This document shows, piece after piece, positions 1 to 64,000 of a stretch of DNA of 64,000 nucleotides (position 1 is the first letter of the stretch; each line of letters starts with the position of its first letter). Location of the stretch: positions 3,534,001 to 3,598,000 of the forward strand of contig NZ_CP043329.1 of the NCBI RefSeq assembly GCF_008195825.1, given 5' to 3'. A model generated the notes under the pieces. It did no database searches. It had not been told where the DNA came from and saw only the letters and a program-made list of their open reading frames with translations. This stretch comes from Pedobacter aquae (GTDB lineage Bacteria; Bacteroidota; Bacteroidia; Sphingobacteriales; Sphingobacteriaceae). The translations under genes were made by a program, and so were the position numbers.

Positions 1-439
1 TATCATATTCTTCTTGGCTTATGGCTTCTGATTGAAGAAGTTTTTTAGACCGAGACTCTGTCTCTGAGGCTAATTTTTCTCTTGTTAAAGCTTGTGCTAA
101 TTGTGCCTGTAGCTCTCTATCATCTATCTTAATTAATAAAGCGCCTTTATTAACGGTAGAACCTTCTGTAAAATTGATAGACCTAATTAAGCCAGAAATC
201 TCGCTTCTTATTTGTACTTGTTCATTAGCCTCAATAGTTCCAGAAACAGAAACTATATTAGAAAACTGGGTTGGTTTAACAATAATACCGCTTACACCTA
301 TTGGAGCACCACCACCTGCTGGTGTGCCGGTTGCGCCACCTTTTGGCCCTTTTGTTTCTGATGATTTACTTAATCGGTTATAAATCATATAACCTAGTAA
401 GCCAATAATTAAAACATAAATAATGTACTTGGTTTTCAT
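1..439 (-). CDS. RND efflux periplasmic adaptor (HlyD/MFP family), 5' part only
   Basis: Reading the minus strand from the ATG at 439 gives a protein that begins with a short basic stretch, one membrane segment (about residues 5-18, IIYVLIIGLLGYMIY), a Gly/Pro/Ala-rich linker, then a beta-stranded biotinyl-lipoyl-like region (VSGTIEANEQVQIRSEISG, then GALLIKIDDREL) and the start of an alpha-helical hairpin. This order is that of membrane fusion proteins, which link an inner-membrane RND or ABC pump to an outer-membrane channel. The gene runs off the left edge, so pump and channel genes probably lie beyond it. Its ATG overlaps the TGA of the MarR gene (ATGA), so the two are translationally coupled and the MarR protein probably controls the pump. 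The family is clear; the substrate is unknown. Confidence 0.85.
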   Translation of the reverse strand, partial: MKTKYIIYVLIIGLLGYMIYNRLSKSSETKGPKGGATGTPAGGGAPIGVSGIIVKPTQFSNIVSVSGTIEANEQVQIRSEISGLIRSINFTEGSTVNKGALLIKIDDRELQAQLAQALTREKLASETESRSKKLLQSEAISQEEYD

Positions 440-909
440 GTTGTATGTTTAAGTTTTTTAAAGTCGAGGATAAGCTCGTGAGTATTTTCTGTAGTTAAGT
501 TTTGTTGCATTTGTGCTAACACGTCAAAAAAGCGCCCAATATTTTCTTTTGATACATTTTTAAAAGCTTTTTCATTAAGATTTTTAAAAATATGATGTAT
601 TTCAGGTACTAGTTTTTTAGCTTTATCCGTAAGCTTTATCAAATGCTTACGTCTATCGTGTTGGTCTGCTTCGCGTGTAACAAAATCGTTATCAGATAAA
701 TAATCTATCATGGTAACCATAAAAGATTTATCAACCTGTAAAATTTCTGCCAATTCTTTTTGCGTGTAAAGCTCTTCTGTTTCACTTAAAATAAGTAATA
801 CATAATGATAGCGCTCCATAGGGATATACCCAGCTATTTTGCTAAATTCACTTAAATACTTCTTGGTAACTTGTATAAGTTGATGTGCTATTGGTTCTTC
901 AAATTTCAT
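436..909 (-). CDS. MarR-family transcriptional regulator of the adjacent efflux operon
   Basis: The protein has about 157 residues in the winged-helix MarR arrangement: a helical N-terminus, a helix-turn-helix (TQKELAEILQVDKSFMVTMIDYL) and a basic wing (ADQHDRRKHLIKLT, with the family's D-R-R/K pattern). MarR proteins are dimers that usually repress their own operon and respond to small ligands. I place the start at the ATG at 909. An upstream TTG at 927 would lie inside the probable -7 element (TAAATTTG, 932-925 on the minus strand). An inverted repeat at 950-970 lies just upstream and may be its operator. The stop codon overlaps the start of the efflux adaptor. Family assignment is firm; repression of the pump is inferred from the operon. 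Confidence 0.88.
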   Translation of the reverse strand: MKFEEPIAHQLIQVTKKYLSEFSKIAGYIPMERYHYVLLILSETEELYTQKELAEILQVDKSFMVTMIDYLSDNDFVTREADQHDRRKHLIKLTDKAKKLVPEIHHIFKNLNEKAFKNVSKENIGRFFDVLAQMQQNLTTENTHELILDFKKLKHTT

Positions 910-924
910 TGTAAGAGATAAGTT

Positions 925-970
925 CAAATTTATAATTTAAGTTTACACAATAGTTGAAGGTATCAACTAT
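925..970 (-). promoter_or_regulatory. Probable promoter and MarR operator upstream of the efflux operon
   Basis: On the minus strand TAAATTTG (932-925) fits the Bacteroidota -7 consensus TAnnTTTG, 16 bases before the ATG at 909. Upstream is an inverted repeat with 8-bp arms, ATAGTTGA (950-957) and TCAACTAT (963-970), separated by 5 bases. Size and position suit a MarR dimer site. No clear -33 TTTG at the usual spacing is seen, so the promoter call is moderate. Confidence 0.5.
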
Positions 971-1019
971 ATTACAAATCAATCATACAGCTTAAATTTT
1001 TGAATATTGAATAATATTT

Positions 1020-1027
1020 TAGTTTTG
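1020..1027 (+). promoter_or_regulatory. Probable -7 promoter element of the M61 peptidase gene
   Basis: TAGTTTTG matches the Bacteroidota -7 consensus TAnnTTTG and lies 14 bases before the ATG at 1042, implying a very short leader. A TTTG at 999-1002 could serve as the -33 element, although the spacing (17) is a little short. Confidence 0.45.
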
Positions 1028-1041
1028 TATAAAAACTTAAA

Positions 1042-2826
1042 ATGCACTCATTTAAAATTTTTCTAAACACTTTAATCATCATTTTTATGGTTCAATTAAC
1101 TGCTGCGGCAGATGATGGTTCTAAAATAGAGTTCACAGTATCTTTTTCTGAACCTCAGGCACATTATGCCGATGTAGAAATGCGTATTAGTAATATCCGT
1201 AAAAAGGAAATTGAAGTAAGCATGCCAGTATGGGCACCAGGTTCTTATTTGGTAAGAGAGTTTTCTAAAAATGTAGAAGGTTTTACTGCTAGTACAAATG
1301 CTGGGGCAGCTTTATCATCAGAAAAAGTAAAGAAGAACACTTGGAAGATTAAAACCAATGGCAATAAAACAGTAGTGGTAAACTATAAAGTTTATGCTTA
1401 TGAGATTTCTGTAAGAACTAGTTTTATAGATGCTAGCCATGCTTTTTTATCGCCAACAGGCATATTTATGTTTGTTAAAGATAGGTTAAACGAGCCTGTA
1501 CGAGTTAATATTACACCTTTTAGCAATTGGAGCAAAGTTTCTACTGGTTTAGAGAAAATTGAAGGAACTAAGTTTTCTTACCATGCTCCGGATTTTGATT
1601 GGTTGTATGATTCGCCTATAGAAGTTGGTAATCAAGATATTTTTGAGTTTGATGCTGCCGGAGTTAAACATGAAGTTGCTATGGTAGGTGGTGGAAACTA
1701 CGATAAAGAGAAGTTGAAACTAGATATGGCAAAAATTGTAGAGGAGGAGACTTTAATTTTTAGAGAAAACCCTAACAAGCGCTATGTTTTTATCGTTCAT
1801 CATTACCAAAATGGAGGTGGTGGTTTAGAGCATTTAAACTCTACCGTTTTAGGCGCTAAAAGAACAGGATATACAGACGCCGCAACTTATACCAATTTTT
1901 TAAGTTTGGTAGCTCATGAGTATTTCCATTTATGGAATGTGAAAAGGTTAAGACCTATTGCGCTTGGTCCGTTTGATTATGAAAACGAGAATTATACAAC
2001 TGATTTATGGATTGCAGAAGGTTTTACTGCTTATTACGATAACCTGATTATACAAAGAACAGGGGCTATTTCTGAAATTGATTATCTGAAAATCTTACAA
2101 GCAGAGATTAACTTGATTGCAAACCAAAGAGGTGATAAAGTACAAGCTGTAACAGAGGCTAGCTTTGATGCTTGGATTAAATATTACCGACCAAATGAAA
2201 ACAGTAGCAATGCTACCATATCTTACTACAACAAAGGTGCTTTGCTTGCCGCGATGCTAGATTTAGCAATTATTCATAAAACCAATGCTAACAAAAGCTT
2301 AGATGATGTTTTAAGAAATACTTACCAAGAGTATTACAAGAAAAAGGGTAGAGGTTTTACCAGTAAAGAATTTAAAGAGGCTTTAGAAAAAGAGTATGGG
2401 GAAAATTTAGATGAGTTTTACAACAAATATGTAAACGGTACTGCGGAAGTAGATTGTGCTAAGTTTCTAGCTTATGCAGGCTTAGAATTGGTAAACAGGG
2501 CGAACCCTAAAATGCCTTCTTTAGGTGTTAGAACAAGAAAGAATATCATCAGTACCGTTATAAGAGGTGGTGCAGCATGGAATGGCGGCTTAAATGTTAA
2601 CGATGAAATTATTGCCGTTAACGGAGAAAGAGTAGAAGATATTAACGATTATATCAAAACTAAAGCAGTTGGCGAGAACTTAATGATTGTTTTAAATAGA
2701 GATGGCATTATCCAGACGTTAAATATCAAATTGGCTGCTAGTACAGATAAGAGCTTGCAAATAGATATAATGAAAAAACAAACAGAACAACAAAAAGCTG
2801 TTTTTAAGAAGTGGATGAAAATGTAA
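1042..2826 (+). CDS. M61-family metallopeptidase (glycyl aminopeptidase-like) with PDZ domain
   Basis: The 594-residue product starts with a signal peptide (about 1-23, ending TAAAD), so it is exported. An N-terminal beta domain with the M61 signature MPVWAPGSYLVREF precedes the catalytic domain, which holds the zinc motif HEYFHLWNVKR (H292, E293, H296) and a third ligand, E326, in WIAEGFTAYYD. A PDZ domain follows (about residues 490-570, LGVRTRKNIISTV to NGERVEDINDYI). Members of this family cleave N-terminal glycine or alanine residues. All key residues are present. The gene is monocistronic, convergent with the next gene across a hairpin terminator. Function in this organism beyond periplasmic peptide turnover is not known. 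Confidence 0.9.
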   Translation: MHSFKIFLNTLIIIFMVQLTAAADDGSKIEFTVSFSEPQAHYADVEMRISNIRKKEIEVSMPVWAPGSYLVREFSKNVEGFTASTNAGAALSSEKVKKNTWKIKTNGNKTVVVNYKVYAYEISVRTSFIDASHAFLSPTGIFMFVKDRLNEPVRVNITPFSNWSKVSTGLEKIEGTKFSYHAPDFDWLYDSPIEVGNQDIFEFDAAGVKHEVAMVGGGNYDKEKLKLDMAKIVEEETLIFRENPNKRYVFIVHHYQNGGGGLEHLNSTVLGAKRTGYTDAATYTNFLSLVAHEYFHLWNVKRLRPIALGPFDYENENYTTDLWIAEGFTAYYDNLIIQRTGAISEIDYLKILQAEINLIANQRGDKVQAVTEASFDAWIKYYRPNENSSNATISYYNKGALLAAMLDLAIIHKTNANKSLDDVLRNTYQEYYKKKGRGFTSKEFKEALEKEYGENLDEFYNKYVNGTAEVDCAKFLAYAGLELVNRANPKMPSLGVRTRKNIISTVIRGGAAWNGGLNVNDEIIAVNGERVEDINDYIKTKAVGENLMIVLNRDGIIQTLNIKLAASTDKSLQIDIMKKQTEQQKAVFKKWMKM

Positions 2827-2828
2827 AC

Positions 2829-2858
2829 AAAAGAGGAGGCTTAAAAGCCTCCTCTTTT
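2829..2858. terminator. Bidirectional Rho-independent terminator
   Basis: A perfect 12-bp stem (AAAAGAGGAGGC at 2829-2840 with its complement at 2847-2858) and a 6-base loop lie between two convergent genes. The A-run and T-run on either side let it work in both directions. Confidence 0.85.
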
Positions 2859-2878
2859 GTTTCTAAAATATTTAATAT

Positions 2879-3373
2879 TTAGAAAACAAATCTTAGCGTA
2901 AAGCCAGGCTCAATATCTAAGAAAGGGCCTCTAGCAAGTTCTAATCTTGGGTGTAAATCAACACCTAAAGTGAAAGGTATTTCAGGCATTTGCCATTCTA
3001 AACCTAAAATAGCATCAGCACCTAAAAGTAAGCCATTATCATAAATTTCGTCATCATCACCAAAGTATCTTCTGTATCTTCTGCCGTCATCAATACCACC
3101 AATGTGGGCACCAACGCCGTAATACCATTTTAAAGAAGGCTCGCTAAAAGCTGTAGCATGTTTTTCATATAAACCAGTAACCACAAAAACACCAGGTCTA
3201 AAACCTAAAATACCTTCAATAGCAGTATCAGATTTTACAAAGTGTTTAATGGTTAAACCATTTTCAAAGCCTCCGGCTCTAAAACCAATTCCAGTATTAT
3301 AACCTTGTGCATTTACTTTTGAAAAGGTTAAAAGCAATAGCGATAAGCTTAATAACAATAATTTTTGTTTCAT
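2879..3373 (-). CDS. Small outer-membrane beta-barrel-like protein, unknown function
   Basis: The 164-residue protein has a clear signal peptide (about 1-22, basic start and a leucine run ending in VNA) and then alternating beta-strand-like segments rich in glycine and aromatic residues (YNTGIGFRAGGFENG, WYYGVGAHIGGIDDG). It ends in phenylalanine (LRFVF), as outer-membrane barrels usually do. Its size suits an 8-strand barrel. I do not recognise a named family and assign no function. It is a single gene facing the M61 peptidase across a shared terminator. Confidence 0.7.
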   Translation of the reverse strand: MKQKLLLLSLSLLLLTFSKVNAQGYNTGIGFRAGGFENGLTIKHFVKSDTAIEGILGFRPGVFVVTGLYEKHATAFSEPSLKWYYGVGAHIGGIDDGRRYRRYFGDDDEIYDNGLLLGADAILGLEWQMPEIPFTLGVDLHPRLELARGPFLDIEPGFTLRFVF

Positions 3374-3552
3374 TTTTTTATTTTATTTATCCAAGCCTCA
3401 TTCTCAAATCAAATGCCAGAGATTAATTTTTCCCTTTAAAACTTTAATTCATTCTCATAATGTTGTTCTAATAAATGTAATAATCGTAAAACCTTCTTTG
3501 AGGTTCAATCAGGATTATCTATATTGATAAACCAATTATAAATTAATGTATT
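3374..3552. other. Intergenic region between divergent genes
   Basis: This gap must hold the promoters of the divergent barrel gene and acyl-CoA synthetase gene. I see no convincing TAnnTTTG element, repeat or RNA structure in it. Confidence 0.4.
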
Positions 3553-5325
3553 ATGGAAGCCATTAGCAGAGTGTTTGATTTGCTTAAATACAATAAGCAA
3601 AACTTTAATTGTCAAGATATATTGGCCACTAAGGTAAATGGTCAATGGAAAAAATATAGCAGTAGCGATTTTATCAATATTTCTGAAGAAGTAAGTCGGG
3701 GACTTATTAAAAAAGGTATAGGTAAGGATGATAAAGTGGCTATCATGTCTGAAAATAGGCCCGAGTGGAATTTTTGCGATTTTGGTATCATGCAAATAGG
3801 GGCAACACAAGTTCCTATGTATCCAACTTTAGCCGAAGCAGATATCAAATTTATTCTGATAGATGCAGAAGTAAAAATTGTGTTTGTATCTTCAGAAGAG
3901 CTTTATCAAAAGGTACAGAAGGTAAAAAATGAAGCAGGTTTACAAACCGATATTTACACTTTTAATACCGTAAGTGGAGCGCCAAACTGGTTAGAAATTG
4001 TATCGCTAGGTAAAGAAAATCAGGATATTGATTTAGAACCTTATAAGCAACAAATTACAGAAGATGATTTGCTTACGCTGATATATACTTCTGGTACAAC
4101 AGGTACACCAAAGGGCGTGATGTTGAGCCACAAAAACTTAATCAGTAATATTTTATATTCATCTCAACTCTATCCAGACCAAGTAAAAAGGGCATTAAGC
4201 TTTTTGCCACTTTCGCACATATTTGAGCGTATGGTGGTTTACATGTACTTTTATTTAGGTGTATCTGTTTATTATGCAGAAAGTTTAGAGACTATAGTAG
4301 CCAATTTGGCCGAAGTAAAACCACATTGCTTTACCACAGTACCAAGGTTGTTAGAAAAAGTATACGATAGAATTGTTGCCAAAGGACAAGCTTTAACAGG
4401 AGTTAAAAAGGCTTTATTCTTTTGGGCTTTAAAACTAGGGCACCAATTTGAAATGGATGGTAAAAATGGCTTTTTATATGAGTTACAATTAAAAATAGCT
4501 CGTAAACTTATCTTTAGTAAATGGAGAGACGCATTGGGCGGAGAAATTATTGTTATAGTTTCTGGTGGTGCTGCTTTACAAGAGCGTTTAGCAAGAGTTT
4601 TCTGGGGTGCAGATATTAAAGTACTAGAAGGTTATGGCTTAACAGAAACATCGCCAGTGATAGCTGTTAATGGCCCTAGAAAAGGCGAAACCATGTTTGG
4701 TACTGTAGGTAGACCATTGGGTAACGTAGAAGTGAAAATTGCTGAAGACGGAGAGATTTTATGTAAAGGCCCTAGTGTAATGACAGGCTATTACAAACGC
4801 CCTGATGCTACAGCAGAAGCTATTACAGATGGTTGGTTCCATACCGGAGATATTGGAATGCTTAAAGATGGCTTTTTGGCTATTACAGATAGAAAGAAAG
4901 AAGTTTTTAAAACCGCAGGCGGTAAATACGTTGCACCACAGGTTCTAGAAAATAAGTTTAAAGAATCTGTTTATATAGAGCAAATTATGGTGGTAGGCGA
5001 GAATAAAAGATTCCCTTCTGCTTTAGTAGTACCAAATTTTGAAAAGCTTTTAGATTGGAGCGCCAGGAATGGTATAAACGAACAAAAGCCCGCCGAATTG
5101 ATAAAAAACAAACAGGTTATAGCTAAAGTTTGGTCTGAGGTAGAACTATTAAATGCAGGTTTTGGTAAGTGGGAGCAAGTTAAAAAGATAGCTTTATTAC
5201 CTAAGGAGTTTACCATAGATGGTGGCGAACTTACCCCAAAGCTAAGTTTAAAACGTAAAGTGATTTTGAAAAACAATGAAGCTTTGGTAGAAAAGCTTTA
5301 TGAAGAAACAGATAAATTAGAATAA
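3553..5325 (+). CDS. Long-chain fatty acid-CoA ligase (AMP-forming)
   Basis: This 590-residue member of the ANL superfamily activates fatty acids to acyl-CoA through an acyl-adenylate at the inner face of the membrane. Motifs appear in the standard order: the phosphate-binding loop YTSGTTGTPKG from residue 178, the YGLTETSP adenine motif at about 361, WFHTGDIG at about 428 and the hinge DRKKEVFKTAGGKY near 450, with the acyl-CoA-synthetase-type lysine region retained. Length matches the long-chain (FACL, about 600 residue) group. It is transcribed alone and ends in a hairpin. It would feed the beta-oxidation genes at 13.4-19.7 kb and allow reuse of exogenous fatty acids. The chain-length specificity is inferred from family resemblance. 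Confidence 0.9.
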   Translation: MEAISRVFDLLKYNKQNFNCQDILATKVNGQWKKYSSSDFINISEEVSRGLIKKGIGKDDKVAIMSENRPEWNFCDFGIMQIGATQVPMYPTLAEADIKFILIDAEVKIVFVSSEELYQKVQKVKNEAGLQTDIYTFNTVSGAPNWLEIVSLGKENQDIDLEPYKQQITEDDLLTLIYTSGTTGTPKGVMLSHKNLISNILYSSQLYPDQVKRALSFLPLSHIFERMVVYMYFYLGVSVYYAESLETIVANLAEVKPHCFTTVPRLLEKVYDRIVAKGQALTGVKKALFFWALKLGHQFEMDGKNGFLYELQLKIARKLIFSKWRDALGGEIIVIVSGGAALQERLARVFWGADIKVLEGYGLTETSPVIAVNGPRKGETMFGTVGRPLGNVEVKIAEDGEILCKGPSVMTGYYKRPDATAEAITDGWFHTGDIGMLKDGFLAITDRKKEVFKTAGGKYVAPQVLENKFKESVYIEQIMVVGENKRFPSALVVPNFEKLLDWSARNGINEQKPAELIKNKQVIAKVWSEVELLNAGFGKWEQVKKIALLPKEFTIDGGELTPKLSLKRKVILKNNEALVEKLYEETDKLE

Positions 5326-5327
5326 CA

Positions 5328-5356
5328 AGAGAGGCCTTTAAAACAGGCCTTTCTTA
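5328..5356. terminator. Probable terminator after the acyl-CoA ligase gene
   Basis: AGGCC (5332-5336 region) pairs with GGCCT at about 5346-5350 across an A/T-rich loop, followed by TTTCTT. It overlaps the 3' end of the convergent receiver gene and may act on both genes. The stem is short, so the call is moderate. Confidence 0.5.
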
Positions 5357-5734
5357 TTGTTGATGCTTGCGTTCTAAAACATCATTAACAATATTTTCAA
5401 GCTCTACTAAATCAAAGGGTTTGGGTAAATAAGCATCAGCGCCAGCGGTTTCTGCAAGTAAATGAATATCATTATTAGCAGAAAAATAAATCACGGGTAT
5501 ATGCTTAAAATCTGGATGTTGTTTTAATAGTTGCGTGGCTTTTATACCGCCAATATCTGGTATCCAATTGTCCATCAAAATAACATCTGGGTTTATGCTG
5601 GTTACTTTTTCTATAATATCATGTGAAGTTTCAGAAATTTCTACTTGATAGCCAGACTCCATCAGGATGATAGAGCATAATTCTAAAATATTTACATCAT
5701 CATCAAAGATTAGTATCGTTTTATTCGTATTCAT
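5354..5734 (-). CDS. Single-domain response regulator (CheY-like receiver)
   Basis: The 126-residue protein is a lone receiver domain. It has the acidic cluster D11-D13 (IFDDDVN), the phosphorylatable D55 (VILMDNWIPD), S85 (YFSA) in the switch position and K105 (LPKPF), so it should be phosphorylated normally. It has no output domain and probably acts as a phosphotransfer intermediate or by protein contact. It is the last gene of a minus-strand block with CheB, CheR, another receiver and two histidine kinases, separated from cheB by 54 bases. Its partner kinase is likely one of those two. Confidence 0.88.
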   Translation of the reverse strand: MNTNKTILIFDDDVNILELCSIILMESGYQVEISETSHDIIEKVTSINPDVILMDNWIPDIGGIKATQLLKQHPDFKHIPVIYFSANNDIHLLAETAGADAYLPKPFDLVELENIVNDVLERKHQQ

Positions 5735-5788
5735 TTATGTTAAAGAAAGTAGTTTAAATCATACACCAGATAAATTTTAACGTAGCAT

Positions 5789-6352
5789 TTATGGTACATC
5801 TAACTTGTTTATAAATGCAGCAATCTCATCCGGATTTAAGACAAAATCAATTTTTGATTGTGCGATAGCTTGTAAAGGCATATAATTTACCTCTGCGCTT
5901 ACCGGATTTTGTACAAGTGTTGTTCCATTATTGGCTTTTACATAATTTAAACCTGCAGCCCCATCGGCATTTGCGCCAGATAATAGCAAAGCAAATGTAT
6001 TTTCTTTAAAAACTTTTGCTGCAGAACTAAACGTTACATCAATAGAGGGTCTAGAGAAATTTAACTTTTCAGAGAAATCAAGAGAAATGGTTTTATCACT
6101 TTCTATAAGCAAATGATAATCTGCAGGGGCAATATAAATATAGCCAGCTTCTAAAACATCTTTATCATCAGGCTCAATCACCTTTAAATTGGTTCTAGTA
6201 TTTAATAAATATCCTAATTGCGAATCGGTATAACCTTTCCGGTGTAGTACAATGATGATGGGAAACTTTAAATCATGATGAAGCTTTGGTAATACTTCAA
6301 GTAATACTTTCAAGCTCCCGGCAGAACCTCCTATTAAAAAGATGGTATCCAT
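5789..6352 (-). CDS. CheB-type protein-glutamate methylesterase without receiver domain
   Basis: The 187 residues cover only the CheB catalytic domain. The Ser-His-Asp triad is visible: S10 in GGSAGS, H37 in VLHRKG and D130 in SGANADGAAG. CheB removes methyl groups from glutamates that CheR modified, classically on chemoreceptors. Here the receiver that normally gates CheB is absent, and free receivers are encoded on either side. The gene starts one base after the cheR stop, so the two are co-translated. No chemoreceptor, CheA or CheW gene is in the window, so its substrate is probably a sensor kinase in this operon. That is inference. Confidence 0.88.
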   Translation of the reverse strand: MDTIFLIGGSAGSLKVLLEVLPKLHHDLKFPIIIVLHRKGYTDSQLGYLLNTRTNLKVIEPDDKDVLEAGYIYIAPADYHLLIESDKTISLDFSEKLNFSRPSIDVTFSSAAKVFKENTFALLLSGANADGAAGLNYVKANNGTTLVQNPVSAEVNYMPLQAIAQSKIDFVLNPDEIAAFINKLDVP

Positions 6353-6353
6353 G

Positions 6354-7211
6354 CTAAATGTTAAAGTTTATAAGCCTTCTTTGATCTTCTTGTTGCTTGC
6401 GCCATATTTTTTCTGTAGATATTTGATGGTAATGCCTATCTAATTTAGAAAACCTGATGGTTTCTTTAGAGCCTAAACCTAAAAAGCCTAAATGTTCTAA
6501 GCTTTCATCAAAAAGTTTAAAAACTTTTGCTTGTAAGTCTTTATCAAAATAAATCAAAACATTTCTGCAAATGATAAGCTGAAACTCGTTAAAAGAGCGG
6601 TCTGATACGAGGTTGTGCGTTGCAAAAATCATCTTCTCTTTAAGATCATCGTTAAAACGAGCAAAGTCATAATTTGCCGTATAGTACTCAGAAAAATTTT
6701 GCGTCCCGCCAGAGAGGATATAATTTTCAGAGTATAGTTTCATTTGGCTGATAGGGAAAATACCGTTTCTAGCTCTTTCTAATACGCTAGGGTTAATATC
6801 TGTAGCATATAATAAAGTTTTATGCATTAAACCGGCTTCCTTAGCTAAAATGGCAAGAGAATAAACTTCCTCACCGGTAGAGCAGCCTGCTAGCCAAATT
6901 CTTATCAACGGGTATGTGCCTAACCGTGGGAGTACATGTTCTCTTAAAGCTTTATAAAAAGAGGGGTCTCTAAACATCTCGGTTACGTTCACCGTAATCT
7001 CTTCTACAAATCTTTGTAAATAAGAAGGCTGTTTAATAAGTTGATACCTTAGCTCTGCAAAGCTGGTAAACTTATCTATCAGGCAAATGCGGTTTACCCT
7101 TCTTTTAATAGAAGCTTTGCTGTATTGAGTAAAATCATAACCGTAAAGTTCTGCAATTTCTGTAAGCAGACTTTCCAGTTCTTCATCTTTTATCAAATCA
7201 GGTTCTATCAT
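6354..7211 (-). CDS. CheR-type protein-glutamate O-methyltransferase
   Basis: This 285-residue protein has the CheR N-terminal helical domain (about 10-75) followed by the SAM-binding domain. Visible signatures are NVTEMFRDPSF at about 75-85, the SAM loop LAGCSTGEEVYS (A108-E115), LLYATDIN, and the late motif IICRNVLIYFD. It methylates glutamate side chains using S-adenosylmethionine. It overlaps the 3' end of the upstream receiver gene by 14 bases and is followed immediately by cheB. With no chemoreceptor in sight, it belongs to the group of CheR/CheB pairs linked to hybrid kinases, where adaptation of a kinase sensor domain is suspected. Confidence 0.9.
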   Translation of the reverse strand: MIEPDLIKDEELESLLTEIAELYGYDFTQYSKASIKRRVNRICLIDKFTSFAELRYQLIKQPSYLQRFVEEITVNVTEMFRDPSFYKALREHVLPRLGTYPLIRIWLAGCSTGEEVYSLAILAKEAGLMHKTLLYATDINPSVLERARNGIFPISQMKLYSENYILSGGTQNFSEYYTANYDFARFNDDLKEKMIFATHNLVSDRSFNEFQLIICRNVLIYFDKDLQAKVFKLFDESLEHLGFLGLGSKETIRFSKLDRHYHQISTEKIWRKQQEDQRRLINFNI

Positions 7212-7581
7212 TTAAAATTTTAGCTATGCTATATAAAAGCTTATCAATATCAATAGGTTTGGAGATGTAATCTGTTGCACCGGCGGCTAAACATTTCTCT
7301 TTATCTCCTAGCATAGCTTGTGCCGTAACCGCTATAACGGGTAATTTTTTTATTTTTTCATGATGTGTGATTACATTAATCCCTTCATAACCATCCATCT
7401 CTGGCATCATCATATCCATCAATATTAAGGCAGTTTCCGGATGTTGTTCTAAAAGTGTAATCCCTTCCGTTACGCTGTTGGCCGCTATACAATCAAAACC
7501 TTTTGATTTAAGAACCATCTTTAAAGCGAAGATATTTCTGTTATCATCGTCTATAATCAGTATAAGGGTGTTTTTTGTCAT
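7198..7581 (-). CDS. Single-domain response regulator (receiver)
   Basis: From the ATG at 7581 the product is a 127-residue lone receiver: IIDDDNRNIFAL (acidic cluster), LILMDMMMPEMDGYE (phosphoacceptor Asp), VIAVTAQA (switch Thr) and ISKPID (Lys). It is close in sequence to the third receiver of the neighbouring hybrid kinase (ILMDMMMPEMDGYE occurs in both), which suggests duplication. I prefer the ATG at 7581 over the start at 7623: a GGAG sits just upstream, and the start at 7623 would overlap the kinase gene and add a non-homologous basic extension. It overlaps cheR by 14 bases. Confidence 0.85.
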   Translation of the reverse strand: MTKNTLILIIDDDNRNIFALKMVLKSKGFDCIAANSVTEGITLLEQHPETALILMDMMMPEMDGYEGINVITHHEKIKKLPVIAVTAQAMLGDKEKCLAAGATDYISKPIDIDKLLYSIAKILNDRT

Positions 7582-7604
7582 AAACTTTCTCCATGTTTTA
7601 TTTT

Positions 7605-10600
7605 TTAATATTGGTATAACCAAACCCTTAACAGCGATAATAGCTGATCTATATCGACAGGTTTTGATATATAATCAGATGCGCCGGCTATCATGCATTT
7701 TTCACGGTCGCCCATCATTGCTTTGGCGGTTACAGCCATAATAGGTAAGTTCTTAAATTTTGGATGTTTCCTAATTCTGGAGGTGGTTTCATAACCATCC
7801 ATTTCAGGCATCATCATATCCATTAATACGATAGAAATCTCTGGATGTTGTTCTAGTTGTTCTAAAGCATCTTTACCATCGGTAGCAGAAATAACTTTCA
7901 TCTGGTGTTTTTCTAATGCTTTAGTAAGTGAGAATATGTTGCGTACATCATCATCAGCAATAAGAACAGTTTTGCCTTTTAAGACCTCATTTAAAGTGCC
8001 TAAAACGTTTACTTTCTTTTTAACAACATCAGTTTTCTTTTCTTCTACCAAGTGTAAAAACAGCCCTACTTCGTCTAAAATTCTTTGATAAGAGTGTACC
8101 GTTTTAATCACAATAGAATCTGCATATTGCTTTATCCTAATTTCTTCTGCTTTAGATAAATTCTTACCTGTGAAAATAATGATAGGTAAGTTTTCTAAAC
8201 CTTCATTTTTCTTGATGGCTTCTAGGGCTTCATAGCCTGTTTGGTCTGGCACACCCATATCTAAAATAATACAATCTACCTTGTCTGATGTTAAGGCTTC
8301 TACACTATCTGCTACATTATTTTTTATTTCTGTTGAGATATCAAAACTGCTTAAGAAATAAGACAATGCAGTTGCATGCTTAGGGTTTTCTTCTATAATG
8401 AGTACTTTTTTAGGATGTCTGTTTAGCGCATCTTCAATTTTCTTAAACATGATATCCATTTGCTCTAAAGCAACCGGTTTGTTGATGAAATCTATAGCGC
8501 CTTTTAATAAGCTTTCTCTTTTAACTTCTAAAGAAGACATAATATGTACTGGTATAGGCTTGGTTTTGGAGTTAGATTTTAACTCTTCCATTACCGTCCA
8601 TCCATCCTTTACGGGTAGCTGTATATCTAATAAAATAGCTAAAGGCTGATATTTCTCTGCAAACGCTACAGCTAAATCTCCTCTAACAATTACAATACCT
8701 TTATATTTCTGTTTTCTGGTATATTTTAGGAGTAAATTGGCAAAAGCAGTATCATCCTCAACTATTAAAATTACCTTATCACCGGGGTTAATATGGTTTC
8801 TGTCATCATCAATATCCTCAGGTATTTTAGAGGTAACAAACATGCTTTCTGTTGAGGTAAATAAAACCTCATCTATAGGTTTTTGCAGGTTTATTTTATT
8901 TAAAGCTACTATTTCTGGTTCATGGGGTTTAACCAAACTACTATCTATCGGAACTTCTAAAGTAAATGTACTGCCCACACCTTCTTGGCTGTATAAAGTA
9001 ATTTGCCCGCCTAATAATTTGGCAAGTTCTCTACTTATAGATAAGCCCAATCCTGTACCGCCAAATTTTCTTTTGGTAGAGCCATCTGCTTGCTGAAAAG
9101 CCTCAAATACCAGTTTTTGTTTATCTTCTGATATACCTATACCTGTATCCTCAACTAAAAATTGTATAAAATCTTTCTTTTTTGGATGATTTTGAATGCT
9201 GAGTTTTACATGACCCTGTTTAGTGAATTTGATAGCGTTAGAGATTAGATTTTTTAAAATTTGGTCTAAACGCATTTTATCTGTTACAATAGCGCTAGGG
9301 CTATTATCATCAAGATGAATGTGGAAGTCTATATTTTTTTCTTTTACTAAAGGGTTGAAAAGTGCTTGCAAATCGTCAACCATTTCTGGGAGCTCTGCTT
9401 TCTGGAAATCAAGGTCCATTTTACCAGCTTCAATTTTAGAAAGGTCAAGAATTTCATCAATAAGGGTTAACAAGCCAGAGCCCGAGCTTAGGATAACCCT
9501 TGCAGATTCTATCTGTTCTTCATTTAGGTTTTCCTCATTGTTTTCTGCCAATAACCTAGAAAGTAGCAAGATAGAATTTAAAGGTGTACGCAGCTCATGA
9601 GACATATTAGCCAAAAACTCAGATTTGTATTTGGTGCTTAATGCAAGCTCTTCTGCTTTTTGTTGTATCTCTATATTTCTTTCTACAATAAGCTGGTTTT
9701 TTTCTTCTAATAATTTAGAGCGCTCTTCTAGCTCTTGGTTAGATTGCATCAACTCTTCTTGCTGCACTTTTAACTCTTCTTCTGATGCTTGTAATTTCTG
9801 TGTTTGCGCTTCCAGTTCTGCATTCAGGTTTTCTAGTTCTGTATGCTGTGCTTGCATTTCTTCTGATTGCGCTTGGGTTTCTTCTAAAAGTCTTTGTACA
9901 TGTTTACGTGTTGCAGCTGCGGCAATGGCTACGCCTAAATTTTTGGTAGCATCTTTAAAAAATGCTATCTCAACTTCATTAAAGCTGTGGCAGCAGCCCA
10001 GTTCTATTACCCCTATAGCTTTATAATCATATAAAATAGGTACTATTAAAATATGGCTAACTTTAACTTTGCCATTAGCAAAAGAAACGGTGTAGTTTTC
10101 ATCATTGATAGATGAAAATAGCTTCTCTTTACCATTAGCGTAAACTTGGCCCAGCATACCTTCTCCAGATTTTACAGGCTTCAACATTCTTTCTTCTAGA
10201 CCATAAGCGCTTTGTAAGGTTAGTAAACCATTTTCCATCAGGTATAAAGCACCAGAATTACACTCGCCATAGCTAACCAAATGGCCTAAAGTATCTTGTG
10301 TAATAACATCAAGTGTTTTGTTGCCAACCAGTTTCTCATTTAAAGTTGCAATACCTTTTTGCAACCATTCATTATCGTTTAATATAGCAAAAGACTTTTG
10401 TAAGGCATCAGCCATGGTGTTTAATGATGTAGCTAAGCTTCCCAAGCCATCTTTTTCATCATCATTTAACCTAATATCATATTGGCCATTAGAAATTTGC
10501 AAAGCAACATCCTGTATCAAATGTATTCTTTTGCTAATCTCTTCATCTTTCTTTTTTAAGGCTAATCTTAAATTATCTCTGTCTATAAAATCATTCCTCA

Positions 10601-11201
10601 CCCTGAGGTAAAAAAAGAAAGTTATGAGCATGGCTATAATAGCAGCGGCAACAATTAATATGGTGGTATAATTACTAAAATGGGTTACAGATGCTGTTCT
10701 TTCTATCAATAATTGGTTTTCGGTATCTTTTATCTGGGCGATAATTTTTCTGGAGCTTTCCATAGCTTGTCTGCCTATTTCTAGATCTGTTTCGGCATAG
10801 GTTTGGCTATTTCTTCTGGCCTCAATCAATCTATTTAGCATCACCATCCTAGTATCTATAACGCCAGATAGCTCTTCAAACCTTTGAACTTGGATAGGAT
10901 TGTCCTGAGTTAAATCTATCGCAACTTTTAAAGAGCCAGGCAGAGATTTTAAGCCCGCATAATAGGGCTCTAAAAAGCCCTCTTTACCAGTTAATAAATA
11001 ACCTCTTTGGCCGGTTTCAGCATCCTTTAAGTCTGATAAGATTTTATCTGAAGCATCAATAACATTTTTGGTATGTTCTACCATAGCATTACTATGCTGC
11101 AATTGCCTGATACTGATAAATGATGCTACCGAGCTGATGAGTAATACAATCAGCGATAAGCTAAAACCAATTTGTAGGTTGCGTAAAAATGTCTTTTGCA
11201 T
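7605..11201 (-). CDS. Hybrid sensor histidine kinase: CHASE3-HAMP-GAF-HisKA-HATPase-three receivers
   Basis: The 1198-residue product has a membrane segment near 10-30, a CHASE3-like periplasmic domain (about 40-180, with DAETGQRGYLLTG), a second membrane segment (about 180-198), HAMP (200-265), GAF (about 290-430), a long Gln/Glu-rich coiled coil (440-520), HisKA with FLANMSHELRTPLNS (H535), a HATPase (about 642-750, NLISNAIKF, DTGIGI, GGTGLGLSI) and three receivers starting near 810, 930 and 1075. The phosphoacceptor Asp is present in each (LLDIQLP, ILDMGVP, LMDMMMP), but the acidic pair of the second is EE (IIEENPK). The layout suggests an intramolecular relay feeding the separate receivers. 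It starts 3 bases after the stop of the upstream kinase gene. CHASE3 ligands are unknown. Confidence 0.93.
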   Translation of the reverse strand: MQKTFLRNLQIGFSLSLIVLLISSVASFISIRQLQHSNAMVEHTKNVIDASDKILSDLKDAETGQRGYLLTGKEGFLEPYYAGLKSLPGSLKVAIDLTQDNPIQVQRFEELSGVIDTRMVMLNRLIEARRNSQTYAETDLEIGRQAMESSRKIIAQIKDTENQLLIERTASVTHFSNYTTILIVAAAIIAMLITFFFYLRVRNDFIDRDNLRLALKKKDEEISKRIHLIQDVALQISNGQYDIRLNDDEKDGLGSLATSLNTMADALQKSFAILNDNEWLQKGIATLNEKLVGNKTLDVITQDTLGHLVSYGECNSGALYLMENGLLTLQSAYGLEERMLKPVKSGEGMLGQVYANGKEKLFSSINDENYTVSFANGKVKVSHILIVPILYDYKAIGVIELGCCHSFNEVEIAFFKDATKNLGVAIAAAATRKHVQRLLEETQAQSEEMQAQHTELENLNAELEAQTQKLQASEEELKVQQEELMQSNQELEERSKLLEEKNQLIVERNIEIQQKAEELALSTKYKSEFLANMSHELRTPLNSILLLSRLLAENNEENLNEEQIESARVILSSGSGLLTLIDEILDLSKIEAGKMDLDFQKAELPEMVDDLQALFNPLVKEKNIDFHIHLDDNSPSAIVTDKMRLDQILKNLISNAIKFTKQGHVKLSIQNHPKKKDFIQFLVEDTGIGISEDKQKLVFEAFQQADGSTKRKFGGTGLGLSISRELAKLLGGQITLYSQEGVGSTFTLEVPIDSSLVKPHEPEIVALNKINLQKPIDEVLFTSTESMFVTSKIPEDIDDDRNHINPGDKVILIVEDDTAFANLLLKYTRKQKYKGIVIVRGDLAVAFAEKYQPLAILLDIQLPVKDGWTVMEELKSNSKTKPIPVHIMSSLEVKRESLLKGAIDFINKPVALEQMDIMFKKIEDALNRHPKKVLIIEENPKHATALSYFLSSFDISTEIKNNVADSVEALTSDKVDCIILDMGVPDQTGYEALEAIKKNEGLENLPIIIFTGKNLSKAEEIRIKQYADSIVIKTVHSYQRILDEVGLFLHLVEEKKTDVVKKKVNVLGTLNEVLKGKTVLIADDDVRNIFSLTKALEKHQMKVISATDGKDALEQLEQHPEISIVLMDMMMPEMDGYETTSRIRKHPKFKNLPIMAVTAKAMMGDREKCMIAGASDYISKPVDIDQLLSLLRVWLYQY

Positions 11202-11204
11202 ATA

Positions 11205-12692
11205 CTAAATAGGTATTGTAAAATAAAATGAAGAGCCCTGGCCCACTTTACTATTTACACCATAAGAACCTTGGTGCTGCCTTATAATTTCTGAACATAT
11301 ATATAAACCTATCCCAAGTCCTTGAAACCTGAGTGATGATTCTTCTACCCTAAAAAATTTCCCGAAAATGTTCTTTTGCTTTTCTAGCGGGATACCAATG
11401 CCATTATCAGTAACCATAACCTTTAGGTGGCCATTGTGTAATTCTGTTTCTATGGTAACTTGTTTATTATCTGGCGAGTATTTAAGAGCATTGGTTAAAT
11501 AATTTATTAAAACCTGTTCTATCCTTACTTCATCAGCAAAAATGAGATGATTTACGGAAGCTCCTTTCCTTATAATTTCTGCGTTTTCATGTGTTTGGTG
11601 AATAATATCAGTTACACTAGAAAGCAGATTTTCAAAGTTAAACGACTTCTTATTGAGCTTTAATTTCCCGCTTTCTATTTTAGATATATCTAGTAAATCT
11701 GCAATTAAATTATTCAGTTTTGAAAGCTGCAATTGTGCCCTTTCTAGGTAGGTACTGGCGGTATTATCGGGGTTATTTTTTAAGCTCCTTTGTAGCAATT
11801 GTACATAAGCTTTAATACTGGTTAAAGGTGTTTTTAACTCATGACTAGCAATACTTAAAAACTCATCTTTCTTTTTTTCTACTTGCTTTTGGTCTTCAAT
11901 ATCGGTAAAAGTACCTACCCATTTTACCACTTTATCTTTCTCCTTTATAGGGATAATTCTTAGTAAATGGAAATGATAAGCATCAGAATTAAGCTCTTTT
12001 ATGCGCACTTCTAGCTCTAAAGGGCTCTCTGTAAACATACAAATGGTCCATTCTTCTTCAATATTTTTATCATCAGGATGGGTATAAGGGAATGCTTTCG
12101 CTGATAAGGAATACCTGAACCATTGTTTATTAACAAATTCAATATTCCCCTCTGGGTCTGATGTGAAAGCCACCTGAGGTAAAGATTCTAGCGTAGAATA
12201 TAATTGTTCTACCCTTTCTTTAAGTTCTGCCTGTACTTTTTTCCTAATTTCTATTTCGGCCCTTAAAGCGCTTTGTATTTCATTTAGGGCAGTGGTTTGT
12301 TCGTATAAACGATAAAAGGTTTTAACCTTTAACATTAAAATATCTGGGTCTACAGGTTTGGTAACATAATCTATAGCACCAGAAGCATAACCTTGGGCAA
12401 TAAATGTTTTATCTGTATTAACAGCAGAAAGAAATATAATAGGTATATCTTTTGATTTACTAAAACCAGCTAAGGTCTCGGCCACTTCAAAGCCATCCAT
12501 ATCTGGCATTTGAACATCTAAAATAATAAGGGCATAGCTGTTTTTAAGAACTTTTTTTAAGGCTTCTTCGCCAGACAAGGCGGTGTCTACCCCAAATTTT
12601 TTAGACTCTAAAAGCCTTTTTAATGAATAAATATTTTCTGGTTTATCGTCAACAATTAAAATCATATTGCTGTGATTGGTATTTACTACCAA
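11205..12692 (-). CDS. Receiver-PAS-histidine kinase (soluble)
   Basis: This 495-residue protein lacks membrane segments. It starts with a receiver (about 9-125: IVDDKPENIYSL, ALIILDVQMPDMDGF, TKPVDPD), then a coiled coil, a PAS domain (about 165-265, QVAFTSDPEGNIEFVNKQW), HisKA with SIASHELKTPLTS (H284) and a HATPase (about 385-495: NYLTNALKYSP, DNGIGIP, GLGIGLYICSEI). An N-terminal receiver before the kinase core means another kinase can phosphorylate it, so it may work downstream of, or in parallel with, the hybrid kinase encoded next. It is the first gene of the minus-strand signalling operon, and its promoter must lie in 12693-12800, next to the divergent MarR promoter. Confidence 0.92.
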   Translation of the reverse strand: MVVNTNHSNMILIVDDKPENIYSLKRLLESKKFGVDTALSGEEALKKVLKNSYALIILDVQMPDMDGFEVAETLAGFSKSKDIPIIFLSAVNTDKTFIAQGYASGAIDYVTKPVDPDILMLKVKTFYRLYEQTTALNEIQSALRAEIEIRKKVQAELKERVEQLYSTLESLPQVAFTSDPEGNIEFVNKQWFRYSLSAKAFPYTHPDDKNIEEEWTICMFTESPLELEVRIKELNSDAYHFHLLRIIPIKEKDKVVKWVGTFTDIEDQKQVEKKKDEFLSIASHELKTPLTSIKAYVQLLQRSLKNNPDNTASTYLERAQLQLSKLNNLIADLLDISKIESGKLKLNKKSFNFENLLSSVTDIIHQTHENAEIIRKGASVNHLIFADEVRIEQVLINYLTNALKYSPDNKQVTIETELHNGHLKVMVTDNGIGIPLEKQKNIFGKFFRVEESSLRFQGLGIGLYICSEIIRQHQGSYGVNSKVGQGSSFYFTIPI

Positions 12693-12800
12693 AGGCTTTT
12701 TTATTTAAGATGAAAAAGATATTGCGATTTCTTTTTTAAGTAAATCTTTCGAAAATCATTCTATAGAAGCAAAAACCAATCCAAAAGAAAAAAGAGGAAA

Positions 12801-12845
12801 AAAATTTATTATGCTTGCATAATAAATTTTGACTTGTTATATTTG
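12801..12845 (+). promoter_or_regulatory. MarR promoter with perfect 30-bp palindromic operator
   Basis: A perfect inverted repeat with 14-bp arms (AAAATTTATTATGC at 12801-12814 and its exact complement at 12817-12830) surrounds a 2-base centre. The -33 TTG (12815-12817) sits at the dyad centre, 20 bp before a consensus -7 TATATTTG (12838-12845). A repressor bound to the dyad would cover the -33 element. The site precedes the MarR gene, so autorepression and control of the fad genes are likely. Confidence 0.85.
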
Positions 12846-12869
12846 GTATTAAATCACCCTAATCTCATT

Positions 12870-13304
12870 ATGAAACCACAAGAAACTATAGACTATCATC
12901 TTAAAGTAACCTGGCAGGTAATTGCAAACAAATATAACCAAATTGCCGCTGGATTTGGTATTACCCAGTCTGTTGGATACCTACTGATTAATATCCACGA
13001 GCATGAAGGAACTACCGTATCAGAGGTGGCATCTTTATTGGGGTTAAAGTCTACCAGTTTAAGCAGAATGCTAAATAACCTAGAGAAAGATGGCCTTATT
13101 TTCAGACAAATTCATCAAGATGATAAACGCTCTGTAAAGGTTTATTTAACCGAGAAAGGAAAAGAAAAAAGACATTTAGCTAGAGTAGTAGTAAGAAAGT
13201 TTAACGACTATCTAGATAGCCATTTATCAGAAAAAGAAAGAGAGATATTAATCAATTCATTGGTTAAGATTAATACCCTTACCAATGATTATAACCCTGA
13301 CTAA
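12870..13304 (+). CDS. MarR-family regulator, probable repressor of the fatty-acid oxidation genes
   Basis: About 144 residues in the MarR fold: helix-turn-helix TVSEVASLLGLKSTSLSRMLNNLEK and wing HQDDKRSVKVYLTEKG. I choose the ATG at 12870 because the -7 element at 12838-12845 puts the transcription start near 12852, downstream of the other possible start at 12834. A perfect palindrome over the promoter makes self-regulation likely. The gene leads a block with fadN-, fadA- and fadE-like genes on the same strand; MarR and TetR regulators that sense acyl-CoA are common for such genes. Regulation by acyl-CoA is therefore an informed guess. Confidence 0.87.
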   Translation: MKPQETIDYHLKVTWQVIANKYNQIAAGFGITQSVGYLLINIHEHEGTTVSEVASLLGLKSTSLSRMLNNLEKDGLIFRQIHQDDKRSVKVYLTEKGKEKRHLARVVVRKFNDYLDSHLSEKEREILINSLVKINTLTNDYNPD

Positions 13305-13410
13305 TATGGAGTTAAGAAATCTACATTTTTAAATCACTAAGATTTTTGTAAGAAGGTTTCTGCTTGTTTATTTACAAGCATCTATGAATAAATAATAAAA
13401 TAACAAACAG
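13305..13410 (+). other. Intergenic gap between the MarR gene and fadN
   Basis: This 106-base A/T-rich gap holds no gene. There is no strong terminator, so readthrough from the MarR promoter into the fad genes is possible. I see no second copy of the MarR palindrome here. Confidence 0.4.
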
Positions 13411-15816
13411 ATGAAAAGAATTATCAGGAAAGTTGCTGTTTTAGGATCAGGAATCATGGGCTCGCGTATAGCTTGCCATTTTGCTAATATAGGTGTAGAA
13501 GTACTTTTACTTGATATGGTTCCTAAAGAATTATTAGCCGATGAGCAAGCCAAAGGTTTAACTTTAGAACATCCTAAAGTGCGTAATCGTATTGTTGATA
13601 CTGCCTTGCAAAATACGCTTAAAAGTAATCCTTCTGCAGTTTATAACAAAACGGTCATCAATAAAATAAAAACCGGAAACTTTACAGACCACATGAAAGA
13701 TATTGCTTCTTGTGATTGGACAATAGAAGTAGTGGTTGAAAATCTGGAAATCAAAAAGAAGGTTTATGACCAAGTAGAGCAATACCGTAAGCCAGGCACT
13801 TTAATAACTTCTAATACTTCTGGTATCCCTATCCACATGATGGCAGAAGGTAGAAGTGATGATTTTAAAAAGCATTTTTGTGGTACGCACTTTTTTAACC
13901 CGCCGCGTTACTTAAAATTACTAGAAATTATCCCAACCCCGCATACAGATACCGCTATTGTTGATTTCTTGATGCATTATGGAGATTTATATCTGGGTAA
14001 AACAACGGTTCTATGTAAAGACACTCCGGCTTTTATTGCTAACAGAGTAGGTGTTTATTCTATCATGGCTTTGCTGCATTTGGTAGAAAAAATGGATTTA
14101 ACGGTTGAAGAAGTAGATAAATTTACCGGTCCTGCTTTAGGTAGGCCTAAATCTGCTACTTTCCGCACAACAGATGTTGTAGGTTTAGATACCATGATTA
14201 ATGTGTCTAATGGTTTATACCAAAATGCTCCTGATGATGAAGCCAGAGATAAATTTGTGCTTCCAGAATACGTAAAGCATATGCAAGCCAATAATTGGCT
14301 GGGCGATAAAACTAAGCAAGGCTTTTATAAAAAGACCAAAGATGCAGATGGAAAATCAGAAATATTGGCGCTTGATTTAAAAACTCTTACTTATAGAAAG
14401 CAAGAGAAAGTAAAATCTGCAACGCTAGAAGCTACAAAGCCTATAGAGAATTTAGCAGAACGCATGAAGGTTTTTGCTAATGGAAAAGACAAAGCTGGTG
14501 AGTTCTTTAGAATATCTTTTGCAGGTTTGTTTGAGTATGTCTCTAACCGTATTCCAGAAATTTCAGACGAGCTTTTCCGTATTGATGATGCCATGAGGGC
14601 AGGTTTTGGTTGGGAACTTGGTCCGTATGAAGTTTGGGATGCCGTTGGTGTTGCCGAGGGAATAGCTATTATGCAGCAACATAGTCACCAGCCAGCAGCA
14701 TGGGTAAAAGAAATGCTTGATGCCGGAAATACTTCTTTTTACAAGGTAGAAAATGGTGTTAAGAAGTATTATGATATCCCATCAAAATCTTATAAGGTTA
14801 TCCCGGGTAGAGAAGCATTTATCATTTTGGATAATATACGTAGTAGCAAAACGGTATGGAAAAATGCTGGAACAACTTTAACAGATTTAGGAGATGGTAT
14901 TTTAAATCTAGAATTCCACACCAAAATGAACACCATTGGTGGCGAGGTGCTTACGGGCATTAATAAAGCTATTGATATTGCCGAGAAAGATTTCAGAGGT
15001 TTAGTTATTGGTAATGATGGCGCTAATTTCTCTGCCGGAGCCAATGTAGGGATGATTTTTATGATGGCCGTAGAGCAAGAATGGGATGAGGTAAACATGG
15101 CTATCAAATTATTCCAGAACACGTCCATGCGTATCCGTTACTCTTCTATCCCGGTAATTTTAGCACCCCATAATTTAACGCTTGGTGGTGGTTGCGAGTT
15201 TTGTTTGCATGCAGACCACGTACAGCTAAGCGCAGAAACCTATATGGGTTTGGTTGAGTTTGGCGTTGGTTTAATACCTGGCGGCGGCGGAAGTAAAGAG
15301 TTTGCCTTAAGAGCATCAGATGAATTTACTGATGGACAAATAGAGCAAAATGTTTTGAAAGACAGGTTCTTAACCATTGGTATGGCAAAAGTTTCAACCT
15401 CTGGCTTAGAAGCGTATGATTTAGGTTATCTGCAAAAAGATAAATTTTCCATCAGTATGAACAGAAACAGATTAATTGCTGATGCCAAAGAAAAAGCGCT
15501 TGAGTTAGCCAATAATGGTTATACCCAACCTGTAAGAAGAACAGATATTAAAGTTTTAGGAAAAAGTGGTTTAGGGATGGTATATGCCGGCGCTAATACC
15601 ATGAAATCTGGAAATTACATTTCAGAACATGATCAGAAAATCTCCCAAAAACTAGGTTATGTGATGTGTGGTGGAGATTTATCAGCACCAACATTGGTAA
15701 GCGAGCAATACCTACTAGACTTAGAACGCGAAGCTTTTTTATCCCTTTGCGGAGAGAAAAAGACCTTGGAGAGAATCCAGAGTATTATAACTAAGGGGAA
15801 ACCTCTAAGAAATTAG
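13411..15816 (+). CDS. fadN: Bifunctional 3-hydroxyacyl-CoA dehydrogenase / enoyl-CoA hydratase (FadN type)
   Basis: The 801-residue enzyme performs the hydration and NAD-dependent oxidation steps of beta-oxidation. The dehydrogenase part comes first: NAD-binding VLGSGIMGSRIACHFAN at about 9-25, then SNTSGIPI and HFFNPPRYLKLLEIIP, with C-terminal 3HCDH domains to about 430. The crotonase domain follows (about 470-690), with NFSAGANVGM and LGGGCEFCLHAD oxyanion segments and the Glu in YMGLVEFGVGLIPGGGGS. This order, dehydrogenase then hydratase, is that of Bacillus FadN and opposite to FadB. The next genes are thiolase and acyl-CoA dehydrogenase, as in fadNAE. Length agrees with FadN. It acts in the cytoplasm. 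Confidence 0.92.
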   Translation: MKRIIRKVAVLGSGIMGSRIACHFANIGVEVLLLDMVPKELLADEQAKGLTLEHPKVRNRIVDTALQNTLKSNPSAVYNKTVINKIKTGNFTDHMKDIASCDWTIEVVVENLEIKKKVYDQVEQYRKPGTLITSNTSGIPIHMMAEGRSDDFKKHFCGTHFFNPPRYLKLLEIIPTPHTDTAIVDFLMHYGDLYLGKTTVLCKDTPAFIANRVGVYSIMALLHLVEKMDLTVEEVDKFTGPALGRPKSATFRTTDVVGLDTMINVSNGLYQNAPDDEARDKFVLPEYVKHMQANNWLGDKTKQGFYKKTKDADGKSEILALDLKTLTYRKQEKVKSATLEATKPIENLAERMKVFANGKDKAGEFFRISFAGLFEYVSNRIPEISDELFRIDDAMRAGFGWELGPYEVWDAVGVAEGIAIMQQHSHQPAAWVKEMLDAGNTSFYKVENGVKKYYDIPSKSYKVIPGREAFIILDNIRSSKTVWKNAGTTLTDLGDGILNLEFHTKMNTIGGEVLTGINKAIDIAEKDFRGLVIGNDGANFSAGANVGMIFMMAVEQEWDEVNMAIKLFQNTSMRIRYSSIPVILAPHNLTLGGGCEFCLHADHVQLSAETYMGLVEFGVGLIPGGGGSKEFALRASDEFTDGQIEQNVLKDRFLTIGMAKVSTSGLEAYDLGYLQKDKFSISMNRNRLIADAKEKALELANNGYTQPVRRTDIKVLGKSGLGMVYAGANTMKSGNYISEHDQKISQKLGYVMCGGDLSAPTLVSEQYLLDLEREAFLSLCGEKKTLERIQSIITKGKPLRN

Positions 15817-15843
15817 AATAAAGAAAAAGGAACAAGGAACAAA

Positions 15844-16151
15844 GAAAAAGGATTTTAAAATGGATGATAGGTAAGGTGTCTTTATTCCTTGCTCCTTCAT
15901 CCTTAATCAAAAGATAAAAAGAAAAAGGATTTTAAAATGGATGATAGGTAAGGTGTCTTTATTCCTTGCTCCTTCATCCTTAATCAAAAGATAAAAAGAA
16001 AAAGGATTTTAAAATGGATGATAGGTAAGGTGTCTTTATTCCTTGCTCCTTCATCCTTAATCAAAAGATAAAAAGAAAAAGGATTTTAAAATGGATGATA
16101 GATAAGGTGTCTTTATTCCTTGCTCCTTCATCCTTAATTAAAAGATAAATA
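15844..16151 (+). repeat. Four tandem copies of a 77-bp repeat in front of the thiolase gene
   Basis: Units begin at 15844, 15921, 15998 and 16075, exactly 77 bases apart, and are almost identical; the last has small changes and ends at the thiolase ATG. Each unit has a purine-rich half (GAAAAAGGATTTTAAAATGG) and a pyrimidine-rich half (TTTATTCCTTGCTCCTTC) that can pair weakly with it. Each also contains a tiny frame of ATG, three codons and TAA. A diverged single copy of the pyrimidine half precedes fadE (about 17813-17862). Confidence 0.95.
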
Positions 16152-17326
16152 TGGAAGCATACATCATAGCAGGATACAGAACAGCAGTAGGAAAAGCTCC
16201 AAGAGGGGTATTTCGTTTTACCAGAGCAGATGATCTAGCTGCCGAGGTGATACAGCATTTAGTATCCTCTGTACCGGGTTTAGACGTAGAAAGAATAGAC
16301 GATGTGATTGTAGGTAATGCAACTCCGGAAGCGGAACAAGGACTTAACATCGGAAGAATGGTATCCCTAATGGGTTTAAAAACCGATAAGGTACCAGGCG
16401 TTACCGTGAATAGATATTGTGCATCGGGTTTAGATACCATTGCCACGGCAGTAGCAAAAATAAGAGCAGGAATGGCGCATTGCATTGTTGCTGGTGGGGT
16501 AGAAGTAATGTCGGGCATGCCTTTCGGCGGATGGAAAATTGTACCTAATGCAAGAGTGGCTGTAGAAAACCCAGATTGGTATTGGGGCATGGGTTTAACC
16601 GCAGAAGCAGTTGCTAAAGAATTTGAAGTTAGCAGAGAAGACCAAGATAAATTTGCTTTTGAATCGCACCGGAAAGCTGTAGCAGCTTTAGAAAATGGGC
16701 ATTTAAAAGATGGTATTGTGCCTATTAAAGTATCAGAAACTTATGTAGACGAGCAAATGAAAAAGAAAACTCGCGAATATGTGGTTGATACAGATGAAGG
16801 CCCTAGAAAAGATACCAATTTAGAAGCTTTAGCTAAGCTGAAACCAGTTTTTGCTGCCGGAGGATCTATTACTGCCGGAAATTCTTCACAAACATCAGAC
16901 GGGGCAGCTTTTGTTTTAGTAGTGTCTGAAGAGATGCTGAAAGAGCTAAATGTAAAACCTATTGCTAGGTTGGTAAGCTATGCTGTAGCAGGTGTACCAC
17001 CAAGAATTATGGGTATTGGTCCTATAGAGGCTATTCCGAAAGCCTTAAAACAAGCCAATTTAAAACAAGATGATATAGATTTAATTGAGCTGAACGAAGC
17101 TTTTGCATCGCAATCTTTAGCCATCATCAGAAAGTTAAATCTAGATACCAGCAAATTAAATGTAAACGGCGGCGCTATAGCATTAGGGCATCCACTAGGT
17201 TGTACAGGAGCAAAATTATCTGTTCAAATTTTTAACGAGCTTAAAAGAAGAAATCAGAAATACGGTATGGTAACCATGTGTGTAGGAACAGGGCAAGGTG
17301 CAGCCGGGATTTTTGAAGTTTACTAG
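16151..17326 (+). CDS. fadA: Acetyl-CoA C-acyltransferase (3-ketoacyl-CoA thiolase)
   Basis: This 391-residue thiolase cleaves 3-ketoacyl-CoA with CoA to release acetyl-CoA, the last step of a beta-oxidation turn. The catalytic residues are in place: nucleophile C90 (NRYCASGLDT), H347 in ALGHPLGCTGA and C377 in TMCVGTGQG, with the conserved ELNEAFASQ before them. Length is typical. The start codon directly abuts the fourth 77-bp repeat, so its leader in the mRNA is made of repeat sequence. It lies between fadN and fadE. A biosynthetic thiolase role is less likely in this setting. Confidence 0.92.
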   Translation: MEAYIIAGYRTAVGKAPRGVFRFTRADDLAAEVIQHLVSSVPGLDVERIDDVIVGNATPEAEQGLNIGRMVSLMGLKTDKVPGVTVNRYCASGLDTIATAVAKIRAGMAHCIVAGGVEVMSGMPFGGWKIVPNARVAVENPDWYWGMGLTAEAVAKEFEVSREDQDKFAFESHRKAVAALENGHLKDGIVPIKVSETYVDEQMKKKTREYVVDTDEGPRKDTNLEALAKLKPVFAAGGSITAGNSSQTSDGAAFVLVVSEEMLKELNVKPIARLVSYAVAGVPPRIMGIGPIEAIPKALKQANLKQDDIDLIELNEAFASQSLAIIRKLNLDTSKLNVNGGAIALGHPLGCTGAKLSVQIFNELKRRNQKYGMVTMCVGTGQGAAGIFEVY

Positions 17327-17364
17327 AATAAAGAGCAAGGAATAAGGAACAAAGATAAAAGACG
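17327..17364 (+). repeat. Purine-rich short repeat 5' of the four-helix-bundle gene
   Basis: The segment contains AGAGCAAGGAATAAGGAAC and similar GGAACAAAG steps. The same words occur after fadN (15826-15850), and complementary CTTTGTTCC words occur after the four-helix gene (about 17780-17850). They form potential inverted repeats around the gene. Confidence 0.6.
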
Positions 17365-17736
17365 ATGCATAATTTTCGACAGTTAAATATATGGAAAGAT
17401 GCAAGAGCGATTGTTAAAGACGTATATCTACTTACTTCTAAGTTTCCAGTTGATGAAAGATTTGGATTAATAAGTCAGATAAACAGATGTGCAATCTCAG
17501 TTCCTTCAAATATTGCAGAAGGCTCGGCAAGAGGAACCAATAAGGATTTTGCCCACTTTCTAAAAATGAGTTTAGGCTCACTTTATGAGTTAGAAACCCA
17601 ACTGTTTTTGGCTGCTGATTTAAATATGATTTCAGAATCAGATGAAATTTTTGAAAGAATAATTATCCTGCAAAAGATGGTCGTAAATTTTATAAAAACA
17701 TTGAAAGAACAAAGTACAATGAATAAAGAACAATGA
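17365..17736 (+). CDS. Four-helix-bundle protein of the 23S rRNA intervening-sequence family
   Basis: The 123-residue, all-helical protein shows the family signature: start (FRQLNIWKDARAIVKDVYLLT), the FPVDERFGLISQINRCAISVPSNIAEG block and the later FLKMSLGSLYELETQL. Relatives were first found in intervening sequences inside 23S rRNA genes and resemble Avd of diversity-generating retroelements. They form pentameric bundles and bind nucleic acid, but their role is unclear. Here the gene stands alone between fadA and fadE, flanked by GGAACAAAG/CTTTGTTCC repeats. Its last residues (KEQSTMNKEQ) are encoded by repeat-like sequence. No rRNA or reverse transcriptase is nearby. It looks like a small inserted unit. 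Confidence 0.85.
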   Translation: MHNFRQLNIWKDARAIVKDVYLLTSKFPVDERFGLISQINRCAISVPSNIAEGSARGTNKDFAHFLKMSLGSLYELETQLFLAADLNMISESDEIFERIIILQKMVVNFIKTLKEQSTMNKEQ

Positions 17737-17862
17737 AAAAGTATAATTTTCAAAACTTTTACTTAATCATCCAGATAAGAATTCTTTGTTCTTTTTATCC
17801 TAAATAAAAATAACGATGATAGGCAAAATCTTTACTCTTTGTTCCTTTCATCTTTAATCAAA
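17700..17862 (+). repeat. Inverted and dispersed repeats between the four-helix gene and fadE
   Basis: AAAGAACAAAG-type words at the 3' end of the four-helix gene (17703-17735) face ATTCTTTGTTCTTTTT at about 17781-17796, giving a likely hairpin. A further block (about 17813-17862, with ATGATAGGC, CTTTGTTCC and CATCTTTAATCAAAA) is a diverged copy of the 77-bp repeat before the thiolase gene. Confidence 0.6.
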
Positions 17863-17867
17863 AAAAT

Positions 17868-19658
17868 ATGGCAACAATAGAAAAAAAATCAAGCAAAGGA
17901 GGTGAGTTCATAATCACCGAAACAGATTTTCAGGATGTTTTTATTCCAGAAGAGTTTGATGAAGAACAATTAATGATTAAGAAAACCTGCGAAGACTTCT
18001 TACAAGCAGAAGTATTCCCAAATTTGGATAGGATTGATAAACTTGAAGAAGGTCTTATGCCATCTTTAATGGATAAGGCAGGAGAATTGGGTTTACTAGC
18101 CGTTTCTATTCCGGAAGAATATGGTGGTTTTGGTAAAAACTTCAATACTTCTATGTTGGTGGCTGATGCTGTAGGTGCTGGTCACTCTTTTGCAGTAGCC
18201 TTATCCGCACATACCGGAATTGGTACTTTACCTATTCTTTATTATGGTAACGAGGAGCAAAAAGCTAAATACATTCCTAACCTAGCTTCTGGAGAGTGGA
18301 AAGCGGCTTATTGTTTAACAGAGCCAAACTCTGGTTCTGATGCTAATAGCGGAAGAACAAAAGCTAAATTAAATGCAGAGGGTACGCATTATATCATCAA
18401 CGGACAAAAAATGTGGATTACCAATGGTGGTTTTGCCGATGTTTTTATTGTCTTTGCTAAAATTGATGATGATAAAAATTTAACAGCATTTATTGTAGAA
18501 AAAGATTTTGGTGGCGTAACCATGAACCCAGAAGAACATAAAATGGGTATTAAAGGTTCTTCTACCCGTCAGGTTTTCTTTAACGATTGCCCTGTTCCGG
18601 TAGAAAATATGCTTTCAGACCGTGAAAACGGTTTCAAAATAGCGGTTAACATTCTTAACATTGGTCGTATTAAATTAGGTGCTGCAGCTATTGGCTCATC
18701 CCGTAAGGTGATAGATTATGCCATCAATTATTCAAATGAGCGAGTTCAATTTGGGCTTCCAATTTCAAAATTTGGAGCTATCAGATACAAATTAGCAGAA
18801 ATGGCCACCCGCAACTTTGCTGTAGAAAGTGCTGCTTACCGGGCCGGACAAAATATTGATGATGCTTATGATAGATTAGTTGCCGGAGGTATGGATTCTG
18901 GTAAGGCTAAACTTAAATCTACCGAGGAATTTGCTGTAGAATGCGCCATCTTAAAAGTTTGGGGTTCAGAAATGTTAGATTATATAGTTGATGAAGGCGT
19001 ACAAGTTTATGGCGGTATGGGTTTCTCTGCCGATGCTCCTATGGATAGAGCTTACCGCGATAGCCGTATCAATCGTATTTTTGAAGGCACCAATGAGATT
19101 AACCGTTTGCTTATTGTAGATATGCTCTTGAAAAGAGCTATGAAAGGCGAACTAGATTTGATGACACCAGCACAAGCGGTATCAGGCGAACTAATGTCTA
19201 TTCCTGATTTTGCTGAGGAGGATGATGCTTTATTTGCAGCCGAGAAGAAAGCCTTAAAAAATATCAAAAAAGCAGGTTTAATGATAGCCGGAGCTGCGGT
19301 ACAAAAACTGATGATGACTTTAGCTAAAGAGCAAGAAATCTTGATGAATATCGCTGATATTATTGGTGAGGCTTATGTAGCAGAATCAACCATTTTAAGA
19401 GTAGAGAAATTAGTTGCGATGCGTGGCGAAGAAGCTGCTGCCGGACAAATTGATATGATGCGTATTTATATGCAACAAGCTGTTGATAAAGTTTATTTAG
19501 CAGGTAAAGAAGCATTAAATTCTTTTGCCGAAGGCGATGAATTAAATATGATGTTGATGGGTTTAAGAAGGTTTACCAAAGTAGCACCTTTTAACATCAA
19601 AGATGCAAGGCAAAGAGTAGCAAAACAATTGATAGAGGCTAATAAATATTGCTACTAA
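17868..19658 (+). CDS. fadE: Acyl-CoA dehydrogenase (FadE type)
   Basis: The 596-residue flavoprotein introduces the 2,3-double bond in acyl-CoA. It has the N-terminal helical domain, the FAD/substrate segments (AYCLTEPNSGSDAN, KMWITNGGFADVF), and the C-terminal domain with the catalytic glutamate E406 in RINRIFEGTNEINR. A further C-terminal helical extension of about 170 residues makes it the long VLCAD-like form, the length of Bacillus FadE. It is the last fad gene and ends at a strong terminator. Electron transfer would go through ETF, whose genes are not in the window. Confidence 0.92.
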   Translation: MATIEKKSSKGGEFIITETDFQDVFIPEEFDEEQLMIKKTCEDFLQAEVFPNLDRIDKLEEGLMPSLMDKAGELGLLAVSIPEEYGGFGKNFNTSMLVADAVGAGHSFAVALSAHTGIGTLPILYYGNEEQKAKYIPNLASGEWKAAYCLTEPNSGSDANSGRTKAKLNAEGTHYIINGQKMWITNGGFADVFIVFAKIDDDKNLTAFIVEKDFGGVTMNPEEHKMGIKGSSTRQVFFNDCPVPVENMLSDRENGFKIAVNILNIGRIKLGAAAIGSSRKVIDYAINYSNERVQFGLPISKFGAIRYKLAEMATRNFAVESAAYRAGQNIDDAYDRLVAGGMDSGKAKLKSTEEFAVECAILKVWGSEMLDYIVDEGVQVYGGMGFSADAPMDRAYRDSRINRIFEGTNEINRLLIVDMLLKRAMKGELDLMTPAQAVSGELMSIPDFAEEDDALFAAEKKALKNIKKAGLMIAGAAVQKLMMTLAKEQEILMNIADIIGEAYVAESTILRVEKLVAMRGEEAAAGQIDMMRIYMQQAVDKVYLAGKEALNSFAEGDELNMMLMGLRRFTKVAPFNIKDARQRVAKQLIEANKYCY

Positions 19659-19699
19659 AAGAGAAAAGTATAAAAACTAACTAACTAAATTTATACTTG

Positions 19700-19733
19700 A
19701 GTTCGGGGTGTTATTTCACCTCGAACTTTTTTG
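19700..19733 (+). terminator. Rho-independent terminator of the fad block
   Basis: AGTTCGGGGTG (19700-19710) pairs with CACCTCGAACT (19717-19727), with one G-T pair, around a 6-base loop and is followed by a T-run. Confidence 0.85.
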
Positions 19734-19853
19734 TTTTATAGATTGAGGAAGGAGAAATCTCCTTACAAAAGCTGTTCAGATTAAATTGAGTGGCTTTATT
19801 ATATATTAAGATTCTAAGATTTTTGTTTAGAAAAAATGATTAATTTTATACTT

Positions 19854-20069
19854 ATGAAATTATTATTAGATATTCATTCAGATAATTTAAGTATGGTTAT
19901 GGATTTTCTCAAAAATCTTACAGATGTAAAGGTTGAGAAAATTACAGATAAAGATGCTGATTTACTAACGGAGATTAAGGAAATAAAACAAGCTTTTCAA
20001 CATGCAGAAATGCTAAGTTTAGGAAAACTAGAAGCTAAGCCTATTGAAAATTTATTAAATGACTTATAA
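19854..20069 (+). CDS. Antitoxin of a type II toxin-antitoxin pair
   Basis: This small acidic protein (71 residues from the ATG at 19854, 77 from 19836) has a beta-strand start (KLLLDIHSDNLSMVMDFLKNL) and a helical, acidic C-terminus (EIKQAFQHAEMLSLGKLEAKPIENLL) of the kind that wraps a RelE/ParE toxin. Its stop overlaps the start of the toxin gene by 11 bases, so the pair is coupled. No classical DNA-binding motif is obvious. I name it antitoxin from context and shape, not from a recognised family. Confidence 0.72.
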   Translation: MKLLLDIHSDNLSMVMDFLKNLTDVKVEKITDKDADLLTEIKEIKQAFQHAEMLSLGKLEAKPIENLLNDL

Positions 20070-20385
20070 AGTATATACTATTGATTATTTCGATAAGCAA
20101 CTTAAAAAGTTAGTCAAAAAATATCCTTCGCTCAAATCGGAAATCATAGAACTTATTAATTCTCTAAAAGAAAATCCAAATTTAGGAACTCCTATAGGTA
20201 ACAAGTGTTATAAAATAAGATTAGCTATTTCGTCTAAAGGAAAAGGAAAATCAGGAGGTGCAAGAGTAATCTCCTATGTTGCCTTTGTGGATAATCATAT
20301 ATTTCTTTTATCAATTTACGATAAATCCAATCAAGATTCTATTAGCGATATCCAGCTTTTACAATTGTTAGAAAAATTTAAGTAA
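20059..20385 (+). CDS. RelE/ParE-family toxin
   Basis: The 108-residue protein fits the RelE/ParE fold: two N-terminal helices (DYFDKQLKKLVKKYPSLKSEIIELINSL), then beta strands with basic residues (CYKIRLAISSKGKGKSGGARVISYV) and a late strand (NHIFLLSIYDKS). RelE-type members cleave ribosome-bound mRNA and ParE-type inhibit gyrase; the sequence alone does not decide between them. The GNKCYKIRLAISSKGKGKSGG stretch is typical of the Bacteroidota RelE-like group. It overlaps the antitoxin gene. The module may stabilise this variable stretch or act against phages. Confidence 0.82.
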   Translation: MTYKVYTIDYFDKQLKKLVKKYPSLKSEIIELINSLKENPNLGTPIGNKCYKIRLAISSKGKGKSGGARVISYVAFVDNHIFLLSIYDKSNQDSISDIQLLQLLEKFK

Positions 20386-20417
20386 ATATTCCTAAAAGGA
20401 TATTTAAAAGTCATCTT

Positions 20418-20470
20418 ACGCTAGTTCATAGCAAGTGCTTAATATAGTTTACCAATTTTATTGGTTTCTA
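20418..20470 (+). repeat. Hairpin repeat, copy A
   Basis: This is the first of three related units within 1.6 kb. It carries the words GCTAGTTCATAGC and AAGTGCTTA and a hairpin with arms CCAAT and ATTGG. In copy B the same hairpin has arms CCGAT and ATCGG, a paired change that keeps the stem. Confidence 0.7.
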
Positions 20471-20496
20471 ATCTATAAAAGCTTATCAAAGCTATC

Positions 20497-20853
20497 TCAA
20501 GCCAAAAACACCTCAGCCGGAATACCCAATTTCTGGTGCAAAACTTTGGCAATCTTAAGCGTTAAAGGTTTTTTACCACTCAATAAAGAAGAAACATAGC
20601 TTTTGCTCCCAATCCATTCGGTTAAATCTTTGTTTTTTAAACCTTCTTCTTCCATTTTTTGCTTCACTATTGCAATAGGGTCTGGTTTTGGAATTGGGAA
20701 ATGGATATCTTCATATTGTTTTACTAATAATAAGGCAACTTGTAAATCTTCACCTGTTTTACTATCAGGCGAAACGTTTAAATCAAATTGAGTATCTATC
20801 CAAACCAGTAATTCTTCGTACTCTTCTTCGGTTTTTAAAATATGTAAATTCAT
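20497..20853 (-). CDS. higA: HigA-type antitoxin (helix-turn-helix)
   Basis: The 118-residue protein has a Xre-type helix-turn-helix in its C-terminal half (LKNKDLTEWIGSKSYVSSLLSGKKPLTLKIAKVLHQKLGI) and an acidic N-terminal helix region. HigA neutralises HigB and represses the operon. It follows higB with a TGATG overlap (toxin gene first), the reverse of most TA modules but normal for higBA. Direct repeats over the promoter at 21164-21215 are the likely operator. Confidence 0.88.
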   Translation of the reverse strand: MNLHILKTEEEYEELLVWIDTQFDLNVSPDSKTGEDLQVALLLVKQYEDIHFPIPKPDPIAIVKQKMEEEGLKNKDLTEWIGSKSYVSSLLSGKKPLTLKIAKVLHQKLGIPAEVFLA

Positions 20854-21161
20854 CAGTTTTTAAATTTTACAGTAGCTACATCAATTTTATCATACTCTGT
20901 ATGAGTTCCAAACCACTTAATTTGAATCACTTTATAAATAAAAACAACCCTAATGACTAACCTGTAATGATTACCCATAATATTAATCACCACACGGTCA
21001 TCACCAACTAAACTCGCACTTTTATGTATTGCCTTTAATTCTTGAAAATTTTTAAAATCAGCATTCAGAAATTCATAATACCACTCTAATAATGCATTTT
21101 TTGCCTTTGGATATTTAATTGTATAGGCCAAAAGGGTTTTTCTGTTGATGATATTGAACAT
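20853..21161 (-). CDS. higB: HigB-type mRNA interferase toxin
   Basis: The 102-residue protein matches the HigB toxin group: an N-terminal strand and helix (INRKTLLAYTIKYPKAKNALLEWY), a central SASLVGDDRVVINIMGNHYRLVIRV block and the C-terminal IQIKWFGTHTEYDKID with the family His-Glu-Tyr-Asp cluster. HigB cleaves mRNA on the ribosome. The gene is first in the minus-strand higBA operon and starts about 15 bases after the predicted transcription start. Confidence 0.9.
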   Translation of the reverse strand: MFNIINRKTLLAYTIKYPKAKNALLEWYYEFLNADFKNFQELKAIHKSASLVGDDRVVINIMGNHYRLVIRVVFIYKVIQIKWFGTHTEYDKIDVATVKFKN

Positions 21162-21163
21162 CT

Positions 21164-21215
21164 AAAGTTTACTAATGGAGAACAAATATAAAAAGTTTAC
21201 TAATAGAAAACAAAT
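21164..21215 (-). promoter_or_regulatory. higBA promoter inside two direct repeats
   Basis: Two 24-bp near-identical direct repeats (21164-21187 and 21192-21215, offset 28) begin AAAGTTTACTAAT and end AACAAAT. On the minus strand each repeat starts with ATTTGTT, so one supplies the -33 TTTG (21214-21211) and the other the -7 TATATTTG (21190-21183), 20 bp apart. The promoter elements are thus part of the presumed HigA binding sites. Confidence 0.8.
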
Positions 21216-21235
21216 GTGCTATGTGAATTATTTAA

Positions 21236-21300
21236 TCTTACGTTCGTTTGCAATGAATGCCTAAAACGGCTTACGCTATGCTGTCTTTATAAATTTATAA
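21236..21300 (+). repeat. Hairpin repeat, copy C (most diverged)
   Basis: Arms TTCGTT and AATGAA around TGC (about 21242-21256) correspond to the CTCGTT/AACGAG hairpin of copy B and still pair with one G-T. The second half (ACGGCTTACGC) is only loosely related to the other copies. Confidence 0.5.
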
Positions 21301-21375
21301 AGCTTCCCTCGCCAAAATCTTCAAAAATATACTTCCAATTATTCTTTATCTTTAAGCAAATAAAATTTAAATCAT

Positions 21376-21840
21376 ATGAAAAAGATAATGTTAACGATTG
21401 CCGTGGCAATGTGTTTAAATGCAGTTGCTATGGCTCAAACTACTACTGAAAAATTGGGCGAGTGGAAAATAGTAACTGTTGTAGAATCTATAGTGCCTAT
21501 GGGTTTGGGAAGATCAAGAATGATAGAAAATACAACTGAAGTTAATACCGAGCAGTTTCGGACCAGTCGTACAGATGGACAAAAATCTGATCAAAAAAGT
21601 GTAAGCAGAAGCGAATTAAAAGTAGAAAATTTTGATGAAGCCAAATTATTGAACTTTTTTAGTGCGGCGGGTATCAATTTTCAAAATATAGCTTCTAACG
21701 ATGCTATGATTGGGGCAAGAATTATGGAATTAGAAGCAGCTGGCTTTAAACTCATTTATGTTACCAGTGCCGTAGAAAGCCATGCTGGTAAAGACGATTC
21801 TGGAGGTATTTTCATTACCAGAATGTTCTTTAAAAAGTAA
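21376..21840 (+). CDS. Small secreted protein, unknown function
   Basis: The 154-residue protein has a clear signal peptide (about 1-20, KKIMLTIAVAMCLNAVAMA before QTTT) and a mature part of mixed alpha/beta character with no cysteine. I see no catalytic or binding motif. It sits between two hairpin repeats and ends at a good terminator. I do not recognise the family. Confidence 0.65.
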   Translation: MKKIMLTIAVAMCLNAVAMAQTTTEKLGEWKIVTVVESIVPMGLGRSRMIENTTEVNTEQFRTSRTDGQKSDQKSVSRSELKVENFDEAKLLNFFSAAGINFQNIASNDAMIGARIMELEAAGFKLIYVTSAVESHAGKDDSGGIFITRMFFKK

Positions 21841-21856
21841 GTTTAAGATATTTTTA

Positions 21857-21889
21857 AGCTAGCCTATAATCATTTAGGCTGGCTTTTTA
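21857..21889 (+). terminator. Rho-independent terminator
   Basis: AGCTAGCCTA (21857-21866) pairs with TAGGCTGGCT (21875-21884), with one G-T pair, and runs into a T-tract. It ends the small secreted-protein gene. Confidence 0.82.
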
Positions 21890-21890
21890 C

Positions 21891-21948
21891 ATTGCGCTCG
21901 TTTGTAACGAGTGCTTATATGGTTTGCCGATTTTATCGGTTTCTAAGG
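21891..21948 (+). repeat. Hairpin repeat, copy B (best preserved)
   Basis: Two stems are visible: CTCGTT-TGT-AACGAG and CCGAT-TTT-ATCGG, joined by TGCTTATATGGTTTG. The unit matches copy A at 20418-20470 over its whole length, with several paired base changes. Confidence 0.75.
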
Positions 21949-21959
21949 CCTAAGTTTAA

Positions 21960-22355
21960 CTATTTTAGAATATTTTCAGAATCGTAAATCAAAACCTTAT
22001 TCCATAAATGCTCACTTTCTTTGATGAATACTTTATGAGCAGCTTCTTCCTGGTATTGGTCATGTGCTTCTTTTGAAACAAAAGTTACCATCAAGCAGTA
22101 GCTGTAAGAATCATCAATAACGGGTCTGTTGGTGCTTGCAGGAGTTCCTAAATGCATGCTGCTAATATGTTTAGATGCCTTTAAGAAAGTTGTAAGAGAA
22201 GTTTCAAACTTTAAACGGTCTTCTTTACTTTCAGGATTTTTTAACCAGAAGAGCACAGTATGTACAAATTTTCCATTTTCTTTTTGCGCCATAACAGATT
22301 CAGATTTTATTAAACATATTAAACTGATGATGAATACCAAGAAATACTTTTTCAT
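21960..22355 (-). CDS. Secreted Dabb (stress-responsive A/B barrel) domain protein
   Basis: The 131-residue product has a signal peptide (about 1-23, ending VMA before QKEN) and then a ferredoxin-like Dabb domain: FVHTVLFWLKNPESKEDRLKFETSL at the start, HISSMHLGTPAST in the middle and YSYCLMVTFVSKEAHDQYQEEAAHKVFI near the end. Dabb proteins form dimeric barrels; some are enzymes, many have no known role. The signal peptide marks this as the exported subgroup common in Bacteroidota. It is monocistronic. Confidence 0.85.
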   Translation of the reverse strand: MKKYFLVFIISLICLIKSESVMAQKENGKFVHTVLFWLKNPESKEDRLKFETSLTTFLKASKHISSMHLGTPASTNRPVIDDSYSYCLMVTFVSKEAHDQYQEEAAHKVFIKESEHLWNKVLIYDSENILK

Positions 22356-22549
22356 GATGATTATTATTAAAATCTAAATATACATTTTAAACAAGATTTA
22401 AAGGGAGCTGTTCTTTTCAAACTCTAATGATTGTAACCAATTTGATATAAGTGTATCATTAAAGATGATTTTTTACGTATCGGGCAAACACATAACCCGT
22501 AATTTGACGTTAAATAATGTTAAAGCTTAGGTTTATATAAAAAGATAAA

Positions 22550-22557
22550 TAAATTTG
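22550..22557 (+). promoter_or_regulatory. Probable -7 element of the FKBP operon
   Basis: TAAATTTG fits TAnnTTTG and lies 13 bases before the ATG at 22571, so the mRNA would be nearly leaderless. The -33 region has only a partial match (TTAG at 22527-22530). Confidence 0.45.
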
Positions 22558-22570
22558 TAAATTATTAAAG

Positions 22571-23053
22571 ATGAAGAAGTACGTTTGGTTAGTTTTAGTT
22601 GCGGTTACAGCATTGTTTAGTTCTTGTTTAAAGAGCGATTATGTTGACCCTTACAAGCAAGCAGAAGAACAATTAAAAAAAGACGAAGAAATTATCAAGC
22701 GTTTTATTGCCGATAACAATATCAATGCAGTAAGACATGAATCTGGTATGTACTATCAGGTTATCAATGCTGGGACGGGTAATTTCGACTATAAAACCAA
22801 TAGCAATCCTAATATAACGATAAATTATACAGGTAGATTATTAAACGGAAATGTTTTTGATAGCAGAGCCGACTATAGTAGTAGATTAGGAAATTTCATT
22901 ATAGGGTGGAGATTGGGCATCCCCTTAATACAAAAAGGTGGAGAAATCAGATTATTAATCCCATCTTTATACGCTTATGGCCCAAGCGGTAGAGGAAGCA
23001 TACCTCCAAATGCCGTTTTAGATTTTGATATAGAATTAACAGAAATACAATAA
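22571..23053 (+). CDS. FKBP-type peptidyl-prolyl isomerase, lipoprotein
   Basis: The 160-residue product has a lipoprotein signal (lipobox LFSSC, Cys at about 19) and one FKBP domain with the expected landmarks: ITINYTGRLLNGNVFDSR, then FIIGWRLGIPLIQKGGEIRLLIPSLYAYG and PPNAVLDFDIELTEI. These enzymes turn proline peptide bonds during folding of exported proteins. It is followed after 1 base by a second FKBP gene, forming an operon. Attachment to the outer membrane's periplasmic face is the usual fate. Confidence 0.9.
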   Translation: MKKYVWLVLVAVTALFSSCLKSDYVDPYKQAEEQLKKDEEIIKRFIADNNINAVRHESGMYYQVINAGTGNFDYKTNSNPNITINYTGRLLNGNVFDSRADYSSRLGNFIIGWRLGIPLIQKGGEIRLLIPSLYAYGPSGRGSIPPNAVLDFDIELTEIQ

Positions 23054-23054
23054 G

Positions 23055-23924
23055 ATGATAAAGAAATTATTCGGGTTTTTACTTGTAGCTATGAGTATGT
23101 TGGCTATCTCTTGCGAGAAAGAAACCAGAAGTTTAAAAGAGATAGAAGACCAATTAATTCAAGAATACATCAGGAGTAATAATCTAAGTTTTGAAAAAGA
23201 TTCTACAGGTTTTTATTATCAGGTGATAGATGAAGGAAATACAAATTTGCCTATCTTAAAATATTCTGATAGAGTTAGAATTGGTCAAAAAACAACTTCT
23301 ATTAATAAGACTGTAAATTCTGAAACATCCATTTATAATCCTACCCAACCAGATTTTATAGGTTATATAAGACCTATTCCATGGAGAGAAGGCATTAGAA
23401 AATTAAGAAAAGGTGGTGTGGTAAGATTGCTTATTCCTTCCTATTTAGCTTATGGAAAAGAAGGGCAAGGAACCAATGTACCGGGTAATGCTATTTTAGA
23501 TACCAGAATAGAAGTTGCAGATGATACCAATCTAGAACTCTATGAAGATAGGCTCATTAATAGATACTTAACAGAAAAGAATATCACGGCCATTAAAGAT
23601 GTTTCTGGAGTTTATTATCAGATTAGTGCTGCCGGAGATAGTAATTTTCCTACTGTAGATTCAGAAATTACCATTGCTTATACAGGAAGATTGTTAACTG
23701 GTACCGTATTTGACTCTAGAACTGCTGCCAACCCATTAAATTCAAAACTTTCTGAGTTAATTGAAGGATGGAAAATTGCTTTACCTAAAATTGGCGTAGG
23801 TGGAAAAATAAAAATCATTGTTCCATCAAGATTGGCTTATGGAGAAAGAGGTGCAGGACAAGGAAGTCTTATAGGCCCTAATACCATGCTTGAGTTTGAT
23901 ATAGAATTGATTGCTAAAAAATAA
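23055..23924 (+). CDS. Two-domain FKBP-type isomerase lipoprotein
   Basis: A lipoprotein signal (LAISCEK, Cys near 20) precedes two FKBP-like domains. The C-terminal one (about 175-289) is complete: ITIAYTGRLLTGTVFDSR, IEGWKIALPKIGVGGKIKIIVPSRLAYG, TMLEFDIELI. The N-terminal one (about 35-165) keeps GIRKLRKGGVVRLLIPSYLAYG but has lost the YTG-L-G-VFDS segment, so it is probably not an enzyme and may serve substrate binding. It lies 1 base after the single-domain gene; duplication within the operon is likely. Confidence 0.87.
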   Translation: MIKKLFGFLLVAMSMLAISCEKETRSLKEIEDQLIQEYIRSNNLSFEKDSTGFYYQVIDEGNTNLPILKYSDRVRIGQKTTSINKTVNSETSIYNPTQPDFIGYIRPIPWREGIRKLRKGGVVRLLIPSYLAYGKEGQGTNVPGNAILDTRIEVADDTNLELYEDRLINRYLTEKNITAIKDVSGVYYQISAAGDSNFPTVDSEITIAYTGRLLTGTVFDSRTAANPLNSKLSELIEGWKIALPKIGVGGKIKIIVPSRLAYGERGAGQGSLIGPNTMLEFDIELIAKK

Positions 23925-23944
23925 TTGCAGATACTACACAAGAT

Positions 23945-25033
23945 ATGACGAAAGAACAACTACAGGATTTAAGAGACAGGGTAACGTCTCTGAGGAGGCA
24001 TCTTTGACATTGATGCTAAACTAACCGAATTACACCGCGAAAATGCACTTTCTCTAGAACCTACTTTTTGGGATCATCCTAAAGAAGCAGAGAAAGTATT
24101 ACATTCCATCAAAATAAAAAAAGCTGGACAGATGCTTACGATTCTGCCCTTGCCGCTATTGAAGATGCTGGCGTTATGCTAGAGTTTTTTCAGGCTGGCG
24201 AAGCTACAGAAGATGATGTTAAAGAAGCTTACCAAAAGGCAACCGCAGAATTAGAAAATCTGGAGTTTAAAAATATGCTTTCTGCCGAGGAAGACCAATT
24301 ACATGCCGTATTACAAATAACAGCCGGAGCAGGTGGTACAGAAAGTTGCGATTGGGCAAGCATGCTCATGCGTATGTACATCATGTGGGGCGAAAAAAAT
24401 GGCTATAAAGTGATAGAGCAAGACTCGCAAGAAGGTGATGTTGCAGGTATGAAAACTGTAACCTTACAATTTGAAGGAGATTTTGCTTACGGTTACCTAA
24501 AAGGCGAAAACGGCGTACACCGTTTGGTAAGAATTTCTCCTTTTGATGCTAACGCTAAAAGACATACTTCTTTTGCTTCTGTTTATGTTTATCCTTTAAT
24601 TGATGATACCATAGAAATTGAAGTAAATCCATCAGAAATTGAATTTGAAACCTTTAGATCTGGTGGTGCAGGTGGGCAAAATGTAAACAAGGTAGAAACC
24701 GCTGTAAGGTTGCATCACAAGCCTTCGGGTATTATCATTAAAAACCAAGAATCTCGTTCGCAATTACAAAATAAAGAAAATGCTATTCGCTTATTAAAAT
24801 CTCAATTATTTGAGATAGAAATGCGTAAACGCCGAGAAACCACCGCAGCCATAGAAGGAAATAAGAAGAAGATAGAGTGGGGCTCGCAAATCAGAAATTA
24901 TGTTTTACATCCATACAAATTGGTTAAAGATTTAAGAACAGATTACGAAACTTCTAATGCACAAGCGGTATTAGATGGAGATTTAGACGAGTTTTTAAAG
25001 TCTTATTTAATGGAGTTTGGAGGAACACACTAA
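23945..25033 (+). CDS. prfB: Peptide chain release factor 2, programmed +1 frameshift plus a second frame break
   Basis: RF2 ends translation at UGA and UAA. A 20-codon leader frame from the ATG at 23945 reaches CTT TGA C at 24002-24008, preceded by AGGAGG, the conserved RF2 autoregulatory +1 frameshift site. After the shift the frame runs RF2-like to a run of seven A at 24116-24122, where one base is missing; the main frame resumes (TGG at 24125) to 25033. Corrected, it gives about 362 residues, the usual RF2 length. The SPF anticodon-like motif (RISPFDAN) and the GGQ loop ([10 protein letters not shown]) are present. The second break is probably a sequencing error, because the family continues smoothly across it. 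Confidence 0.9.
23995..24008 (+). promoter_or_regulatory. RF2 programmed frameshift site
   Basis: A Shine-Dalgarno-like AGGAGG, a CAT codon and CTT TGA C form the known RF2 recoding element. When RF2 is scarce the ribosome pauses at UGA and slips +1 on CUU. Confidence 0.95.
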
Positions 25034-25034
25034 A

Positions 25035-25933
25035 ATGATGAAAAAATTATTTTTATGATGCTTATCGGCTTTGCCCAATTAGCTAAGGCCCAAAACAGGG
25101 TGATAGAATTATATCCAAATGGTGTACCTGGCGCTAAAACAGCTACAGATTATGTAGAACAAACAGTAGTTGGTACTGATGGTAAAACTAGAGTTAGCAA
25201 AGTTACAAAGCCAACTTTAGAAGTTTTTACTCCTGCAAAAGGAAAAGAAACAGGCCAGGCTGTAGTAATTTGCCCTGGTGGTGGTTATGCTATTTTAGCC
25301 ATTAAACATGAGGGCTATGATGTTGCCAAAAGATTTGCAGAAGCAGGTATTACAGCTTTTGTTTTAAAATATCGTCTTCCATCAGACATCATTATGGAAG
25401 ATAAAAGTATTGGTCCGCTTCAAGATGCACAACAAGCAATAAAGTATGTAAGAGAAAATGCTGCTCAGTATAAAATAGATCCTGCTAAAGTAGGTATTAT
25501 GGGGTTTTCTGCCGGCGGGCATTTGGCTTCAACTGCATCAACACATTTTGATAAAGCCTTTATCAAAAATGAGAATAATAGCAACCTACGTCCAGATTTT
25601 TCTATCCTGATTTACCCAGTAATTTCTTTTGGCGAGTTTAGACATAATGGCTCTAGAACAAATTTATTAGGTGCACAGCCTACTGATGAACAAATTACTT
25701 TATATTCTAACGAACTTCAAGTAAATGCCAACACACCACCTGCTTTTCTTGTACACGCTATGGATGATAAAACAGTTCCGGTAGAAAATAGCATCCAGTA
25801 CAGTTTAAATTTGAAGAAGTTTAAAGTGAAAAGCGAAGTGCATTTGTACCAAGCTGGCGGACATGGTTTCGGGTTAAATAACTCAACAACCCAAGAAGAT
25901 TGGTTTAAAACTTTATTAAATTGGATGAAATAA
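25035..25933 (+). CDS. Secreted alpha/beta-hydrolase (esterase, acetyl-xylan-esterase-like), one-base frame break in signal peptide
   Basis: The uninterrupted frame starts at 25055, but that leaves a stump of a signal peptide (MMLIGFAQLAKAQ). Starting at the tandem ATGs at 25035/25038 gives MMKKLF, and adding one T to the run at 25050-25054 joins it to the main frame, restoring a normal signal peptide. The mature enzyme has VVICPGGGYAIL (oxyanion), nucleophile Ser in GIMGFSAGGHLAS, Asp in HAMDDKTVP and His in GGHGFGLN, the full esterase triad. The family includes xylan and sugar deacetylases. It lies right after prfB; no polysaccharide-utilisation genes are near, so the substrate is open. Confidence 0.87.
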
Positions 25934-25967
25934 GGGTTTAATTTAAGTTTTTATATTCTTAGAAAAC

Positions 25968-26175
25968 GAGGCTGTCTAAGAAATTATATTTGCCACATTG
26001 ACTAGACCTTCGTTGTCATCCTGAGCTAATGTCATCCTGAGCGGAGTCGAAGTGGGAGTCGAATGAAATGTCATCCTGAGCGGAGTCGAAGGAAATGTCA
26101 TCCTGAGCGGAGTCGAAGGATAAGAAAAGGCTTCTCGACTCTGCCTTATACTAAGTGATGATTCTAGACAGCCTC
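25968..26175. repeat. Array of CATCCTGAGC repeats lodged in a hairpin terminator
   Basis: Four copies of GTCATCCTGAGC, three with GGAGTCGAAG attached, start at 26015, 26031, 26070 and 26097. They lie between GAGGCTGTCT (25968-25977) and its exact complement AGACAGCCTC (26166-26175). The outer arms look like a terminator stem between two convergent genes, with the repeats in its loop. Confidence 0.8.
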
Positions 26176-26182
26176 TGAGGGC

Positions 26183-27040
26183 TTATTCTAATACCTCTAG
26201 CAAGCCAATCAATTCTTTAACTTTCTCTGTGCTACCTAATTCTTCATAGGCGCTAATAAGGTTCCTAATCACTCTTTTAATAATTTCTGTATGCGAACAA
26301 GGTTCGTAAAAATATTTCTCTGGCTGAATTTGTAATTGTTTTAAAAACATATCAATATCTCTTTTACCAAAGATGTAACCTTTGTTAAAAACATTGATAT
26401 AAAATAGGATGCCATTTTCTTCATTTTGTTTCTCCTGCTCATCCTCATAAGCCAAAATAAAATGCTGAGGAAGGTTTACACCATAAATAGGGATATCCAG
26501 TTTCTGAGCTATAACGGCATAAATAATAGCCAAACTTATTTGATTACCCTTTTTACTTTCTAAAACCTGACTGATGTAGGAGTTTTGAGGGTCTTTATGA
26601 TTGCTGGTATTGCCAGAAAAGCCGTAGATATTATAAAAGATATGGTTAATGAGTTTTACCTTTTCAACTGGGCTAGCCTCGTACATCATTTGTAGCCAAA
26701 TATCTCTTTTAATAGCCTCAATCTGGTTAATAATTTTCTGCTCGTTTAAATCAGGGTATTGATACCTGTTGATGATTAAAGCCCCGCGAAGCAAATCAAA
26801 AGCACCACTTTGGTACCACAAAGCTAAATCTTCACGTACATTTTGATACTGAATTTTATGCACCAAGTTTTCTATACGTTCTTGTAAAATGGTATCTAAA
26901 GATTGCTCCCAAGCACTTTCTAAAAAGCCTATAGCTTCACCACCATAAGATAAAATCCTATCCTCTATGTGCGAGAAAATCTCCGGATCAGGATCATCCA
27001 GTAATTTAATTAAAGAAGCTATTTCTTTTTCATCAATCAT
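26183..27040 (-). CDS. SirB1-family transglutaminase-like protein
   Basis: The 285-residue protein matches the SirB1/YchA family: helical N-terminal region (ASLIKLLDDPDPEIFSHIEDRIL), the FYNIYGFSGNTSNHKDPQNSYISQVLESKKGNQISLAIIY block typical of the family, and the LDIPIYGVNLPQHFIL segment. It resembles transglutaminases in fold, but the catalytic Cys of true members is not evident in the GNQISL segment. It probably acts in protein binding. It is a single gene; its cellular role is not established. There is no signal peptide, so it is cytoplasmic. Confidence 0.82.
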   Translation of the reverse strand: MIDEKEIASLIKLLDDPDPEIFSHIEDRILSYGGEAIGFLESAWEQSLDTILQERIENLVHKIQYQNVREDLALWYQSGAFDLLRGALIINRYQYPDLNEQKIINQIEAIKRDIWLQMMYEASPVEKVKLINHIFYNIYGFSGNTSNHKDPQNSYISQVLESKKGNQISLAIIYAVIAQKLDIPIYGVNLPQHFILAYEDEQEKQNEENGILFYINVFNKGYIFGKRDIDMFLKQLQIQPEKYFYEPCSHTEIIKRVIRNLISAYEELGSTEKVKELIGLLEVLE

Positions 27041-27141
27041 GATTAAAAATTCTAAAATCTAAAGTCTCACATCTAGTATCTCCATACGCAATACTCATTA
27101 GCCTATACGCAATCACAACGCAAATTCCTATCTTCGCCATC

Positions 27142-27927
27142 ATGTTTAATATATCATTCGCCTTAGATTACATCGCTCACAGAATCAATGCCAAAACACG
27201 TCATGGTGTACATTCACCATTTGTTTACAAGCTTATAGATGAAGTAATTTACGATTTCAAAGATAAACCCGAATACAAAAGTATCGAAGAATTACGTAAA
27301 AATTTACTTCAAGACCACCGAAATGTAACCGTTACAGATTTAGGGGCTGGGTCACATCTTAATAATCAGAAAGTTAAAGCCGTTAAAGAGCTGGCAAAAA
27401 ATGCGCTTAAAGCACCGCGTTTAGCAAAATTATTATTCCGTTTAGTACAATATACCAAACCTAAAACCTTAATAGAGCTTGGAACATGTTTAGGTGTAAC
27501 AACAGCTTATTTAGCTAAAGCCGATGAAAATTTACAAGTGATTACTATGGAGGGCTGCCCGCAGACGGCTGCTATAGCACAAGAAAATTTTGATAAATTA
27601 GGTTTAAAGCGTATAAAATTAGAAGTAGGTAATTTTGATGAACGCCTGCCAGTTTTACTACAAAGCCAACAACAGCTAGATTTCGTTTTTGTGGATGGAA
27701 ACCATCGTAAAGATGCTACTTTGAACTATTTCAATTGGTGTTTGCCAAAAGTACACGAAAATAGCTTGCTTATTTTTGATGATATTTACTGGAGCCAAGG
27801 CATGAAAGAAGCTTGGACAGAAATTAAAGCACACCCTCAAGTAAGTGTAACGGTTGATTTATTTTGGATAGGCTTAGTTTTCTTTAAAAAAGGGATCGCC
27901 AAAGAAGATTTTAAAATTAAGTTTTAG
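27142..27927 (+). CDS. Class I SAM-dependent methyltransferase (O-methyltransferase-like)
   Basis: The 261-residue protein carries motif I in LIELGTCLGVTTAYLA (about residues 113-128), an acidic SAM contact in VITMEGCPQTA, and DFVFVDGNHRKDAT with the Asp-His pair common in metal-dependent O-methyltransferases of this superfamily. The N-terminus (HRINAKTRHGVHSPFVYKLIDEV) is a Bacteroidota-typical extension. Substrate unknown. It converges with the next gene; the two stops are only 7 bases apart and share a hairpin. Confidence 0.82.
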   Translation: MFNISFALDYIAHRINAKTRHGVHSPFVYKLIDEVIYDFKDKPEYKSIEELRKNLLQDHRNVTVTDLGAGSHLNNQKVKAVKELAKNALKAPRLAKLLFRLVQYTKPKTLIELGTCLGVTTAYLAKADENLQVITMEGCPQTAAIAQENFDKLGLKRIKLEVGNFDERLPVLLQSQQQLDFVFVDGNHRKDATLNYFNWCLPKVHENSLLIFDDIYWSQGMKEAWTEIKAHPQVSVTVDLFWIGLVFFKKGIAKEDFKIKF

Positions 27928-27951
27928 GAGGGTTTAAAAAGACTCTCCTAA
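27924..27951. terminator. Overlapping bidirectional terminator
   Basis: TTAGGAGGGT (27924-27933) pairs with ACTCTCCTAA (27942-27951) with one mismatch-like G-T. It covers the ends of both convergent genes. Confidence 0.65.
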
Positions 27952-29055
27952 AGAAATATACAAGCCAGAATTCCTCTTTTCGCCTAAAGGTTTTTCGCCA
28001 AAGCCATAATCTACTCTTAGGGCTAAACTTTTATCTAAATCAAAGAAAAACCTGCCACCAATACCATAATTAGGTTTTAACCTATTAACAGAAAAGTTGT
28101 TTTTCGCATAAACAGTTCCGGTACCTCCAAATGCAACCAATCCAAAACGGTCTACGGGTCTAAATCTAATTTCTGCTTGTATGGCAGCATAATTTTCATC
28201 CCTATACCTGCCCATGTAATAACCTCTCATAATTTGGTCGTTACCCATTTGCCTCAGCATATAAAACGGAATTTCTCTTTTACTACTCACCGCTTCCATA
28301 AAACCTTGTGCTGCTATGGTGAATTTCTTATGCGGTGTATAAAAATAGCGAGAATCTAAAGTGAATAAAGTTCCTTCAAATTGTTGCTGCTTAAAAAAAT
28401 CAGGAGCATAGCCATAACGCAATCTTGTAAAAAAACCTTTAGTTGTGTAAATGTTGGTATTTCTGGTATCTATTAATTGTGTTATTTTAAATAAAATGAA
28501 GTTTCCTCCATCCTTATCAAAGAAAGGTGTGTTGTTGTAAAATCCGCCTAGTTCTACATCTCTAAAGCTTTGCGATTCAAACTCTACACCCAAACCCGGA
28601 TAATAAGATTTAGCTAATTGTCTTTCTACTTCGGCGTTAAGCCTAAAACGTCTTTGTATCAGTTTATCTTCGTTACTTCTTAAGGTAGCATCTCCAACTC
28701 CGTAAAAATTGAAGGGCAAATTATAAAATCTGGCATCGTATAAATGGTGCCATTTGTTTCCTCTCGACCATAAATCAGACCTTATAGAAACCTGCGACTG
28801 GCCTTTGGTACTGGTATAGGCCAATCCGTATAGTTGAGAAGGTCTAATTAAACTATCCGTTTTATCCAGATAAAAAGAATATAAACCAGCGCCACCAAAC
28901 TCAAAACCTGCTTCTTGGGTGTATGCTATTACCGGAACAGGTAAAAAGCTATTGTGTCTATTGGTATCTGGCGAGAAGAATTTATCTATAAGTTTTTTTT
29001 GCGAGAAGCCGTTTAAAGACAAGCCAAGCAAAAATAAAAGTAGAATCTTTTTCAT
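27934..29055 (-). CDS. BamA/TamA-like outer-membrane surface-antigen barrel
   Basis: From the ATG at 29055 the protein has about 373 residues: signal peptide (MKKILLLFLLGLSLNGFS) and a 16-strand-type barrel of the bacterial surface antigen (D15) class, without POTRA domains. Features are YDARFYNLPFNFYGVGD, DTRNTNIYTTKGFFTRLRYG, the MRGYYMGRYRDENY segment (the RGY/RGF-like motif of lid loop 6) and the final aromatic residue (SLGESF). A TTG at 29067 is the only earlier start and is less likely. POTRA-less members are common in Bacteroidota; their cargo is unknown. Confidence 0.83.
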   Translation of the reverse strand: MKKILLLFLLGLSLNGFSQKKLIDKFFSPDTNRHNSFLPVPVIAYTQEAGFEFGGAGLYSFYLDKTDSLIRPSQLYGLAYTSTKGQSQVSIRSDLWSRGNKWHHLYDARFYNLPFNFYGVGDATLRSNEDKLIQRRFRLNAEVERQLAKSYYPGLGVEFESQSFRDVELGGFYNNTPFFDKDGGNFILFKITQLIDTRNTNIYTTKGFFTRLRYGYAPDFFKQQQFEGTLFTLDSRYFYTPHKKFTIAAQGFMEAVSSKREIPFYMLRQMGNDQIMRGYYMGRYRDENYAAIQAEIRFRPVDRFGLVAFGGTGTVYAKNNFSVNRLKPNYGIGGRFFFDLDKSLALRVDYGFGEKPLGEKRNSGLYISLGESF

Positions 29056-29303
29056 ATTTAGTCTCAAAGATAATTATCCAAACGGGATTTGAATGACTAT
29101 GTTTTAAGCTTAAATAGATTTTACTAAAGATGAATCCTAAATTTGGATAGAGTAGACCTACAGAAATTTGATTTTTTTAGTAGAAGCATTTAAAAACTTT
29201 TTTTTTCTAAAATTCATCTTCTTAGGCATTTTTATTGCTCATGATGCTAGGTTTTACAAATAAACCTTGATATTTAAACCCGGTTTATACGCTACTATTC
29301 ATA
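29056..29303. other. Intergenic region between divergent genes
   Basis: This 248-base A/T-rich region separates the barrel gene and the TPR gene and should hold both promoters. I found no convincing promoter pair, operator or RNA structure. Confidence 0.4.
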
Positions 29304-30791
29304 ATGTTTAAGAAAGTATTTTTATTTACTGTTTTTTTTGCCCTTTTAACAACGCAACTTAAAGCAAATTTTGATTTTAATAACAATTGTATCAAAGCTT
29401 ATCAGGCTATTTTTGATTTAAGAATTCAAGATGCACAAGCGCATTTAAGAATAGAAAAACAACAACATCCGCAAAACGGAATCATCATTTTATTAGAGAA
29501 TTATATAGATTTCTTTAGCCTTTTAGTCTCTGAAAATCAAGCTGATTATAACCGATTAAAGAATTTAAAAAGTACTAGGCTTAGTCTTTTAGAAGATCAA
29601 GATTCTAAATCTCCATATTATCTTTTTGCACAGGCAGAAATCAATCTACAATGGGGTATGCTCAAAAGCAGATTTCAAGATTATCTTTCTTCTGGCTTGG
29701 ATATTAAAAAAGCTGATAACTTATTAAAAGAGAACGAGAAAAAATTCCCTACTTTTTTACCAAATCAAAAAAGTATAGGTTTGGTAAACGTCATCATGGG
29801 TTCTATACCTGCCAATATAAAAGGCGTTTTGCAATCTTTCGGTTTTAGAGGTAATGTAGAACAAGGCATAAAAAAGCTTGATCATCTTACCACATCTTTA
29901 ACGCAAACACCCTATAACTTTTACAAAGAAGAAGTTGTTTTTTTACTGTGTTACATAGAAACAGACCTTATACAAAGTAAAAATAGCTATCAAAAAATTC
30001 TAAATCTTACGTCTTCATTTGGTGATGATAGTTTATTGAAAACCTATTTGCAAGGTTATATAGCTTACAGAAATGCACATAATGATGATGCTATTAAGTT
30101 TTTGCAGAGAAGGCCTACTAAAACTGGGCAATACCTAAACTTCCCTAAACTAAATTACCTGTTGGGTAATGCCAAATTAAACAGAAATGATTCTGATGCT
30201 TACGTTTATCTGGCTAAATACATAAACGAGTACCGGGGGATTAATTATGTGAAGGATGCTTATTTAAAGCTTGCTTATTACTATTATCTGAAAAATGATA
30301 TCGCTAAATATCAAACCTTTGTTAAAATGGTTAAAATGAAAGGTAATGTTTACGATGAGAAAGATAAACAGGCTTTAAAAGAAGCCAATGACCACGCTCC
30401 TGATGTTTCTTTATTAAGAGCTCGTTTAAGTTTTGACGGAGGTTATTATACCAAAGCATTAGCCTATTTAAAAGATAAAAACCAAGCCGATTTTAAATTG
30501 CAAAAAGACCAAATAGAGTATTTTTATCGCTTAGGAAGAATTTATGATGCCTTAAATAAAACGCAAGAAGCTTTGGTAAATTACCAAAAAACCATTTATG
30601 CTGGTAAACAAAGTGCTTACTATTTTGCTGCAAATGCTGCGCTTCAAATGGCTTTAACTTTCGAAGAAAAAGGAGATAAAAGCAGAGCTGTTAATTTCTA
30701 CCATCAAGCTATTAACATGAAAAATCATGAATACGAGAATAGTATAGAGAACAAGGCTAAAGAAGGTTTAAAAAGGCTTGGTGCCGATTAA
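29304..30791 (+). CDS. Secreted tetratricopeptide-repeat protein
   Basis: The 495-residue product has a signal peptide (about 1-21, ending LKA before NFDF) and repeated helix pairs of TPR type, for example AYLKDKNQADFKLQKDQIEYFYRLGRIYDALNKTQEALVNYQKTI followed by YYFAANAALQMALTFEEKGDKSRAVNFYHQAI near the C-terminus. No enzymatic motif is seen. TPR proteins of this size in Bacteroidota often act as periplasmic scaffolds. Its stop overlaps the end of the convergent acyltransferase gene by 4 bases. Confidence 0.82.
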   Translation: MFKKVFLFTVFFALLTTQLKANFDFNNNCIKAYQAIFDLRIQDAQAHLRIEKQQHPQNGIIILLENYIDFFSLLVSENQADYNRLKNLKSTRLSLLEDQDSKSPYYLFAQAEINLQWGMLKSRFQDYLSSGLDIKKADNLLKENEKKFPTFLPNQKSIGLVNVIMGSIPANIKGVLQSFGFRGNVEQGIKKLDHLTTSLTQTPYNFYKEEVVFLLCYIETDLIQSKNSYQKILNLTSSFGDDSLLKTYLQGYIAYRNAHNDDAIKFLQRRPTKTGQYLNFPKLNYLLGNAKLNRNDSDAYVYLAKYINEYRGINYVKDAYLKLAYYYYLKNDIAKYQTFVKMVKMKGNVYDEKDKQALKEANDHAPDVSLLRARLSFDGGYYTKALAYLKDKNQADFKLQKDQIEYFYRLGRIYDALNKTQEALVNYQKTIYAGKQSAYYFAANAALQMALTFEEKGDKSRAVNFYHQAINMKNHEYENSIENKAKEGLKRLGAD

Positions 30792-31444
30792 GGATGCTTT
30801 TCTTCTGTAAACCTAAAATGCTTTTTTATAGCTTGTTGATGGTGTTGGTTTATTTTCTTCTGTAGTTCTTCAAAATGAAAGTCTTGGGGGCTACCACAAT
30901 CTAGCATATGGAAATAAACAGATGGTTTTAAGCTCTCAAAATACTCGGTTAAATTACTACTCCATAACAATTGGCATTTTCCTTTTACCATAGGCAAGAG
31001 CTTGCAAATTCCGTCTTTCAAAGCTATATGCCTCACATACTGAGATTCTATATTTCCTTGCGGATACATCATCAATAAATTACCGGGTTTACTGAGTATT
31101 TCTGCAGCATATTCCATACTCTCTATATAGGTTTTAGAATGTGGAACAATAGAAAAACCACCAAAAAATCTCATCCAAAGGTTTTTTTGTAATTGCTTTT
31201 TTAAAATCATAAAATAAAAGCCATGGAGCCTTTGTTTAGGATTAATAGCATAATAACTTAAATAACAAGCCCAAAAACCATCCCAAAAACCAAGATGGTT
31301 ACACATCAACAAATAGGAAGAATTGTTTTGAAGCGCTACATCATGAATAATCATTTTGTTAAAACGCTTTTTCATAAACCACATCAACAAACGAGCCGCT
31401 GCCATAAAAATAGGACGTGGTAATGGCTTAGCTTTAATTATCAT
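30788..31444 (-). CDS. Lysophospholipid acyltransferase-like (PlsC family) protein
   Basis: The 218-residue protein has the acyltransferase motif H-X4-D (H50 to D55, CNHLGFWD) and the second motif MYPQGNIES in place of the usual PEGT. It lacks a clear multi-pass membrane region; the N-terminus (PRPIFMAAARLLMWFM) may be an amphipathic anchor. PlsC-type enzymes move acyl groups from acyl-ACP or CoA to lipids. It is the last gene of the FAS-like cluster and overlaps the hydrolase gene by 11 bases, so it may transfer the cluster's special acyl chain. That role is inferred from position. Confidence 0.82.
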   Translation of the reverse strand: MIIKAKPLPRPIFMAAARLLMWFMKKRFNKMIIHDVALQNNSSYLLMCNHLGFWDGFWACYLSYYAINPKQRLHGFYFMILKKQLQKNLWMRFFGGFSIVPHSKTYIESMEYAAEILSKPGNLLMMYPQGNIESQYVRHIALKDGICKLLPMVKGKCQLLWSSNLTEYFESLKPSVYFHMLDCGSPQDFHFEELQKKINQHHQQAIKKHFRFTEEKHP

Positions 31445-32261
31445 GCAATAATTTCTTTAAATGATGAGGAAATTCAGCATTAACCAATTCGTGGTTAGCA
31501 TCTAAAATTTCCTGTTTAGCTAAATGTATTCTCTTTAGAGTTGCTTCTGCAATTTTAACCGAATAGTTTTTGTCTCTAGCACCAAAAATAAAGATACTTT
31601 TTATTTGATGTTGATTAAGGTTTTGCACCAATTTATCATGATTCATCTTTAAATGCTTTAAATAAGTTAAACAAGCATAAAAAGAAAATCTAAGCTCGTA
31701 AGTAGCTATTTCTTGATATAAAATTTCATATATCTTTTGGTCTATCACCTTTAAGGATTTTATAAACTTTAAAAGTTGATGCATACCCTTATCGCTTAAA
31801 GCTAATTTTTCTAGTAATTTATTGCCTAGTTTTTTACGGCTTAAAAAAATCACCAACCAACCCGGTTTAAAACTTGATGGTGCGGCAGCAATAAACTCTA
31901 AAATCCTTTCAGGAGCCTCTTCTACAATTGTTGCAGCATAATGCGAACCCATAGAATAAGATAAAATTGAAAATTTATGGATTTGCTGCTCATCGCAAAA
32001 ATCAGTAAAAAGTTTAGCTAATTGTACTTTGGTTATACCTTGTTTAATGCTAGCTAAATCTTGCTGCTTGAGTTTGGTTTCTTTATGAAAAAATAAATCA
32101 AAACCATAAAAGGTATAATCAGACCCTAGCTGCTCTTCTAAAAGTTTAAACTGCTTACCATGCATACCATAGCCATGGAAACAAAGCATTGCTTTTGGTC
32201 CCTTGCCAAACTTATAGTAATGAAGTAAGGCTATTGGATGTTGATAATAATGATTGGTCAT
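31434..32261 (-). CDS. Alpha/beta-hydrolase, possible thioesterase of the FAS-like cluster
   Basis: About 275 residues from the ATG at 32261 (a TTG at 32267 is the other choice). The fold is shown by AMLCFHGYGMHGKQF (oxyanion), SILSYSMGSHYAATIV with the nucleophile Ser in S-x-S-x-G form, IKSIFIFGARD and a late His in ANHELVNAEF. No signal peptide is seen, so it is cytoplasmic. Between a PPTase and an acyltransferase gene it could release or edit the ACP-bound chain as a type II thioesterase would. The family is firm and the role uncertain. Confidence 0.78.
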   Translation of the reverse strand: MTNHYYQHPIALLHYYKFGKGPKAMLCFHGYGMHGKQFKLLEEQLGSDYTFYGFDLFFHKETKLKQQDLASIKQGITKVQLAKLFTDFCDEQQIHKFSILSYSMGSHYAATIVEEAPERILEFIAAAPSSFKPGWLVIFLSRKKLGNKLLEKLALSDKGMHQLLKFIKSLKVIDQKIYEILYQEIATYELRFSFYACLTYLKHLKMNHDKLVQNLNQHQIKSIFIFGARDKNYSVKIAEATLKRIHLAKQEILDANHELVNAEFPHHLKKLLHDN

Positions 32262-32267
32262 AGGCAA

Positions 32268-32663
32268 TTATATCTTCATCAAAGCGGCTGCCCAAACATA
32301 GTCACCATCGTGGCTAATGGTAAGGCTAATGAGTAAGTTTTTATAATCATTTGGTAGTATCACCTGGGGTTTCCCCGATATTTTTTCTCTTAAAATCTCT
32401 ATTCTTTTAAAAGGTAATGGCTTTGAGTTTACTTGCTTTACTGCTTTATAAACTGCTTCTTTTGCTGCCCATGTAGAGGCGTACCTGAGCATATTATCCT
32501 CAAAAAGCTCACAATAATCAATTTCTGCTTGGGTATAAACTTTTTGTTTAAATAAAGGGTTAAAAGAAAGTTTAAAATCTGGAAGGAAAACTAAATCATT
32601 ACCCAAAGAGAAATTCTTTTTTGGAATGAGTTCATCTAGGGTTTCTTCCAAATTATGCTTCAT
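32268..32663 (-). CDS. 4'-phosphopantetheinyl transferase (AcpS-like)
   Basis: The 131-residue protein has the motifs of the short PPTase group: GNDLVFLPDF near the start, RYASTWAAKEAVYKAVK (the F/W-A-x-K-E-A-x-x-K-A motif) and SHDGDYVWAAAL at the end. Such enzymes add phosphopantetheine from CoA to the serine of an acyl carrier protein. Its partner should be the unusual ACP encoded at 34812-35066, and a dedicated PPTase would fit that ACP's changed attachment site. It overlaps the FabI-like gene by 11 bases. Confidence 0.87.
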   Translation of the reverse strand: MKHNLEETLDELIPKKNFSLGNDLVFLPDFKLSFNPLFKQKVYTQAEIDYCELFEDNMLRYASTWAAKEAVYKAVKQVNSKPLPFKRIEILREKISGKPQVILPNDYKNLLISLTISHDGDYVWAAALMKI

Positions 32664-33462
32664 CTATGGCTACCCCCATGATATTAAAGCCCCCATCTGT
32701 AAAATGGATATTACCTGTAACTTTTTTCGATAAATCAGAAAAATAGTATAAAGCTGTATCTGCTACATCTGCGGCGCTTACATTACCTAGCGGAGCAGTA
32801 ATTTTACCAATTTTACGAAGTTTTCTTACACCATTTACACCACCAGCAGATGTTGTCATGACTAAGCCTGCTGATACTGCATTAACCCTAACTTCTGCAC
32901 TTCTAAAATGATGAGCTAAATATTGCATGATATTTTCTAAAGCAGCTTTATTAATAGCCATTCCAGCATAATTAGGGAAAACCCTCTGCGATGCATTATA
33001 GGTTAAAGTTAAAATAGATGCTTGTTTAGCCAAAAGAGGCTCTGCAACCCTACAAATTCTCAATAAAGAATAGGCGCTAATGTTAAATGAATCTACTAAA
33101 TCCTCAAAAGGAATATCCATATATCGGCTAGCAGGTTCTGCTGAACCAGGGAAACTGTTACACATCACCAGCTGATTGCCATAAGCCACCCCATGTAAAA
33201 TATAATCTATTGCGCCCCATTGTTCATAAACTTGGTTAAGAAAGCTTTTGATTTCCAGCTCGTTTCTAACATCAACCTGATGGTGAATTCCATCAATTTG
33301 ATGGGCGTCTAACAATGTTAATACCTCTTCTTTGGTTTCTGCTGTATAGCTTATAGCTACTCTACAGCCCGATGCATGAAGTTTTAATACAACCTGAAAA
33401 GCAATAGAACTTTCATTTCTTACGCCAAAAACTACTGCTATTTTATTTTGATTATTTATCAT
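32653..33462 (-). CDS. FabI-like enoyl-ACP reductase
   Basis: The 269-residue short-chain dehydrogenase resembles FabI rather than FabG: N-terminus IAVVFGVRNESSIAFQVVLKL with the FabI-type long cofactor loop, YTAETKEEV, and the active-site pattern LTLTYNASQRVFPNYAGMAINKAALENI, in which both FabI tyrosines and the lysine (Y-x6-K) are kept. It would reduce the enoyl-ACP double bond with NAD(P)H. Its presence means the cluster can make saturated chains, unlike aryl-polyene clusters. It overlaps the KAS gene and the PPTase gene by 11 bases each. Confidence 0.85.
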   Translation of the reverse strand: MINNQNKIAVVFGVRNESSIAFQVVLKLHASGCRVAISYTAETKEEVLTLLDAHQIDGIHHQVDVRNELEIKSFLNQVYEQWGAIDYILHGVAYGNQLVMCNSFPGSAEPASRYMDIPFEDLVDSFNISAYSLLRICRVAEPLLAKQASILTLTYNASQRVFPNYAGMAINKAALENIMQYLAHHFRSAEVRVNAVSAGLVMTTSAGGVNGVRKLRKIGKITAPLGNVSAADVADTALYYFSDLSKKVTGNIHFTDGGFNIMGVAIDEA

Positions 33463-34804
33463 CTCTAGAGATTAACATAGCGCTATTGGTACCGCCAAAA
33501 CCATAATTTAAACAGGTAATACTATTTATTTCTTTTGTAAAGCTTTGTTGTTGTAATAAATCCCGGTAATAGGCTAGGGGTTCTTTAGAGCCTTCCCAAT
33601 TTGATGTGGCTTGAAAAGTTTCTTGCTCTGGGTTTAAGTTTACGGCATTTAAACAAGGTAAAACCTCTTGTCTTTTTAGCATTAATATAGCTGCAATAAA
33701 TTCTACAGCACCAGCAGCGCCCAACATATGGCCAAACTGCGATTTTGGCGCTGCAATATGGTATCCTTGATCTCCTAAGCTATCAACAACACTTAGTAAT
33801 TCAATAGCATCCCCAGTAGGGGTAGAAGTACCATGTACCTTAACCACATCTGGTTTATAAGGGATATCTTTTAAAAGGCCTTGCCATAAGCGGCGTTGTC
33901 CGTTAAAAGATGGTGCAAACATATCTCCATCCCCATCAGAATTATTAAAATAAGCATCAATAACGCCTAAAATATTTGCGCCACGGGCTTTAGCTAAATC
34001 ATAAGCTTCTAAACATACTATGCCAGCGCCAAAAGAGCAAACAAAGCCGTTTCTATCTTTATCAAATGGCCTCGAGCTTTCATGAGGCTCAAACCCTCTA
34101 CTTAAAACCTGCATGCCATCAAAGCCTAAAAAGCTCTCTAAAGCTGTTCCTTCGGCACCTCCGGCAACAATGCGGTCTTGTAAACCAAAACTTATCATGC
34201 GATAGGCGTAGCCAATGTTACCTAGGCCTGTAGCACAAGCCGATCCGATAGCCTCACAAATACCTTTATTTTTGATAAAGCATGAGACATTGGCAGCTTC
34301 TCTGTAAACCATACCTCTATCTACATTATGGCCACCCACAAAGCGAGTTTTCTTGCCTAATACAAAGAAACTATGCCAAGCTATACGCTGTATTTCATTA
34401 CCGCAGCTGCCAGAACCTACAACCACACCAGTTTGTTCAGATTCTACTTCTGCATTTGTCCAGCCAGCCATTTTTATAGCATCAGCAGTGCTTAGCATAG
34501 CCCAAATACTTCCAATATCAGCTGTAGCTAAATTATTGTCAGGTATACGATTGAGTAAGTCTATGTAGGTTTCTGGATATTCTTGAAGTAAGGTAGAATA
34601 TACGGGTTGCAAGTGAGCTTCTGTTTCAGTAATGTAACCTGCAACATGCGAGCGTACATTTTTTCCATGAGCTACAGCTTTATCCCAATATCGGATAAGA
34701 GATTGGTTGCTAAAGAGTTTTTGCTCAAATTCATCTAAATTATTACAGGTAGGGAAAACCCCACCCATACCAACTACAGCTACTTTTCTGCCCTTAATAC
34801 TCAT
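33452..34804 (-). CDS. Beta-ketoacyl-ACP synthase (FabF-like)
   Basis: This 450-residue condensing enzyme has the full Cys-His-His set: C190 in IGSACATGLG, H324 in VKVHGTSTPTGDA and H359 in SQFGHMLGAAGA, with K354 between them. It is a working synthase, not a chain-length factor. The N-terminal half carries extra sequence relative to FabF (450 against about 410 residues). It extends acyl chains with malonyl-ACP. It lies 7 bases after the ACP gene in a tight operon. It may not serve housekeeping synthesis, as the operon carries its own ACP and PPTase. Confidence 0.9.
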   Translation of the reverse strand: MSIKGRKVAVVGMGGVFPTCNNLDEFEQKLFSNQSLIRYWDKAVAHGKNVRSHVAGYITETEAHLQPVYSTLLQEYPETYIDLLNRIPDNNLATADIGSIWAMLSTADAIKMAGWTNAEVESEQTGVVVGSGSCGNEIQRIAWHSFFVLGKKTRFVGGHNVDRGMVYREAANVSCFIKNKGICEAIGSACATGLGNIGYAYRMISFGLQDRIVAGGAEGTALESFLGFDGMQVLSRGFEPHESSRPFDKDRNGFVCSFGAGIVCLEAYDLAKARGANILGVIDAYFNNSDGDGDMFAPSFNGQRRLWQGLLKDIPYKPDVVKVHGTSTPTGDAIELLSVVDSLGDQGYHIAAPKSQFGHMLGAAGAVEFIAAILMLKRQEVLPCLNAVNLNPEQETFQATSNWEGSKEPLAYYRDLLQQQSFTKEINSITCLNYGFGGTNSAMLISRDDK

Positions 34805-34811
34805 GTTAATT

Positions 34812-35066
34812 TTAACCTTTGGATTTGATAATCAAATCTACAATATCTTTAACCTTAGAACCTAAATCATCAATATCTTCGTCTTCAAATTCTACATCAA
34901 ATTTTTGTTCTGCTTTAGCTGCAATATTAATCATCTCGGTAGAAGGCGTTTTTAAATCAGCAATAAAGTCTGTCTCTTCTGTTACATGATTTAATTTTTC
35001 TTGATCTATAGTTCTTACAGTTCTTAAAATCTCTACTATTCCATCAATTATTTCTTGTCTTTCCAT
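34812..35066 (-). CDS. Acyl carrier protein with unusual attachment motif (PST for DSL)
   Basis: The 84-residue acidic protein has the four-helix ACP pattern (EIIDGIVEILRTV, then EDIDDLGSKVKDIVDLI). The phosphopantetheine serine is best placed at S42 in DLKTPSTEMINI, where most ACPs have DSL; the preceding Asp is Pro and the following Leu is Thr. The flanking hydrophobic positions and spacing fit helix II. Such a site may need its own PPTase, and one is encoded four genes on. It sits between the dehydratase and synthase genes. Confidence 0.85.
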   Translation of the reverse strand: MERQEIIDGIVEILRTVRTIDQEKLNHVTEETDFIADLKTPSTEMINIAAKAEQKFDVEFEDEDIDDLGSKVKDIVDLIIKSKG

Positions 35067-35078
35067 TTCTATAATTTA

Positions 35079-35618
35079 TTATTTCTTTTTAATAGCCCTT
35101 CCGGTGATGCCAAAAAGCTCGGCAACCAAGGTAAAGTCTTCTCCAACTTCGTAATTATTTAGTTTTTCTTCGGTAAAATCTTTAAAATAATGATTTAAGT
35201 CTATGCCTCTGGGTATTTTATAAATACGCCCATCAACCACCATTTGCCTAAATTTATAAAAGATAATTTTCCCTATACTGATAAAAGTTTCTCCTTCTAG
35301 CAAATACGAATGAAAGTTAACCCCACCAATACTTATAAATGTTGGTATAAATTCGTCTTTACTGATACCCTGCTCCTCATTTCTTTTAACATAGCTTAAA
35401 AAAGCGGCACAAGAACCAGTAGTAGCTTGTGCAAAAGCTTCTATTTGGTCTACTCCTCTAAAAACGCCAAAATGGTCTTTAACATCCGCAGCGTTTGGTG
35501 TATAGCTTGCAACTATACCTGTTTTAGGGCTATGCCAATGGTATTCATGAACCAATAATTTGCTAGGCCCGTGTAATAGCATATTCTCTGGTTTTGTACC
35601 TACTAAATTTTCTAACAT
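35079..35618 (-). CDS. FabZ-like hotdog 3-hydroxyacyl-ACP dehydratase
   Basis: The 179-residue protein has a hotdog core. The catalytic pair is probably H49 and E60 in DHFGVFRGVDQIEAFAQATTG, which corresponds to the FabZ H-F-P-G to L-E-A-M-A-Q segment but is three residues shorter. C-terminal residues (KDFTEEKLNNYEVGEDFTLVAELFGITGRAI) extend beyond FabZ. It would dehydrate 3-hydroxyacyl-ACP in the cluster's cycle. It lies between KR and ACP genes. The shortened active-site loop suggests a special substrate or a structural role. Confidence 0.78.
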   Translation of the reverse strand: MLENLVGTKPENMLLHGPSKLLVHEYHWHSPKTGIVASYTPNAADVKDHFGVFRGVDQIEAFAQATTGSCAAFLSYVKRNEEQGISKDEFIPTFISIGGVNFHSYLLEGETFISIGKIIFYKFRQMVVDGRIYKIPRGIDLNHYFKDFTEEKLNNYEVGEDFTLVAELFGITGRAIKKK

Positions 35619-36341
35619 CTAAAAAATACCTCCGTTGATATTGATATTACTACCGTTTATATAAGCCGCTTTCGCGGATAAAAGAAAAGCTACAGTTTCT
35701 GCAATATCTTCTGCTTTTCCAAATCTTCTAAGTGGGATATGACTTAAATATTTGTCTTGCTCTGTCTGTGGGATAGCAGCTGTCATATCTGTTTCAATAA
35801 ATCCAGGAGAGATGCTTAAAATCCTAATTTCATGTTTTTCATAAATAACGCCTACTTCTTTGGCTAATGATTTTGAAAAAGCAATAAGTCCTGCTTTAGT
35901 AGCCGTATACACGGCTTGAAACGCATTTCCAGTTTCGGCAACGCAAGAACTCATGTTAATGATAACGCCTTTTTGCTGTATACCAAATATTTTTAAAGCT
36001 GTTTTGGCAATTTGTATAGGCGCTTTTAGGTTTACTTGTATCAGTTTATCTATGTCTTTTTCTGGCTGATAAAGTAAAGGCTTATCTAAAGTAATCCCAG
36101 CATTATTGATGACTGCATACAGGTCATCTCCATGTTCTGCTTTTAAGGTTTTACAAAAAGCAGTTACTTCTTCGGGTTTAGAAAAATCAGCCTCAATAAT
36201 GTAATTACCTTCTTTTAAGTGTTGTATGTGATTTGCTTTAGAAGCGTGTAAAATAAGACAGTAGTCTTTATTTAATGCTTGAGCTATGGCTAAACCTAAA
36301 CCCCTGCTTGCTCCTGTAATTAAAACTTTTTGTTTATTCAC
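35619..36341 (-). CDS. FabG-like 3-oxoacyl-ACP reductase
   Basis: The 240-residue short-chain dehydrogenase has the cofactor motif TGASRGLGLA (about 7-16), NNAG, the catalytic Ser in NMSSCVAETG and Y-x3-K in YTATKAG, and the PGFIETDM segment. It reduces 3-oxoacyl-ACP with NADPH. It opens the minus-strand cluster. The start appears to be GTG at 36341; no in-frame ATG lies at a suitable place upstream, and the protein N-terminus (NKQKVLITGAS) is complete from there. The dehydratase gene follows directly with no gap. Confidence 0.88.
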   Translation of the reverse strand: MNKQKVLITGASRGLGLAIAQALNKDYCLILHASKANHIQHLKEGNYIIEADFSKPEEVTAFCKTLKAEHGDDLYAVINNAGITLDKPLLYQPEKDIDKLIQVNLKAPIQIAKTALKIFGIQQKGVIINMSSCVAETGNAFQAVYTATKAGLIAFSKSLAKEVGVIYEKHEIRILSISPGFIETDMTAAIPQTEQDKYLSHIPLRRFGKAEDIAETVAFLLSAKAAYINGSNININGGIF

Positions 36342-36648
36342 GGTATGCTGGTTGCAAATATGCTCTAAGTCTTCAAAAATAAAAAATCTTAAGGGATTAA
36401 CAATTTTTGAAGAAAATTTATGATTTAGGAGGAAAGGCTCATGTTAATATGAATGAAAATTTAAATATTTTCTTCTTTTTTTAGATACGTTAGTTATAGA
36501 GCAATCGCTTAAAAGTTCATATTCTTAAAGTATAGGTTCTTATAAAATCATGTAAAACATTAAAAATAAATTAGAATTAAGAAGTATAAATCTGTAAATC
36601 TCTCAATTCTGAATCAAAATCGTATTTTTGGACAAAATTTTTATTAAT
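36342..36648. other. Intergenic region between divergent operons
   Basis: About 300 bases of A/T-rich sequence separate the FAS-like cluster from the deoxyhypusine-synthase-like gene. A TATTTTTG at 36623-36630 is a likely -7 element for the rightward gene. Nothing as clear is seen for the leftward operon. No repeat or RNA structure stands out. Confidence 0.5.
36623..36630 (+). promoter_or_regulatory. Probable -7 element of the deoxyhypusine-synthase-like gene
   Basis: TATTTTTG matches TAnnTTTG, 19 bases before the ATG at 36649. No clear -33 match is found upstream. Confidence 0.45.
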
Positions 36649-37629
36649 ATGAGCGTACAAAGAGGACCTATATCACAATTTATAGAAAGAAATTACCTCC
36701 ATTTTAACGCTGCAGCTTTAATGGATGCCGCAAAGGGTTATGAAACCCATTTAGATGAGGGAGGAAAGATGATGATTACCCTTGCTGGTGCTATGAGTAC
36801 TGCAGAGCTTGGAATTTCTTTAGCAGAGATGATTCGTCAAGATAAAGTTTCTATTATTTCTTGTACCGGAGCTAATCTGGAAGAGGATATTATGAACTTG
36901 GTGGCACATTCTCATTATAAAAGAGTTCCTCATTACCGTGATTTAAGCCCTCAAGACGAGTGGGATTTACTTGAAAATCATTACAACCGTGTTACGGATA
37001 CTTGTATCCCTGAGGAGGAAGCTTTCAGAAGACTACAAAAGCATATCCATAAAATCTGGAAAGATGCCGATGATGCCGGAGAGCGTTATTTCCCTCATGA
37101 ATTTATGTACAGAATGTTATTGAGCGGAGATTTAGAGGAATATTATGAGATAGACCCTAAAAACTCTTGGATGTTGGCTGCTGCCGAGAAGAATTTACCT
37201 ATCGTTGTACCAGGATGGGAAGACTCTACCATGGGTAATATTTTCGCTTCTTATGTAATTAAAGGAGAAATGAAGCCTACAACCATGAAAAGCGGTATCG
37301 AGTATATGGCTTGGTTGGCAGATTGGTATGTGAAAAACTCAGAAGGTAAAGGCATAGGCTTCTTCCAAATTGGTGGCGGTATTGCGGGTGATTTTCCTAT
37401 TTGTGTAGTACCCATGCTTTATCAAGATATGGAAATGGAAAATATTCCTTTTTGGAGTTATTTCTGTCAAATATCAGACTCTACAACTTCTTACGGTTCT
37501 TATTCTGGTGCTGTTCCAAACGAAAAAATTACTTGGGGTAAATTAGATATAGATACACCTAAATTCATTGTAGAATCTGATGCAACCATTGTTGCACCTT
37601 TAATTTTTGCATGGCTTTTAAAACAATAA
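36649..37629 (+). CDS. Deoxyhypusine synthase-like protein
   Basis: The 326-residue protein (ATG at 36649; the TTG at 36628 overlaps the -7 element) is homologous to deoxyhypusine synthase: GKMMITLAGAMSTAELG, SIISCTGANLEEDIMN, IGFFQIGGGIAGDFPI and PNEKITWGKL, in which the last Lys corresponds to the catalytic lysine that takes the aminobutyl group of spermidine. Bacteria lack eIF5A, so bacterial members must do something else; polyamine conversions such as homospermidine formation are known for some relatives. It is monocistronic, upstream of the respiratory operon. The reaction here is not known. Confidence 0.85.
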   Translation: MSVQRGPISQFIERNYLHFNAAALMDAAKGYETHLDEGGKMMITLAGAMSTAELGISLAEMIRQDKVSIISCTGANLEEDIMNLVAHSHYKRVPHYRDLSPQDEWDLLENHYNRVTDTCIPEEEAFRRLQKHIHKIWKDADDAGERYFPHEFMYRMLLSGDLEEYYEIDPKNSWMLAAAEKNLPIVVPGWEDSTMGNIFASYVIKGEMKPTTMKSGIEYMAWLADWYVKNSEGKGIGFFQIGGGIAGDFPICVVPMLYQDMEMENIPFWSYFCQISDSTTSYGSYSGAVPNEKITWGKLDIDTPKFIVESDATIVAPLIFAWLLKQ

Positions 37630-37768
37630 ATTATATACACAAGAATTTTTAGGATGAAAAAATGTGACGATTATCAACCTAAAATAAAAAATTGCGTTTT
37701 TAATGATAATAAGGCCAATTTTTAATCTTGTTTAGAATGATTTTAAATTGTTAAAATCAGTCATCAAA

Positions 37769-37801
37769 TTGTCAGCCAAAAGGTTTTTAATTTTACTTTT
37801 G
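37769..37801 (+). promoter_or_regulatory. Probable promoter of the act/cox operon
   Basis: TACTTTTG (37794-37801) matches TAnnTTTG, with TTG at 37769-37771 as a possible -33 element (spacing 22, slightly long). The leader to the ATG at 37884 would be about 75 bases. No other strong promoter is seen until the hairpin after coxA. Confidence 0.55.
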
Positions 37802-37883
37802 TGATTCGAAAATGAGGTGTAACACACAGTTTAGTCGCATTTTCAATCAGGAAACATTTAAATTTTAGTATAACAAACTCAAT

Positions 37884-39245
37884 ATGAGAAACTTCTCATC
37901 TGATTTTAGAAGATTGGTAAGATCCCTTATGATAGTTACGGCTATCACTTTAGGTACTTCGGGTATGGTGTCTGGGCAAGGAACTCCTGCAGATTCTACA
38001 CAAGCAGCTGGTGCAGCAGCGCCTGCGGCAGGTGGAGCAGCTGTAAATGGTGATCCTGTGGCTGGTGAAGCACTCTACAAAGCTAACTGTACTTCTTGTC
38101 ACGCTATGAACAAGCGTGTACTTGGTCCGGCTTTAGCAGGTGTAAACCAAAAGTACAACGATGAAGCCTATTTAATTAAGTGGATCAAAAACGCTCCGGC
38201 CATGGTGGCTTCAGGAGACGAAAGAGCTGTTAAAATTTACGAAGAGTACAATAAAGCAGCAATGACTCCATTCCCTCAGTTTTCTGACGATGACGTTAGA
38301 AACATCTTAGCTTACATTCAAGTTGAGGGAGATAAAAAACCAGAAGCTGCCGCTACAGGTGGTGCTGCTGCTGGTGCAGAAAGTGCTGACACTGGTGTGA
38401 GCAACTTTATGATTATCGGATTAGTTGCTGTCATCTTAATTGCATTCTTAGTTATTTTAGTGCTTAACCGTGTAATTTCAACTTTAGAGCGTCTTTTATT
38501 AAATAAAGGCGAGGCTATTTTAGCAGAAGAAGACGAAGTTGAAGAAGAGGCAAAAGATAAGTTTGCTGGTTTAAAGAGAATGGCTAAAAACAAGAAACTA
38601 GTTTTCTTTGTGGTTTTAGGCTTCGTAATTTTATTAGCTTCTTTTGGTACGGTAGAAATGTGGAACACAGGTGTTCATACAGGTTACCAACCAGTACAGC
38701 CAATTAAATTCTCTCACCAGTTACATGCTGGTACAAATCAAATTGATTGTCAGTATTGCCACTCTGGAGCTTGGAAGTCTAAAAATGCTACCATTCCATC
38801 ACTTAACGTTTGTATGAATTGCCACAAATACGTACAAGCTACTGAAAAGTATGATGGAGAAATTTCACCAGAAATTAAGAAAATTTATACCGCTTTGGAT
38901 TATAATCCAGAAACTCAGGCTTATGGAGATAATCCTCGTCCTATAGAGTGGGTTAGAATTCATAACCTTCCAGATTTAGCTTACTTTAACCACTCTCAAC
39001 ACGTGAAGGTTGCTGGCATTGATTGTCAGAAATGTCACGGTCCAATAGAGACCATGGAAGAAGTTTATCAGTATTCTCCTTTAACCATGAAATGGTGTAT
39101 TAACTGTCATAAAGAAACTGAGGTTAAACATGAAGGAAACGCTTACTATGATAAGGTAATTGCTGCTCATGATCAAATCAAGAAAGGCGAGAAAGTTACT
39201 GCAGCAGTTCTAGGTGGTTTAGAGTGCGGTAAGTGTCACTATTAA
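37884..39245 (+). CDS. actA: Alternative complex III subunit ActA with fused mono-haem cytochrome c
   Basis: Alternative complex III (ACIII) oxidises menaquinol and reduces cytochrome c or the oxidase directly, replacing the bc1 complex. This 453-residue subunit has a signal segment, an Ala/Gly-rich stretch, a class I cytochrome c domain (CTSCH at 69-73, probable Met ligand near AAMTPFP), two membrane segments (about 173-195 and 240-257) and the ActA multihaem domain with five CxxCH motifs (CQYCH, CMNCH, CQKCH, CINCH, CGKCH). The six-haem fusion is the Bacteroidota form. It is first in the operon. Confidence 0.92.
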   Translation: MRNFSSDFRRLVRSLMIVTAITLGTSGMVSGQGTPADSTQAAGAAAPAAGGAAVNGDPVAGEALYKANCTSCHAMNKRVLGPALAGVNQKYNDEAYLIKWIKNAPAMVASGDERAVKIYEEYNKAAMTPFPQFSDDDVRNILAYIQVEGDKKPEAAATGGAAAGAESADTGVSNFMIIGLVAVILIAFLVILVLNRVISTLERLLLNKGEAILAEEDEVEEEAKDKFAGLKRMAKNKKLVFFVVLGFVILLASFGTVEMWNTGVHTGYQPVQPIKFSHQLHAGTNQIDCQYCHSGAWKSKNATIPSLNVCMNCHKYVQATEKYDGEISPEIKKIYTALDYNPETQAYGDNPRPIEWVRIHNLPDLAYFNHSQHVKVAGIDCQKCHGPIETMEEVYQYSPLTMKWCINCHKETEVKHEGNAYYDKVIAAHDQIKKGEKVTAAVLGGLECGKCHY

Positions 39246-39288
39246 TATTAAATAATTAGCATAAACAATACAGTCTTATATAGCTTAA

Positions 39289-42200
39289 ATGGAAAGCACA
39301 AAGAAATATTGGAAAGGTTTAGAGGAGCTGCAAAAAACTCCAGAATTCGTAGAAAACAATAAAAACGAGTTTTCTGAACCGCTTCCTATAGAAGAAGTAT
39401 TAGAAGGTACCGGATTAGCAGCGGCTACTCCGCGTAGGGATTTCTTAAAAGCAATGGGCTTTGGTTTAGGTGCTGTTACTTTAGCAGCATGTAGCGAAGC
39501 TCCAGTTCGTAAAGCAGTCCCTTACCTCATCAAGCCAGAGGAAGTAACCCTTGGAATTCCTAATTATTATGCATCAAGTTATAAAGGTGCTGGTATATTG
39601 GTTAAAACACGTGAAGGTCGTCCTATTAAAATAGAGCCTAATCCTTCTTGCCCTATCAATGGCGGAGGTTTAGATGCACAAGCGCAAGCTTCTGTTTTAG
39701 ATCTTTATGACGTTTCTAAACTAAAAGGTCCTTTATTATCTGGTTCAGAAGCTTCTTGGGCTGATGTAGATAGTTTTGTAAAAGGAGAGTTAAATAAAGT
39801 TCAGGCTTCAGGAAAAGCAATCGCTATTGTAAGCTCAACAGTTAACAGTCCTTCTGCAAAAGCAGTAATAGCAGACTTTATCACTCAATATCCAGCTACA
39901 AAGCATGTAACTGTTGATCCAGTTTCTTATACTGGTATCATCAAAGCAAATGAAGCTAGTTTCGGAAAAGCTGTTTTGCCTCAGTATCATTTTGAAAAAG
40001 CTCAGGTTATTGTAAGTTTCGGAGCTGATTTCTTAGGTACTTGGATTTCTCCAACACAATTCTCTAAGCAATATGCTAGCAATCGTGATATCAAATCACT
40101 AGAAGCTAAGAGAATGTCTAGACACATTCAGTTTGAGTCTGGTATGAGTACAACTGGTACTAACGCAGATTCACGTATCGCTATTAAAGTTTCAGAAGAA
40201 GGAGCTGCAGTTTTAAGTTTATATGCTGCTTTAACTGGTGCTGCGGTACAAGGCGCTACTTTAAGTAATGCTGGTGCTGCAAGCGCAATAAAACTAGCTG
40301 CTAAAGAATTACTAAATGCTAAAGGAGCTGCTTTGGTGGTTTCTGGTTCTAATGATATCGCAACACAAACTGTAGTAAACGCTATTAACACTTTCTTAGG
40401 TGCTTATGGTACTACTATAGATTTAGATAATCCATCATACCAATACACTGGTATAGATACAGACTTCAATACTTTAGTTGCAGATATGAGTGCAGGTAAA
40501 GTAGGTGCTGTTTTCTTCTTAGAGAGTAATCCAATTTTTACTTATCCAAAATCAGCAGATTTAGCTAACGCTTTAAGCAAAGTTGCTTTAAAAGTTTCTT
40601 TTGCTGATAGACAAGATGAAACTGCTGCTTTATGTAGTGTAGTTGCTACTAACCATAACTATTTAGAATCTTGGGGTGATGCAAATCCAGTAGAAGGATA
40701 CTATACTTTAGTTCAACCTACTATCAACCCAATATACAACACTCGTCAGGCAGAAGAAAGCTTGTTAGTTTGGTCTAATAATCCTGTTCAAGAGTATTAT
40801 ACTTATGTACAGAATAACTGGGCTAAAACAGCTTTAGTTGCTTCTGGTAAAACTTGGAATGATGTTTTACAAACAGGTTCTGTACAGTTAGCTGCTAAAC
40901 CAGCAGGAGCTTATACTTTCGCAGGAAATGTTAATGCTGCTGCAGCTTCTATTGCTCAAGCATCAAAAGCAATTGCTAAAGATGTTGAGTTGCAAGTTTA
41001 TGAATCAGTTGCAATTGGTAGTGGTGTACAAGCTAACAACCCATTATTACAAGAGTTACCAGATCCGGTTTCTAAAGTAACTTGGGATAACTATGCTGCT
41101 CTTAACCCTAAATATGCAGAGTCTTTAGGTATCAATCAATTTGATATTGTAACGCTTAAAGGCGGAGATTACGCTATTGATTTACCTGTTTTATACCAAC
41201 CAGGACAAGCTCAAGGTACAGTTTCTGTTGCTTTAGGTTATGGTAGAGTAAAAGCTGGTAAAGTAGGAGATGCGGTAGGTAAAAATGCTTATCCTTTCTT
41301 AAGCTATATTAATGGTACTTTACAGGGAGTAAATTCTGTAAGCATCACTAAAACTGGTGGTTTTGAAGAATTAGCTCAAACACAAACTCACCACTCTTTT
41401 GAGGGTAGAAATGTGATTAGAGAAGCAACTTTTGCTGAGTATAAACATGACGCTACTCATGGTAGTGGTAATCATGGTGCAAAACATAAAACTTACGATT
41501 TATGGAATAAGTATGATCAGCCAGGTCACAACTGGGTAATGGCTATCGACTTAAATGCTTGTACTGGTTGCGGTGCTTGTATCGTAGCTTGTAACGTAGA
41601 AAATAACGTTCCGGTTGTAGGTAAAGATGAGGTTCGTCGTCGTCGTGAGATGCACTGGTTAAGAATAGACCGTTATTACACTTTCAACGAAGAAGGTAAA
41701 AAAGTTACAGAGGAGAAAGAGATTGAGGCTATAGAAGGTGCAATGGAGAACGTTTCTGTCGTTCATCAACCAATGCTTTGTCAACACTGTGAGCATGCAC
41801 CTTGCGAAACTGTTTGTCCTGTATTAGCAACTGTTCACTCATCAGAAGGTTTAAACCATATGGCTTATAACCGTTGTGTAGGAACACGTTATTGTGCAAA
41901 CAACTGTCCTTATAAAGTACGTCGTTTCAACTGGTTTAACTACTGGAATGATTCTCGTTTTGATAACTATCTAAACAATGAGTTTACACAATTAGTGTTA
42001 AACCCTGATGTAACTACACGTTTCCGTGGTGTTATGGAGAAATGTTCAATGTGTATCCAACGTATTCAAGCTGGTAAATTAGAGGCTAAAATTGCTAAAA
42101 GAGAAATTAAAGATGGAGACATCAAAGTTGCTTGTCAGCAAACATGCCCTACCAACGCGATTATATTTGGAGACGCAAACGACCCTAATTCAGAAGTATC

Positions 42201-42309
42201 TAAAGCATTAAAGAACGAAAGAACTTATTATGTTTTAGAAGAACTTAACGTTCAACCTGGAATAGGTTACATGACAAAAATTACTAACACTGGATTACAG
42301 GAAGCTTAA
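39289..42309 (+). CDS. actB: Alternative complex III subunit ActB (molybdopterin-like/iron-sulfur protein)
   Basis: The 1006-residue periplasmic subunit has a twin-arginine signal (R49-R50 in TPRRDFLKA) with a lipobox-like AAC at 68. A molybdopterin-oxidoreductase-like domain fills most of the protein (in ACIII it binds no molybdenum), and the C-terminal third holds the clusters: CTGCGACIVAC, CQHCEHAPCETVCP, YCANNCPYKV and CSMCIQRI with CQQTCP, enough for three [4Fe-4S] and one [3Fe-4S]-type cluster. It passes electrons from the quinol site to ActA or ActE. It follows actA after 43 bases. Confidence 0.93.
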   Translation: MESTKKYWKGLEELQKTPEFVENNKNEFSEPLPIEEVLEGTGLAAATPRRDFLKAMGFGLGAVTLAACSEAPVRKAVPYLIKPEEVTLGIPNYYASSYKGAGILVKTREGRPIKIEPNPSCPINGGGLDAQAQASVLDLYDVSKLKGPLLSGSEASWADVDSFVKGELNKVQASGKAIAIVSSTVNSPSAKAVIADFITQYPATKHVTVDPVSYTGIIKANEASFGKAVLPQYHFEKAQVIVSFGADFLGTWISPTQFSKQYASNRDIKSLEAKRMSRHIQFESGMSTTGTNADSRIAIKVSEEGAAVLSLYAALTGAAVQGATLSNAGAASAIKLAAKELLNAKGAALVVSGSNDIATQTVVNAINTFLGAYGTTIDLDNPSYQYTGIDTDFNTLVADMSAGKVGAVFFLESNPIFTYPKSADLANALSKVALKVSFADRQDETAALCSVVATNHNYLESWGDANPVEGYYTLVQPTINPIYNTRQAEESLLVWSNNPVQEYYTYVQNNWAKTALVASGKTWNDVLQTGSVQLAAKPAGAYTFAGNVNAAAASIAQASKAIAKDVELQVYESVAIGSGVQANNPLLQELPDPVSKVTWDNYAALNPKYAESLGINQFDIVTLKGGDYAIDLPVLYQPGQAQGTVSVALGYGRVKAGKVGDAVGKNAYPFLSYINGTLQGVNSVSITKTGGFEELAQTQTHHSFEGRNVIREATFAEYKHDATHGSGNHGAKHKTYDLWNKYDQPGHNWVMAIDLNACTGCGACIVACNVENNVPVVGKDEVRRRREMHWLRIDRYYTFNEEGKKVTEEKEIEAIEGAMENVSVVHQPMLCQHCEHAPCETVCPVLATVHSSEGLNHMAYNRCVGTRYCANNCPYKVRRFNWFNYWNDSRFDNYLNNEFTQLVLNPDVTTRFRGVMEKCSMCIQRIQAGKLEAKIAKREIKDGDIKVACQQTCPTNAIIFGDANDPNSEVSKALKNERTYYVLEELNVQPGIGYMTKITNTGLQEA

Positions 42310-42333
42310 TATTTAAAATAATAGCATCAAGAT

Positions 42334-43806
42334 ATGGCATCTCATAACGAATCAATATTAAGAGAACCGTTAATTACAGGAAAGGACATTACGTATGCAA
42401 GAATTACGAATGAAGTTCTTTGGCCTGTAGAAAATAAACCTAATAAAGCCTGGTGGATAGGCTTTATAGTATCAGCTTTAGGCGCTTTACTATGGGTAGG
42501 GGCTGTAAGTTATACTTTCTATTACGGAATTGGAACTTGGGGATTAAACAAGACCGTTGGTTGGGCTTGGGATATCACTGGTTTCGTTTGGTGGGTAGGT
42601 ATTGGTCACGCTGGAACACTTATTTCGGCAGTACTTTTACTATTCCGTCAAAACTGGCGTAACTCCATCAACCGTTCTGCGGAAGCGATGACAATTTTCG
42701 CCGTAATATGTGCTGCTACTTATGTAGTATCTCACATGGGACGTCCTTGGTTAGCCTACTGGCCTTTACCATTGCCAAACCAATTCGGCTCATTATGGGT
42801 GAACTTTAACTCACCATTAGTTTGGGACGTTTTTGCAATCTCTACTTATTTCTCGGTTTCTCTTTTGTTCTGGTATACAGGTCTTTTACCTGATATCGCA
42901 ACCATCAGAGACAGAGCAACAGGTTTGAAAAGAAGAATTTATTCTGTACTTTCTTTCGGTTGGACAGGTTCAGTAAAAACATGGCAACGTTTTGAGGCAG
43001 TGTCTCTAATTCTTGCAGGTGTTTCAACTCCACTTGTATTATCAGTACACACCATTGTATCTATGGACTTTGCTACTTCGGTAATTCCTGGATGGCATAC
43101 AACCATTTTCCCTCCTTATTTCGTTGCAGGAGCTATTTTCTCTGGTTTTGCTATGGTACAAACCTTATTGTTAATTGCTCGTAAAGTATTAGGTCTTGAA
43201 AATTACATCACCATGTTCCATATAGAATCAATGAATAAAATCATTGTATTAACGGGTTCTATAGTAGGTGTTGCTTATTTAACAGAATTATTTATCGCTT
43301 GGTATTCGGGTGTAGAGTATGAGCAATATGCATTCTTAAATAGGATTTCTGGTCCTTATTGGTGGGCTTACTGGTGTATGATGACTTGTAACGTAATCAC
43401 TCCTCAGTTATTCTGGTTTAAAAAGATTAGAACAAGTATTCCTATTTCTTGGGTATTATCTATCATTGTTAATATCGGTATGTGGTTTGAGCGTTTTGTA
43501 ATTATCGTTACCTCACTACACAGAGATTACATTCCATCAAGTTGGGCTATGTTTTATCCTACTTGGGTAGATATTTCCATATTTGTTGGCTCTATTGGTT
43601 TGTTCTTTACCTTATTCCTATTATTCATCAGAGTATTACCATCAGTTGCTATGGCAGAGGTAAAATTATTGGTGAAAACTTCTTCAGAGCAAAGCAAGAA
43701 GAAACTATTAGAATCTGGAGTTATTAAACCAGAGGAAGCTGAGTATTACAAAGAGTCTTTAACCAAGTTTGATAGTGTAGATCAGGCAGATTACGCAAAA
43801 ATTTAA
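42334..43806 (+). CDS. actC: Alternative complex III membrane subunit ActC (NrfD-like)
   Basis: The 490-residue protein has about ten membrane helices and belongs to the NrfD/PsrC group. Family segments are GFVWWVGIGHAGTLISAVLLLFRQ, YVVSHMGRPWLAYWPLPLPN and SVHTIVSMDFATSVIPGWHTTIFPPYFVAGAIFSG. ActC holds a quinol-binding site near the periplasmic side of the ACIII complex. It starts 24 bases after actB and is followed by actD after 2 bases. Confidence 0.93.
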   Translation: MASHNESILREPLITGKDITYARITNEVLWPVENKPNKAWWIGFIVSALGALLWVGAVSYTFYYGIGTWGLNKTVGWAWDITGFVWWVGIGHAGTLISAVLLLFRQNWRNSINRSAEAMTIFAVICAATYVVSHMGRPWLAYWPLPLPNQFGSLWVNFNSPLVWDVFAISTYFSVSLLFWYTGLLPDIATIRDRATGLKRRIYSVLSFGWTGSVKTWQRFEAVSLILAGVSTPLVLSVHTIVSMDFATSVIPGWHTTIFPPYFVAGAIFSGFAMVQTLLLIARKVLGLENYITMFHIESMNKIIVLTGSIVGVAYLTELFIAWYSGVEYEQYAFLNRISGPYWWAYWCMMTCNVITPQLFWFKKIRTSIPISWVLSIIVNIGMWFERFVIIVTSLHRDYIPSSWAMFYPTWVDISIFVGSIGLFFTLFLLFIRVLPSVAMAEVKLLVKTSSEQSKKKLLESGVIKPEEAEYYKESLTKFDSVDQADYAKI

Positions 43807-43808
43807 CA

Positions 43809-44345
43809 ATGAGCAATATCAAGTATATTTTAGGACATTTTGAAGATCCGGATGACATGATGCATGGGATCGACAAGCTAAAAGAAAATAATATTAGCAT
43901 TTATGATGCTTATACACCAATGCCTATACATGGTATAGAAGACAAACTTGGTGTTAAAAGAAGCAGATTACCAATCGTAGCATTTATTTGCGGTATCACT
44001 GGAACTTTTACAGGTTTCTCTATGATTTATTATATGATGGTACATGACTGGCCTATGAATGTTGGTGGTAAACCAGCGTTTGCTTTCCCAGATTTTATTC
44101 CAATCATGTTTGAGTTAACCGTATTGTTTTGTGCTTACGGAATGGGTATAGCTTTCTTCTTTAGAACACACTTGTTCCCAGGAAGAGCGCCAAGAGTAAT
44201 GGATTTAAGAGCAACAGACGATCGTTTTATCATTGCAGTTGATGCTAATGAAAATGCTGATCATGATAAAATTAATTCTCTTTTAAAAGATGCTGGTGCT
44301 GTAGAAATTAAGCACAATGAAAGGAGATATGTAAGTTATGAATAA
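43809..44345 (+). CDS. actD: Alternative complex III subunit ActD (DUF3341)
   Basis: The 178-residue protein has the DUF3341 signature (KYILGHFEDPDDMMHGIDKLKENNISIYDAYTPMPIHGI), two membrane helices (about 60-80 and 96-118) and a soluble cytoplasmic C-terminus. ActD helps hold the membrane subunits together. Its end overlaps the actE start by 8 bases. Confidence 0.92.
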   Translation: MSNIKYILGHFEDPDDMMHGIDKLKENNISIYDAYTPMPIHGIEDKLGVKRSRLPIVAFICGITGTFTGFSMIYYMMVHDWPMNVGGKPAFAFPDFIPIMFELTVLFCAYGMGIAFFFRTHLFPGRAPRVMDLRATDDRFIIAVDANENADHDKINSLLKDAGAVEIKHNERRYVSYE

Positions 44346-44919
44346 GACCAGTATATTAGGTTTGGCTTTCTTAGCCATTACCGCTATAACCGTGATGAGC
44401 TCTTGTAAAGATAAGAGTAAACCAGGTTTAGAGTATGCTCCGAATATGTATGACGCAATAGCTTACAATCCGGATCAGAAAAACCCAAATTTTGCAGATG
44501 GTAAAACCGCACAGGTACCACCAAGTGGTACAAACCCTGTAGGCTATGCTCGTTTCAACTATCCAGATACAAGAGAAGGTTATGATGCTTCAAGTGTTGG
44601 CATCGTAAATCCACTTGCTGTAACTCAGAAAAATCTGGAAGAAGGAAAGCAATTATACGTTGCTATGTGTGGTCCTTGTCATGGTACTCAAGGTAAAGGA
44701 AATGGTTCTATTGTAGAATTAGGTAAATATCCTGCACCTCCATCATATTCAACTGGTGTTTCATCAAGAGGTGGCGCTATGAAAGATTTAACCGATGGCA
44801 AAATTTACCACACTATACAGTATGGTATAAACCTAATGGGATCTTACGCTTCTCAACTTTCTCCTGAAGAAAGATGGCAAGTAGTAATGTATGTTCGTGA
44901 ATTACAAAAAATACAATAA
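44338..44919 (+). CDS. actE: Alternative complex III subunit ActE (mono-haem cytochrome c lipoprotein)
   Basis: The 193-residue product has a lipoprotein signal (lipobox VMSSC, Cys at 23) and a class I cytochrome c domain with one CxxCH (MCGPCHGTQGKGNG) and a probable Met ligand in INLMGSYASQL. ActE is the membrane-tethered cytochrome that accepts electrons within ACIII and hands them on to the oxidase. It is translationally coupled to actD. Confidence 0.92.
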   Translation: MNKTSILGLAFLAITAITVMSSCKDKSKPGLEYAPNMYDAIAYNPDQKNPNFADGKTAQVPPSGTNPVGYARFNYPDTREGYDASSVGIVNPLAVTQKNLEEGKQLYVAMCGPCHGTQGKGNGSIVELGKYPAPPSYSTGVSSRGGAMKDLTDGKIYHTIQYGINLMGSYASQLSPEERWQVVMYVRELQKIQ

Positions 44920-44935
44920 TTGATTAAGATATAAA

Positions 44936-46156
44936 ATGGGAGCTCATAATCATACATACAATTTTTCAGAGCAGTATGAATTCTCTGGAAAAGCCAAAAC
45001 TTACAGTTTAATAGCCATTGTTATTGGTATTGCTGCTATAGCTTTTGGTTTCTTAACTGGACACGCAGAGCGCACTTTTGCTAATCTGTTATTAATGAGT
45101 TATTACTTTACTTGTATTTGTGCTGCTGGATTGTTTTTTATAGCCGTACAATTCGTAGCTCAAGCCGGTTGGTCTGCTGGTTTAATTAGAATACCTCAGG
45201 CATTTGCTAAGGTTTTACCTATTGCTAGTATTATTTTAATAATCGTAGTAGCTTCTGGTTTATTAAGCCATAACCTATACCATCATTGGAACCATGAAGG
45301 AATAACAGATCCAACATCTCCAAACTATGATGCGCTTATTGCTGGTAAAGCTAGTTACTTAAACGTTCCTTTCTTTTTAACAAGATTGGTGTTCTTTTTA
45401 GCTCTATACTGCATCTTTGCTTTCCTTCTACCTAAATTATCTAATAATGAGGATTTAGAAGGTGGATTAAATAGTTACAAGAAAAGCATTAAATACTCTG
45501 CTATATTTTTAGTGATATTTGGTTTTACTACACCTATATGGTCTTTTGATGTTATCATGTCTTTAGAAGCACACTGGTTCTCTACCATGTTTGGTTGGTA
45601 TAACTTTGCAGCTATGTGGGTAACTGGTCTAGCATCAATAGCTATAACAGTGATTTTATTGAAAAGAGCAGGTTACTTAGGATGGATTAACGAGAATCAT
45701 TTACACGATTTAGGAAAGTTCGTTTTTGCTTTCTCTATTTTCTGGACCTATGTATGGTTTGCACAGTTTTTATTAATTTATTACGCAAACATTCCGGAAG
45801 AAACTGTGTATTTCTATAAAAGATTCGAGCCTGAATATTTACCATGGTTTTGGGTTAATATAGTAGTGAACTTCGTTGCTCCATTATTGATCTTAATGAC
45901 TAGAGACGCGAAACGTAAAACAAATATGTTATTGTTTGTTTGTATCGTTATCATCTGTGGACACTGGTTAGATTACTACATGATGATTATGCCTGGTACC
46001 GTAGAGTCACACAGAGGGTTTGGAATCATAGAAGTAGGTACATTTTTAGGATTTGTTGGCTTATTTGCTTTCTTTATGTTAAATGCCTTAAGCAAAGCTG
46101 CTTTAGCACCTAAAAATCATCCTTTCTTACAGGAAAGTGTACATCATCACATTTAA
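44936..46156 (+). CDS. actF: Alternative complex III membrane subunit ActF
   Basis: The 406-residue polytopic protein has about ten membrane helices and resembles ActC distantly. Family segments include ASGLLSHNLYHHWNHEG, FGFTTPIWSFDVIMSLEAHWFSTMFGWYNFAAMWV and IICGHWLDYYMMIMPGT. It is the second membrane core subunit of ACIII. It lies between actE and coxB, so ACIII and the oxidase are encoded together, in line with the known ACIII-oxidase supercomplexes. Confidence 0.93.
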   Translation: MGAHNHTYNFSEQYEFSGKAKTYSLIAIVIGIAAIAFGFLTGHAERTFANLLLMSYYFTCICAAGLFFIAVQFVAQAGWSAGLIRIPQAFAKVLPIASIILIIVVASGLLSHNLYHHWNHEGITDPTSPNYDALIAGKASYLNVPFFLTRLVFFLALYCIFAFLLPKLSNNEDLEGGLNSYKKSIKYSAIFLVIFGFTTPIWSFDVIMSLEAHWFSTMFGWYNFAAMWVTGLASIAITVILLKRAGYLGWINENHLHDLGKFVFAFSIFWTYVWFAQFLLIYYANIPEETVYFYKRFEPEYLPWFWVNIVVNFVAPLLILMTRDAKRKTNMLLFVCIVIICGHWLDYYMMIMPGTVESHRGFGIIEVGTFLGFVGLFAFFMLNALSKAALAPKNHPFLQESVHHHI

Positions 46157-46177
46157 TATTTATAGATACTTAGAGAT

Positions 46178-47356
46178 ATGAACTTGAAAAAGTATTTTAA
46201 TTTAAAAAGCTTGTTTACAGCACTAGCCCTAGGAAGTTTATCCCTAGGACAGGTTATGGCTCAGGCTACAGAAGAAGCGGCTAAGAATGAAGGTTTAGGT
46301 AAGACTGTTTCTTACTACATTCTATTATTCTTACTAGCATGTGTGTTTATTGGTATTATTGGTAAGGTTTTACAGGTTTATGAATTAACTCGTAAAATTC
46401 AAGGTAAGAAAAGTGGTATCGCTTGGGATAAGTTTAACGGCGTTATGTTTGCTGCAACTTTAGTTCTTGGTTTATATGGTTCTTACTGGTCTTATACGGT
46501 ACATGGTAATTTAATCTTGCCAGAATCTGCATCAGAACATGGAGTAGCTATTGATAGTATGTTTAATGTTACGCTTATCATTACAACATTTGTGTTTGTG
46601 GTAACACATATTATCTTATTCTTATTTGCTTACAAGTACAAACATAGTCAAAAACGTACTGCTTACTATTACCCTCATAATAATACTTTAGAGAAATACT
46701 GGACGATTATTCCTGCTATTGCTTTAACAGTTTTAGTTTTAATGGGATTCTTCATCTGGAGAGGTATTACCAATATCCCTAAAGACCAAATGGCTAGCGC
46801 AATACAAATTGATGTAACTGCTCACCAATTTGCTTGGGATGTTAGATACGCTGGAAAAGATAACGTCAACGGTAGAAAAAATTATAAACTTATTGGAAGT
46901 TTAAATGGTCTAAACAATTTAGGTCTAGATTTGTCTGATAAGAGAAATAATGACGACTTAAAAGTGACCGAGATAGTACTTCCAGTTAATAAATCAGTAA
47001 GATTTACCATTGGTTCTCAAGACGTATTACACAGTTTTTATATGCCTCACTTCAGAGTTCAGATGAATGCTGTTCCAGGAATGCCAACTTTCTTCCAGTT
47101 CACTCCTAAAGTTACGACTGCAGAAATGCAAGAGAAAACTAACAATCCTGAATTCAATTATCAGTTGTACTGCGCTAAAATTTGTGGAGGTTCTCATTAC
47201 AACATGAAGTTTTTGGTAAGAGTTGTTTCTGAAAAAGAGTATCAAGAGTGGTTGAAAGAGCAAAAACCAATTGTTACCGAGGAAATGAAGAAAGAGTATC
47301 AGTTAGCTTTAAGCAAACAAAACTCTGTTAATAATCAAATTGCGTTAAATAACTAA
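46178..47356 (+). CDS. coxB: Cytochrome c oxidase subunit II (CuA)
   Basis: The 392-residue subunit has a signal segment (ending VMAQ), membrane helices (about 42-65, 85-105, 125-150 and 170-195; more than the usual two) and the periplasmic cupredoxin domain. The CuA ligands are visible: the His in VLHSFYMP and C-A-K-I-C-G-G-S-H-Y-N-M. No cytochrome c domain is fused, so electrons must come from ACIII or a separate cytochrome. It delivers electrons to subunit I. Confidence 0.93.
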   Translation: MNLKKYFNLKSLFTALALGSLSLGQVMAQATEEAAKNEGLGKTVSYYILLFLLACVFIGIIGKVLQVYELTRKIQGKKSGIAWDKFNGVMFAATLVLGLYGSYWSYTVHGNLILPESASEHGVAIDSMFNVTLIITTFVFVVTHIILFLFAYKYKHSQKRTAYYYPHNNTLEKYWTIIPAIALTVLVLMGFFIWRGITNIPKDQMASAIQIDVTAHQFAWDVRYAGKDNVNGRKNYKLIGSLNGLNNLGLDLSDKRNNDDLKVTEIVLPVNKSVRFTIGSQDVLHSFYMPHFRVQMNAVPGMPTFFQFTPKVTTAEMQEKTNNPEFNYQLYCAKICGGSHYNMKFLVRVVSEKEYQEWLKEQKPIVTEEMKKEYQLALSKQNSVNNQIALNN

Positions 47357-47373
47357 TTATAATAAAAGGAGAT

Positions 47374-49266
47374 ATGGCAACAGCTGCTATTCATAACCCA
47401 ACTGCAACACATCACGATGAGCACCATGATCATGCTCATCATCATGAGACTTTCTTGACTAAATACGTATTTAGCCAAGATCATAAGATGATTGCAAAGC
47501 AATTTCTTATCACTGGTATAGTGATGGGTGTTATTGCTATGATTTTATCTATTCTATTTAGGATTCAATTGGCTTACCCAGATCAGAGCTTCCCTTTATT
47601 TGAAGTTTTATTGGGTAAATTTGCTCCTGAGGGTAGATTAGACCCGAATTTTTACTTATCCTTAGTTACTATACATGGTACCATCATGGTATTCTTTGTA
47701 TTAACCGCTGGTTTAAGTGGAACTTTCTCAAATTTATTAATTCCTCTACAGTTAGGAGCGAGAGATATGGCATCTCCGTTCATGAATATGCTTTCATACT
47801 GGTTTTTCTTTACTGCTAGTGTGATTATGCTATCAACTTTCTTTATAGAATCTGGACCTGCTGGTGCTGGGTGGACTATTTATCCTCCTTTATCTGCTGT
47901 TGCTAAATCAATGCCTGGTTCTGGTTTAGGAATGACTTTGTGGTTAGTATCTATGACATTGTTTGTTGCCTCTTCTTTAATTGGAGGTATCAATTACATT
48001 TCTACGGTATTGAACATGCGTACAAAAGGTATGGACCTTTGGAAAATGCCATTAACAATCTGGTCTTTCTTCTTAACTGCTATTGTGGGCTTATTATCAT
48101 TCCCAGTATTAGTTGCTGCGGTTGTATTATTAATCTTTGATAGAAGTTTTGGAACGTCTTTCTACTTATCAGATATCTATGTTGCCGGACAAGCTTTACC
48201 TAATGAAGGTGGTAGCCCAATCCTATGGCAGCACTTATTCTGGTTCTTAGGTCACCCAGAAGTTTATATCGTATTAATGCCTGCTTTGGGTATCACTTCA
48301 GAAGTTATCGCTACAAATGCTCGTAAGCCTATTTTTGGTTACCATGCAATGGTTTACTCTTTAATTGGTATTACGGTTTTATCATTCATCGTTTGGGGTC
48401 ACCACATGTTTGTAACAGGTATGAATCCATTCCTTGGAGGAGTATTTATGATTACAACCCTAATCATTGCGGTTCCATCAGCAGTAAAAACATTCAACTA
48501 CCTTGCCACCTTGTGGAAAGGTAACATCAGGTTTACTCCAGCAATGTTATTTGCTATAGGCTTAGTTTCTTTCTTTATTTCTGGAGGTTTAACAGGTATA
48601 TTCTTAGGTAATGCTGCTTTAGATATCAACCTACACGATACTTATTTTGTTGTTGCTCACTTCCACTTGGTAATGGGTTCTGCAGCTATATTCGGTATGT
48701 TATCTGGTATTTATCACTGGTTCCCTAAAATGTTCGGAAGATTAATGAATGCTAAATTAGGTTACCTACATTTCTGGTTAACTTTTATTTCTGCTTACTT
48801 GGTATTCTTCCCAATGCACTTTATGGGTCTAGATGGTGTTCCTCGTAGATATTACTCTTTTACAGAGTTTGAGTCGATGAACGAGTGGTTATCTGTTAAC
48901 GTATTTGTAACATGGTCTGCTATTTTAGGAGCCGTGGCTCAGGTAGCTTTCTTATGGAATTTCTTCTATTCTATTTTCTTTGGAGAGAAATCTACTCAAA
49001 ACCCTTGGGAGTCTACAACTTTAGAATGGACTACTCCGGTAGAGCGTATACATGGTAACTGGCCTGGAGAGATTCCTACGATTTACCGTTGGCCGTATGA
49101 CTATAGCAAACCTGGTCATAGTACAGACTTTATTCCACAAACAACTCCTCTTTCTGAAACAATGAGTTCTAACATGCCTCATGATTTTGAAGGTAATGAA
49201 GAAGCAGAGAGAATACAAGAAGAGTGGAATGCTAAAAATGTAAACAACACAGAAGAAGTTAAATAA
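47374..49266 (+). CDS. coxA: Cytochrome c oxidase subunit I
   Basis: The 630-residue haem-copper oxidase core reduces O2 and pumps protons. Key residues appear: FLGHPEVYIVLMP (the CuB His and cross-linked Tyr), IVWGHHMFVTGM (two CuB His) and VVAHFHLVMG (haem ligands). It is an A-family type (the HPEVY motif is kept). A His-rich N-terminus (HHDEHHDHAHHHE) precedes the first helix and may bind metal. It is followed by a long hairpin, which may lower expression of the assembly genes downstream. Confidence 0.95.
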   Translation: MATAAIHNPTATHHDEHHDHAHHHETFLTKYVFSQDHKMIAKQFLITGIVMGVIAMILSILFRIQLAYPDQSFPLFEVLLGKFAPEGRLDPNFYLSLVTIHGTIMVFFVLTAGLSGTFSNLLIPLQLGARDMASPFMNMLSYWFFFTASVIMLSTFFIESGPAGAGWTIYPPLSAVAKSMPGSGLGMTLWLVSMTLFVASSLIGGINYISTVLNMRTKGMDLWKMPLTIWSFFLTAIVGLLSFPVLVAAVVLLIFDRSFGTSFYLSDIYVAGQALPNEGGSPILWQHLFWFLGHPEVYIVLMPALGITSEVIATNARKPIFGYHAMVYSLIGITVLSFIVWGHHMFVTGMNPFLGGVFMITTLIIAVPSAVKTFNYLATLWKGNIRFTPAMLFAIGLVSFFISGGLTGIFLGNAALDINLHDTYFVVAHFHLVMGSAAIFGMLSGIYHWFPKMFGRLMNAKLGYLHFWLTFISAYLVFFPMHFMGLDGVPRRYYSFTEFESMNEWLSVNVFVTWSAILGAVAQVAFLWNFFYSIFFGEKSTQNPWESTTLEWTTPVERIHGNWPGEIPTIYRWPYDYSKPGHSTDFIPQTTPLSETMSSNMPHDFEGNEEAERIQEEWNAKNVNNTEEVK

Positions 49267-49285
49267 TTTCTTATAGACTTAACAG

Positions 49286-49326
49286 CATGGGGTATCTTGT
49301 AAGTATAATCTTACCGATACCCCATG
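49286..49326 (+). terminator. Hairpin between coxA and ctaA (terminator or attenuator)
   Basis: An 11-bp perfect stem (CATGGGGTATC at 49286-49296, complement at 49316-49326) encloses an inner 5-bp stem (GTAAG/CTTAC). The following T-run is weak (TTTATATAAAG), so partial termination or mRNA end protection is likely. Confidence 0.75.
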
Positions 49327-49341
49327 TTTATATAAAGAATC

Positions 49342-50403
49342 ATGATGCTTAAGGGTGAAAGTAGATTTATTAGGGTTAATTTAATTACGATAATATCTCT
49401 CTTTTTATTGATTTTGGCGGGAGGAGTAGTAAGAAGCACTGGTTCTGGTATGGGTTGCCCTGATTGGCCAAAGTGCTTTGACCAATATATACCTCCAACG
49501 GATGTATCTCAACTTCCGGCAGACTATAAAGAAAAGTATGTTGCACAACGTTTAAAAAAGAATGAACGTTTTGCTAAAATGCTAGATCAAGCAGGATATT
49601 CAGATTTAGCTTATAAAATCCGTCATGATGAAGCTATCAAGCTTCCCGAGGAATTTAATGCAGCTAAAACTTACACAGAATATGTTAACAGGTTAATTGG
49701 AGCCCTTACGGGTTTATTCCTACTACTTTGTTTAGTTTATTCTAGGGTTTATTTAAAATCAGCTAAGAGAATATTTGTGCTGAGTTTGTTAAATGTTGTA
49801 TTAGTTGTTTTTCAAGCTTGGTTAGGTTCTATAGTTGTTTCTACTAATCTTGTAGCTTGGATTATAACTTTACACATGCTCTTGGCAGTATTAATTATTG
49901 CTATATCTATTTATACCTATCATGCTGCAAAAGCATTAGGGGCAACTCAAAATGAAACTAAGTCTTCAATATTTGTGTATGCACTTACGCTTTTAGCTCT
50001 GGTTTTATCAGTGATACAAATAACCTTAGGAACAGAGGTAAGAGAAGAAATAGACGCTGTTTTAGATAAGTTCCCAGATTTACATAGAACAGAGTGGTTA
50101 TGGGAAGTTGGTAGAGTTTACACTTACCATAAAGATTTAGCTCTGGCTGTAGTTTTAGTGAATTGCGTGATTTTTTATCTTTTATATAGAAATTATAGGA
50201 ACACGAAGTACTTTACTTATGGTACTTACATGATTATTTTAATAGGAATACAAATATTGAGTGGTTTAATTTTAGATAAATTTGCAATGCCTCCTTTTTC
50301 ACAGTCATTACATATTTTATTTGCAACCCTCATGTTTGGAGCACAGTTTTATCTTTTACTCTTGCTAAAGCCAGCGTTTAGCCAAAACAAACAAGATAAG
50401 TGA
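49342..50403 (+). CDS. ctaA: Haem A synthase (CtaA/Cox15)
   Basis: The 353-residue, about eight-helix protein oxidises haem O to haem A for the oxidase. Family features are RSTGSGMGCPDWPKCFDQYIPP in the first periplasmic loop, the EYVNRLIGALTGL helix, and histidines in ITLHMLLAVLI and SLHILFATLMFG that bind haem. The loop after the first helix is long, as in the eukaryote-like (Cox15) and Bacteroidota forms. ctaB starts 1 base after its stop. Confidence 0.92.
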   Translation: MMLKGESRFIRVNLITIISLFLLILAGGVVRSTGSGMGCPDWPKCFDQYIPPTDVSQLPADYKEKYVAQRLKKNERFAKMLDQAGYSDLAYKIRHDEAIKLPEEFNAAKTYTEYVNRLIGALTGLFLLLCLVYSRVYLKSAKRIFVLSLLNVVLVVFQAWLGSIVVSTNLVAWIITLHMLLAVLIIAISIYTYHAAKALGATQNETKSSIFVYALTLLALVLSVIQITLGTEVREEIDAVLDKFPDLHRTEWLWEVGRVYTYHKDLALAVVLVNCVIFYLLYRNYRNTKYFTYGTYMIILIGIQILSGLILDKFAMPPFSQSLHILFATLMFGAQFYLLLLLKPAFSQNKQDK

Positions 50404-50404
50404 T

Positions 50405-51249
50405 ATGAAGGATTTTAAGAATCTGGTTAAATTAAGGCTTACACTTTTAGTGGTATTTTCTGCTTCAATCTCTTTTTAATCGCAGATGAGAGCAGAGAAG
50501 CTATCCATTGGATAAACTGGATTAAACTTGTTATTGGAGGCTTTTTAGTTACTTCAGCTGCTAATGGTTTTAACGAGATTATTGAGAAGGATTTAGATAA
50601 ATTGATGACTAGAACAGCAGATAGGCCGCTTCCGTCTGGAAGAATGACTAATGGGCAGGCTCTAGTACTAAGTATCATGATGGGGATATTTGGAACTTAC
50701 CTTTTAGGAAGTTTAAATTTAACTACAGGTTTACTATCAGTTTTTTCCATTCTTTTTTACGCATTTATATACACTCCTTTAAAAAGAAAGAGTCCTATTG
50801 CCGTTTTTGTAGGCGCTATTCCTGGTGCTTTACCTCCATTAATTGGATATGTAGCTGCCCATGGTAAAATAGACCATATCGCTTTAATATTATTTGCAAT
50901 ACAATTTGTTTGGCAGTTCCCTCATTTCTGGGCCATAGCTTGGGTTTTAGATGATGATTATAAAAAGGCAGGTTTTAGATTATTACCAACTACAAAACGA
51001 GATAAAATAAGTGCTGGAATAACATTACTGTCTACCTTTATTTTAATCCCGGTAAGTTTATTGCCAACTATTTATGGTTTTGGTGGTTATACCATAGCAG
51101 GAGTTTCTCTAATAGCTGGCATTCTTTTTATGTACTATGCTTTTAAATTGTATATGGATTTAGAAGTAAAATCAGCACAAAAATTAATGTTTGCTAGTTT
51201 TATTTATTTACCAATTGTTCAATTAGTTTTATTATTTAATCTTACATAG
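50405..51249 (+). CDS. ctaB: Haem O synthase (protohaem farnesyltransferase), one-base frame break near the start
   Basis: This UbiA-family enzyme adds a farnesyl group to haem B to give haem O. From the ATG at 50405, MKDFKNLVKLRLTLLVVFSA reads well until a stop at 50477-50479, caused by one missing T in the run at 50473-50477. Adding it joins smoothly to LIADESREAIHWINWIK and the rest, for about 281 residues. The prenyl-diphosphate motif NGFNEIIEKDLDKLMTRTADRPLPSG is intact, and so is DDDYKKAGFRLLP. An essential gene in a complete operon is unlikely to be dead, so I read the break as a sequence error. Confidence 0.9.
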
Positions 51250-51828
51250 ATGCAAAATTTAAACAAAGAAGTAGACAGGTATAACCTGCAGCCTAAGAAG
51301 TTTATCATGTGGCTGTTTATGATATCATCTATCATATTTTTTGCAGGTTTAACAAGTGGTTTTATTGTTTATTCTGGTGATGGAGTAGGCAAAACACTTA
51401 ATGTGGCCTTACCACAGGCTTTTATTTACAGTACTATTGTCATCGTACTCAGTAGTGCAAGTATGCACTGGGCTTATCTTCAAACCAAACGGTTAAAGTT
51501 TGGCAACCAGCGTTTGGGTTTATGGCTAACCTTATTGTTAGGTATTGTTTTTATTGTTATGCAAGTTTATGGATGGTCTGTATGGACAAATCTGGGCGTG
51601 TTTTTTATAAATTCTAATGCAACCATAAGCTTTGTTTACGCATTTACTTTTTTACATATTATTCATATCTTGGCGGGGCTAATTATTATAATTACAGCGC
51701 TAATTAGCAGTTATAGGAAGCTACCAAATGTCATTAATTTATTTAGGATGGAAATCGCATCTATTTTTTGGCATTTTGTAGATATTCTATGGATTTATTT
51801 ATACGTTTTCTTACTTTTGAACCAGTAG
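51250..51828 (+). CDS. ctaE: Cytochrome c oxidase subunit III-like protein (first copy)
   Basis: The 192-residue protein has five membrane helices and resembles the CoxIII/CyoC family (FLHIIHILAGLIIIITALI and FWHFVDILWIYLYVFLLL, with the FWHFVD motif near the end). It directly follows ctaB (adjacent codons) and precedes a second subunit III gene. Two tandem genes of this family are usual in Bacteroidota. Confidence 0.88.
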   Translation: MQNLNKEVDRYNLQPKKFIMWLFMISSIIFFAGLTSGFIVYSGDGVGKTLNVALPQAFIYSTIVIVLSSASMHWAYLQTKRLKFGNQRLGLWLTLLLGIVFIVMQVYGWSVWTNLGVFFINSNATISFVYAFTFLHIIHILAGLIIIITALISSYRKLPNVINLFRMEIASIFWHFVDILWIYLYVFLLLNQ

Positions 51829-51863
51829 AATTTTTACGAAGAATTTACAAGCAATAATTTTTG

Positions 51864-52562
51864 ATGAATACAGTAGCAAAATTAGACGAAGTTAAAACTA
51901 CTCCCTGGAGCGGAGGAAGATCTCCATTTTCTGTAGAGTACGGAAAATTGATGATGTGGTTTTTCCTTTTATCAGATGCATTTACATTTTCTGCATTTTT
52001 GATTTATTACGGAGCACAACGTTTTAGTAAATTAACCTGGCCAGACCCAGATATCGTGTTCCAATCCATACCTGGTATAGCAGATCATGGCTATCCATTG
52101 GTATTTGTTGGTATCATGACTTTTATTTTAATTATGAGTTCTGTAACAATGGTATTAGCCGTTGAAGCAGGTCACAGAAAAGCTAAGAAAGAAGTAATCT
52201 GGTGGATGGTAGCTACCATAGTAGGTGGTTTTATGTTCTTAGGCTGTCAGGCTTTAGAGTGGACACATTTACACCACGAAGGTTTTTGGTGGGGAACTAT
52301 TCCTGATGCAGAAACAGTAAAGTCTCTAGGGGCCGATGGTGTAAGTGCACAACAGTTTTCTAACTTGTTCTTTACCATCACAGGTTTCCATGGTTTCCAC
52401 GTATTTTCTGGTGTAGTCATTAACATCATCATATTATTTATGACGATGGCTGGCGTATTCGAAAGAAGAGGTCATTACTTAATGATAGAAAAAGTTGGTT
52501 TATACTGGCACTTTGTTGATTTAGTTTGGGTATTCGTATTTACCTTCTTCTATTTAGTTTAA
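51864..52562 (+). CDS. ctaE: Cytochrome c oxidase subunit III (second copy)
   Basis: From the ATG at 51864 (a TTG lies one codon upstream) the 232-residue product has about five helices and a fuller CoxIII pattern than its neighbour: MMWFFLLSDAFTFSAFLIYYGAQRF, TITGFHGFHVFSGVVINI and YWHFVDLVWVFVFTFFYLV. Subunit III stabilises the oxidase core and its oxygen or proton uptake. Confidence 0.9.
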   Translation: MNTVAKLDEVKTTPWSGGRSPFSVEYGKLMMWFFLLSDAFTFSAFLIYYGAQRFSKLTWPDPDIVFQSIPGIADHGYPLVFVGIMTFILIMSSVTMVLAVEAGHRKAKKEVIWWMVATIVGGFMFLGCQALEWTHLHHEGFWWGTIPDAETVKSLGADGVSAQQFSNLFFTITGFHGFHVFSGVVINIIILFMTMAGVFERRGHYLMIEKVGLYWHFVDLVWVFVFTFFYLV

Positions 52563-52581
52563 TTTTTAATATTTGTATCCC

Positions 52582-52923
52582 ATGTCTCAAGAAAATACAC
52601 ATTCAGAACATGCAGAAGAGCATGTAAGCATGAGTAAAGGTAAAATCTGGAAAGTATTCTTTATTTTACTATTCATTACCGTGATAGAGTTTATTATAGC
52701 TTTAGCTATTCCAGAAACAGTAATGTCAACAGGTGTTAAAAACTTTTTATACATTGCTTTAACACTACTTAAAGCTTATTATATAGTAGCATTCTTTATG
52801 CACTTAAAGTTTGAAAAATATGCTTTAATAGTAGCTATTCTGGTCTCTTTTGTTTTTATCATTTATTTTATCATTTTGATGCTAACAGAAGGTAATTACA
52901 TACAGGATAGTATGCCTATATGA
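52582..52923 (+). CDS. Cytochrome c oxidase subunit IV (CyoD/CtaF-like)
   Basis: From the ATG at 52582 (an upstream TTG at 52573 is less likely) the 113-residue protein has an acidic, His-containing N-terminus (SEHAEEHVSMSKGKIWKVF) and three membrane helices, as in the prokaryotic subunit IV family. It ends 4 bases inside the next gene (ATGA overlap). Confidence 0.88.
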   Translation: MSQENTHSEHAEEHVSMSKGKIWKVFFILLFITVIEFIIALAIPETVMSTGVKNFLYIALTLLKAYYIVAFFMHLKFEKYALIVAILVSFVFIIYFIILMLTEGNYIQDSMPI

Positions 52924-53621
52924 GTAATAAATTTCCACTAGCGAAAATATTAATCCTGGTAACCATATTAGCGGTACCGGGATTTTTATATTATTTACTC
53001 CAGTCTAAAGGAGAAAATAGATATAAACCCTTACCTATTTTTGGTCCTAAAGAGGTAGCCAAGACTTTTACCAAGAAACGTGGTAAGAAGATTCCAGATA
53101 CTATTTTTCATGTTGTAAAATCTTTTGAGGCTACAAACCAAAATGGCGATAAAGTACTTATTGATAGCATAAAGAAACAGCTTATTGTGGTCAATTTTTT
53201 CTACAGTCGCTCTAAAGATATAGTTCCCCAGATGTATACCAATATAAAATGGTTAAATAAGGAATTTAAAGACAACAAAATCGTTAGATTTTTGTCTATA
53301 TCAGTAGACCCGGAATTTGATAATCAAAGTGTGTTAGCACAATATGCTAAGCAATATGATGCTGTTTCTGGTAAATGGGATTTTTTAAGTGCTGATACAA
53401 GCGTGGTTTATCCATTGGCAAAAAACCAATTCTTTTTAAATGCATTGGAGGATAAGCAAAATGATGGATTTATACACAGCGAAAAATTAGTTCTCTTAGA
53501 TGCCGAACATAGAATAAGAGGTTATTATGATGCTACATCAGCACCAGAAGTAAAGAAAATGGGCGATGAAATGAAAATCTTAATAACAGAAGAGTTAAGG
53601 AAAATAAAAGCAGAATTTTAA
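52920..53621 (+). CDS. SCO1/SenC-like protein lacking the copper-binding cysteines
   Basis: The 233-residue protein has one N-terminal membrane anchor (about 10-27) and a thioredoxin-like domain of SCO type (LIVVNFFYSRSKDIVPQMYTNI, FLSISVDPEFDN, HSEKLVLLDAEHRIRGYY). SCO proteins load copper into CuA through C-x3-C and a His. Here the two Cys positions are S98 and V102, and the whole protein has no cysteine; the His in GFIHSEK is kept. It therefore cannot bind copper in the usual way and may act as an assembly scaffold. It is coupled to the subunit IV gene. Confidence 0.85.
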   Translation: MSNKFPLAKILILVTILAVPGFLYYLLQSKGENRYKPLPIFGPKEVAKTFTKKRGKKIPDTIFHVVKSFEATNQNGDKVLIDSIKKQLIVVNFFYSRSKDIVPQMYTNIKWLNKEFKDNKIVRFLSISVDPEFDNQSVLAQYAKQYDAVSGKWDFLSADTSVVYPLAKNQFFLNALEDKQNDGFIHSEKLVLLDAEHRIRGYYDATSAPEVKKMGDEMKILITEELRKIKAEF

Positions 53622-53628
53622 TACGCAT

Positions 53629-54201
53629 ATGAACGATAAACTTATTTTCAGAGTTGTAGCAGGAGTGTCTATTTTCGTCTTTTTAGTGGTGGTTATTTTA
53701 AATCGTAAGATTATACCAGTAACCATAGCAACTCCAGACTTTGTTTATTTCTTACCTACTTTAAATGCCATTATCAATGGTACTTGTAGCGTTCTGTTAT
53801 TGGTTTCCCTGTATTTTATCAAACAAAAGAATATCACGATGCATAAAAGGGTAAATATTTTTACCTTTTTTCTATCCTCGCTATTTCTAGTTTCCTATAT
53901 TATTTTTCATTATTTCGCTCCGGAGACAAAATTTGGAGATCTTAACAATGATGGAAATTTGGATGTTGCAGAAATTGCAACGGCAGGCAATGTTAGATAC
54001 GTTTATTACGTTATTTTAATTACACACATCATTTTAGCAGCAGGTGTTTTACCGCTAATATTATTGAGTTTTTACAGGGGCTTACAAATGCAGTTAGAGA
54101 AGCATAGAAAATTAGTTAGATATAGCTTCCCTGTTTGGTTGTATGTTACTGTTACAGGTGTTATTGTTTATTTAATGATTTCTCCATATTACAATTTTTA
54201 A
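53629..54201 (+). CDS. DUF420 (CtaM-like) membrane protein of the oxidase operon
   Basis: The 190-residue protein has about five membrane helices and matches the DUF420 family: FVYFLPTLNAIINGTCSVLLLVSLYFIKQKNITMHKRVN and LILLSFYRGLQMQLEKHRKLVRYSFPVWLYVTVTGVIVYLMI, with the conserved His residues of helix ends. In Gram-positive relatives (CtaM) it is needed for assembly of the haem-copper oxidase. Position just after the SCO-like gene fits such a role. Confidence 0.85.
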   Translation: MNDKLIFRVVAGVSIFVFLVVVILNRKIIPVTIATPDFVYFLPTLNAIINGTCSVLLLVSLYFIKQKNITMHKRVNIFTFFLSSLFLVSYIIFHYFAPETKFGDLNNDGNLDVAEIATAGNVRYVYYVILITHIILAAGVLPLILLSFYRGLQMQLEKHRKLVRYSFPVWLYVTVTGVIVYLMISPYYNF

Positions 54202-54208
54202 TAAAGCC

Positions 54209-54475
54209 ATGAAGAGAGTAGGGATAATTATTGTACTATTTATTTTAATAAGTATTTCATCAGAAACATTTGCACAATGTGCTATGTGTCAAGCCACGGT
54301 AGAATCAAACTTAGATAACGGAGGTTCTACAGGTAAAGGCTTAAACAGCGGTATTATGTATTTATTAGCTGCACCTTATTTAGCTATGTTAGGTATTGGC
54401 TATTTATGGTATAAGAAATACAGAAAAAAAGACGTTACTATTGATATTAAGTCTGAAAGAATTAATTTGAACTAG
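54209..54475 (+). CDS. Small membrane protein with CAMCQA motif, unknown function
   Basis: The 88-residue protein has a signal peptide or helix (about 4-20), the sequence AQCAMCQATVESNLDNGG just after it, one further membrane helix (MYLLAAPYLAMLGIGYLWY) and a basic tail. The C-x2-C pair facing the periplasm could bind a metal or react as a thiol, and this operon's SCO-like protein has lost its cysteines. I know of no established function. Confidence 0.75.
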   Translation: MKRVGIIIVLFILISISSETFAQCAMCQATVESNLDNGGSTGKGLNSGIMYLLAAPYLAMLGIGYLWYKKYRKKDVTIDIKSERINLN

Positions 54476-54477
54476 TT

Positions 54478-54870
54478 ATGGCTAAAACGCCAGAAATTAA
54501 AGCATTTGTTTTAGCGAAATGTCCGCGTTGCAGAAGGGGAGATATGTTTCAAAATTCCATGTATGGATTTTCTTCTCAGAAAATGCATGAGCATTGCCCT
54601 CATTGCGGTATGCGTTATGAAATAGAACCAGGTTACTTTTATGCCGCTATGTATGTAGGTTATGCCATTAACGTAGCTTTAGCAGTTGGCATTGGCCTTC
54701 TTACCTATCTCATCACCCAGGAAGATAAAAGCCCTTGGATTTATATCATCACCATTTTAACAGCAAGTTTTTTACTGGCACCTTTAAATTTTAGGTACTC
54801 TAGAGTGATACTTTTATATTGGTTATCTCCTAAAATAAAATATGTAGCACATTATGACGAAGATAAGTAA
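54478..54870 (+). CDS. DUF983 family zinc-ribbon membrane protein
   Basis: The 130-residue protein has an N-terminal zinc ribbon (AKCPRCRRGDMF and HCPHCGMRYE) and two membrane helices (about 55-78 and 84-104). DUF983 members often lie in oxidase operons. No mechanism is established. Its end overlaps the next gene by 17 bases. Confidence 0.85.
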   Translation: MAKTPEIKAFVLAKCPRCRRGDMFQNSMYGFSSQKMHEHCPHCGMRYEIEPGYFYAAMYVGYAINVALAVGIGLLTYLITQEDKSPWIYIITILTASFLLAPLNFRYSRVILLYWLSPKIKYVAHYDEDK

Positions 54871-55525
54871 GGATACATTTACTTTTCTAGAAGAATTAAT
54901 TGCCAACAACAACCGCGATTGGTTTAACACTCATAAACTTAGGTATGAGCAGGCCAAGCAAAATGCATTAGATTTTACTGAAGAGCTTTTAGTAGGCTTA
55001 AAAAAAATAGATCCTAGTATACCGGAAGATTTACAAGCCAAAAAATGTGTGCTAAGAATTTACAGAGATGTAAGATTTAGCAAAAATAAAGCTCCCTATA
55101 AAAGTAATATAGGAATAAGTATATCTTCTGATGGTAGAGGCGGTACCTTACCGGGATATTATATCCATATAGAACCCGGAAAAAGTTTTATAGCTGGTGG
55201 CTATTGGATGCCAGAAGCTCATCATCTAAAGTCTATCAGACAAGAAATTGATTATAATACTTCTGATTTTCTAGATATTATAGAAGCTAAAGCTTTTAAA
55301 GCATACTTTGGAGGTTTAAGTACAGAAGATCAGTTAAAAAACGCTCCAAAGTATTATCCTAAAGACCATCCTTACATTCATATTTTAAAGCTTAAAAGTT
55401 TTATTTGCTCTAGATCTTTTACTGATGAAGAGATGGCTGGCGAAAATATGATAAATACGGTATTAGAAGGAATGAAGCTTATTTATCCTCTAAATAAATT
55501 TATTAAAGAAGCTATACTACAGTAA
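54854..55525 (+). CDS. DUF2461 family protein
   Basis: The 223-residue cytoplasmic protein matches the DUF2461/TIGR02453 family: FLEELIANNNRDWFNTHKLRYEQAKQNALDF at the start, LRIYRDVRFSKNKAPYKSNIGI and GGYWMPEAHHLKSIRQEID in the middle. Function unknown. It overlaps the DUF983 gene and may be carried by readthrough at the end of the respiratory operon. Confidence 0.87.
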   Translation: MTKISKDTFTFLEELIANNNRDWFNTHKLRYEQAKQNALDFTEELLVGLKKIDPSIPEDLQAKKCVLRIYRDVRFSKNKAPYKSNIGISISSDGRGGTLPGYYIHIEPGKSFIAGGYWMPEAHHLKSIRQEIDYNTSDFLDIIEAKAFKAYFGGLSTEDQLKNAPKYYPKDHPYIHILKLKSFICSRSFTDEEMAGENMINTVLEGMKLIYPLNKFIKEAILQ

Positions 55526-55555
55526 GCCTTAAAGAGTTTTGTATATTTATATAAA

Positions 55556-56401
55556 ATGAAAGAAATGAAATCTAAAATCTTATTATTTGCCATTATAGCT
55601 GCTTTGTTTACCAGCTCTTGTATGGTGATGTCTACTAAGAAGTATAAACAATTATTAGCTGATAAAGATTCTATTGCTGCTGGCTGGGATGCTGCAAAAG
55701 TTAAAATACAATCTTTAGAAGAAGAAATTGTAAAGCTTAAAGCCGATACTGCAAATTTAAACCAACGTATTGCAAGTTTAAGTAGTTCTTTAGACGATGT
55801 AAATAATAATTATGCAAAGCTGAGAACCAATAGCTCTACAGAGATAAGAAAGCTAGCAGATGACTTACAAAAACGAGAAGCTAGACTAAAAGAAGTTGAA
55901 GAAGTGCTACGTAAAAGAGATGAAGCTACTAATGCTTTAAAAAACAAACTTCAAAAAGCGCTCTTAGGCTTTGCGGAAAATGGCCTAACCGTTGAAATTA
56001 AAAATGGTAAAGTTTATGTTTCTTTAACGGATAAGCTTTTATTTAGCAGTGGAAGTATTGTGATAGATGAAAGAGGTAAACAAGCCTTAAAAGAACTTGC
56101 AAAAGTATTAAACACACAGCCTGAGATTAATATAGCTGTGGAAGGACATACTGATAACCAAAGGGTAGTTAACTTAGGCCAAATAAAAGATAACTGGGAT
56201 TTAAGTGTGCTGAGAGCTACTTCGGTGACCAGATTTTTAATTGATGAACAAAAAGTGGATGCTAACCGCTTAACCGCTACAGGTAAAGGAGAATTCCAAC
56301 CGGTAGAGAATTTAAATACAACCGAGGCAAGAAGTAAAAACAGAAGGATAGAAATTATACTATCACCAAAGTTGGATGAGTTGTATAATTTGATACAATA
56401 A
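55556..56401 (+). CDS. OmpA-family peptidoglycan-binding lipoprotein
   Basis: The product (281 residues from 55556, 278 from the ATG at 55565) has a lipoprotein signal (lipobox TSSC), a coiled coil (about 45-135, LQKREARLKEVEEVLRKRDEA) and a C-terminal OmpA domain (about 155-275) with INIAVEGHTDNQRV, RATSVTRFLIDEQ and ARSKNRRIEIIL. The Asp and Arg that bind diaminopimelate are in place. It ties the outer membrane to the cell wall. It ends in a strong terminator and marks the last core gene before the island. Confidence 0.9.
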   Translation: MKEMKSKILLFAIIAALFTSSCMVMSTKKYKQLLADKDSIAAGWDAAKVKIQSLEEEIVKLKADTANLNQRIASLSSSLDDVNNNYAKLRTNSSTEIRKLADDLQKREARLKEVEEVLRKRDEATNALKNKLQKALLGFAENGLTVEIKNGKVYVSLTDKLLFSSGSIVIDERGKQALKELAKVLNTQPEINIAVEGHTDNQRVVNLGQIKDNWDLSVLRATSVTRFLIDEQKVDANRLTATGKGEFQPVENLNTTEARSKNRRIEIILSPKLDELYNLIQ

Positions 56402-56422
56402 AAGGTGCTTCATATTATTTAA

Positions 56423-56458
56423 AGGGGATTTCATCTTAAGATGAATCCCTTTTTTTTT
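56423..56458 (+). terminator. Rho-independent terminator
   Basis: AGGGGATTTCATC (from 56423) pairs with GATGAATCCCT (to 56450) through a TTAA loop with one bulge, followed by nine T. It closes the OmpA gene. Confidence 0.88.
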
Positions 56459-56987
56459 ATGGTATTTAATATCCTATTATTGTGTAAATTTTTAGATATG
56501 ATAATAAAAGTCATTTTCTATTTTAAGCAATATTATCAGGAAATAAATGCTTTTATGTGAAGGAAATATTAAAAATCACAACACTAAATTGTAACTTAAT
56601 CAAAAAAATATATGCTAGCGGATATTTACTGGTTATAAGCCATTTTAAACGACTATGAACAGACTATTTTTCAAGTATTCTCTTTTCTTTCGGACAGAAA
56701 AGTATTAATACCGAAAGTAAAATTTACACCATAAAAATAGTTTCAGACGGCTCAATAAAAACGTCTAAATGAAAAAACGGGCACAAATTAAACTAGCCAA
56801 ACATTATTCCTTATCCTAAAAGACGACACCACCGACAATAAACGAACAGAAAATAAAAGACAAAATGCCAACGCTTCAGCAAAATCAAAAGAGCTGCATC
56901 CCAACGCTCAAAGCCGACCCAATGCAGCACATTTGCTTTTGACCCAACGCACCGACCCAAAATCGAATTAGTTTCACATAAAATCAA
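56459..56987. other. Island-left non-coding region with coding remnant and hairpin
   Basis: No intact gene is seen in about 530 bases. From 56655 to 56772 a frame beginning MNRLFF and ending SDGSIKTSK with one frame change looks like a remnant of a small secreted protein. From about 56884 to 56945 an imperfect inverted repeat (ATCAAAAG and AGCTGCAT facing ATGCAGCA and CTTTTGAC) is visible. Base composition shifts towards C-rich words (CCAACGC, GACCCAA). It may mark the junction of the island. Confidence 0.45.
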
Positions 56988-57007
56988 TATCTTTGCATCA
57001 AATGCAA
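56988..57007 (+). promoter_or_regulatory. Promoter and palindrome before the island regulator
   Basis: TATCTTTG (56988-56995) fits the -7 consensus. It overlaps an inverted repeat TTGCAT-CAA-ATGCAA (56993-57007) that covers the likely transcription start. The start codon follows at 57013. A regulator bound there would block transcription, which fits self-control by the Xre-type protein. Confidence 0.6.
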
Positions 57008-57012
57008 TTTAG

Positions 57013-57213
57013 ATGAGCCGAAAAGCAATAAATAGAATCAAGGTAGTACTGGTTGAGAAGAATCTGAGCAGTAAATGGCTTGCCGAACAACTTGGGAAAA
57101 ACGAAGCTACTATCTCTAGGTGGTGTACAAATGATGTTCAGCCTACCCTGCCAACTATAGTAAAAATTGCAGAATTAATAAATGTTTCACCAAGAGAACT
57201 CATCTGTGAATAA
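57013..57213 (+). CDS. Small Xre-family helix-turn-helix regulator
   Basis: The 66-residue protein is a single Xre/Cro-type domain (KVVLVEKNLSSKWLAEQLGKNEATISRWCTNDVQPTLPTIVKIAELINV), like the C (controller) proteins of restriction-modification systems. The next gene starts right after its stop. A short palindrome overlaps its promoter. It probably sets the timing or level of the island genes. Comparable small regulators lead many defence operons. Confidence 0.87.
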   Translation: MSRKAINRIKVVLVEKNLSSKWLAEQLGKNEATISRWCTNDVQPTLPTIVKIAELINVSPRELICE

Positions 57214-59622
57214 ATGGAAGAAAAACTAAACATAGCAACAAAAATTCCATTTAAAGTCTCGGCAAGAGCAGGTAAGCTTCTTGGTAGGGAAAATTTTTCT
57301 AATCCCGAAGGAGCAATAACAGAACTTGTTAAGAACTCATATGATGCAGATGCGGAAAATTGTCTTGTGATTTTTGATATACCAATAATCCAAATTGAAG
57401 ATGAAAATGGTGAAATTCAGAACATACCTGTAAAAGAAGAATCTGTTCTGTATATTATTGATAATGGCGATGGTATGGAGAAAAAGACAGTAGAAGACTA
57501 CTGGATGCAAATAGGGACAGGCAATAAAGAACAATTCTTCTTATCGGATAACAGAAGAGTCAAAACAGGGGCAAAAGGTATTGGCAGATTTGCTTTAGAT
57601 CGCCTTGGGTTAAATACAGAGATGTGGACTCTTTCAAAAAATGCAGAAAACAACATTGGTATTTATTGGCAAATGAATTGGAGCCAATTTGATGATTTGG
57701 AAAAATCAATATCTGAAATTGAGGCTGAAATTTCCGAAATTCCAATACAGATAGAAACCAAAATACAAGAACTACTTGAAAATAATTTTGATTTTCGAGA
57801 CTTAACCAATATAGATTTCAAAAGTGGCACAATTCTCAAAATATCGAATTTAAAAGACGAATGGTACATAGATGAAATAGAGAATGTTTACAAAAGTCTT
57901 GAAGCATTAATTCCGCCAAAAGAATTAAACATCCCTTTTCAGGTATATTTTAAACATATTCAAAATATATCTGATTACGGATATGTAAATACAGCATTTT
58001 ATAATGATTTTGATTATAAAATAAAAGCCAAATACAATGCAGAGTCATTAACTGTAGAATTTGAAATAGAGAGAAATGAACTGGACTTAAATGTTATTTA
58101 TAAAAAATACAAACATTTATACGAACAACTTTCATTTCCTTTTGATTTAAACACAATAGAAAATAAGACTTTCAAATACTCAAAAAGTGTAGGTAAGCTC
58201 CTAAATTGGGATTTGAATGAATCAAAGAAAAATCTACTAAAAGAAATTGGCGATTTTAATTTCACCTTTAACTATATAAAACTAGTAAAATCTTTGAAGG
58301 AAGGATATCCATATAAAGATATTATTGTAAAAGAAAGACGAGAAACTCTTGAACGATTTGGAGGCATCAAAATCTACCGTGATTCATTCAGAGTTAGACC
58401 TTATGGCGACCCCAAAAATGACTGGCTCGGTTTAGGTTTTAGAGCTGCAAAAAGTCCTGCTGGTGCTGGACAAAGAATAGGTGATTGGCGTGTAAATAAT
58501 GAATCTGTTGCAGGAATAATCACAATTTCAAGAAAAAACAATCCTTTACTAGAAGATAAATCAGATAGAGGTGGAATTCAGGAAAATGATTCTTTTGATA
58601 CTTTCAAAAATATAATTATTGCTATAATTCACGAATTTGAAGTAGATCGTTCAAGAATACTTAACCCAATATATCTTTTCAATCAACAAAAAAGGAAGGA
58701 AGAACAAGAGAAAGAAATCCAAAAGCAGGCCGAAGCTCTAGCTAAGAAGATAATTGAAGAACAAAAAAGGAATCCTGAACCTGATGAAAACAAAGAGCAA
58801 GAACGGGTTGAAACATTTTTTAAAGAATCTGTAAGAAATATTATTGAAGAAAAAGCAGATGAAGAGAATCAAGAAATAGTACAAGTAAGATCTCTTGCAA
58901 GTTTGGGTTTAATAGTTTCATCGTTTTCACACGAACTTAAAGAAGTGAGCAATAATGCTTCTGAAATAGTTGAATTGGAAAAATATGCGCTGTCATTAAT
59001 TCCAATTGATAAAAAAAGCTCTTCTGACTACCGAGATATGGTAGATATATTCCAATTGCTTAAGGAAGATAAAGAGAAAATAAAACATTGGGTTGATTAT
59101 ACTCTAACCGCAATAAGAAAGGATAAACGAAAAAGGTCAAAACTTGATATTGCTCATTTTTTTGACCAATTAAATGAATCTTGGAAACGAATTTTCAAGC
59201 GAAAAGATATAAATCTTTCCATTTTAAATAAAATTGGCAATCATACTTATGACTTTAGAGCTTTTGAAATGGATCTAACGACCATATTTTCTAATCTAAT
59301 AAACAACTCTATTGATTCATTCGAACAAAGAAAAACAATAGGAGATAGAAATATTGTCATCGAATTTGAAATTATAAATAATCGTCTTGAAATTATTTTC
59401 AGTGATAACGGAAAAGGATTAGATAAAGCATTTGAAAACAAGGAAGATATATTTCTTCCTTTTACAACATCAAAGAAGGATAGAACTGGAAATGAAATCG
59501 GCACTGGTTTAGGTATGTATTTGGTAAAATCAGTAGTAGACGACAATAATGGCAATATTGAAATATTGCATTGCCCTATTGGATTTTCGGTAAAAATTTC
59601 TTTTTCACTCATCAATAAATAG
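57214..59622 (+). CDS. Dual-GHKL protein: MORC-like ATPase plus S5 domain fused to a histidine-kinase-like module
   Basis: The 802-residue protein has two ATP-binding modules. The first (about 20-240) is a MORC/Hsp90-type GHKL domain: N-box ITELVKNSYDADA (E37, N41, D44), G1 IIDNGDGM (D83) and G2 GAKGIGR (119-125). An S5-like domain follows (about 385-480, IYRDSFRVRPYGDPKNDWLGLG), then a Glu/Lys-rich coiled coil (about 490-550). The second module has an H-box-like FSHELKEV (H573), N-box NLINNSIDSF (N696), DNGKG (D731) and GTGLGM (763). The next gene encodes a receiver, so phosphotransfer is plausible. Prokaryotic MORC-like ATPases are linked to restriction systems. It has no membrane segment. 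Confidence 0.88.
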   Translation: MEEKLNIATKIPFKVSARAGKLLGRENFSNPEGAITELVKNSYDADAENCLVIFDIPIIQIEDENGEIQNIPVKEESVLYIIDNGDGMEKKTVEDYWMQIGTGNKEQFFLSDNRRVKTGAKGIGRFALDRLGLNTEMWTLSKNAENNIGIYWQMNWSQFDDLEKSISEIEAEISEIPIQIETKIQELLENNFDFRDLTNIDFKSGTILKISNLKDEWYIDEIENVYKSLEALIPPKELNIPFQVYFKHIQNISDYGYVNTAFYNDFDYKIKAKYNAESLTVEFEIERNELDLNVIYKKYKHLYEQLSFPFDLNTIENKTFKYSKSVGKLLNWDLNESKKNLLKEIGDFNFTFNYIKLVKSLKEGYPYKDIIVKERRETLERFGGIKIYRDSFRVRPYGDPKNDWLGLGFRAAKSPAGAGQRIGDWRVNNESVAGIITISRKNNPLLEDKSDRGGIQENDSFDTFKNIIIAIIHEFEVDRSRILNPIYLFNQQKRKEEQEKEIQKQAEALAKKIIEEQKRNPEPDENKEQERVETFFKESVRNIIEEKADEENQEIVQVRSLASLGLIVSSFSHELKEVSNNASEIVELEKYALSLIPIDKKSSSDYRDMVDIFQLLKEDKEKIKHWVDYTLTAIRKDKRKRSKLDIAHFFDQLNESWKRIFKRKDINLSILNKIGNHTYDFRAFEMDLTTIFSNLINNSIDSFEQRKTIGDRNIVIEFEIINNRLEIIFSDNGKGLDKAFENKEDIFLPFTTSKKDRTGNEIGTGLGMYLVKSVVDDNNGNIEILHCPIGFSVKISFSLINK

Positions 59623-59626
59623 AATT

Positions 59627-60309
59627 ATGGAAATGAAATATAAAATAGGTTTTATAGAAGAAAATGTTAATCAAGTAAAACTATATAGAAGGAAACTCAG
59701 AGATTTTGGATTTGATGTAATTGGCTATGAATTTACAAAAGGTATGTCACTGGAGGAGTTAATGCATCAAGTCTATAATTCAGATATTGATTTATTGATG
59801 ATTGATTTTCGCTTGAATGAAAGCAATATAGTTCCGTTTAATGGTGACGAAGTTGAAAGACACGTTTATGAAAACAAACCGCTTTTTCCACATATTATCT
59901 TTACTAATAAGGTAGACCAGGCGGAACCAGATGTTGATGATATTAAAATAATTTTTGATAAAGAAATTGTTTTTCCTGATGATAATGGAGAAGACAATCC
60001 TGAAACAAAACATTTTATAAATGTTATAACAAAAAGTATCGAACAATACCAAAGGCATATAGAAAAGCGTAAGCAAATAATCTCTGAACTTATAGATAAA
60101 GAGAATAAAGAAGGTTTATCAATCGAAGAAAAAATTTGCTTTTAGCCACTCAAAGAGAATTGCTAAGCTTGGATAAAACGACAATTTTGGAGGTGCCTGA
60201 AACTCTAATTTCAATAGATAATCTTGATAAAATAACTAAAGCAAGGTTAGATGCTGAGGCGTATATTAAATCATTATTAGAGAATAACAAGAATGACAGT
60301 AAGGATTAA
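59627..60309 (+). CDS. Divergent response-regulator receiver protein with C-terminal extension, one-base frame break
   Basis: The open frame stops at 60145 (172 residues), but adding one T to the run at 60140-60143 continues it through LATQRELLSLDKTTILEVPETLIS to a TAA at 60307, about 227 residues in all, overlapping the HNH start by 17 bases. The receiver core is recognisable: E11/E12 (FIEENV), phosphoacceptor D60 (LLMIDFRLNE), T93 (IIFTNK) and K112 (IFDKEI). An insertion follows D60. The helical extension (about 125-227) has no known output domain. It is 4 bases after the kinase-like gene and is probably its partner. Confidence 0.82.
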
Positions 60310-60922
60310 ATTACCAAAAAGAAGGCCATTTCCTACAAAAAATCCAATCGGTGATAATTGGTCACAACATAAGGATGACTTAAGAGAGGATTTTCATAAG
60401 CACTGTGGATATTGTGGTTCTTATGATGGTTTTAGCCATACTTATTTCGAAGTAGACCACTTTGTTCCTAAATCACTATTTTCAAAAAGTGGAAACATTG
60501 GTTTTTGCCAATATGACAACCTTGTTTATTCTTGCAAATTTTGTAATAATATCAAATCAAGTAAATGGCCATCAAATGATGAAAAGATACCTAATCTAAA
60601 TAATAAAGGATTTGTTGACCCCACCTTAGCAATATATGATACACATATTTATAGAACTAAATCAGGTAGCATCAGGTGGCTAACTGATTTAGGCAAGTGG
60701 ATGGTTGAAGTTGGTTTTAAGTTTGACGAAAGAGATTTTTGTGTAAAGTTATTGTGGGAATTAAATCAACTACGAATATCATTTTTGTTCCTCGTTGATG
60801 AAGCTAAAAAGTATGACCCGAATTCTCAACAACATAAAACAATAATTGAAAAAGCAAAAGAGAGTGCGTTTCATTATACGTTATACAGAAATGAACTAGA
60901 TGAATATTATAAATCTTTATAA
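60293..60922 (+). CDS. HNH endonuclease
   Basis: The 209-residue protein has a zinc-braced HNH domain: C38-x2-C41 (HCGYCG), the catalytic FEVDHFVPKS (D55, H56), N76 in YDNLVYS, and C81-x2-C84 with NNIKSS. The rest is helical (about 140-209). HNH domains of this kind cut DNA and are found in restriction systems and in Septu-type defence. It is the only nuclease in the island and the likely effector. It lies between the receiver gene and the methyltransferase gene. Confidence 0.87.
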   Translation: MTVRIKLPKRRPFPTKNPIGDNWSQHKDDLREDFHKHCGYCGSYDGFSHTYFEVDHFVPKSLFSKSGNIGFCQYDNLVYSCKFCNNIKSSKWPSNDEKIPNLNNKGFVDPTLAIYDTHIYRTKSGSIRWLTDLGKWMVEVGFKFDERDFCVKLLWELNQLRISFLFLVDEAKKYDPNSQQHKTIIEKAKESAFHYTLYRNELDEYYKSL

Positions 60923-60925
60923 ATT

Positions 60926-62763
60926 TTGAAAACCGCATTCAAATATTTAAGTCAATATTCTACAACTCCAAAAGATGTGGACAGGCTTATTATTTCTGCA
61001 TTTCTTGAAATCAATAAATTAAAGCCGAAGAAAAATAAATTAATCAAGGCATACTTAATTGTTAGCGAAAATAAGGAGGAACACTCATCACTTCTGGAAT
61101 TTGTATCAGCGATTTATATAGATACAAAAGTATTTGGATTCGAAGAACTTATTGAGCTTTTTGAATTTGTTATCTCTCCTGTGGACAGAATTATAAATGG
61201 TGCGATTTATACACCTCAAAACATTAGGACTTTTATCGTTTTCGAAGCGTTTAAGAAAATCAATGCCATAGATAATTCTATTAAAATATCTGATATCGCA
61301 ATGGGCTGTGGTGGATTTTTATTTAATGCATCCATTGAATTAAAAAATAGAACTGATAAAACCTACTCTGAAATTTTTAGAAATAATATTTTCGGGTTAG
61401 ATATTCAAGAGTATTCAGTTAATCGAACTAAGTTGCTTCTCTCCTTATTGGCTTTGCAATCAGGAGAAGATATTGAAGAATTACAGTTCAACTTATTTCA
61501 AGGTGATTCCTTAGATTTTGATTGGACAACTAAAATTACTGAATTCAATGGTTTTTCAATCATACTTGGAAACCCTCCATACGTTTGTGCAAGAAATCTT
61601 GACTCAGAAACAAAAGAAAAACTAAAGGATTGGGAGGTTTGTAAATCGGGTAACTCCGACTTATACATTCCATTCTTTCAAATTGCAATTGAGAGTTTGT
61701 CTGAAAATGGCATACTAGGATTCATCACTATGAATTCATTTTTCAAAAGTTTGAATGGAAGGGCTTTAAGAGACTATTTTCAAAGAAAAGAACTTGCTAT
61801 TTCAATTATAGACTTTGGCTCTGAACAAGTTTTTAAATCCAAGAACACCTATACTTGTATATGTTTTATTGAAAATAAGGAACAGCAATTTATTTCATAT
61901 ACGGAATCAGAAACAAAACAGCTGACAGATAAACTCTCTTTTAAGAAAATTAAATACGACATTCTTGACTCTAAAAAAGGTTGGAATTTAAAAGACAACA
62001 AAACAATATCAAAAATTGAGTCAACAGGAATTCCATTTGGTGAATTATATCAAACGAGACACGGTATAGCGACCTTAAAGAATGATATTTATATTTTTAG
62101 ACCAGTTGACGAAGACGAGAACTATTTCTATCTACAAAATGGAAATCTTTACAAGATTGAAAAAGGCATTTGTAAAGATATTGTAAACTCTAATAAATTA
62201 AGCAGAGAGGTTAGTCTAAATAACCTTAAAGAGAAAGTGATTTTCCCTTACGACCAACAAGAAAAACCTAAGCTTCTTGATGAAGATTTAATGAAAGAAA
62301 GTTTTCCAGAAGCATATAAATATCTGCAAAACAAAAGAAAGATTTTAGCAGAAAGAGACAAAGGAAATGGAAACTATGAAAATTGGTTTGCTTTTGGTCG
62401 AACGCAATCACTAGAGAAGATTAAAAACAAAATGTTCTTCCCTAAGTACTCGGACAGGACACCAAATTTCATCATTAATTCTGATGCCGACTTGCTTTTT
62501 TACAACGGACTTGCGGTAATTGGTAGTTCAGAGACGGAAATGAAAATCATAAAAAAGATAATGGAATCCAGCATCTTTTGGTATTACATTAAGACGACAA
62601 GCAAGCCCTACTCTTCTGACTATTATTCATTGAACGGAAATTACATTAAAATTTTGGGGTTTGTGAACTGACAGAAAAAGAAAGGAAATTTTTAATCGAA
62701 GAGACAGACCAAAATATATTAAATGAATTTTTTGAGGACAAGTATGAACTAAAAGTGATATAA
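60926..62763 (+). CDS. N6-adenine DNA methyltransferase (TaqI/Eco57I-like), one-base frame break near the C-terminus
   Basis: The gene begins with TTG three bases after the HNH stop; no ATG is available before the catalytic domain. The frame stops at 62671, but one extra T in the run at 62660-62662 carries it on through ELTEKERKFLIEETD to TAA at 62761, about 612 residues. Motif I is ISDIAMGCGGFLFNAS (D123), motif II GLDIQEYSVNRTKLLL and motif IV GNPPY (N216-Y219). A TaqI-like recognition region fills the C-terminal half (LYQTRHGIATLKNDIYIF, NWFAFGRTQSL). It methylates adenine in a specific site and should protect host DNA. No helicase or fused nuclease is present. Confidence 0.88.
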
Positions 62764-62803
62764 TGTTGTTGAAGCAATAGGTTCTTTTCACTCTCAACTC
62801 TAT

Positions 62804-63355
62804 TTAATCAAAAAACGCTTTCAAATCTCTGAAATTCTGAAGTTGTTGGTCTTTTTCTGATAAGATGGCTTCTTCGGGTTTAATTTTCCAATCGATGTTT
62901 AAGTCTGGATCGTTCCACATGACACCAATTTCTGAGTCTTTATCGTAAAAGCCGGTTACTTTATAAGCAAATATGGTTTGGTCTTCTAGGGTTACAAAAC
63001 CGTGTAAAAAGCCTGGTGGTACCCAAAACATTTTAAAATTATCGGCACTTAGCTCTATAGCATGGTATTGGCCGTAGGTTGGCGAGTTTTTTCTGATATC
63101 TACCGCTACATCTAACACTTTACCTTGTATAACCCTTACCAATTTACCTTGTGCAAAAGGATTGGCTTGAGCATGTAAACCTCTTAAAGTGCCTTTTTGG
63201 GAAAAAGATTGGTTGTCTTGTACAAATTCTAAGTTAATGCCGGCCTGGGCGAATGTTTTCTGGTTAAAACTTTCGAAAAAGTAACCTCTTTCGTCTTTCC
63301 AAACTTTAGGTTCTATAACTAATAAATCTTTGATGGGTGTTTCTATAAAGTTCAT
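62804..63355 (-). CDS. rfbC: dTDP-4-dehydrorhamnose 3,5-epimerase
   Basis: The 183-residue cupin enzyme epimerises dTDP-4-keto-6-deoxyglucose on the way to dTDP-rhamnose. Family motifs are present: KVWKDERGYFFESF, QDNQSFSQKGTLRGLHAQ with the catalytic His, GKVLDVAVDIRKNSPTYGQ with the Asp, and FWVPPGFLHGFVTLED. Length is normal. Its start overlaps the DUF4286 stop (ATGA). No other rhamnose genes lie in the window; they may follow elsewhere. Confidence 0.92.
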   Translation of the reverse strand: MNFIETPIKDLLVIEPKVWKDERGYFFESFNQKTFAQAGINLEFVQDNQSFSQKGTLRGLHAQANPFAQGKLVRVIQGKVLDVAVDIRKNSPTYGQYHAIELSADNFKMFWVPPGFLHGFVTLEDQTIFAYKVTGFYDKDSEIGVMWNDPDLNIDWKIKPEEAILSEKDQQLQNFRDLKAFFD

Positions 63356-63663
63356 AGGGTAGCTGGTGTAAGTTCTAAAACGCTTCTGAAAGAAAGTAGG
63401 CTATTGCCAAACTTTTGTTTGATATCTGCCTGTAATTTGGGCGAGTAATGTGCTCTGTAATACACTAAATCTTCTTTAGATTTTGCAAAATATTGGGCAC
63501 AATAGGTAATGCCTTCGTTTTGCGGCTCGGTAAGGAGAAATAGTTTAGCATCCAAAAATTTGCCTGTAGAGAGTACTTCTGGCATATGGATGTTATGCAT
63601 ATATTCTAAATATTCTTGTTGAATATTTTCTTCTATGATAGAAGTTACATTATAGATAATCAT
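63352..63663 (-). CDS. DUF4286 family protein
   Basis: The 103-residue protein has the DUF4286 pattern: MIIYNVTSIIEENIQQEYLEYMHNIHMPEVLSTGKFLDAKLF, then ITYCAQYFAKSKEDLVYY. It has a ferredoxin-like (dimeric alpha-beta barrel) look. Function unknown. It is upstream of, and coupled to, the epimerase gene. Confidence 0.85.
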   Translation of the reverse strand: MIIYNVTSIIEENIQQEYLEYMHNIHMPEVLSTGKFLDAKLFLLTEPQNEGITYCAQYFAKSKEDLVYYRAHYSPKLQADIKQKFGNSLLSFRSVLELTPATL

Positions 63664-63716
63664 GTTGCAAAGGTAAGTTTTTGGATGCTTAATAAATAGC
63701 AGTACCTACACATTTT

Positions 63717-63795
63717 AGCCCCGATAGCAGCGGCACCCCACAGCGCCCGATTTTAAGAGGGCAGCGAGGAGTATAGCGGATAGCGGGAACAAAGT
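63717..63795. repeat. Bacteroidota dispersed repeat (AGCCCCGATAG...GGATAGCGGGA type)
   Basis: TAGCCCCGATAGCAGCGG at the left and GAGGAGTATAGCGGATAGCGG at the right bound a G+C-rich block that stands out from its surroundings. The same end words are common between genes in Pedobacter-like genomes. It separates the DUF4286 gene from a TPR gene. Confidence 0.65.
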
Positions 63796-63827
63796 AAATG
63801 ATTTGCACTGCTGTTGCGCTTCAAAAA

Positions 63828-64000
63828 CTAAATAGCTTCTTTTAGTAAACGATATTTTTTATTGGCTTCTACCACGTATAAACTGCCGGGAAATTTCTCT
63901 AAAAGCTGCTCATAGCATTGTTTAGCTTTTGGGGTGTTGTTGAGTTTATCTTGATATAAAAGGGCGAGGTTAAACAGGGCATCGTCTGCCCAAATGCTTT
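63828..64000 (-). CDS. Tetratricopeptide-repeat protein, 3' end only
   Basis: The minus strand reads SIWADDALFNLALLYQDKL, then PKAKQCYEQLLEKFPGSLYVVEANKKY and stops at the TAG at 63828-63830. This is the end of a TPR-type protein (alternating helices with the F/Y-P-x-S repeat ending seen in outer-membrane assembly and YbgF-like proteins). The rest lies beyond the right edge. Confidence 0.75.
   Translation of the reverse strand, partial: SIWADDALFNLALLYQDKLNNTPKAKQCYEQLLEKFPGSLYVVEANKKYRLLKEAI

Follow-up and report, generated by a model that had tools for sequence, protein, structure and literature searches.

The window analysed in this study is a stretch of 64,000 nucleotides (bases 3534001-3598000 of the single-contig 3.85 Mb genome of Pedobacter aquae), and it holds an island in which a kinase-like protein (HK) and a receiver (RR) stand beside an HNH nuclease and a DNA methyltransferase. 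We wanted to know what such a set of genes might do and whether it forms a unit in other genomes. The answer that we favour, and to which we give a chance just short of even, is that the island is a horizontally mobile cassette of the restriction-modification (R-M) type. We infer that it serves in defence, and its nuclease would be gated by a cytoplasmic His-Asp phosphorelay.

Organization of the island

The genes of the island are ordered XRE, HK, RR, HNH and methyltransferase. All are encoded on the + strand, as the original prediction had stated; the coordinates and the Pfam domains agree with it. Genes that look by eye like those of OmpA (55556-56401) and rfbC (62804-63355, - strand) flank the island. 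Its first gene (57013-57213) encodes an XRE-family HTH protein of 66 aa, an optional controller (Pfam HTH_3, E = 6.6e-11). HK follows at 57214-59622 (802 aa) and was assigned from Pfam HATPase_c_3 and HATPase_c, PDB profile matches and a predicted model. The in-frame part of RR (59627-60145) has 172 aa and contains Asp60; it was assigned from its reading frame, the receiver fold of the relative L008 and the conservation of D60. A stop-to-stop frame at 60109-60309 carries the C-terminal helical part of RR, and it matches the 227-aa RR of L008, L009 and L010. The HNH nuclease (60293-60922, 209 aa; Pfam HNH, E = 3.4e-7) is related to PtuB by its profile matches. The last gene is that of an Eco57I-type N6-adenine DNA methyltransferase, which starts with TTG at 60926 and runs in frame for 581 aa to 62671 (Pfam Eco57I, E = 3.7e-32; PADLOC MTase_II, 1.3e-99). 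Its last part (62672-62763) lies in a different frame and was assigned from relatives of 612-619 aa and from DNA homology to L008, which extends to 62764 (blastn).

Upstream of the genes, DNA homology starts at 56817 for L008 and at 56980 for L009 (blastn). From these limits and an element read by eye we placed the probable promoter or 5' region of the island at 56980-57012 (+ strand). The element is TAnnTTTG-like, which we take to be the Bacteroidota promoter consensus. The GC content of the island was 0.308, compared with 0.348 in the rest of the window, and the lowest value upstream was 0.327 (5750-bp windows, step 500 bases).

Frameshifts in the window copy

In this assembly RR and methyltransferase, two of the five island genes, are frameshifted relative to L008 (Belliella aquatica), L009 (Chryseobacterium viscerum) and L010 (Empedobacter tilapiae), and both shifts lie in homopolymer runs. 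In these intact relatives RR is one frame of 227 aa and the methyltransferase is 612-619 aa long. Some gene boundaries in the original prediction had to be revised. RR stops in frame at 60145, and only the second frame (to 60309) overlaps HNH. The methyltransferase was said to end at 62763; its in-frame stop is at 62671 and the remainder is in a different frame. The claim that the genes overlap or are separated by at most 4 bases is right if the frameshift is ignored and wrong for the sequence as read, in which RR and HNH are 147 bases apart.

The shifts in RR and methyltransferase relative to three relatives could mean that the island in the window is in decay, a relic without activity in this strain. 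This reading concerns the strain only and is compatible with all others discussed below; we consider it rather unlikely. The catalytic residues of HK, RR, HNH and methyltransferase are intact, the last including NPPY and the motif I Gly, and the location of both shifts in homopolymer runs also speaks against decay. Further, the core gene cyoE (heme O synthase, 50369-51249), located in the same 64 kb, is apparently frameshifted near its N-terminus. Its in-frame part fits the TIGR01473 model only from position 23 onward, and by eye a fitting N-terminus is present in another frame. Since a core gene appears to be shifted too, assembly indels are a likely cause of the shifts in the island. It is plausible that homopolymer indels of the assembly lie behind both, with real decay as the alternative.

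The conserved unit and its recurrence

We mapped 122 loci, that is the window and 121 loci from plasmid, genome and viral collections; L199 has no HK frame. HK was accompanied by HNH in 26/122 loci and by a metallo-beta-lactamase-fold (MBL) protein in 11/122. Residues and spacing were counted in 33 of these 37 loci. Left out were L015, L017 and L157, in which HK is split (two HNH loci, one MBL locus), and L160, a near copy of L159. In L017 (Klebsiella variicola plasmid) and L015 (Rhizobium phaseoli plasmid) HK is in pieces and the neighbour genes remain.

In the 33 loci HK, RR and the nuclease gene are consecutive on one strand and either overlap or lie at most 24 bases apart. Two loci depart from this: the window has the 147-base gap, which accompanies the frameshift, and L020 has an IS982 transposase gene between two MBL pieces. 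HNH cassettes come in two arrangements, which differ in the place of the methyltransferase gene. In one it is the last gene in 17 of 18 loci, with none found on the L144 contig, and in the other it comes first in 6/6 loci; in MBL loci it comes first in 8/9. A relative of XRE was present upstream of HK in 5/33 loci, a count based on similarity to the window XRE only, with other HTH genes uncounted. As so few loci are led by it, the five-gene set was rejected as a unit, and four genes make up what is conserved: HK, RR, HNH nuclease and methyltransferase. The expectation that the gene set would recur in unrelated genomes was borne out for these four together and failed for XRE. Named hosts include Bacteroidota, Alphaproteobacteria (Salipiger, Ensifer) and Deinococcus.

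When HNH of L013 was used alone against 72,556 plasmid records, 5 matches were obtained, and all 5 records also had an HK match. The HNH profile matched 61 of 395 same-phylum genomes; five matches reached at least 110 bits and came from the five cassette genomes (the own one and four others), and the next match was partial, with 61.6 bits. In viral contigs the HNH scan yielded 11 loci, of which the eight strongest were on contigs found in the HK scan (61 loci) and the three weakest were not. It missed four HNH cassettes detected by the HK scan (L145, L147, L151, L152). The plasmid, same-phylum genome and viral scans, whose profiles derive from cassette members and which lean towards strong cassette matches, showed no HNH protein of the same similarity outside a cassette. 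Per genome, two candidates were scored in the HK scan and at most eight in the HNH scan, and some weaker copies may have escaped detection. We opened 10 of the 106 plasmid records that matched HK, and from same-phylum genomes 46 stretches were taken around the best HK places.

Clear phage genes adjoin two of the five viral-contig loci tested with 10 proteins (tail proteins at L143, DNA polymerase at L150), and carriage by phages is supported for few loci. A distant HK match was found in 3 of 50,697 phage records.

An HK tree was computed by a quick search with SH-aLRT support for 105/122 loci; the 17 excluded loci were partial or split, near copies of others, or lacked HK. The 24 HNH-type HKs fall on one side of a branch (support 99) and the 9 MBL-type HKs on another (support 100). 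The other 72 HKs are placed elsewhere, many beside C5 methyltransferases and some beside Vsr genes. Two HK genes share the contig of L065: one belongs to an N6/MBL-type cassette, and the other lies near a gene that reads by eye like a C5 methyltransferase.

Exchange of the methyltransferase and the nuclease

We compared the window with L060 and found 62% identity for HK, 62% for the in-frame part of RR and 45% for HNH; the two methyltransferases align over 132 aa only, with 23% identity. The NPP motif is kept in 31/31 methyltransferases. Single-linkage grouping of these 31 sequences (E under 1e-30 over >250 aa) gave four groups. The group of the window has 8 loci, among them L063 (45%) and three gene-first loci that are joined by a weak link of 27%. 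The others consist of 12 loci, of L018 alone and of 10 loci. The group of 10 contains all 8 MBL cassettes that have a methyltransferase and, with them, the HNH cassettes L151 and L152. Pairwise distances of HK, RR and HNH intercorrelate with r of 0.75-0.93, and they correlate with those of the methyltransferase with r of 0.64-0.71 (23 loci, or 19 once near relatives were thinned). Judged from these sequence comparisons, methyltransferase families and nuclease types (HNH or MBL) are exchanged around the HK-RR pair. Because the methyltransferase groups that accompany this one nuclease lineage are distantly related, HNH is unlikely to recognise the same site as the methyltransferase. New methyltransferase groups would be hard for a site-reading restriction enzyme to tolerate, which suggests that specificity is set elsewhere.

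In the HNH protein H56, N76 and N85 are kept in 24/24 loci, and the HNH-ribbon cysteines C41 and C84 are missing in 3/24. Its nearest solved structures are retron PtuB proteins (best 1.2e-6), and the PADLOC PtuB model matches with 8.8e-13. This kinship raises the question of whether HNH is a PtuB-like suicide effector, which would cut tRNA or any DNA and abort infection behind the same gate, with the methyltransferase only as a sensor or self-mark. In retron-Eco7, PtuAB brings about the loss of tRNA-Tyr; in Septu it was reported to act on DNA (PMC11555353). Moreover, an MBL-fold protein occupies the place of HNH in sister cassettes, as would be expected of an effector and not of a site-specific restriction enzyme. 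However, the PtuB match spans about 90-100 residues and remains below curated cut-offs (16.3 bits vs 150 for NCBIfam PtuB; 24.7 vs 52.15 for TIGR02646), Pfam and PADLOC detected no PtuA-type ATPase among the island proteins, and a linked methyltransferase is what restriction would lead one to expect. We hold a suicide effector to be unlikely.

The kinase and the receiver

HK is composed of HATPase_c_3 (31-173), a middle domain to about 483, long helices with the DHp His573, and HATPase_c (686-786). DHp was assigned from residue conservation and profile matches; the Pfam DHp model gave no match. The HK profile matches histidine kinases and MORC3 in the PDB. The predicted model has a pLDDT of 78.1 and is weak around His573 (about 52-68). 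Residues 16-487 match the fold of MORC3 and of Hsp90-type chains, Foldseek matches include MORC2 and Topo VI-B, and the GHKL motifs are conserved across loci. Sequence profile and predicted fold agree with the MORC-like N-terminal module that had been proposed.

RR gave a weak match to Pfam Response_reg (E = 0.016, below cut-off). It is 209-248 aa long in intact loci. For the intact relative L008 a receiver fold was predicted with a pLDDT of 83.3, and the RR tail was predicted to be helical. No output or DNA-binding domain exceeded the Pfam cut-off in the window pieces and the relatives scanned.

H573, D60 and H56 were found at the positions that the original prediction had given. The kinase and receiver sites are conserved: H573, N694 and N698 of HK and D60 of RR are each kept in 33/33 loci, which share ancestry and do not stand for 33 independent events. 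Together with the PDB profile and fold matches, these residues point to the features of a two-component system, a phospho-His kinase core and an Asp receiver. The receiver Lys is absent in 9/9 MBL-type and 2/24 HNH-type RRs, and given this loss, part of the wider group may function without classical phosphorylation. The MBL cassettes concerned are L019, L020, L064, L065, L066, L156, L158, L159 and L165, in which the signalling chemistry may differ.

The MORC-like N-terminal half of HK also allows a reading without any relay, in which HK would be an ATP-driven DNA clamp or loop-former of the MORC/paraMORC kind and its kinase-like half and RR would be structural. A looping role has been proposed for MORC/paraMORC in R-M operons (PMC2292703), and the loss of the receiver Lys in 11/33 loci fits. 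The unbroken conservation of H573 and D60 is hard to explain without phosphotransfer, and we find this reading distinctly unlikely. In a further reading, HK and RR would be a transcriptional two-component system that tunes how strongly an ordinary type II R-M pair is expressed. This is in line with the published speculation that such pairs control R-M (PMC8011034) and with the XRE gene at the head of the window copy. We consider it very improbable, since RR has a predicted helical tail and neither an output nor a DNA-binding domain above the Pfam cut-off, and the genes are packed in one unit.

Elsewhere in the window, at 5354-12692, receivers, CheB-/CheR-like proteins and a 1198-aa hybrid sensor kinase were read by eye as a dense signalling locus.

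Comparison with known systems

The original prediction considered a two-component relay that controls the nuclease unusual. Two-component-like kinase/receiver pairs beside R-M genes were published in 2021 (Bellieny-Rabelo et al., PMC8011034). Those authors speculated that the pairs control R-M systems directly or indirectly, and called the biochemistry of bacterial MORC-like ATPases poorly understood. The cassette resembles their HEF_HK / Response_reg_2 pairs in having a kinase with HATPase_c_3, a DHp-like part and HATPase_c, an adjacent stand-alone receiver and R-M genes nearby, in several phyla. It differs in its short RR (209-248 aa), in its Eco57I/N6-type methyltransferase, as opposed to mostly C5 enzymes in the published set, and in the PtuB-related HNH directly behind RR, where PMC8011034 stresses HNH_2 and Vsr. 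HEF_HK (PF19191) did not match at E<=1 the window HK or six other HKs (three cassette-type, three C5-type). In a genome scan with PF19191 the window genome was negative, 1/99 same-phylum genomes was positive and 0/14 control genomes were. Response_reg_2 (PF19192), scanned without a positive control, did not match the RR pieces of the window or the relatives scanned at E<=1. As both models were unmatched, filing under HEF_HK/Response_reg_2 was rejected. The general idea has been known since 2021; what appears new from the sequences is a cassette variant outside the published Pfam domains.

In Detocs the effector is fused to the receiver domain, and Pfam found no receiver domain in the HNH protein. 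The cassette shares two-component signalling with Detocs, a phage defence system (PMC11249213); unlike Detocs, which degrades ATP (PMC11249213), it has a separate receiver and nuclease and, in addition, a DNA methyltransferase.

R-M operons with MORC-like ATPases have been on record since 2008 (Iyer et al., PMC2292703). As in MORC / paraMORC systems, the cassette has an N-terminal GHKL module with a MORC-like fold, an R-M neighbourhood and HNH nucleases among the partners. Unlike them, the island has no helicase, and a full histidine-kinase core follows GHKL, with a receiver as partner. The HNH core is like that of PtuB in Septu and type I-A retrons; unlike these, the cassette has neither the PtuA ATPase nor a reverse transcriptase and contains kinase, receiver and methyltransferase. 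Assignment to Septu or retrons was rejected, with HNH under the PtuB cut-offs and PtuA absent. With Type II / IIG R-M it has in common an Eco57I-type adenine methyltransferase and an adjoining nuclease gene, and it departs from them in that a single nuclease lineage accompanies distantly related methyltransferase groups.

The original prediction did not recognise the set as a named system. In PADLOC-DB v2 (2023) HK and RR indeed match no system model (HK best E = 0.021; no match for the in-frame part of RR; E = 0.0046 to a control protein for the RR tail), and assignment to a named PADLOC system was rejected on this ground. In the literature searched, mostly without subscription papers and preprints, we found no paper that names the cassette or reports an assay (of phosphotransfer, nuclease or methylation activity, or with phage) on any of its members. 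Defence tests of a protein that fuses GHKL to a nuclease have followed since 2021: a Shedu-type protein with an N-terminal GHKL ATPase, reported in 2025, loses protection when the ATPase or the nuclease is changed, and control of the nuclease by the ATPase is the hypothesis of its authors (PMC12137116). A kinase that is activated by single-stranded DNA and controls immune operons was reported in 2026 (PMC13373217).

The genomic slot in the genus

The OmpA-like and rfbC-like flanks lie at most 8 kb apart in 8/18 same-genus genomes, this one included. The slot between them (56402-62803) is empty in G396 and G408, where the flanks are immediate neighbours. In G405 it holds an XRE gene, an N6_N4 methyltransferase, a Mrr-type endonuclease and pieces resembling a IIG enzyme; in G407 it holds unrelated small genes, and in G399, G401 and G402 other genes. 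At E 1e-20 the window methyltransferase had no match in 15 of 17 other same-genus genomes, and its distant matches were in G408 (35%) and G399 (28%). The variable slot supports acquisition of the island, and it fits a defence role without proving it. A strong claim of a defence hotspot was rejected, as the slot is variable and only modestly enriched in defence (R-M in one of the other 7 genomes).

Proposed mechanism

Somewhat more tentatively, with less than even confidence, we propose phosphorelay-gated restriction, in which an exchangeable methyltransferase would provide specificity and self-marking, a MORC-type clamp-histidine kinase would read DNA, and a one-domain receiver would pass the signal to an exchangeable nuclease of the HNH or MBL fold. 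In the relay-gated defence that we favour overall, the methyltransferase, judged from its family and its exchangeability, would mark the DNA of its own cell at the site that it recognises and would set specificity. The MORC-like GHKL clamp of HK would then engage DNA or a methyltransferase-DNA complex, and unmarked foreign DNA would change the ATP-driven dimer state of the clamp; both steps are suggested by the fold. The kinase core would autophosphorylate His573 and pass the phosphate to Asp60 of RR, as the residues in the sequences and the predicted folds would allow. Finally, phospho-RR, with its helical tail and no recognised DNA-binding domain, would activate or release the neighbouring HNH, a step suggested by their invariant adjacency; in related cassettes an MBL-fold protein would stand in the place of HNH.

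If this is true, the HK-RR pair would belong to an immune chassis with plug-in parts, and its two-component signalling would act on a nuclease directly and not on a promoter. Bacteria would use His-Asp signalling, the classic chemistry of environmental sensing, to keep an enzyme that cuts nucleic acids in check, in a system where the part that sets specificity and the weapon can both be exchanged. Bacterial MORC-like ATPases would also gain a testable function.

We also looked at the proteins encoded behind RR in other HK-RR loci. Two of 10 contain an HNH_2 nuclease (L093 and L094, Pfam), and Pfam detected no nuclease domain in the other eight. Proteins of ~200-220 aa are encoded directly behind the receiver at L097:8689-9351, L186:9226-9888, L164:8697-9299, L185:9361-10020 and L011:10684-11328; lacking a Pfam nuclease domain, these five are candidates for new effectors.
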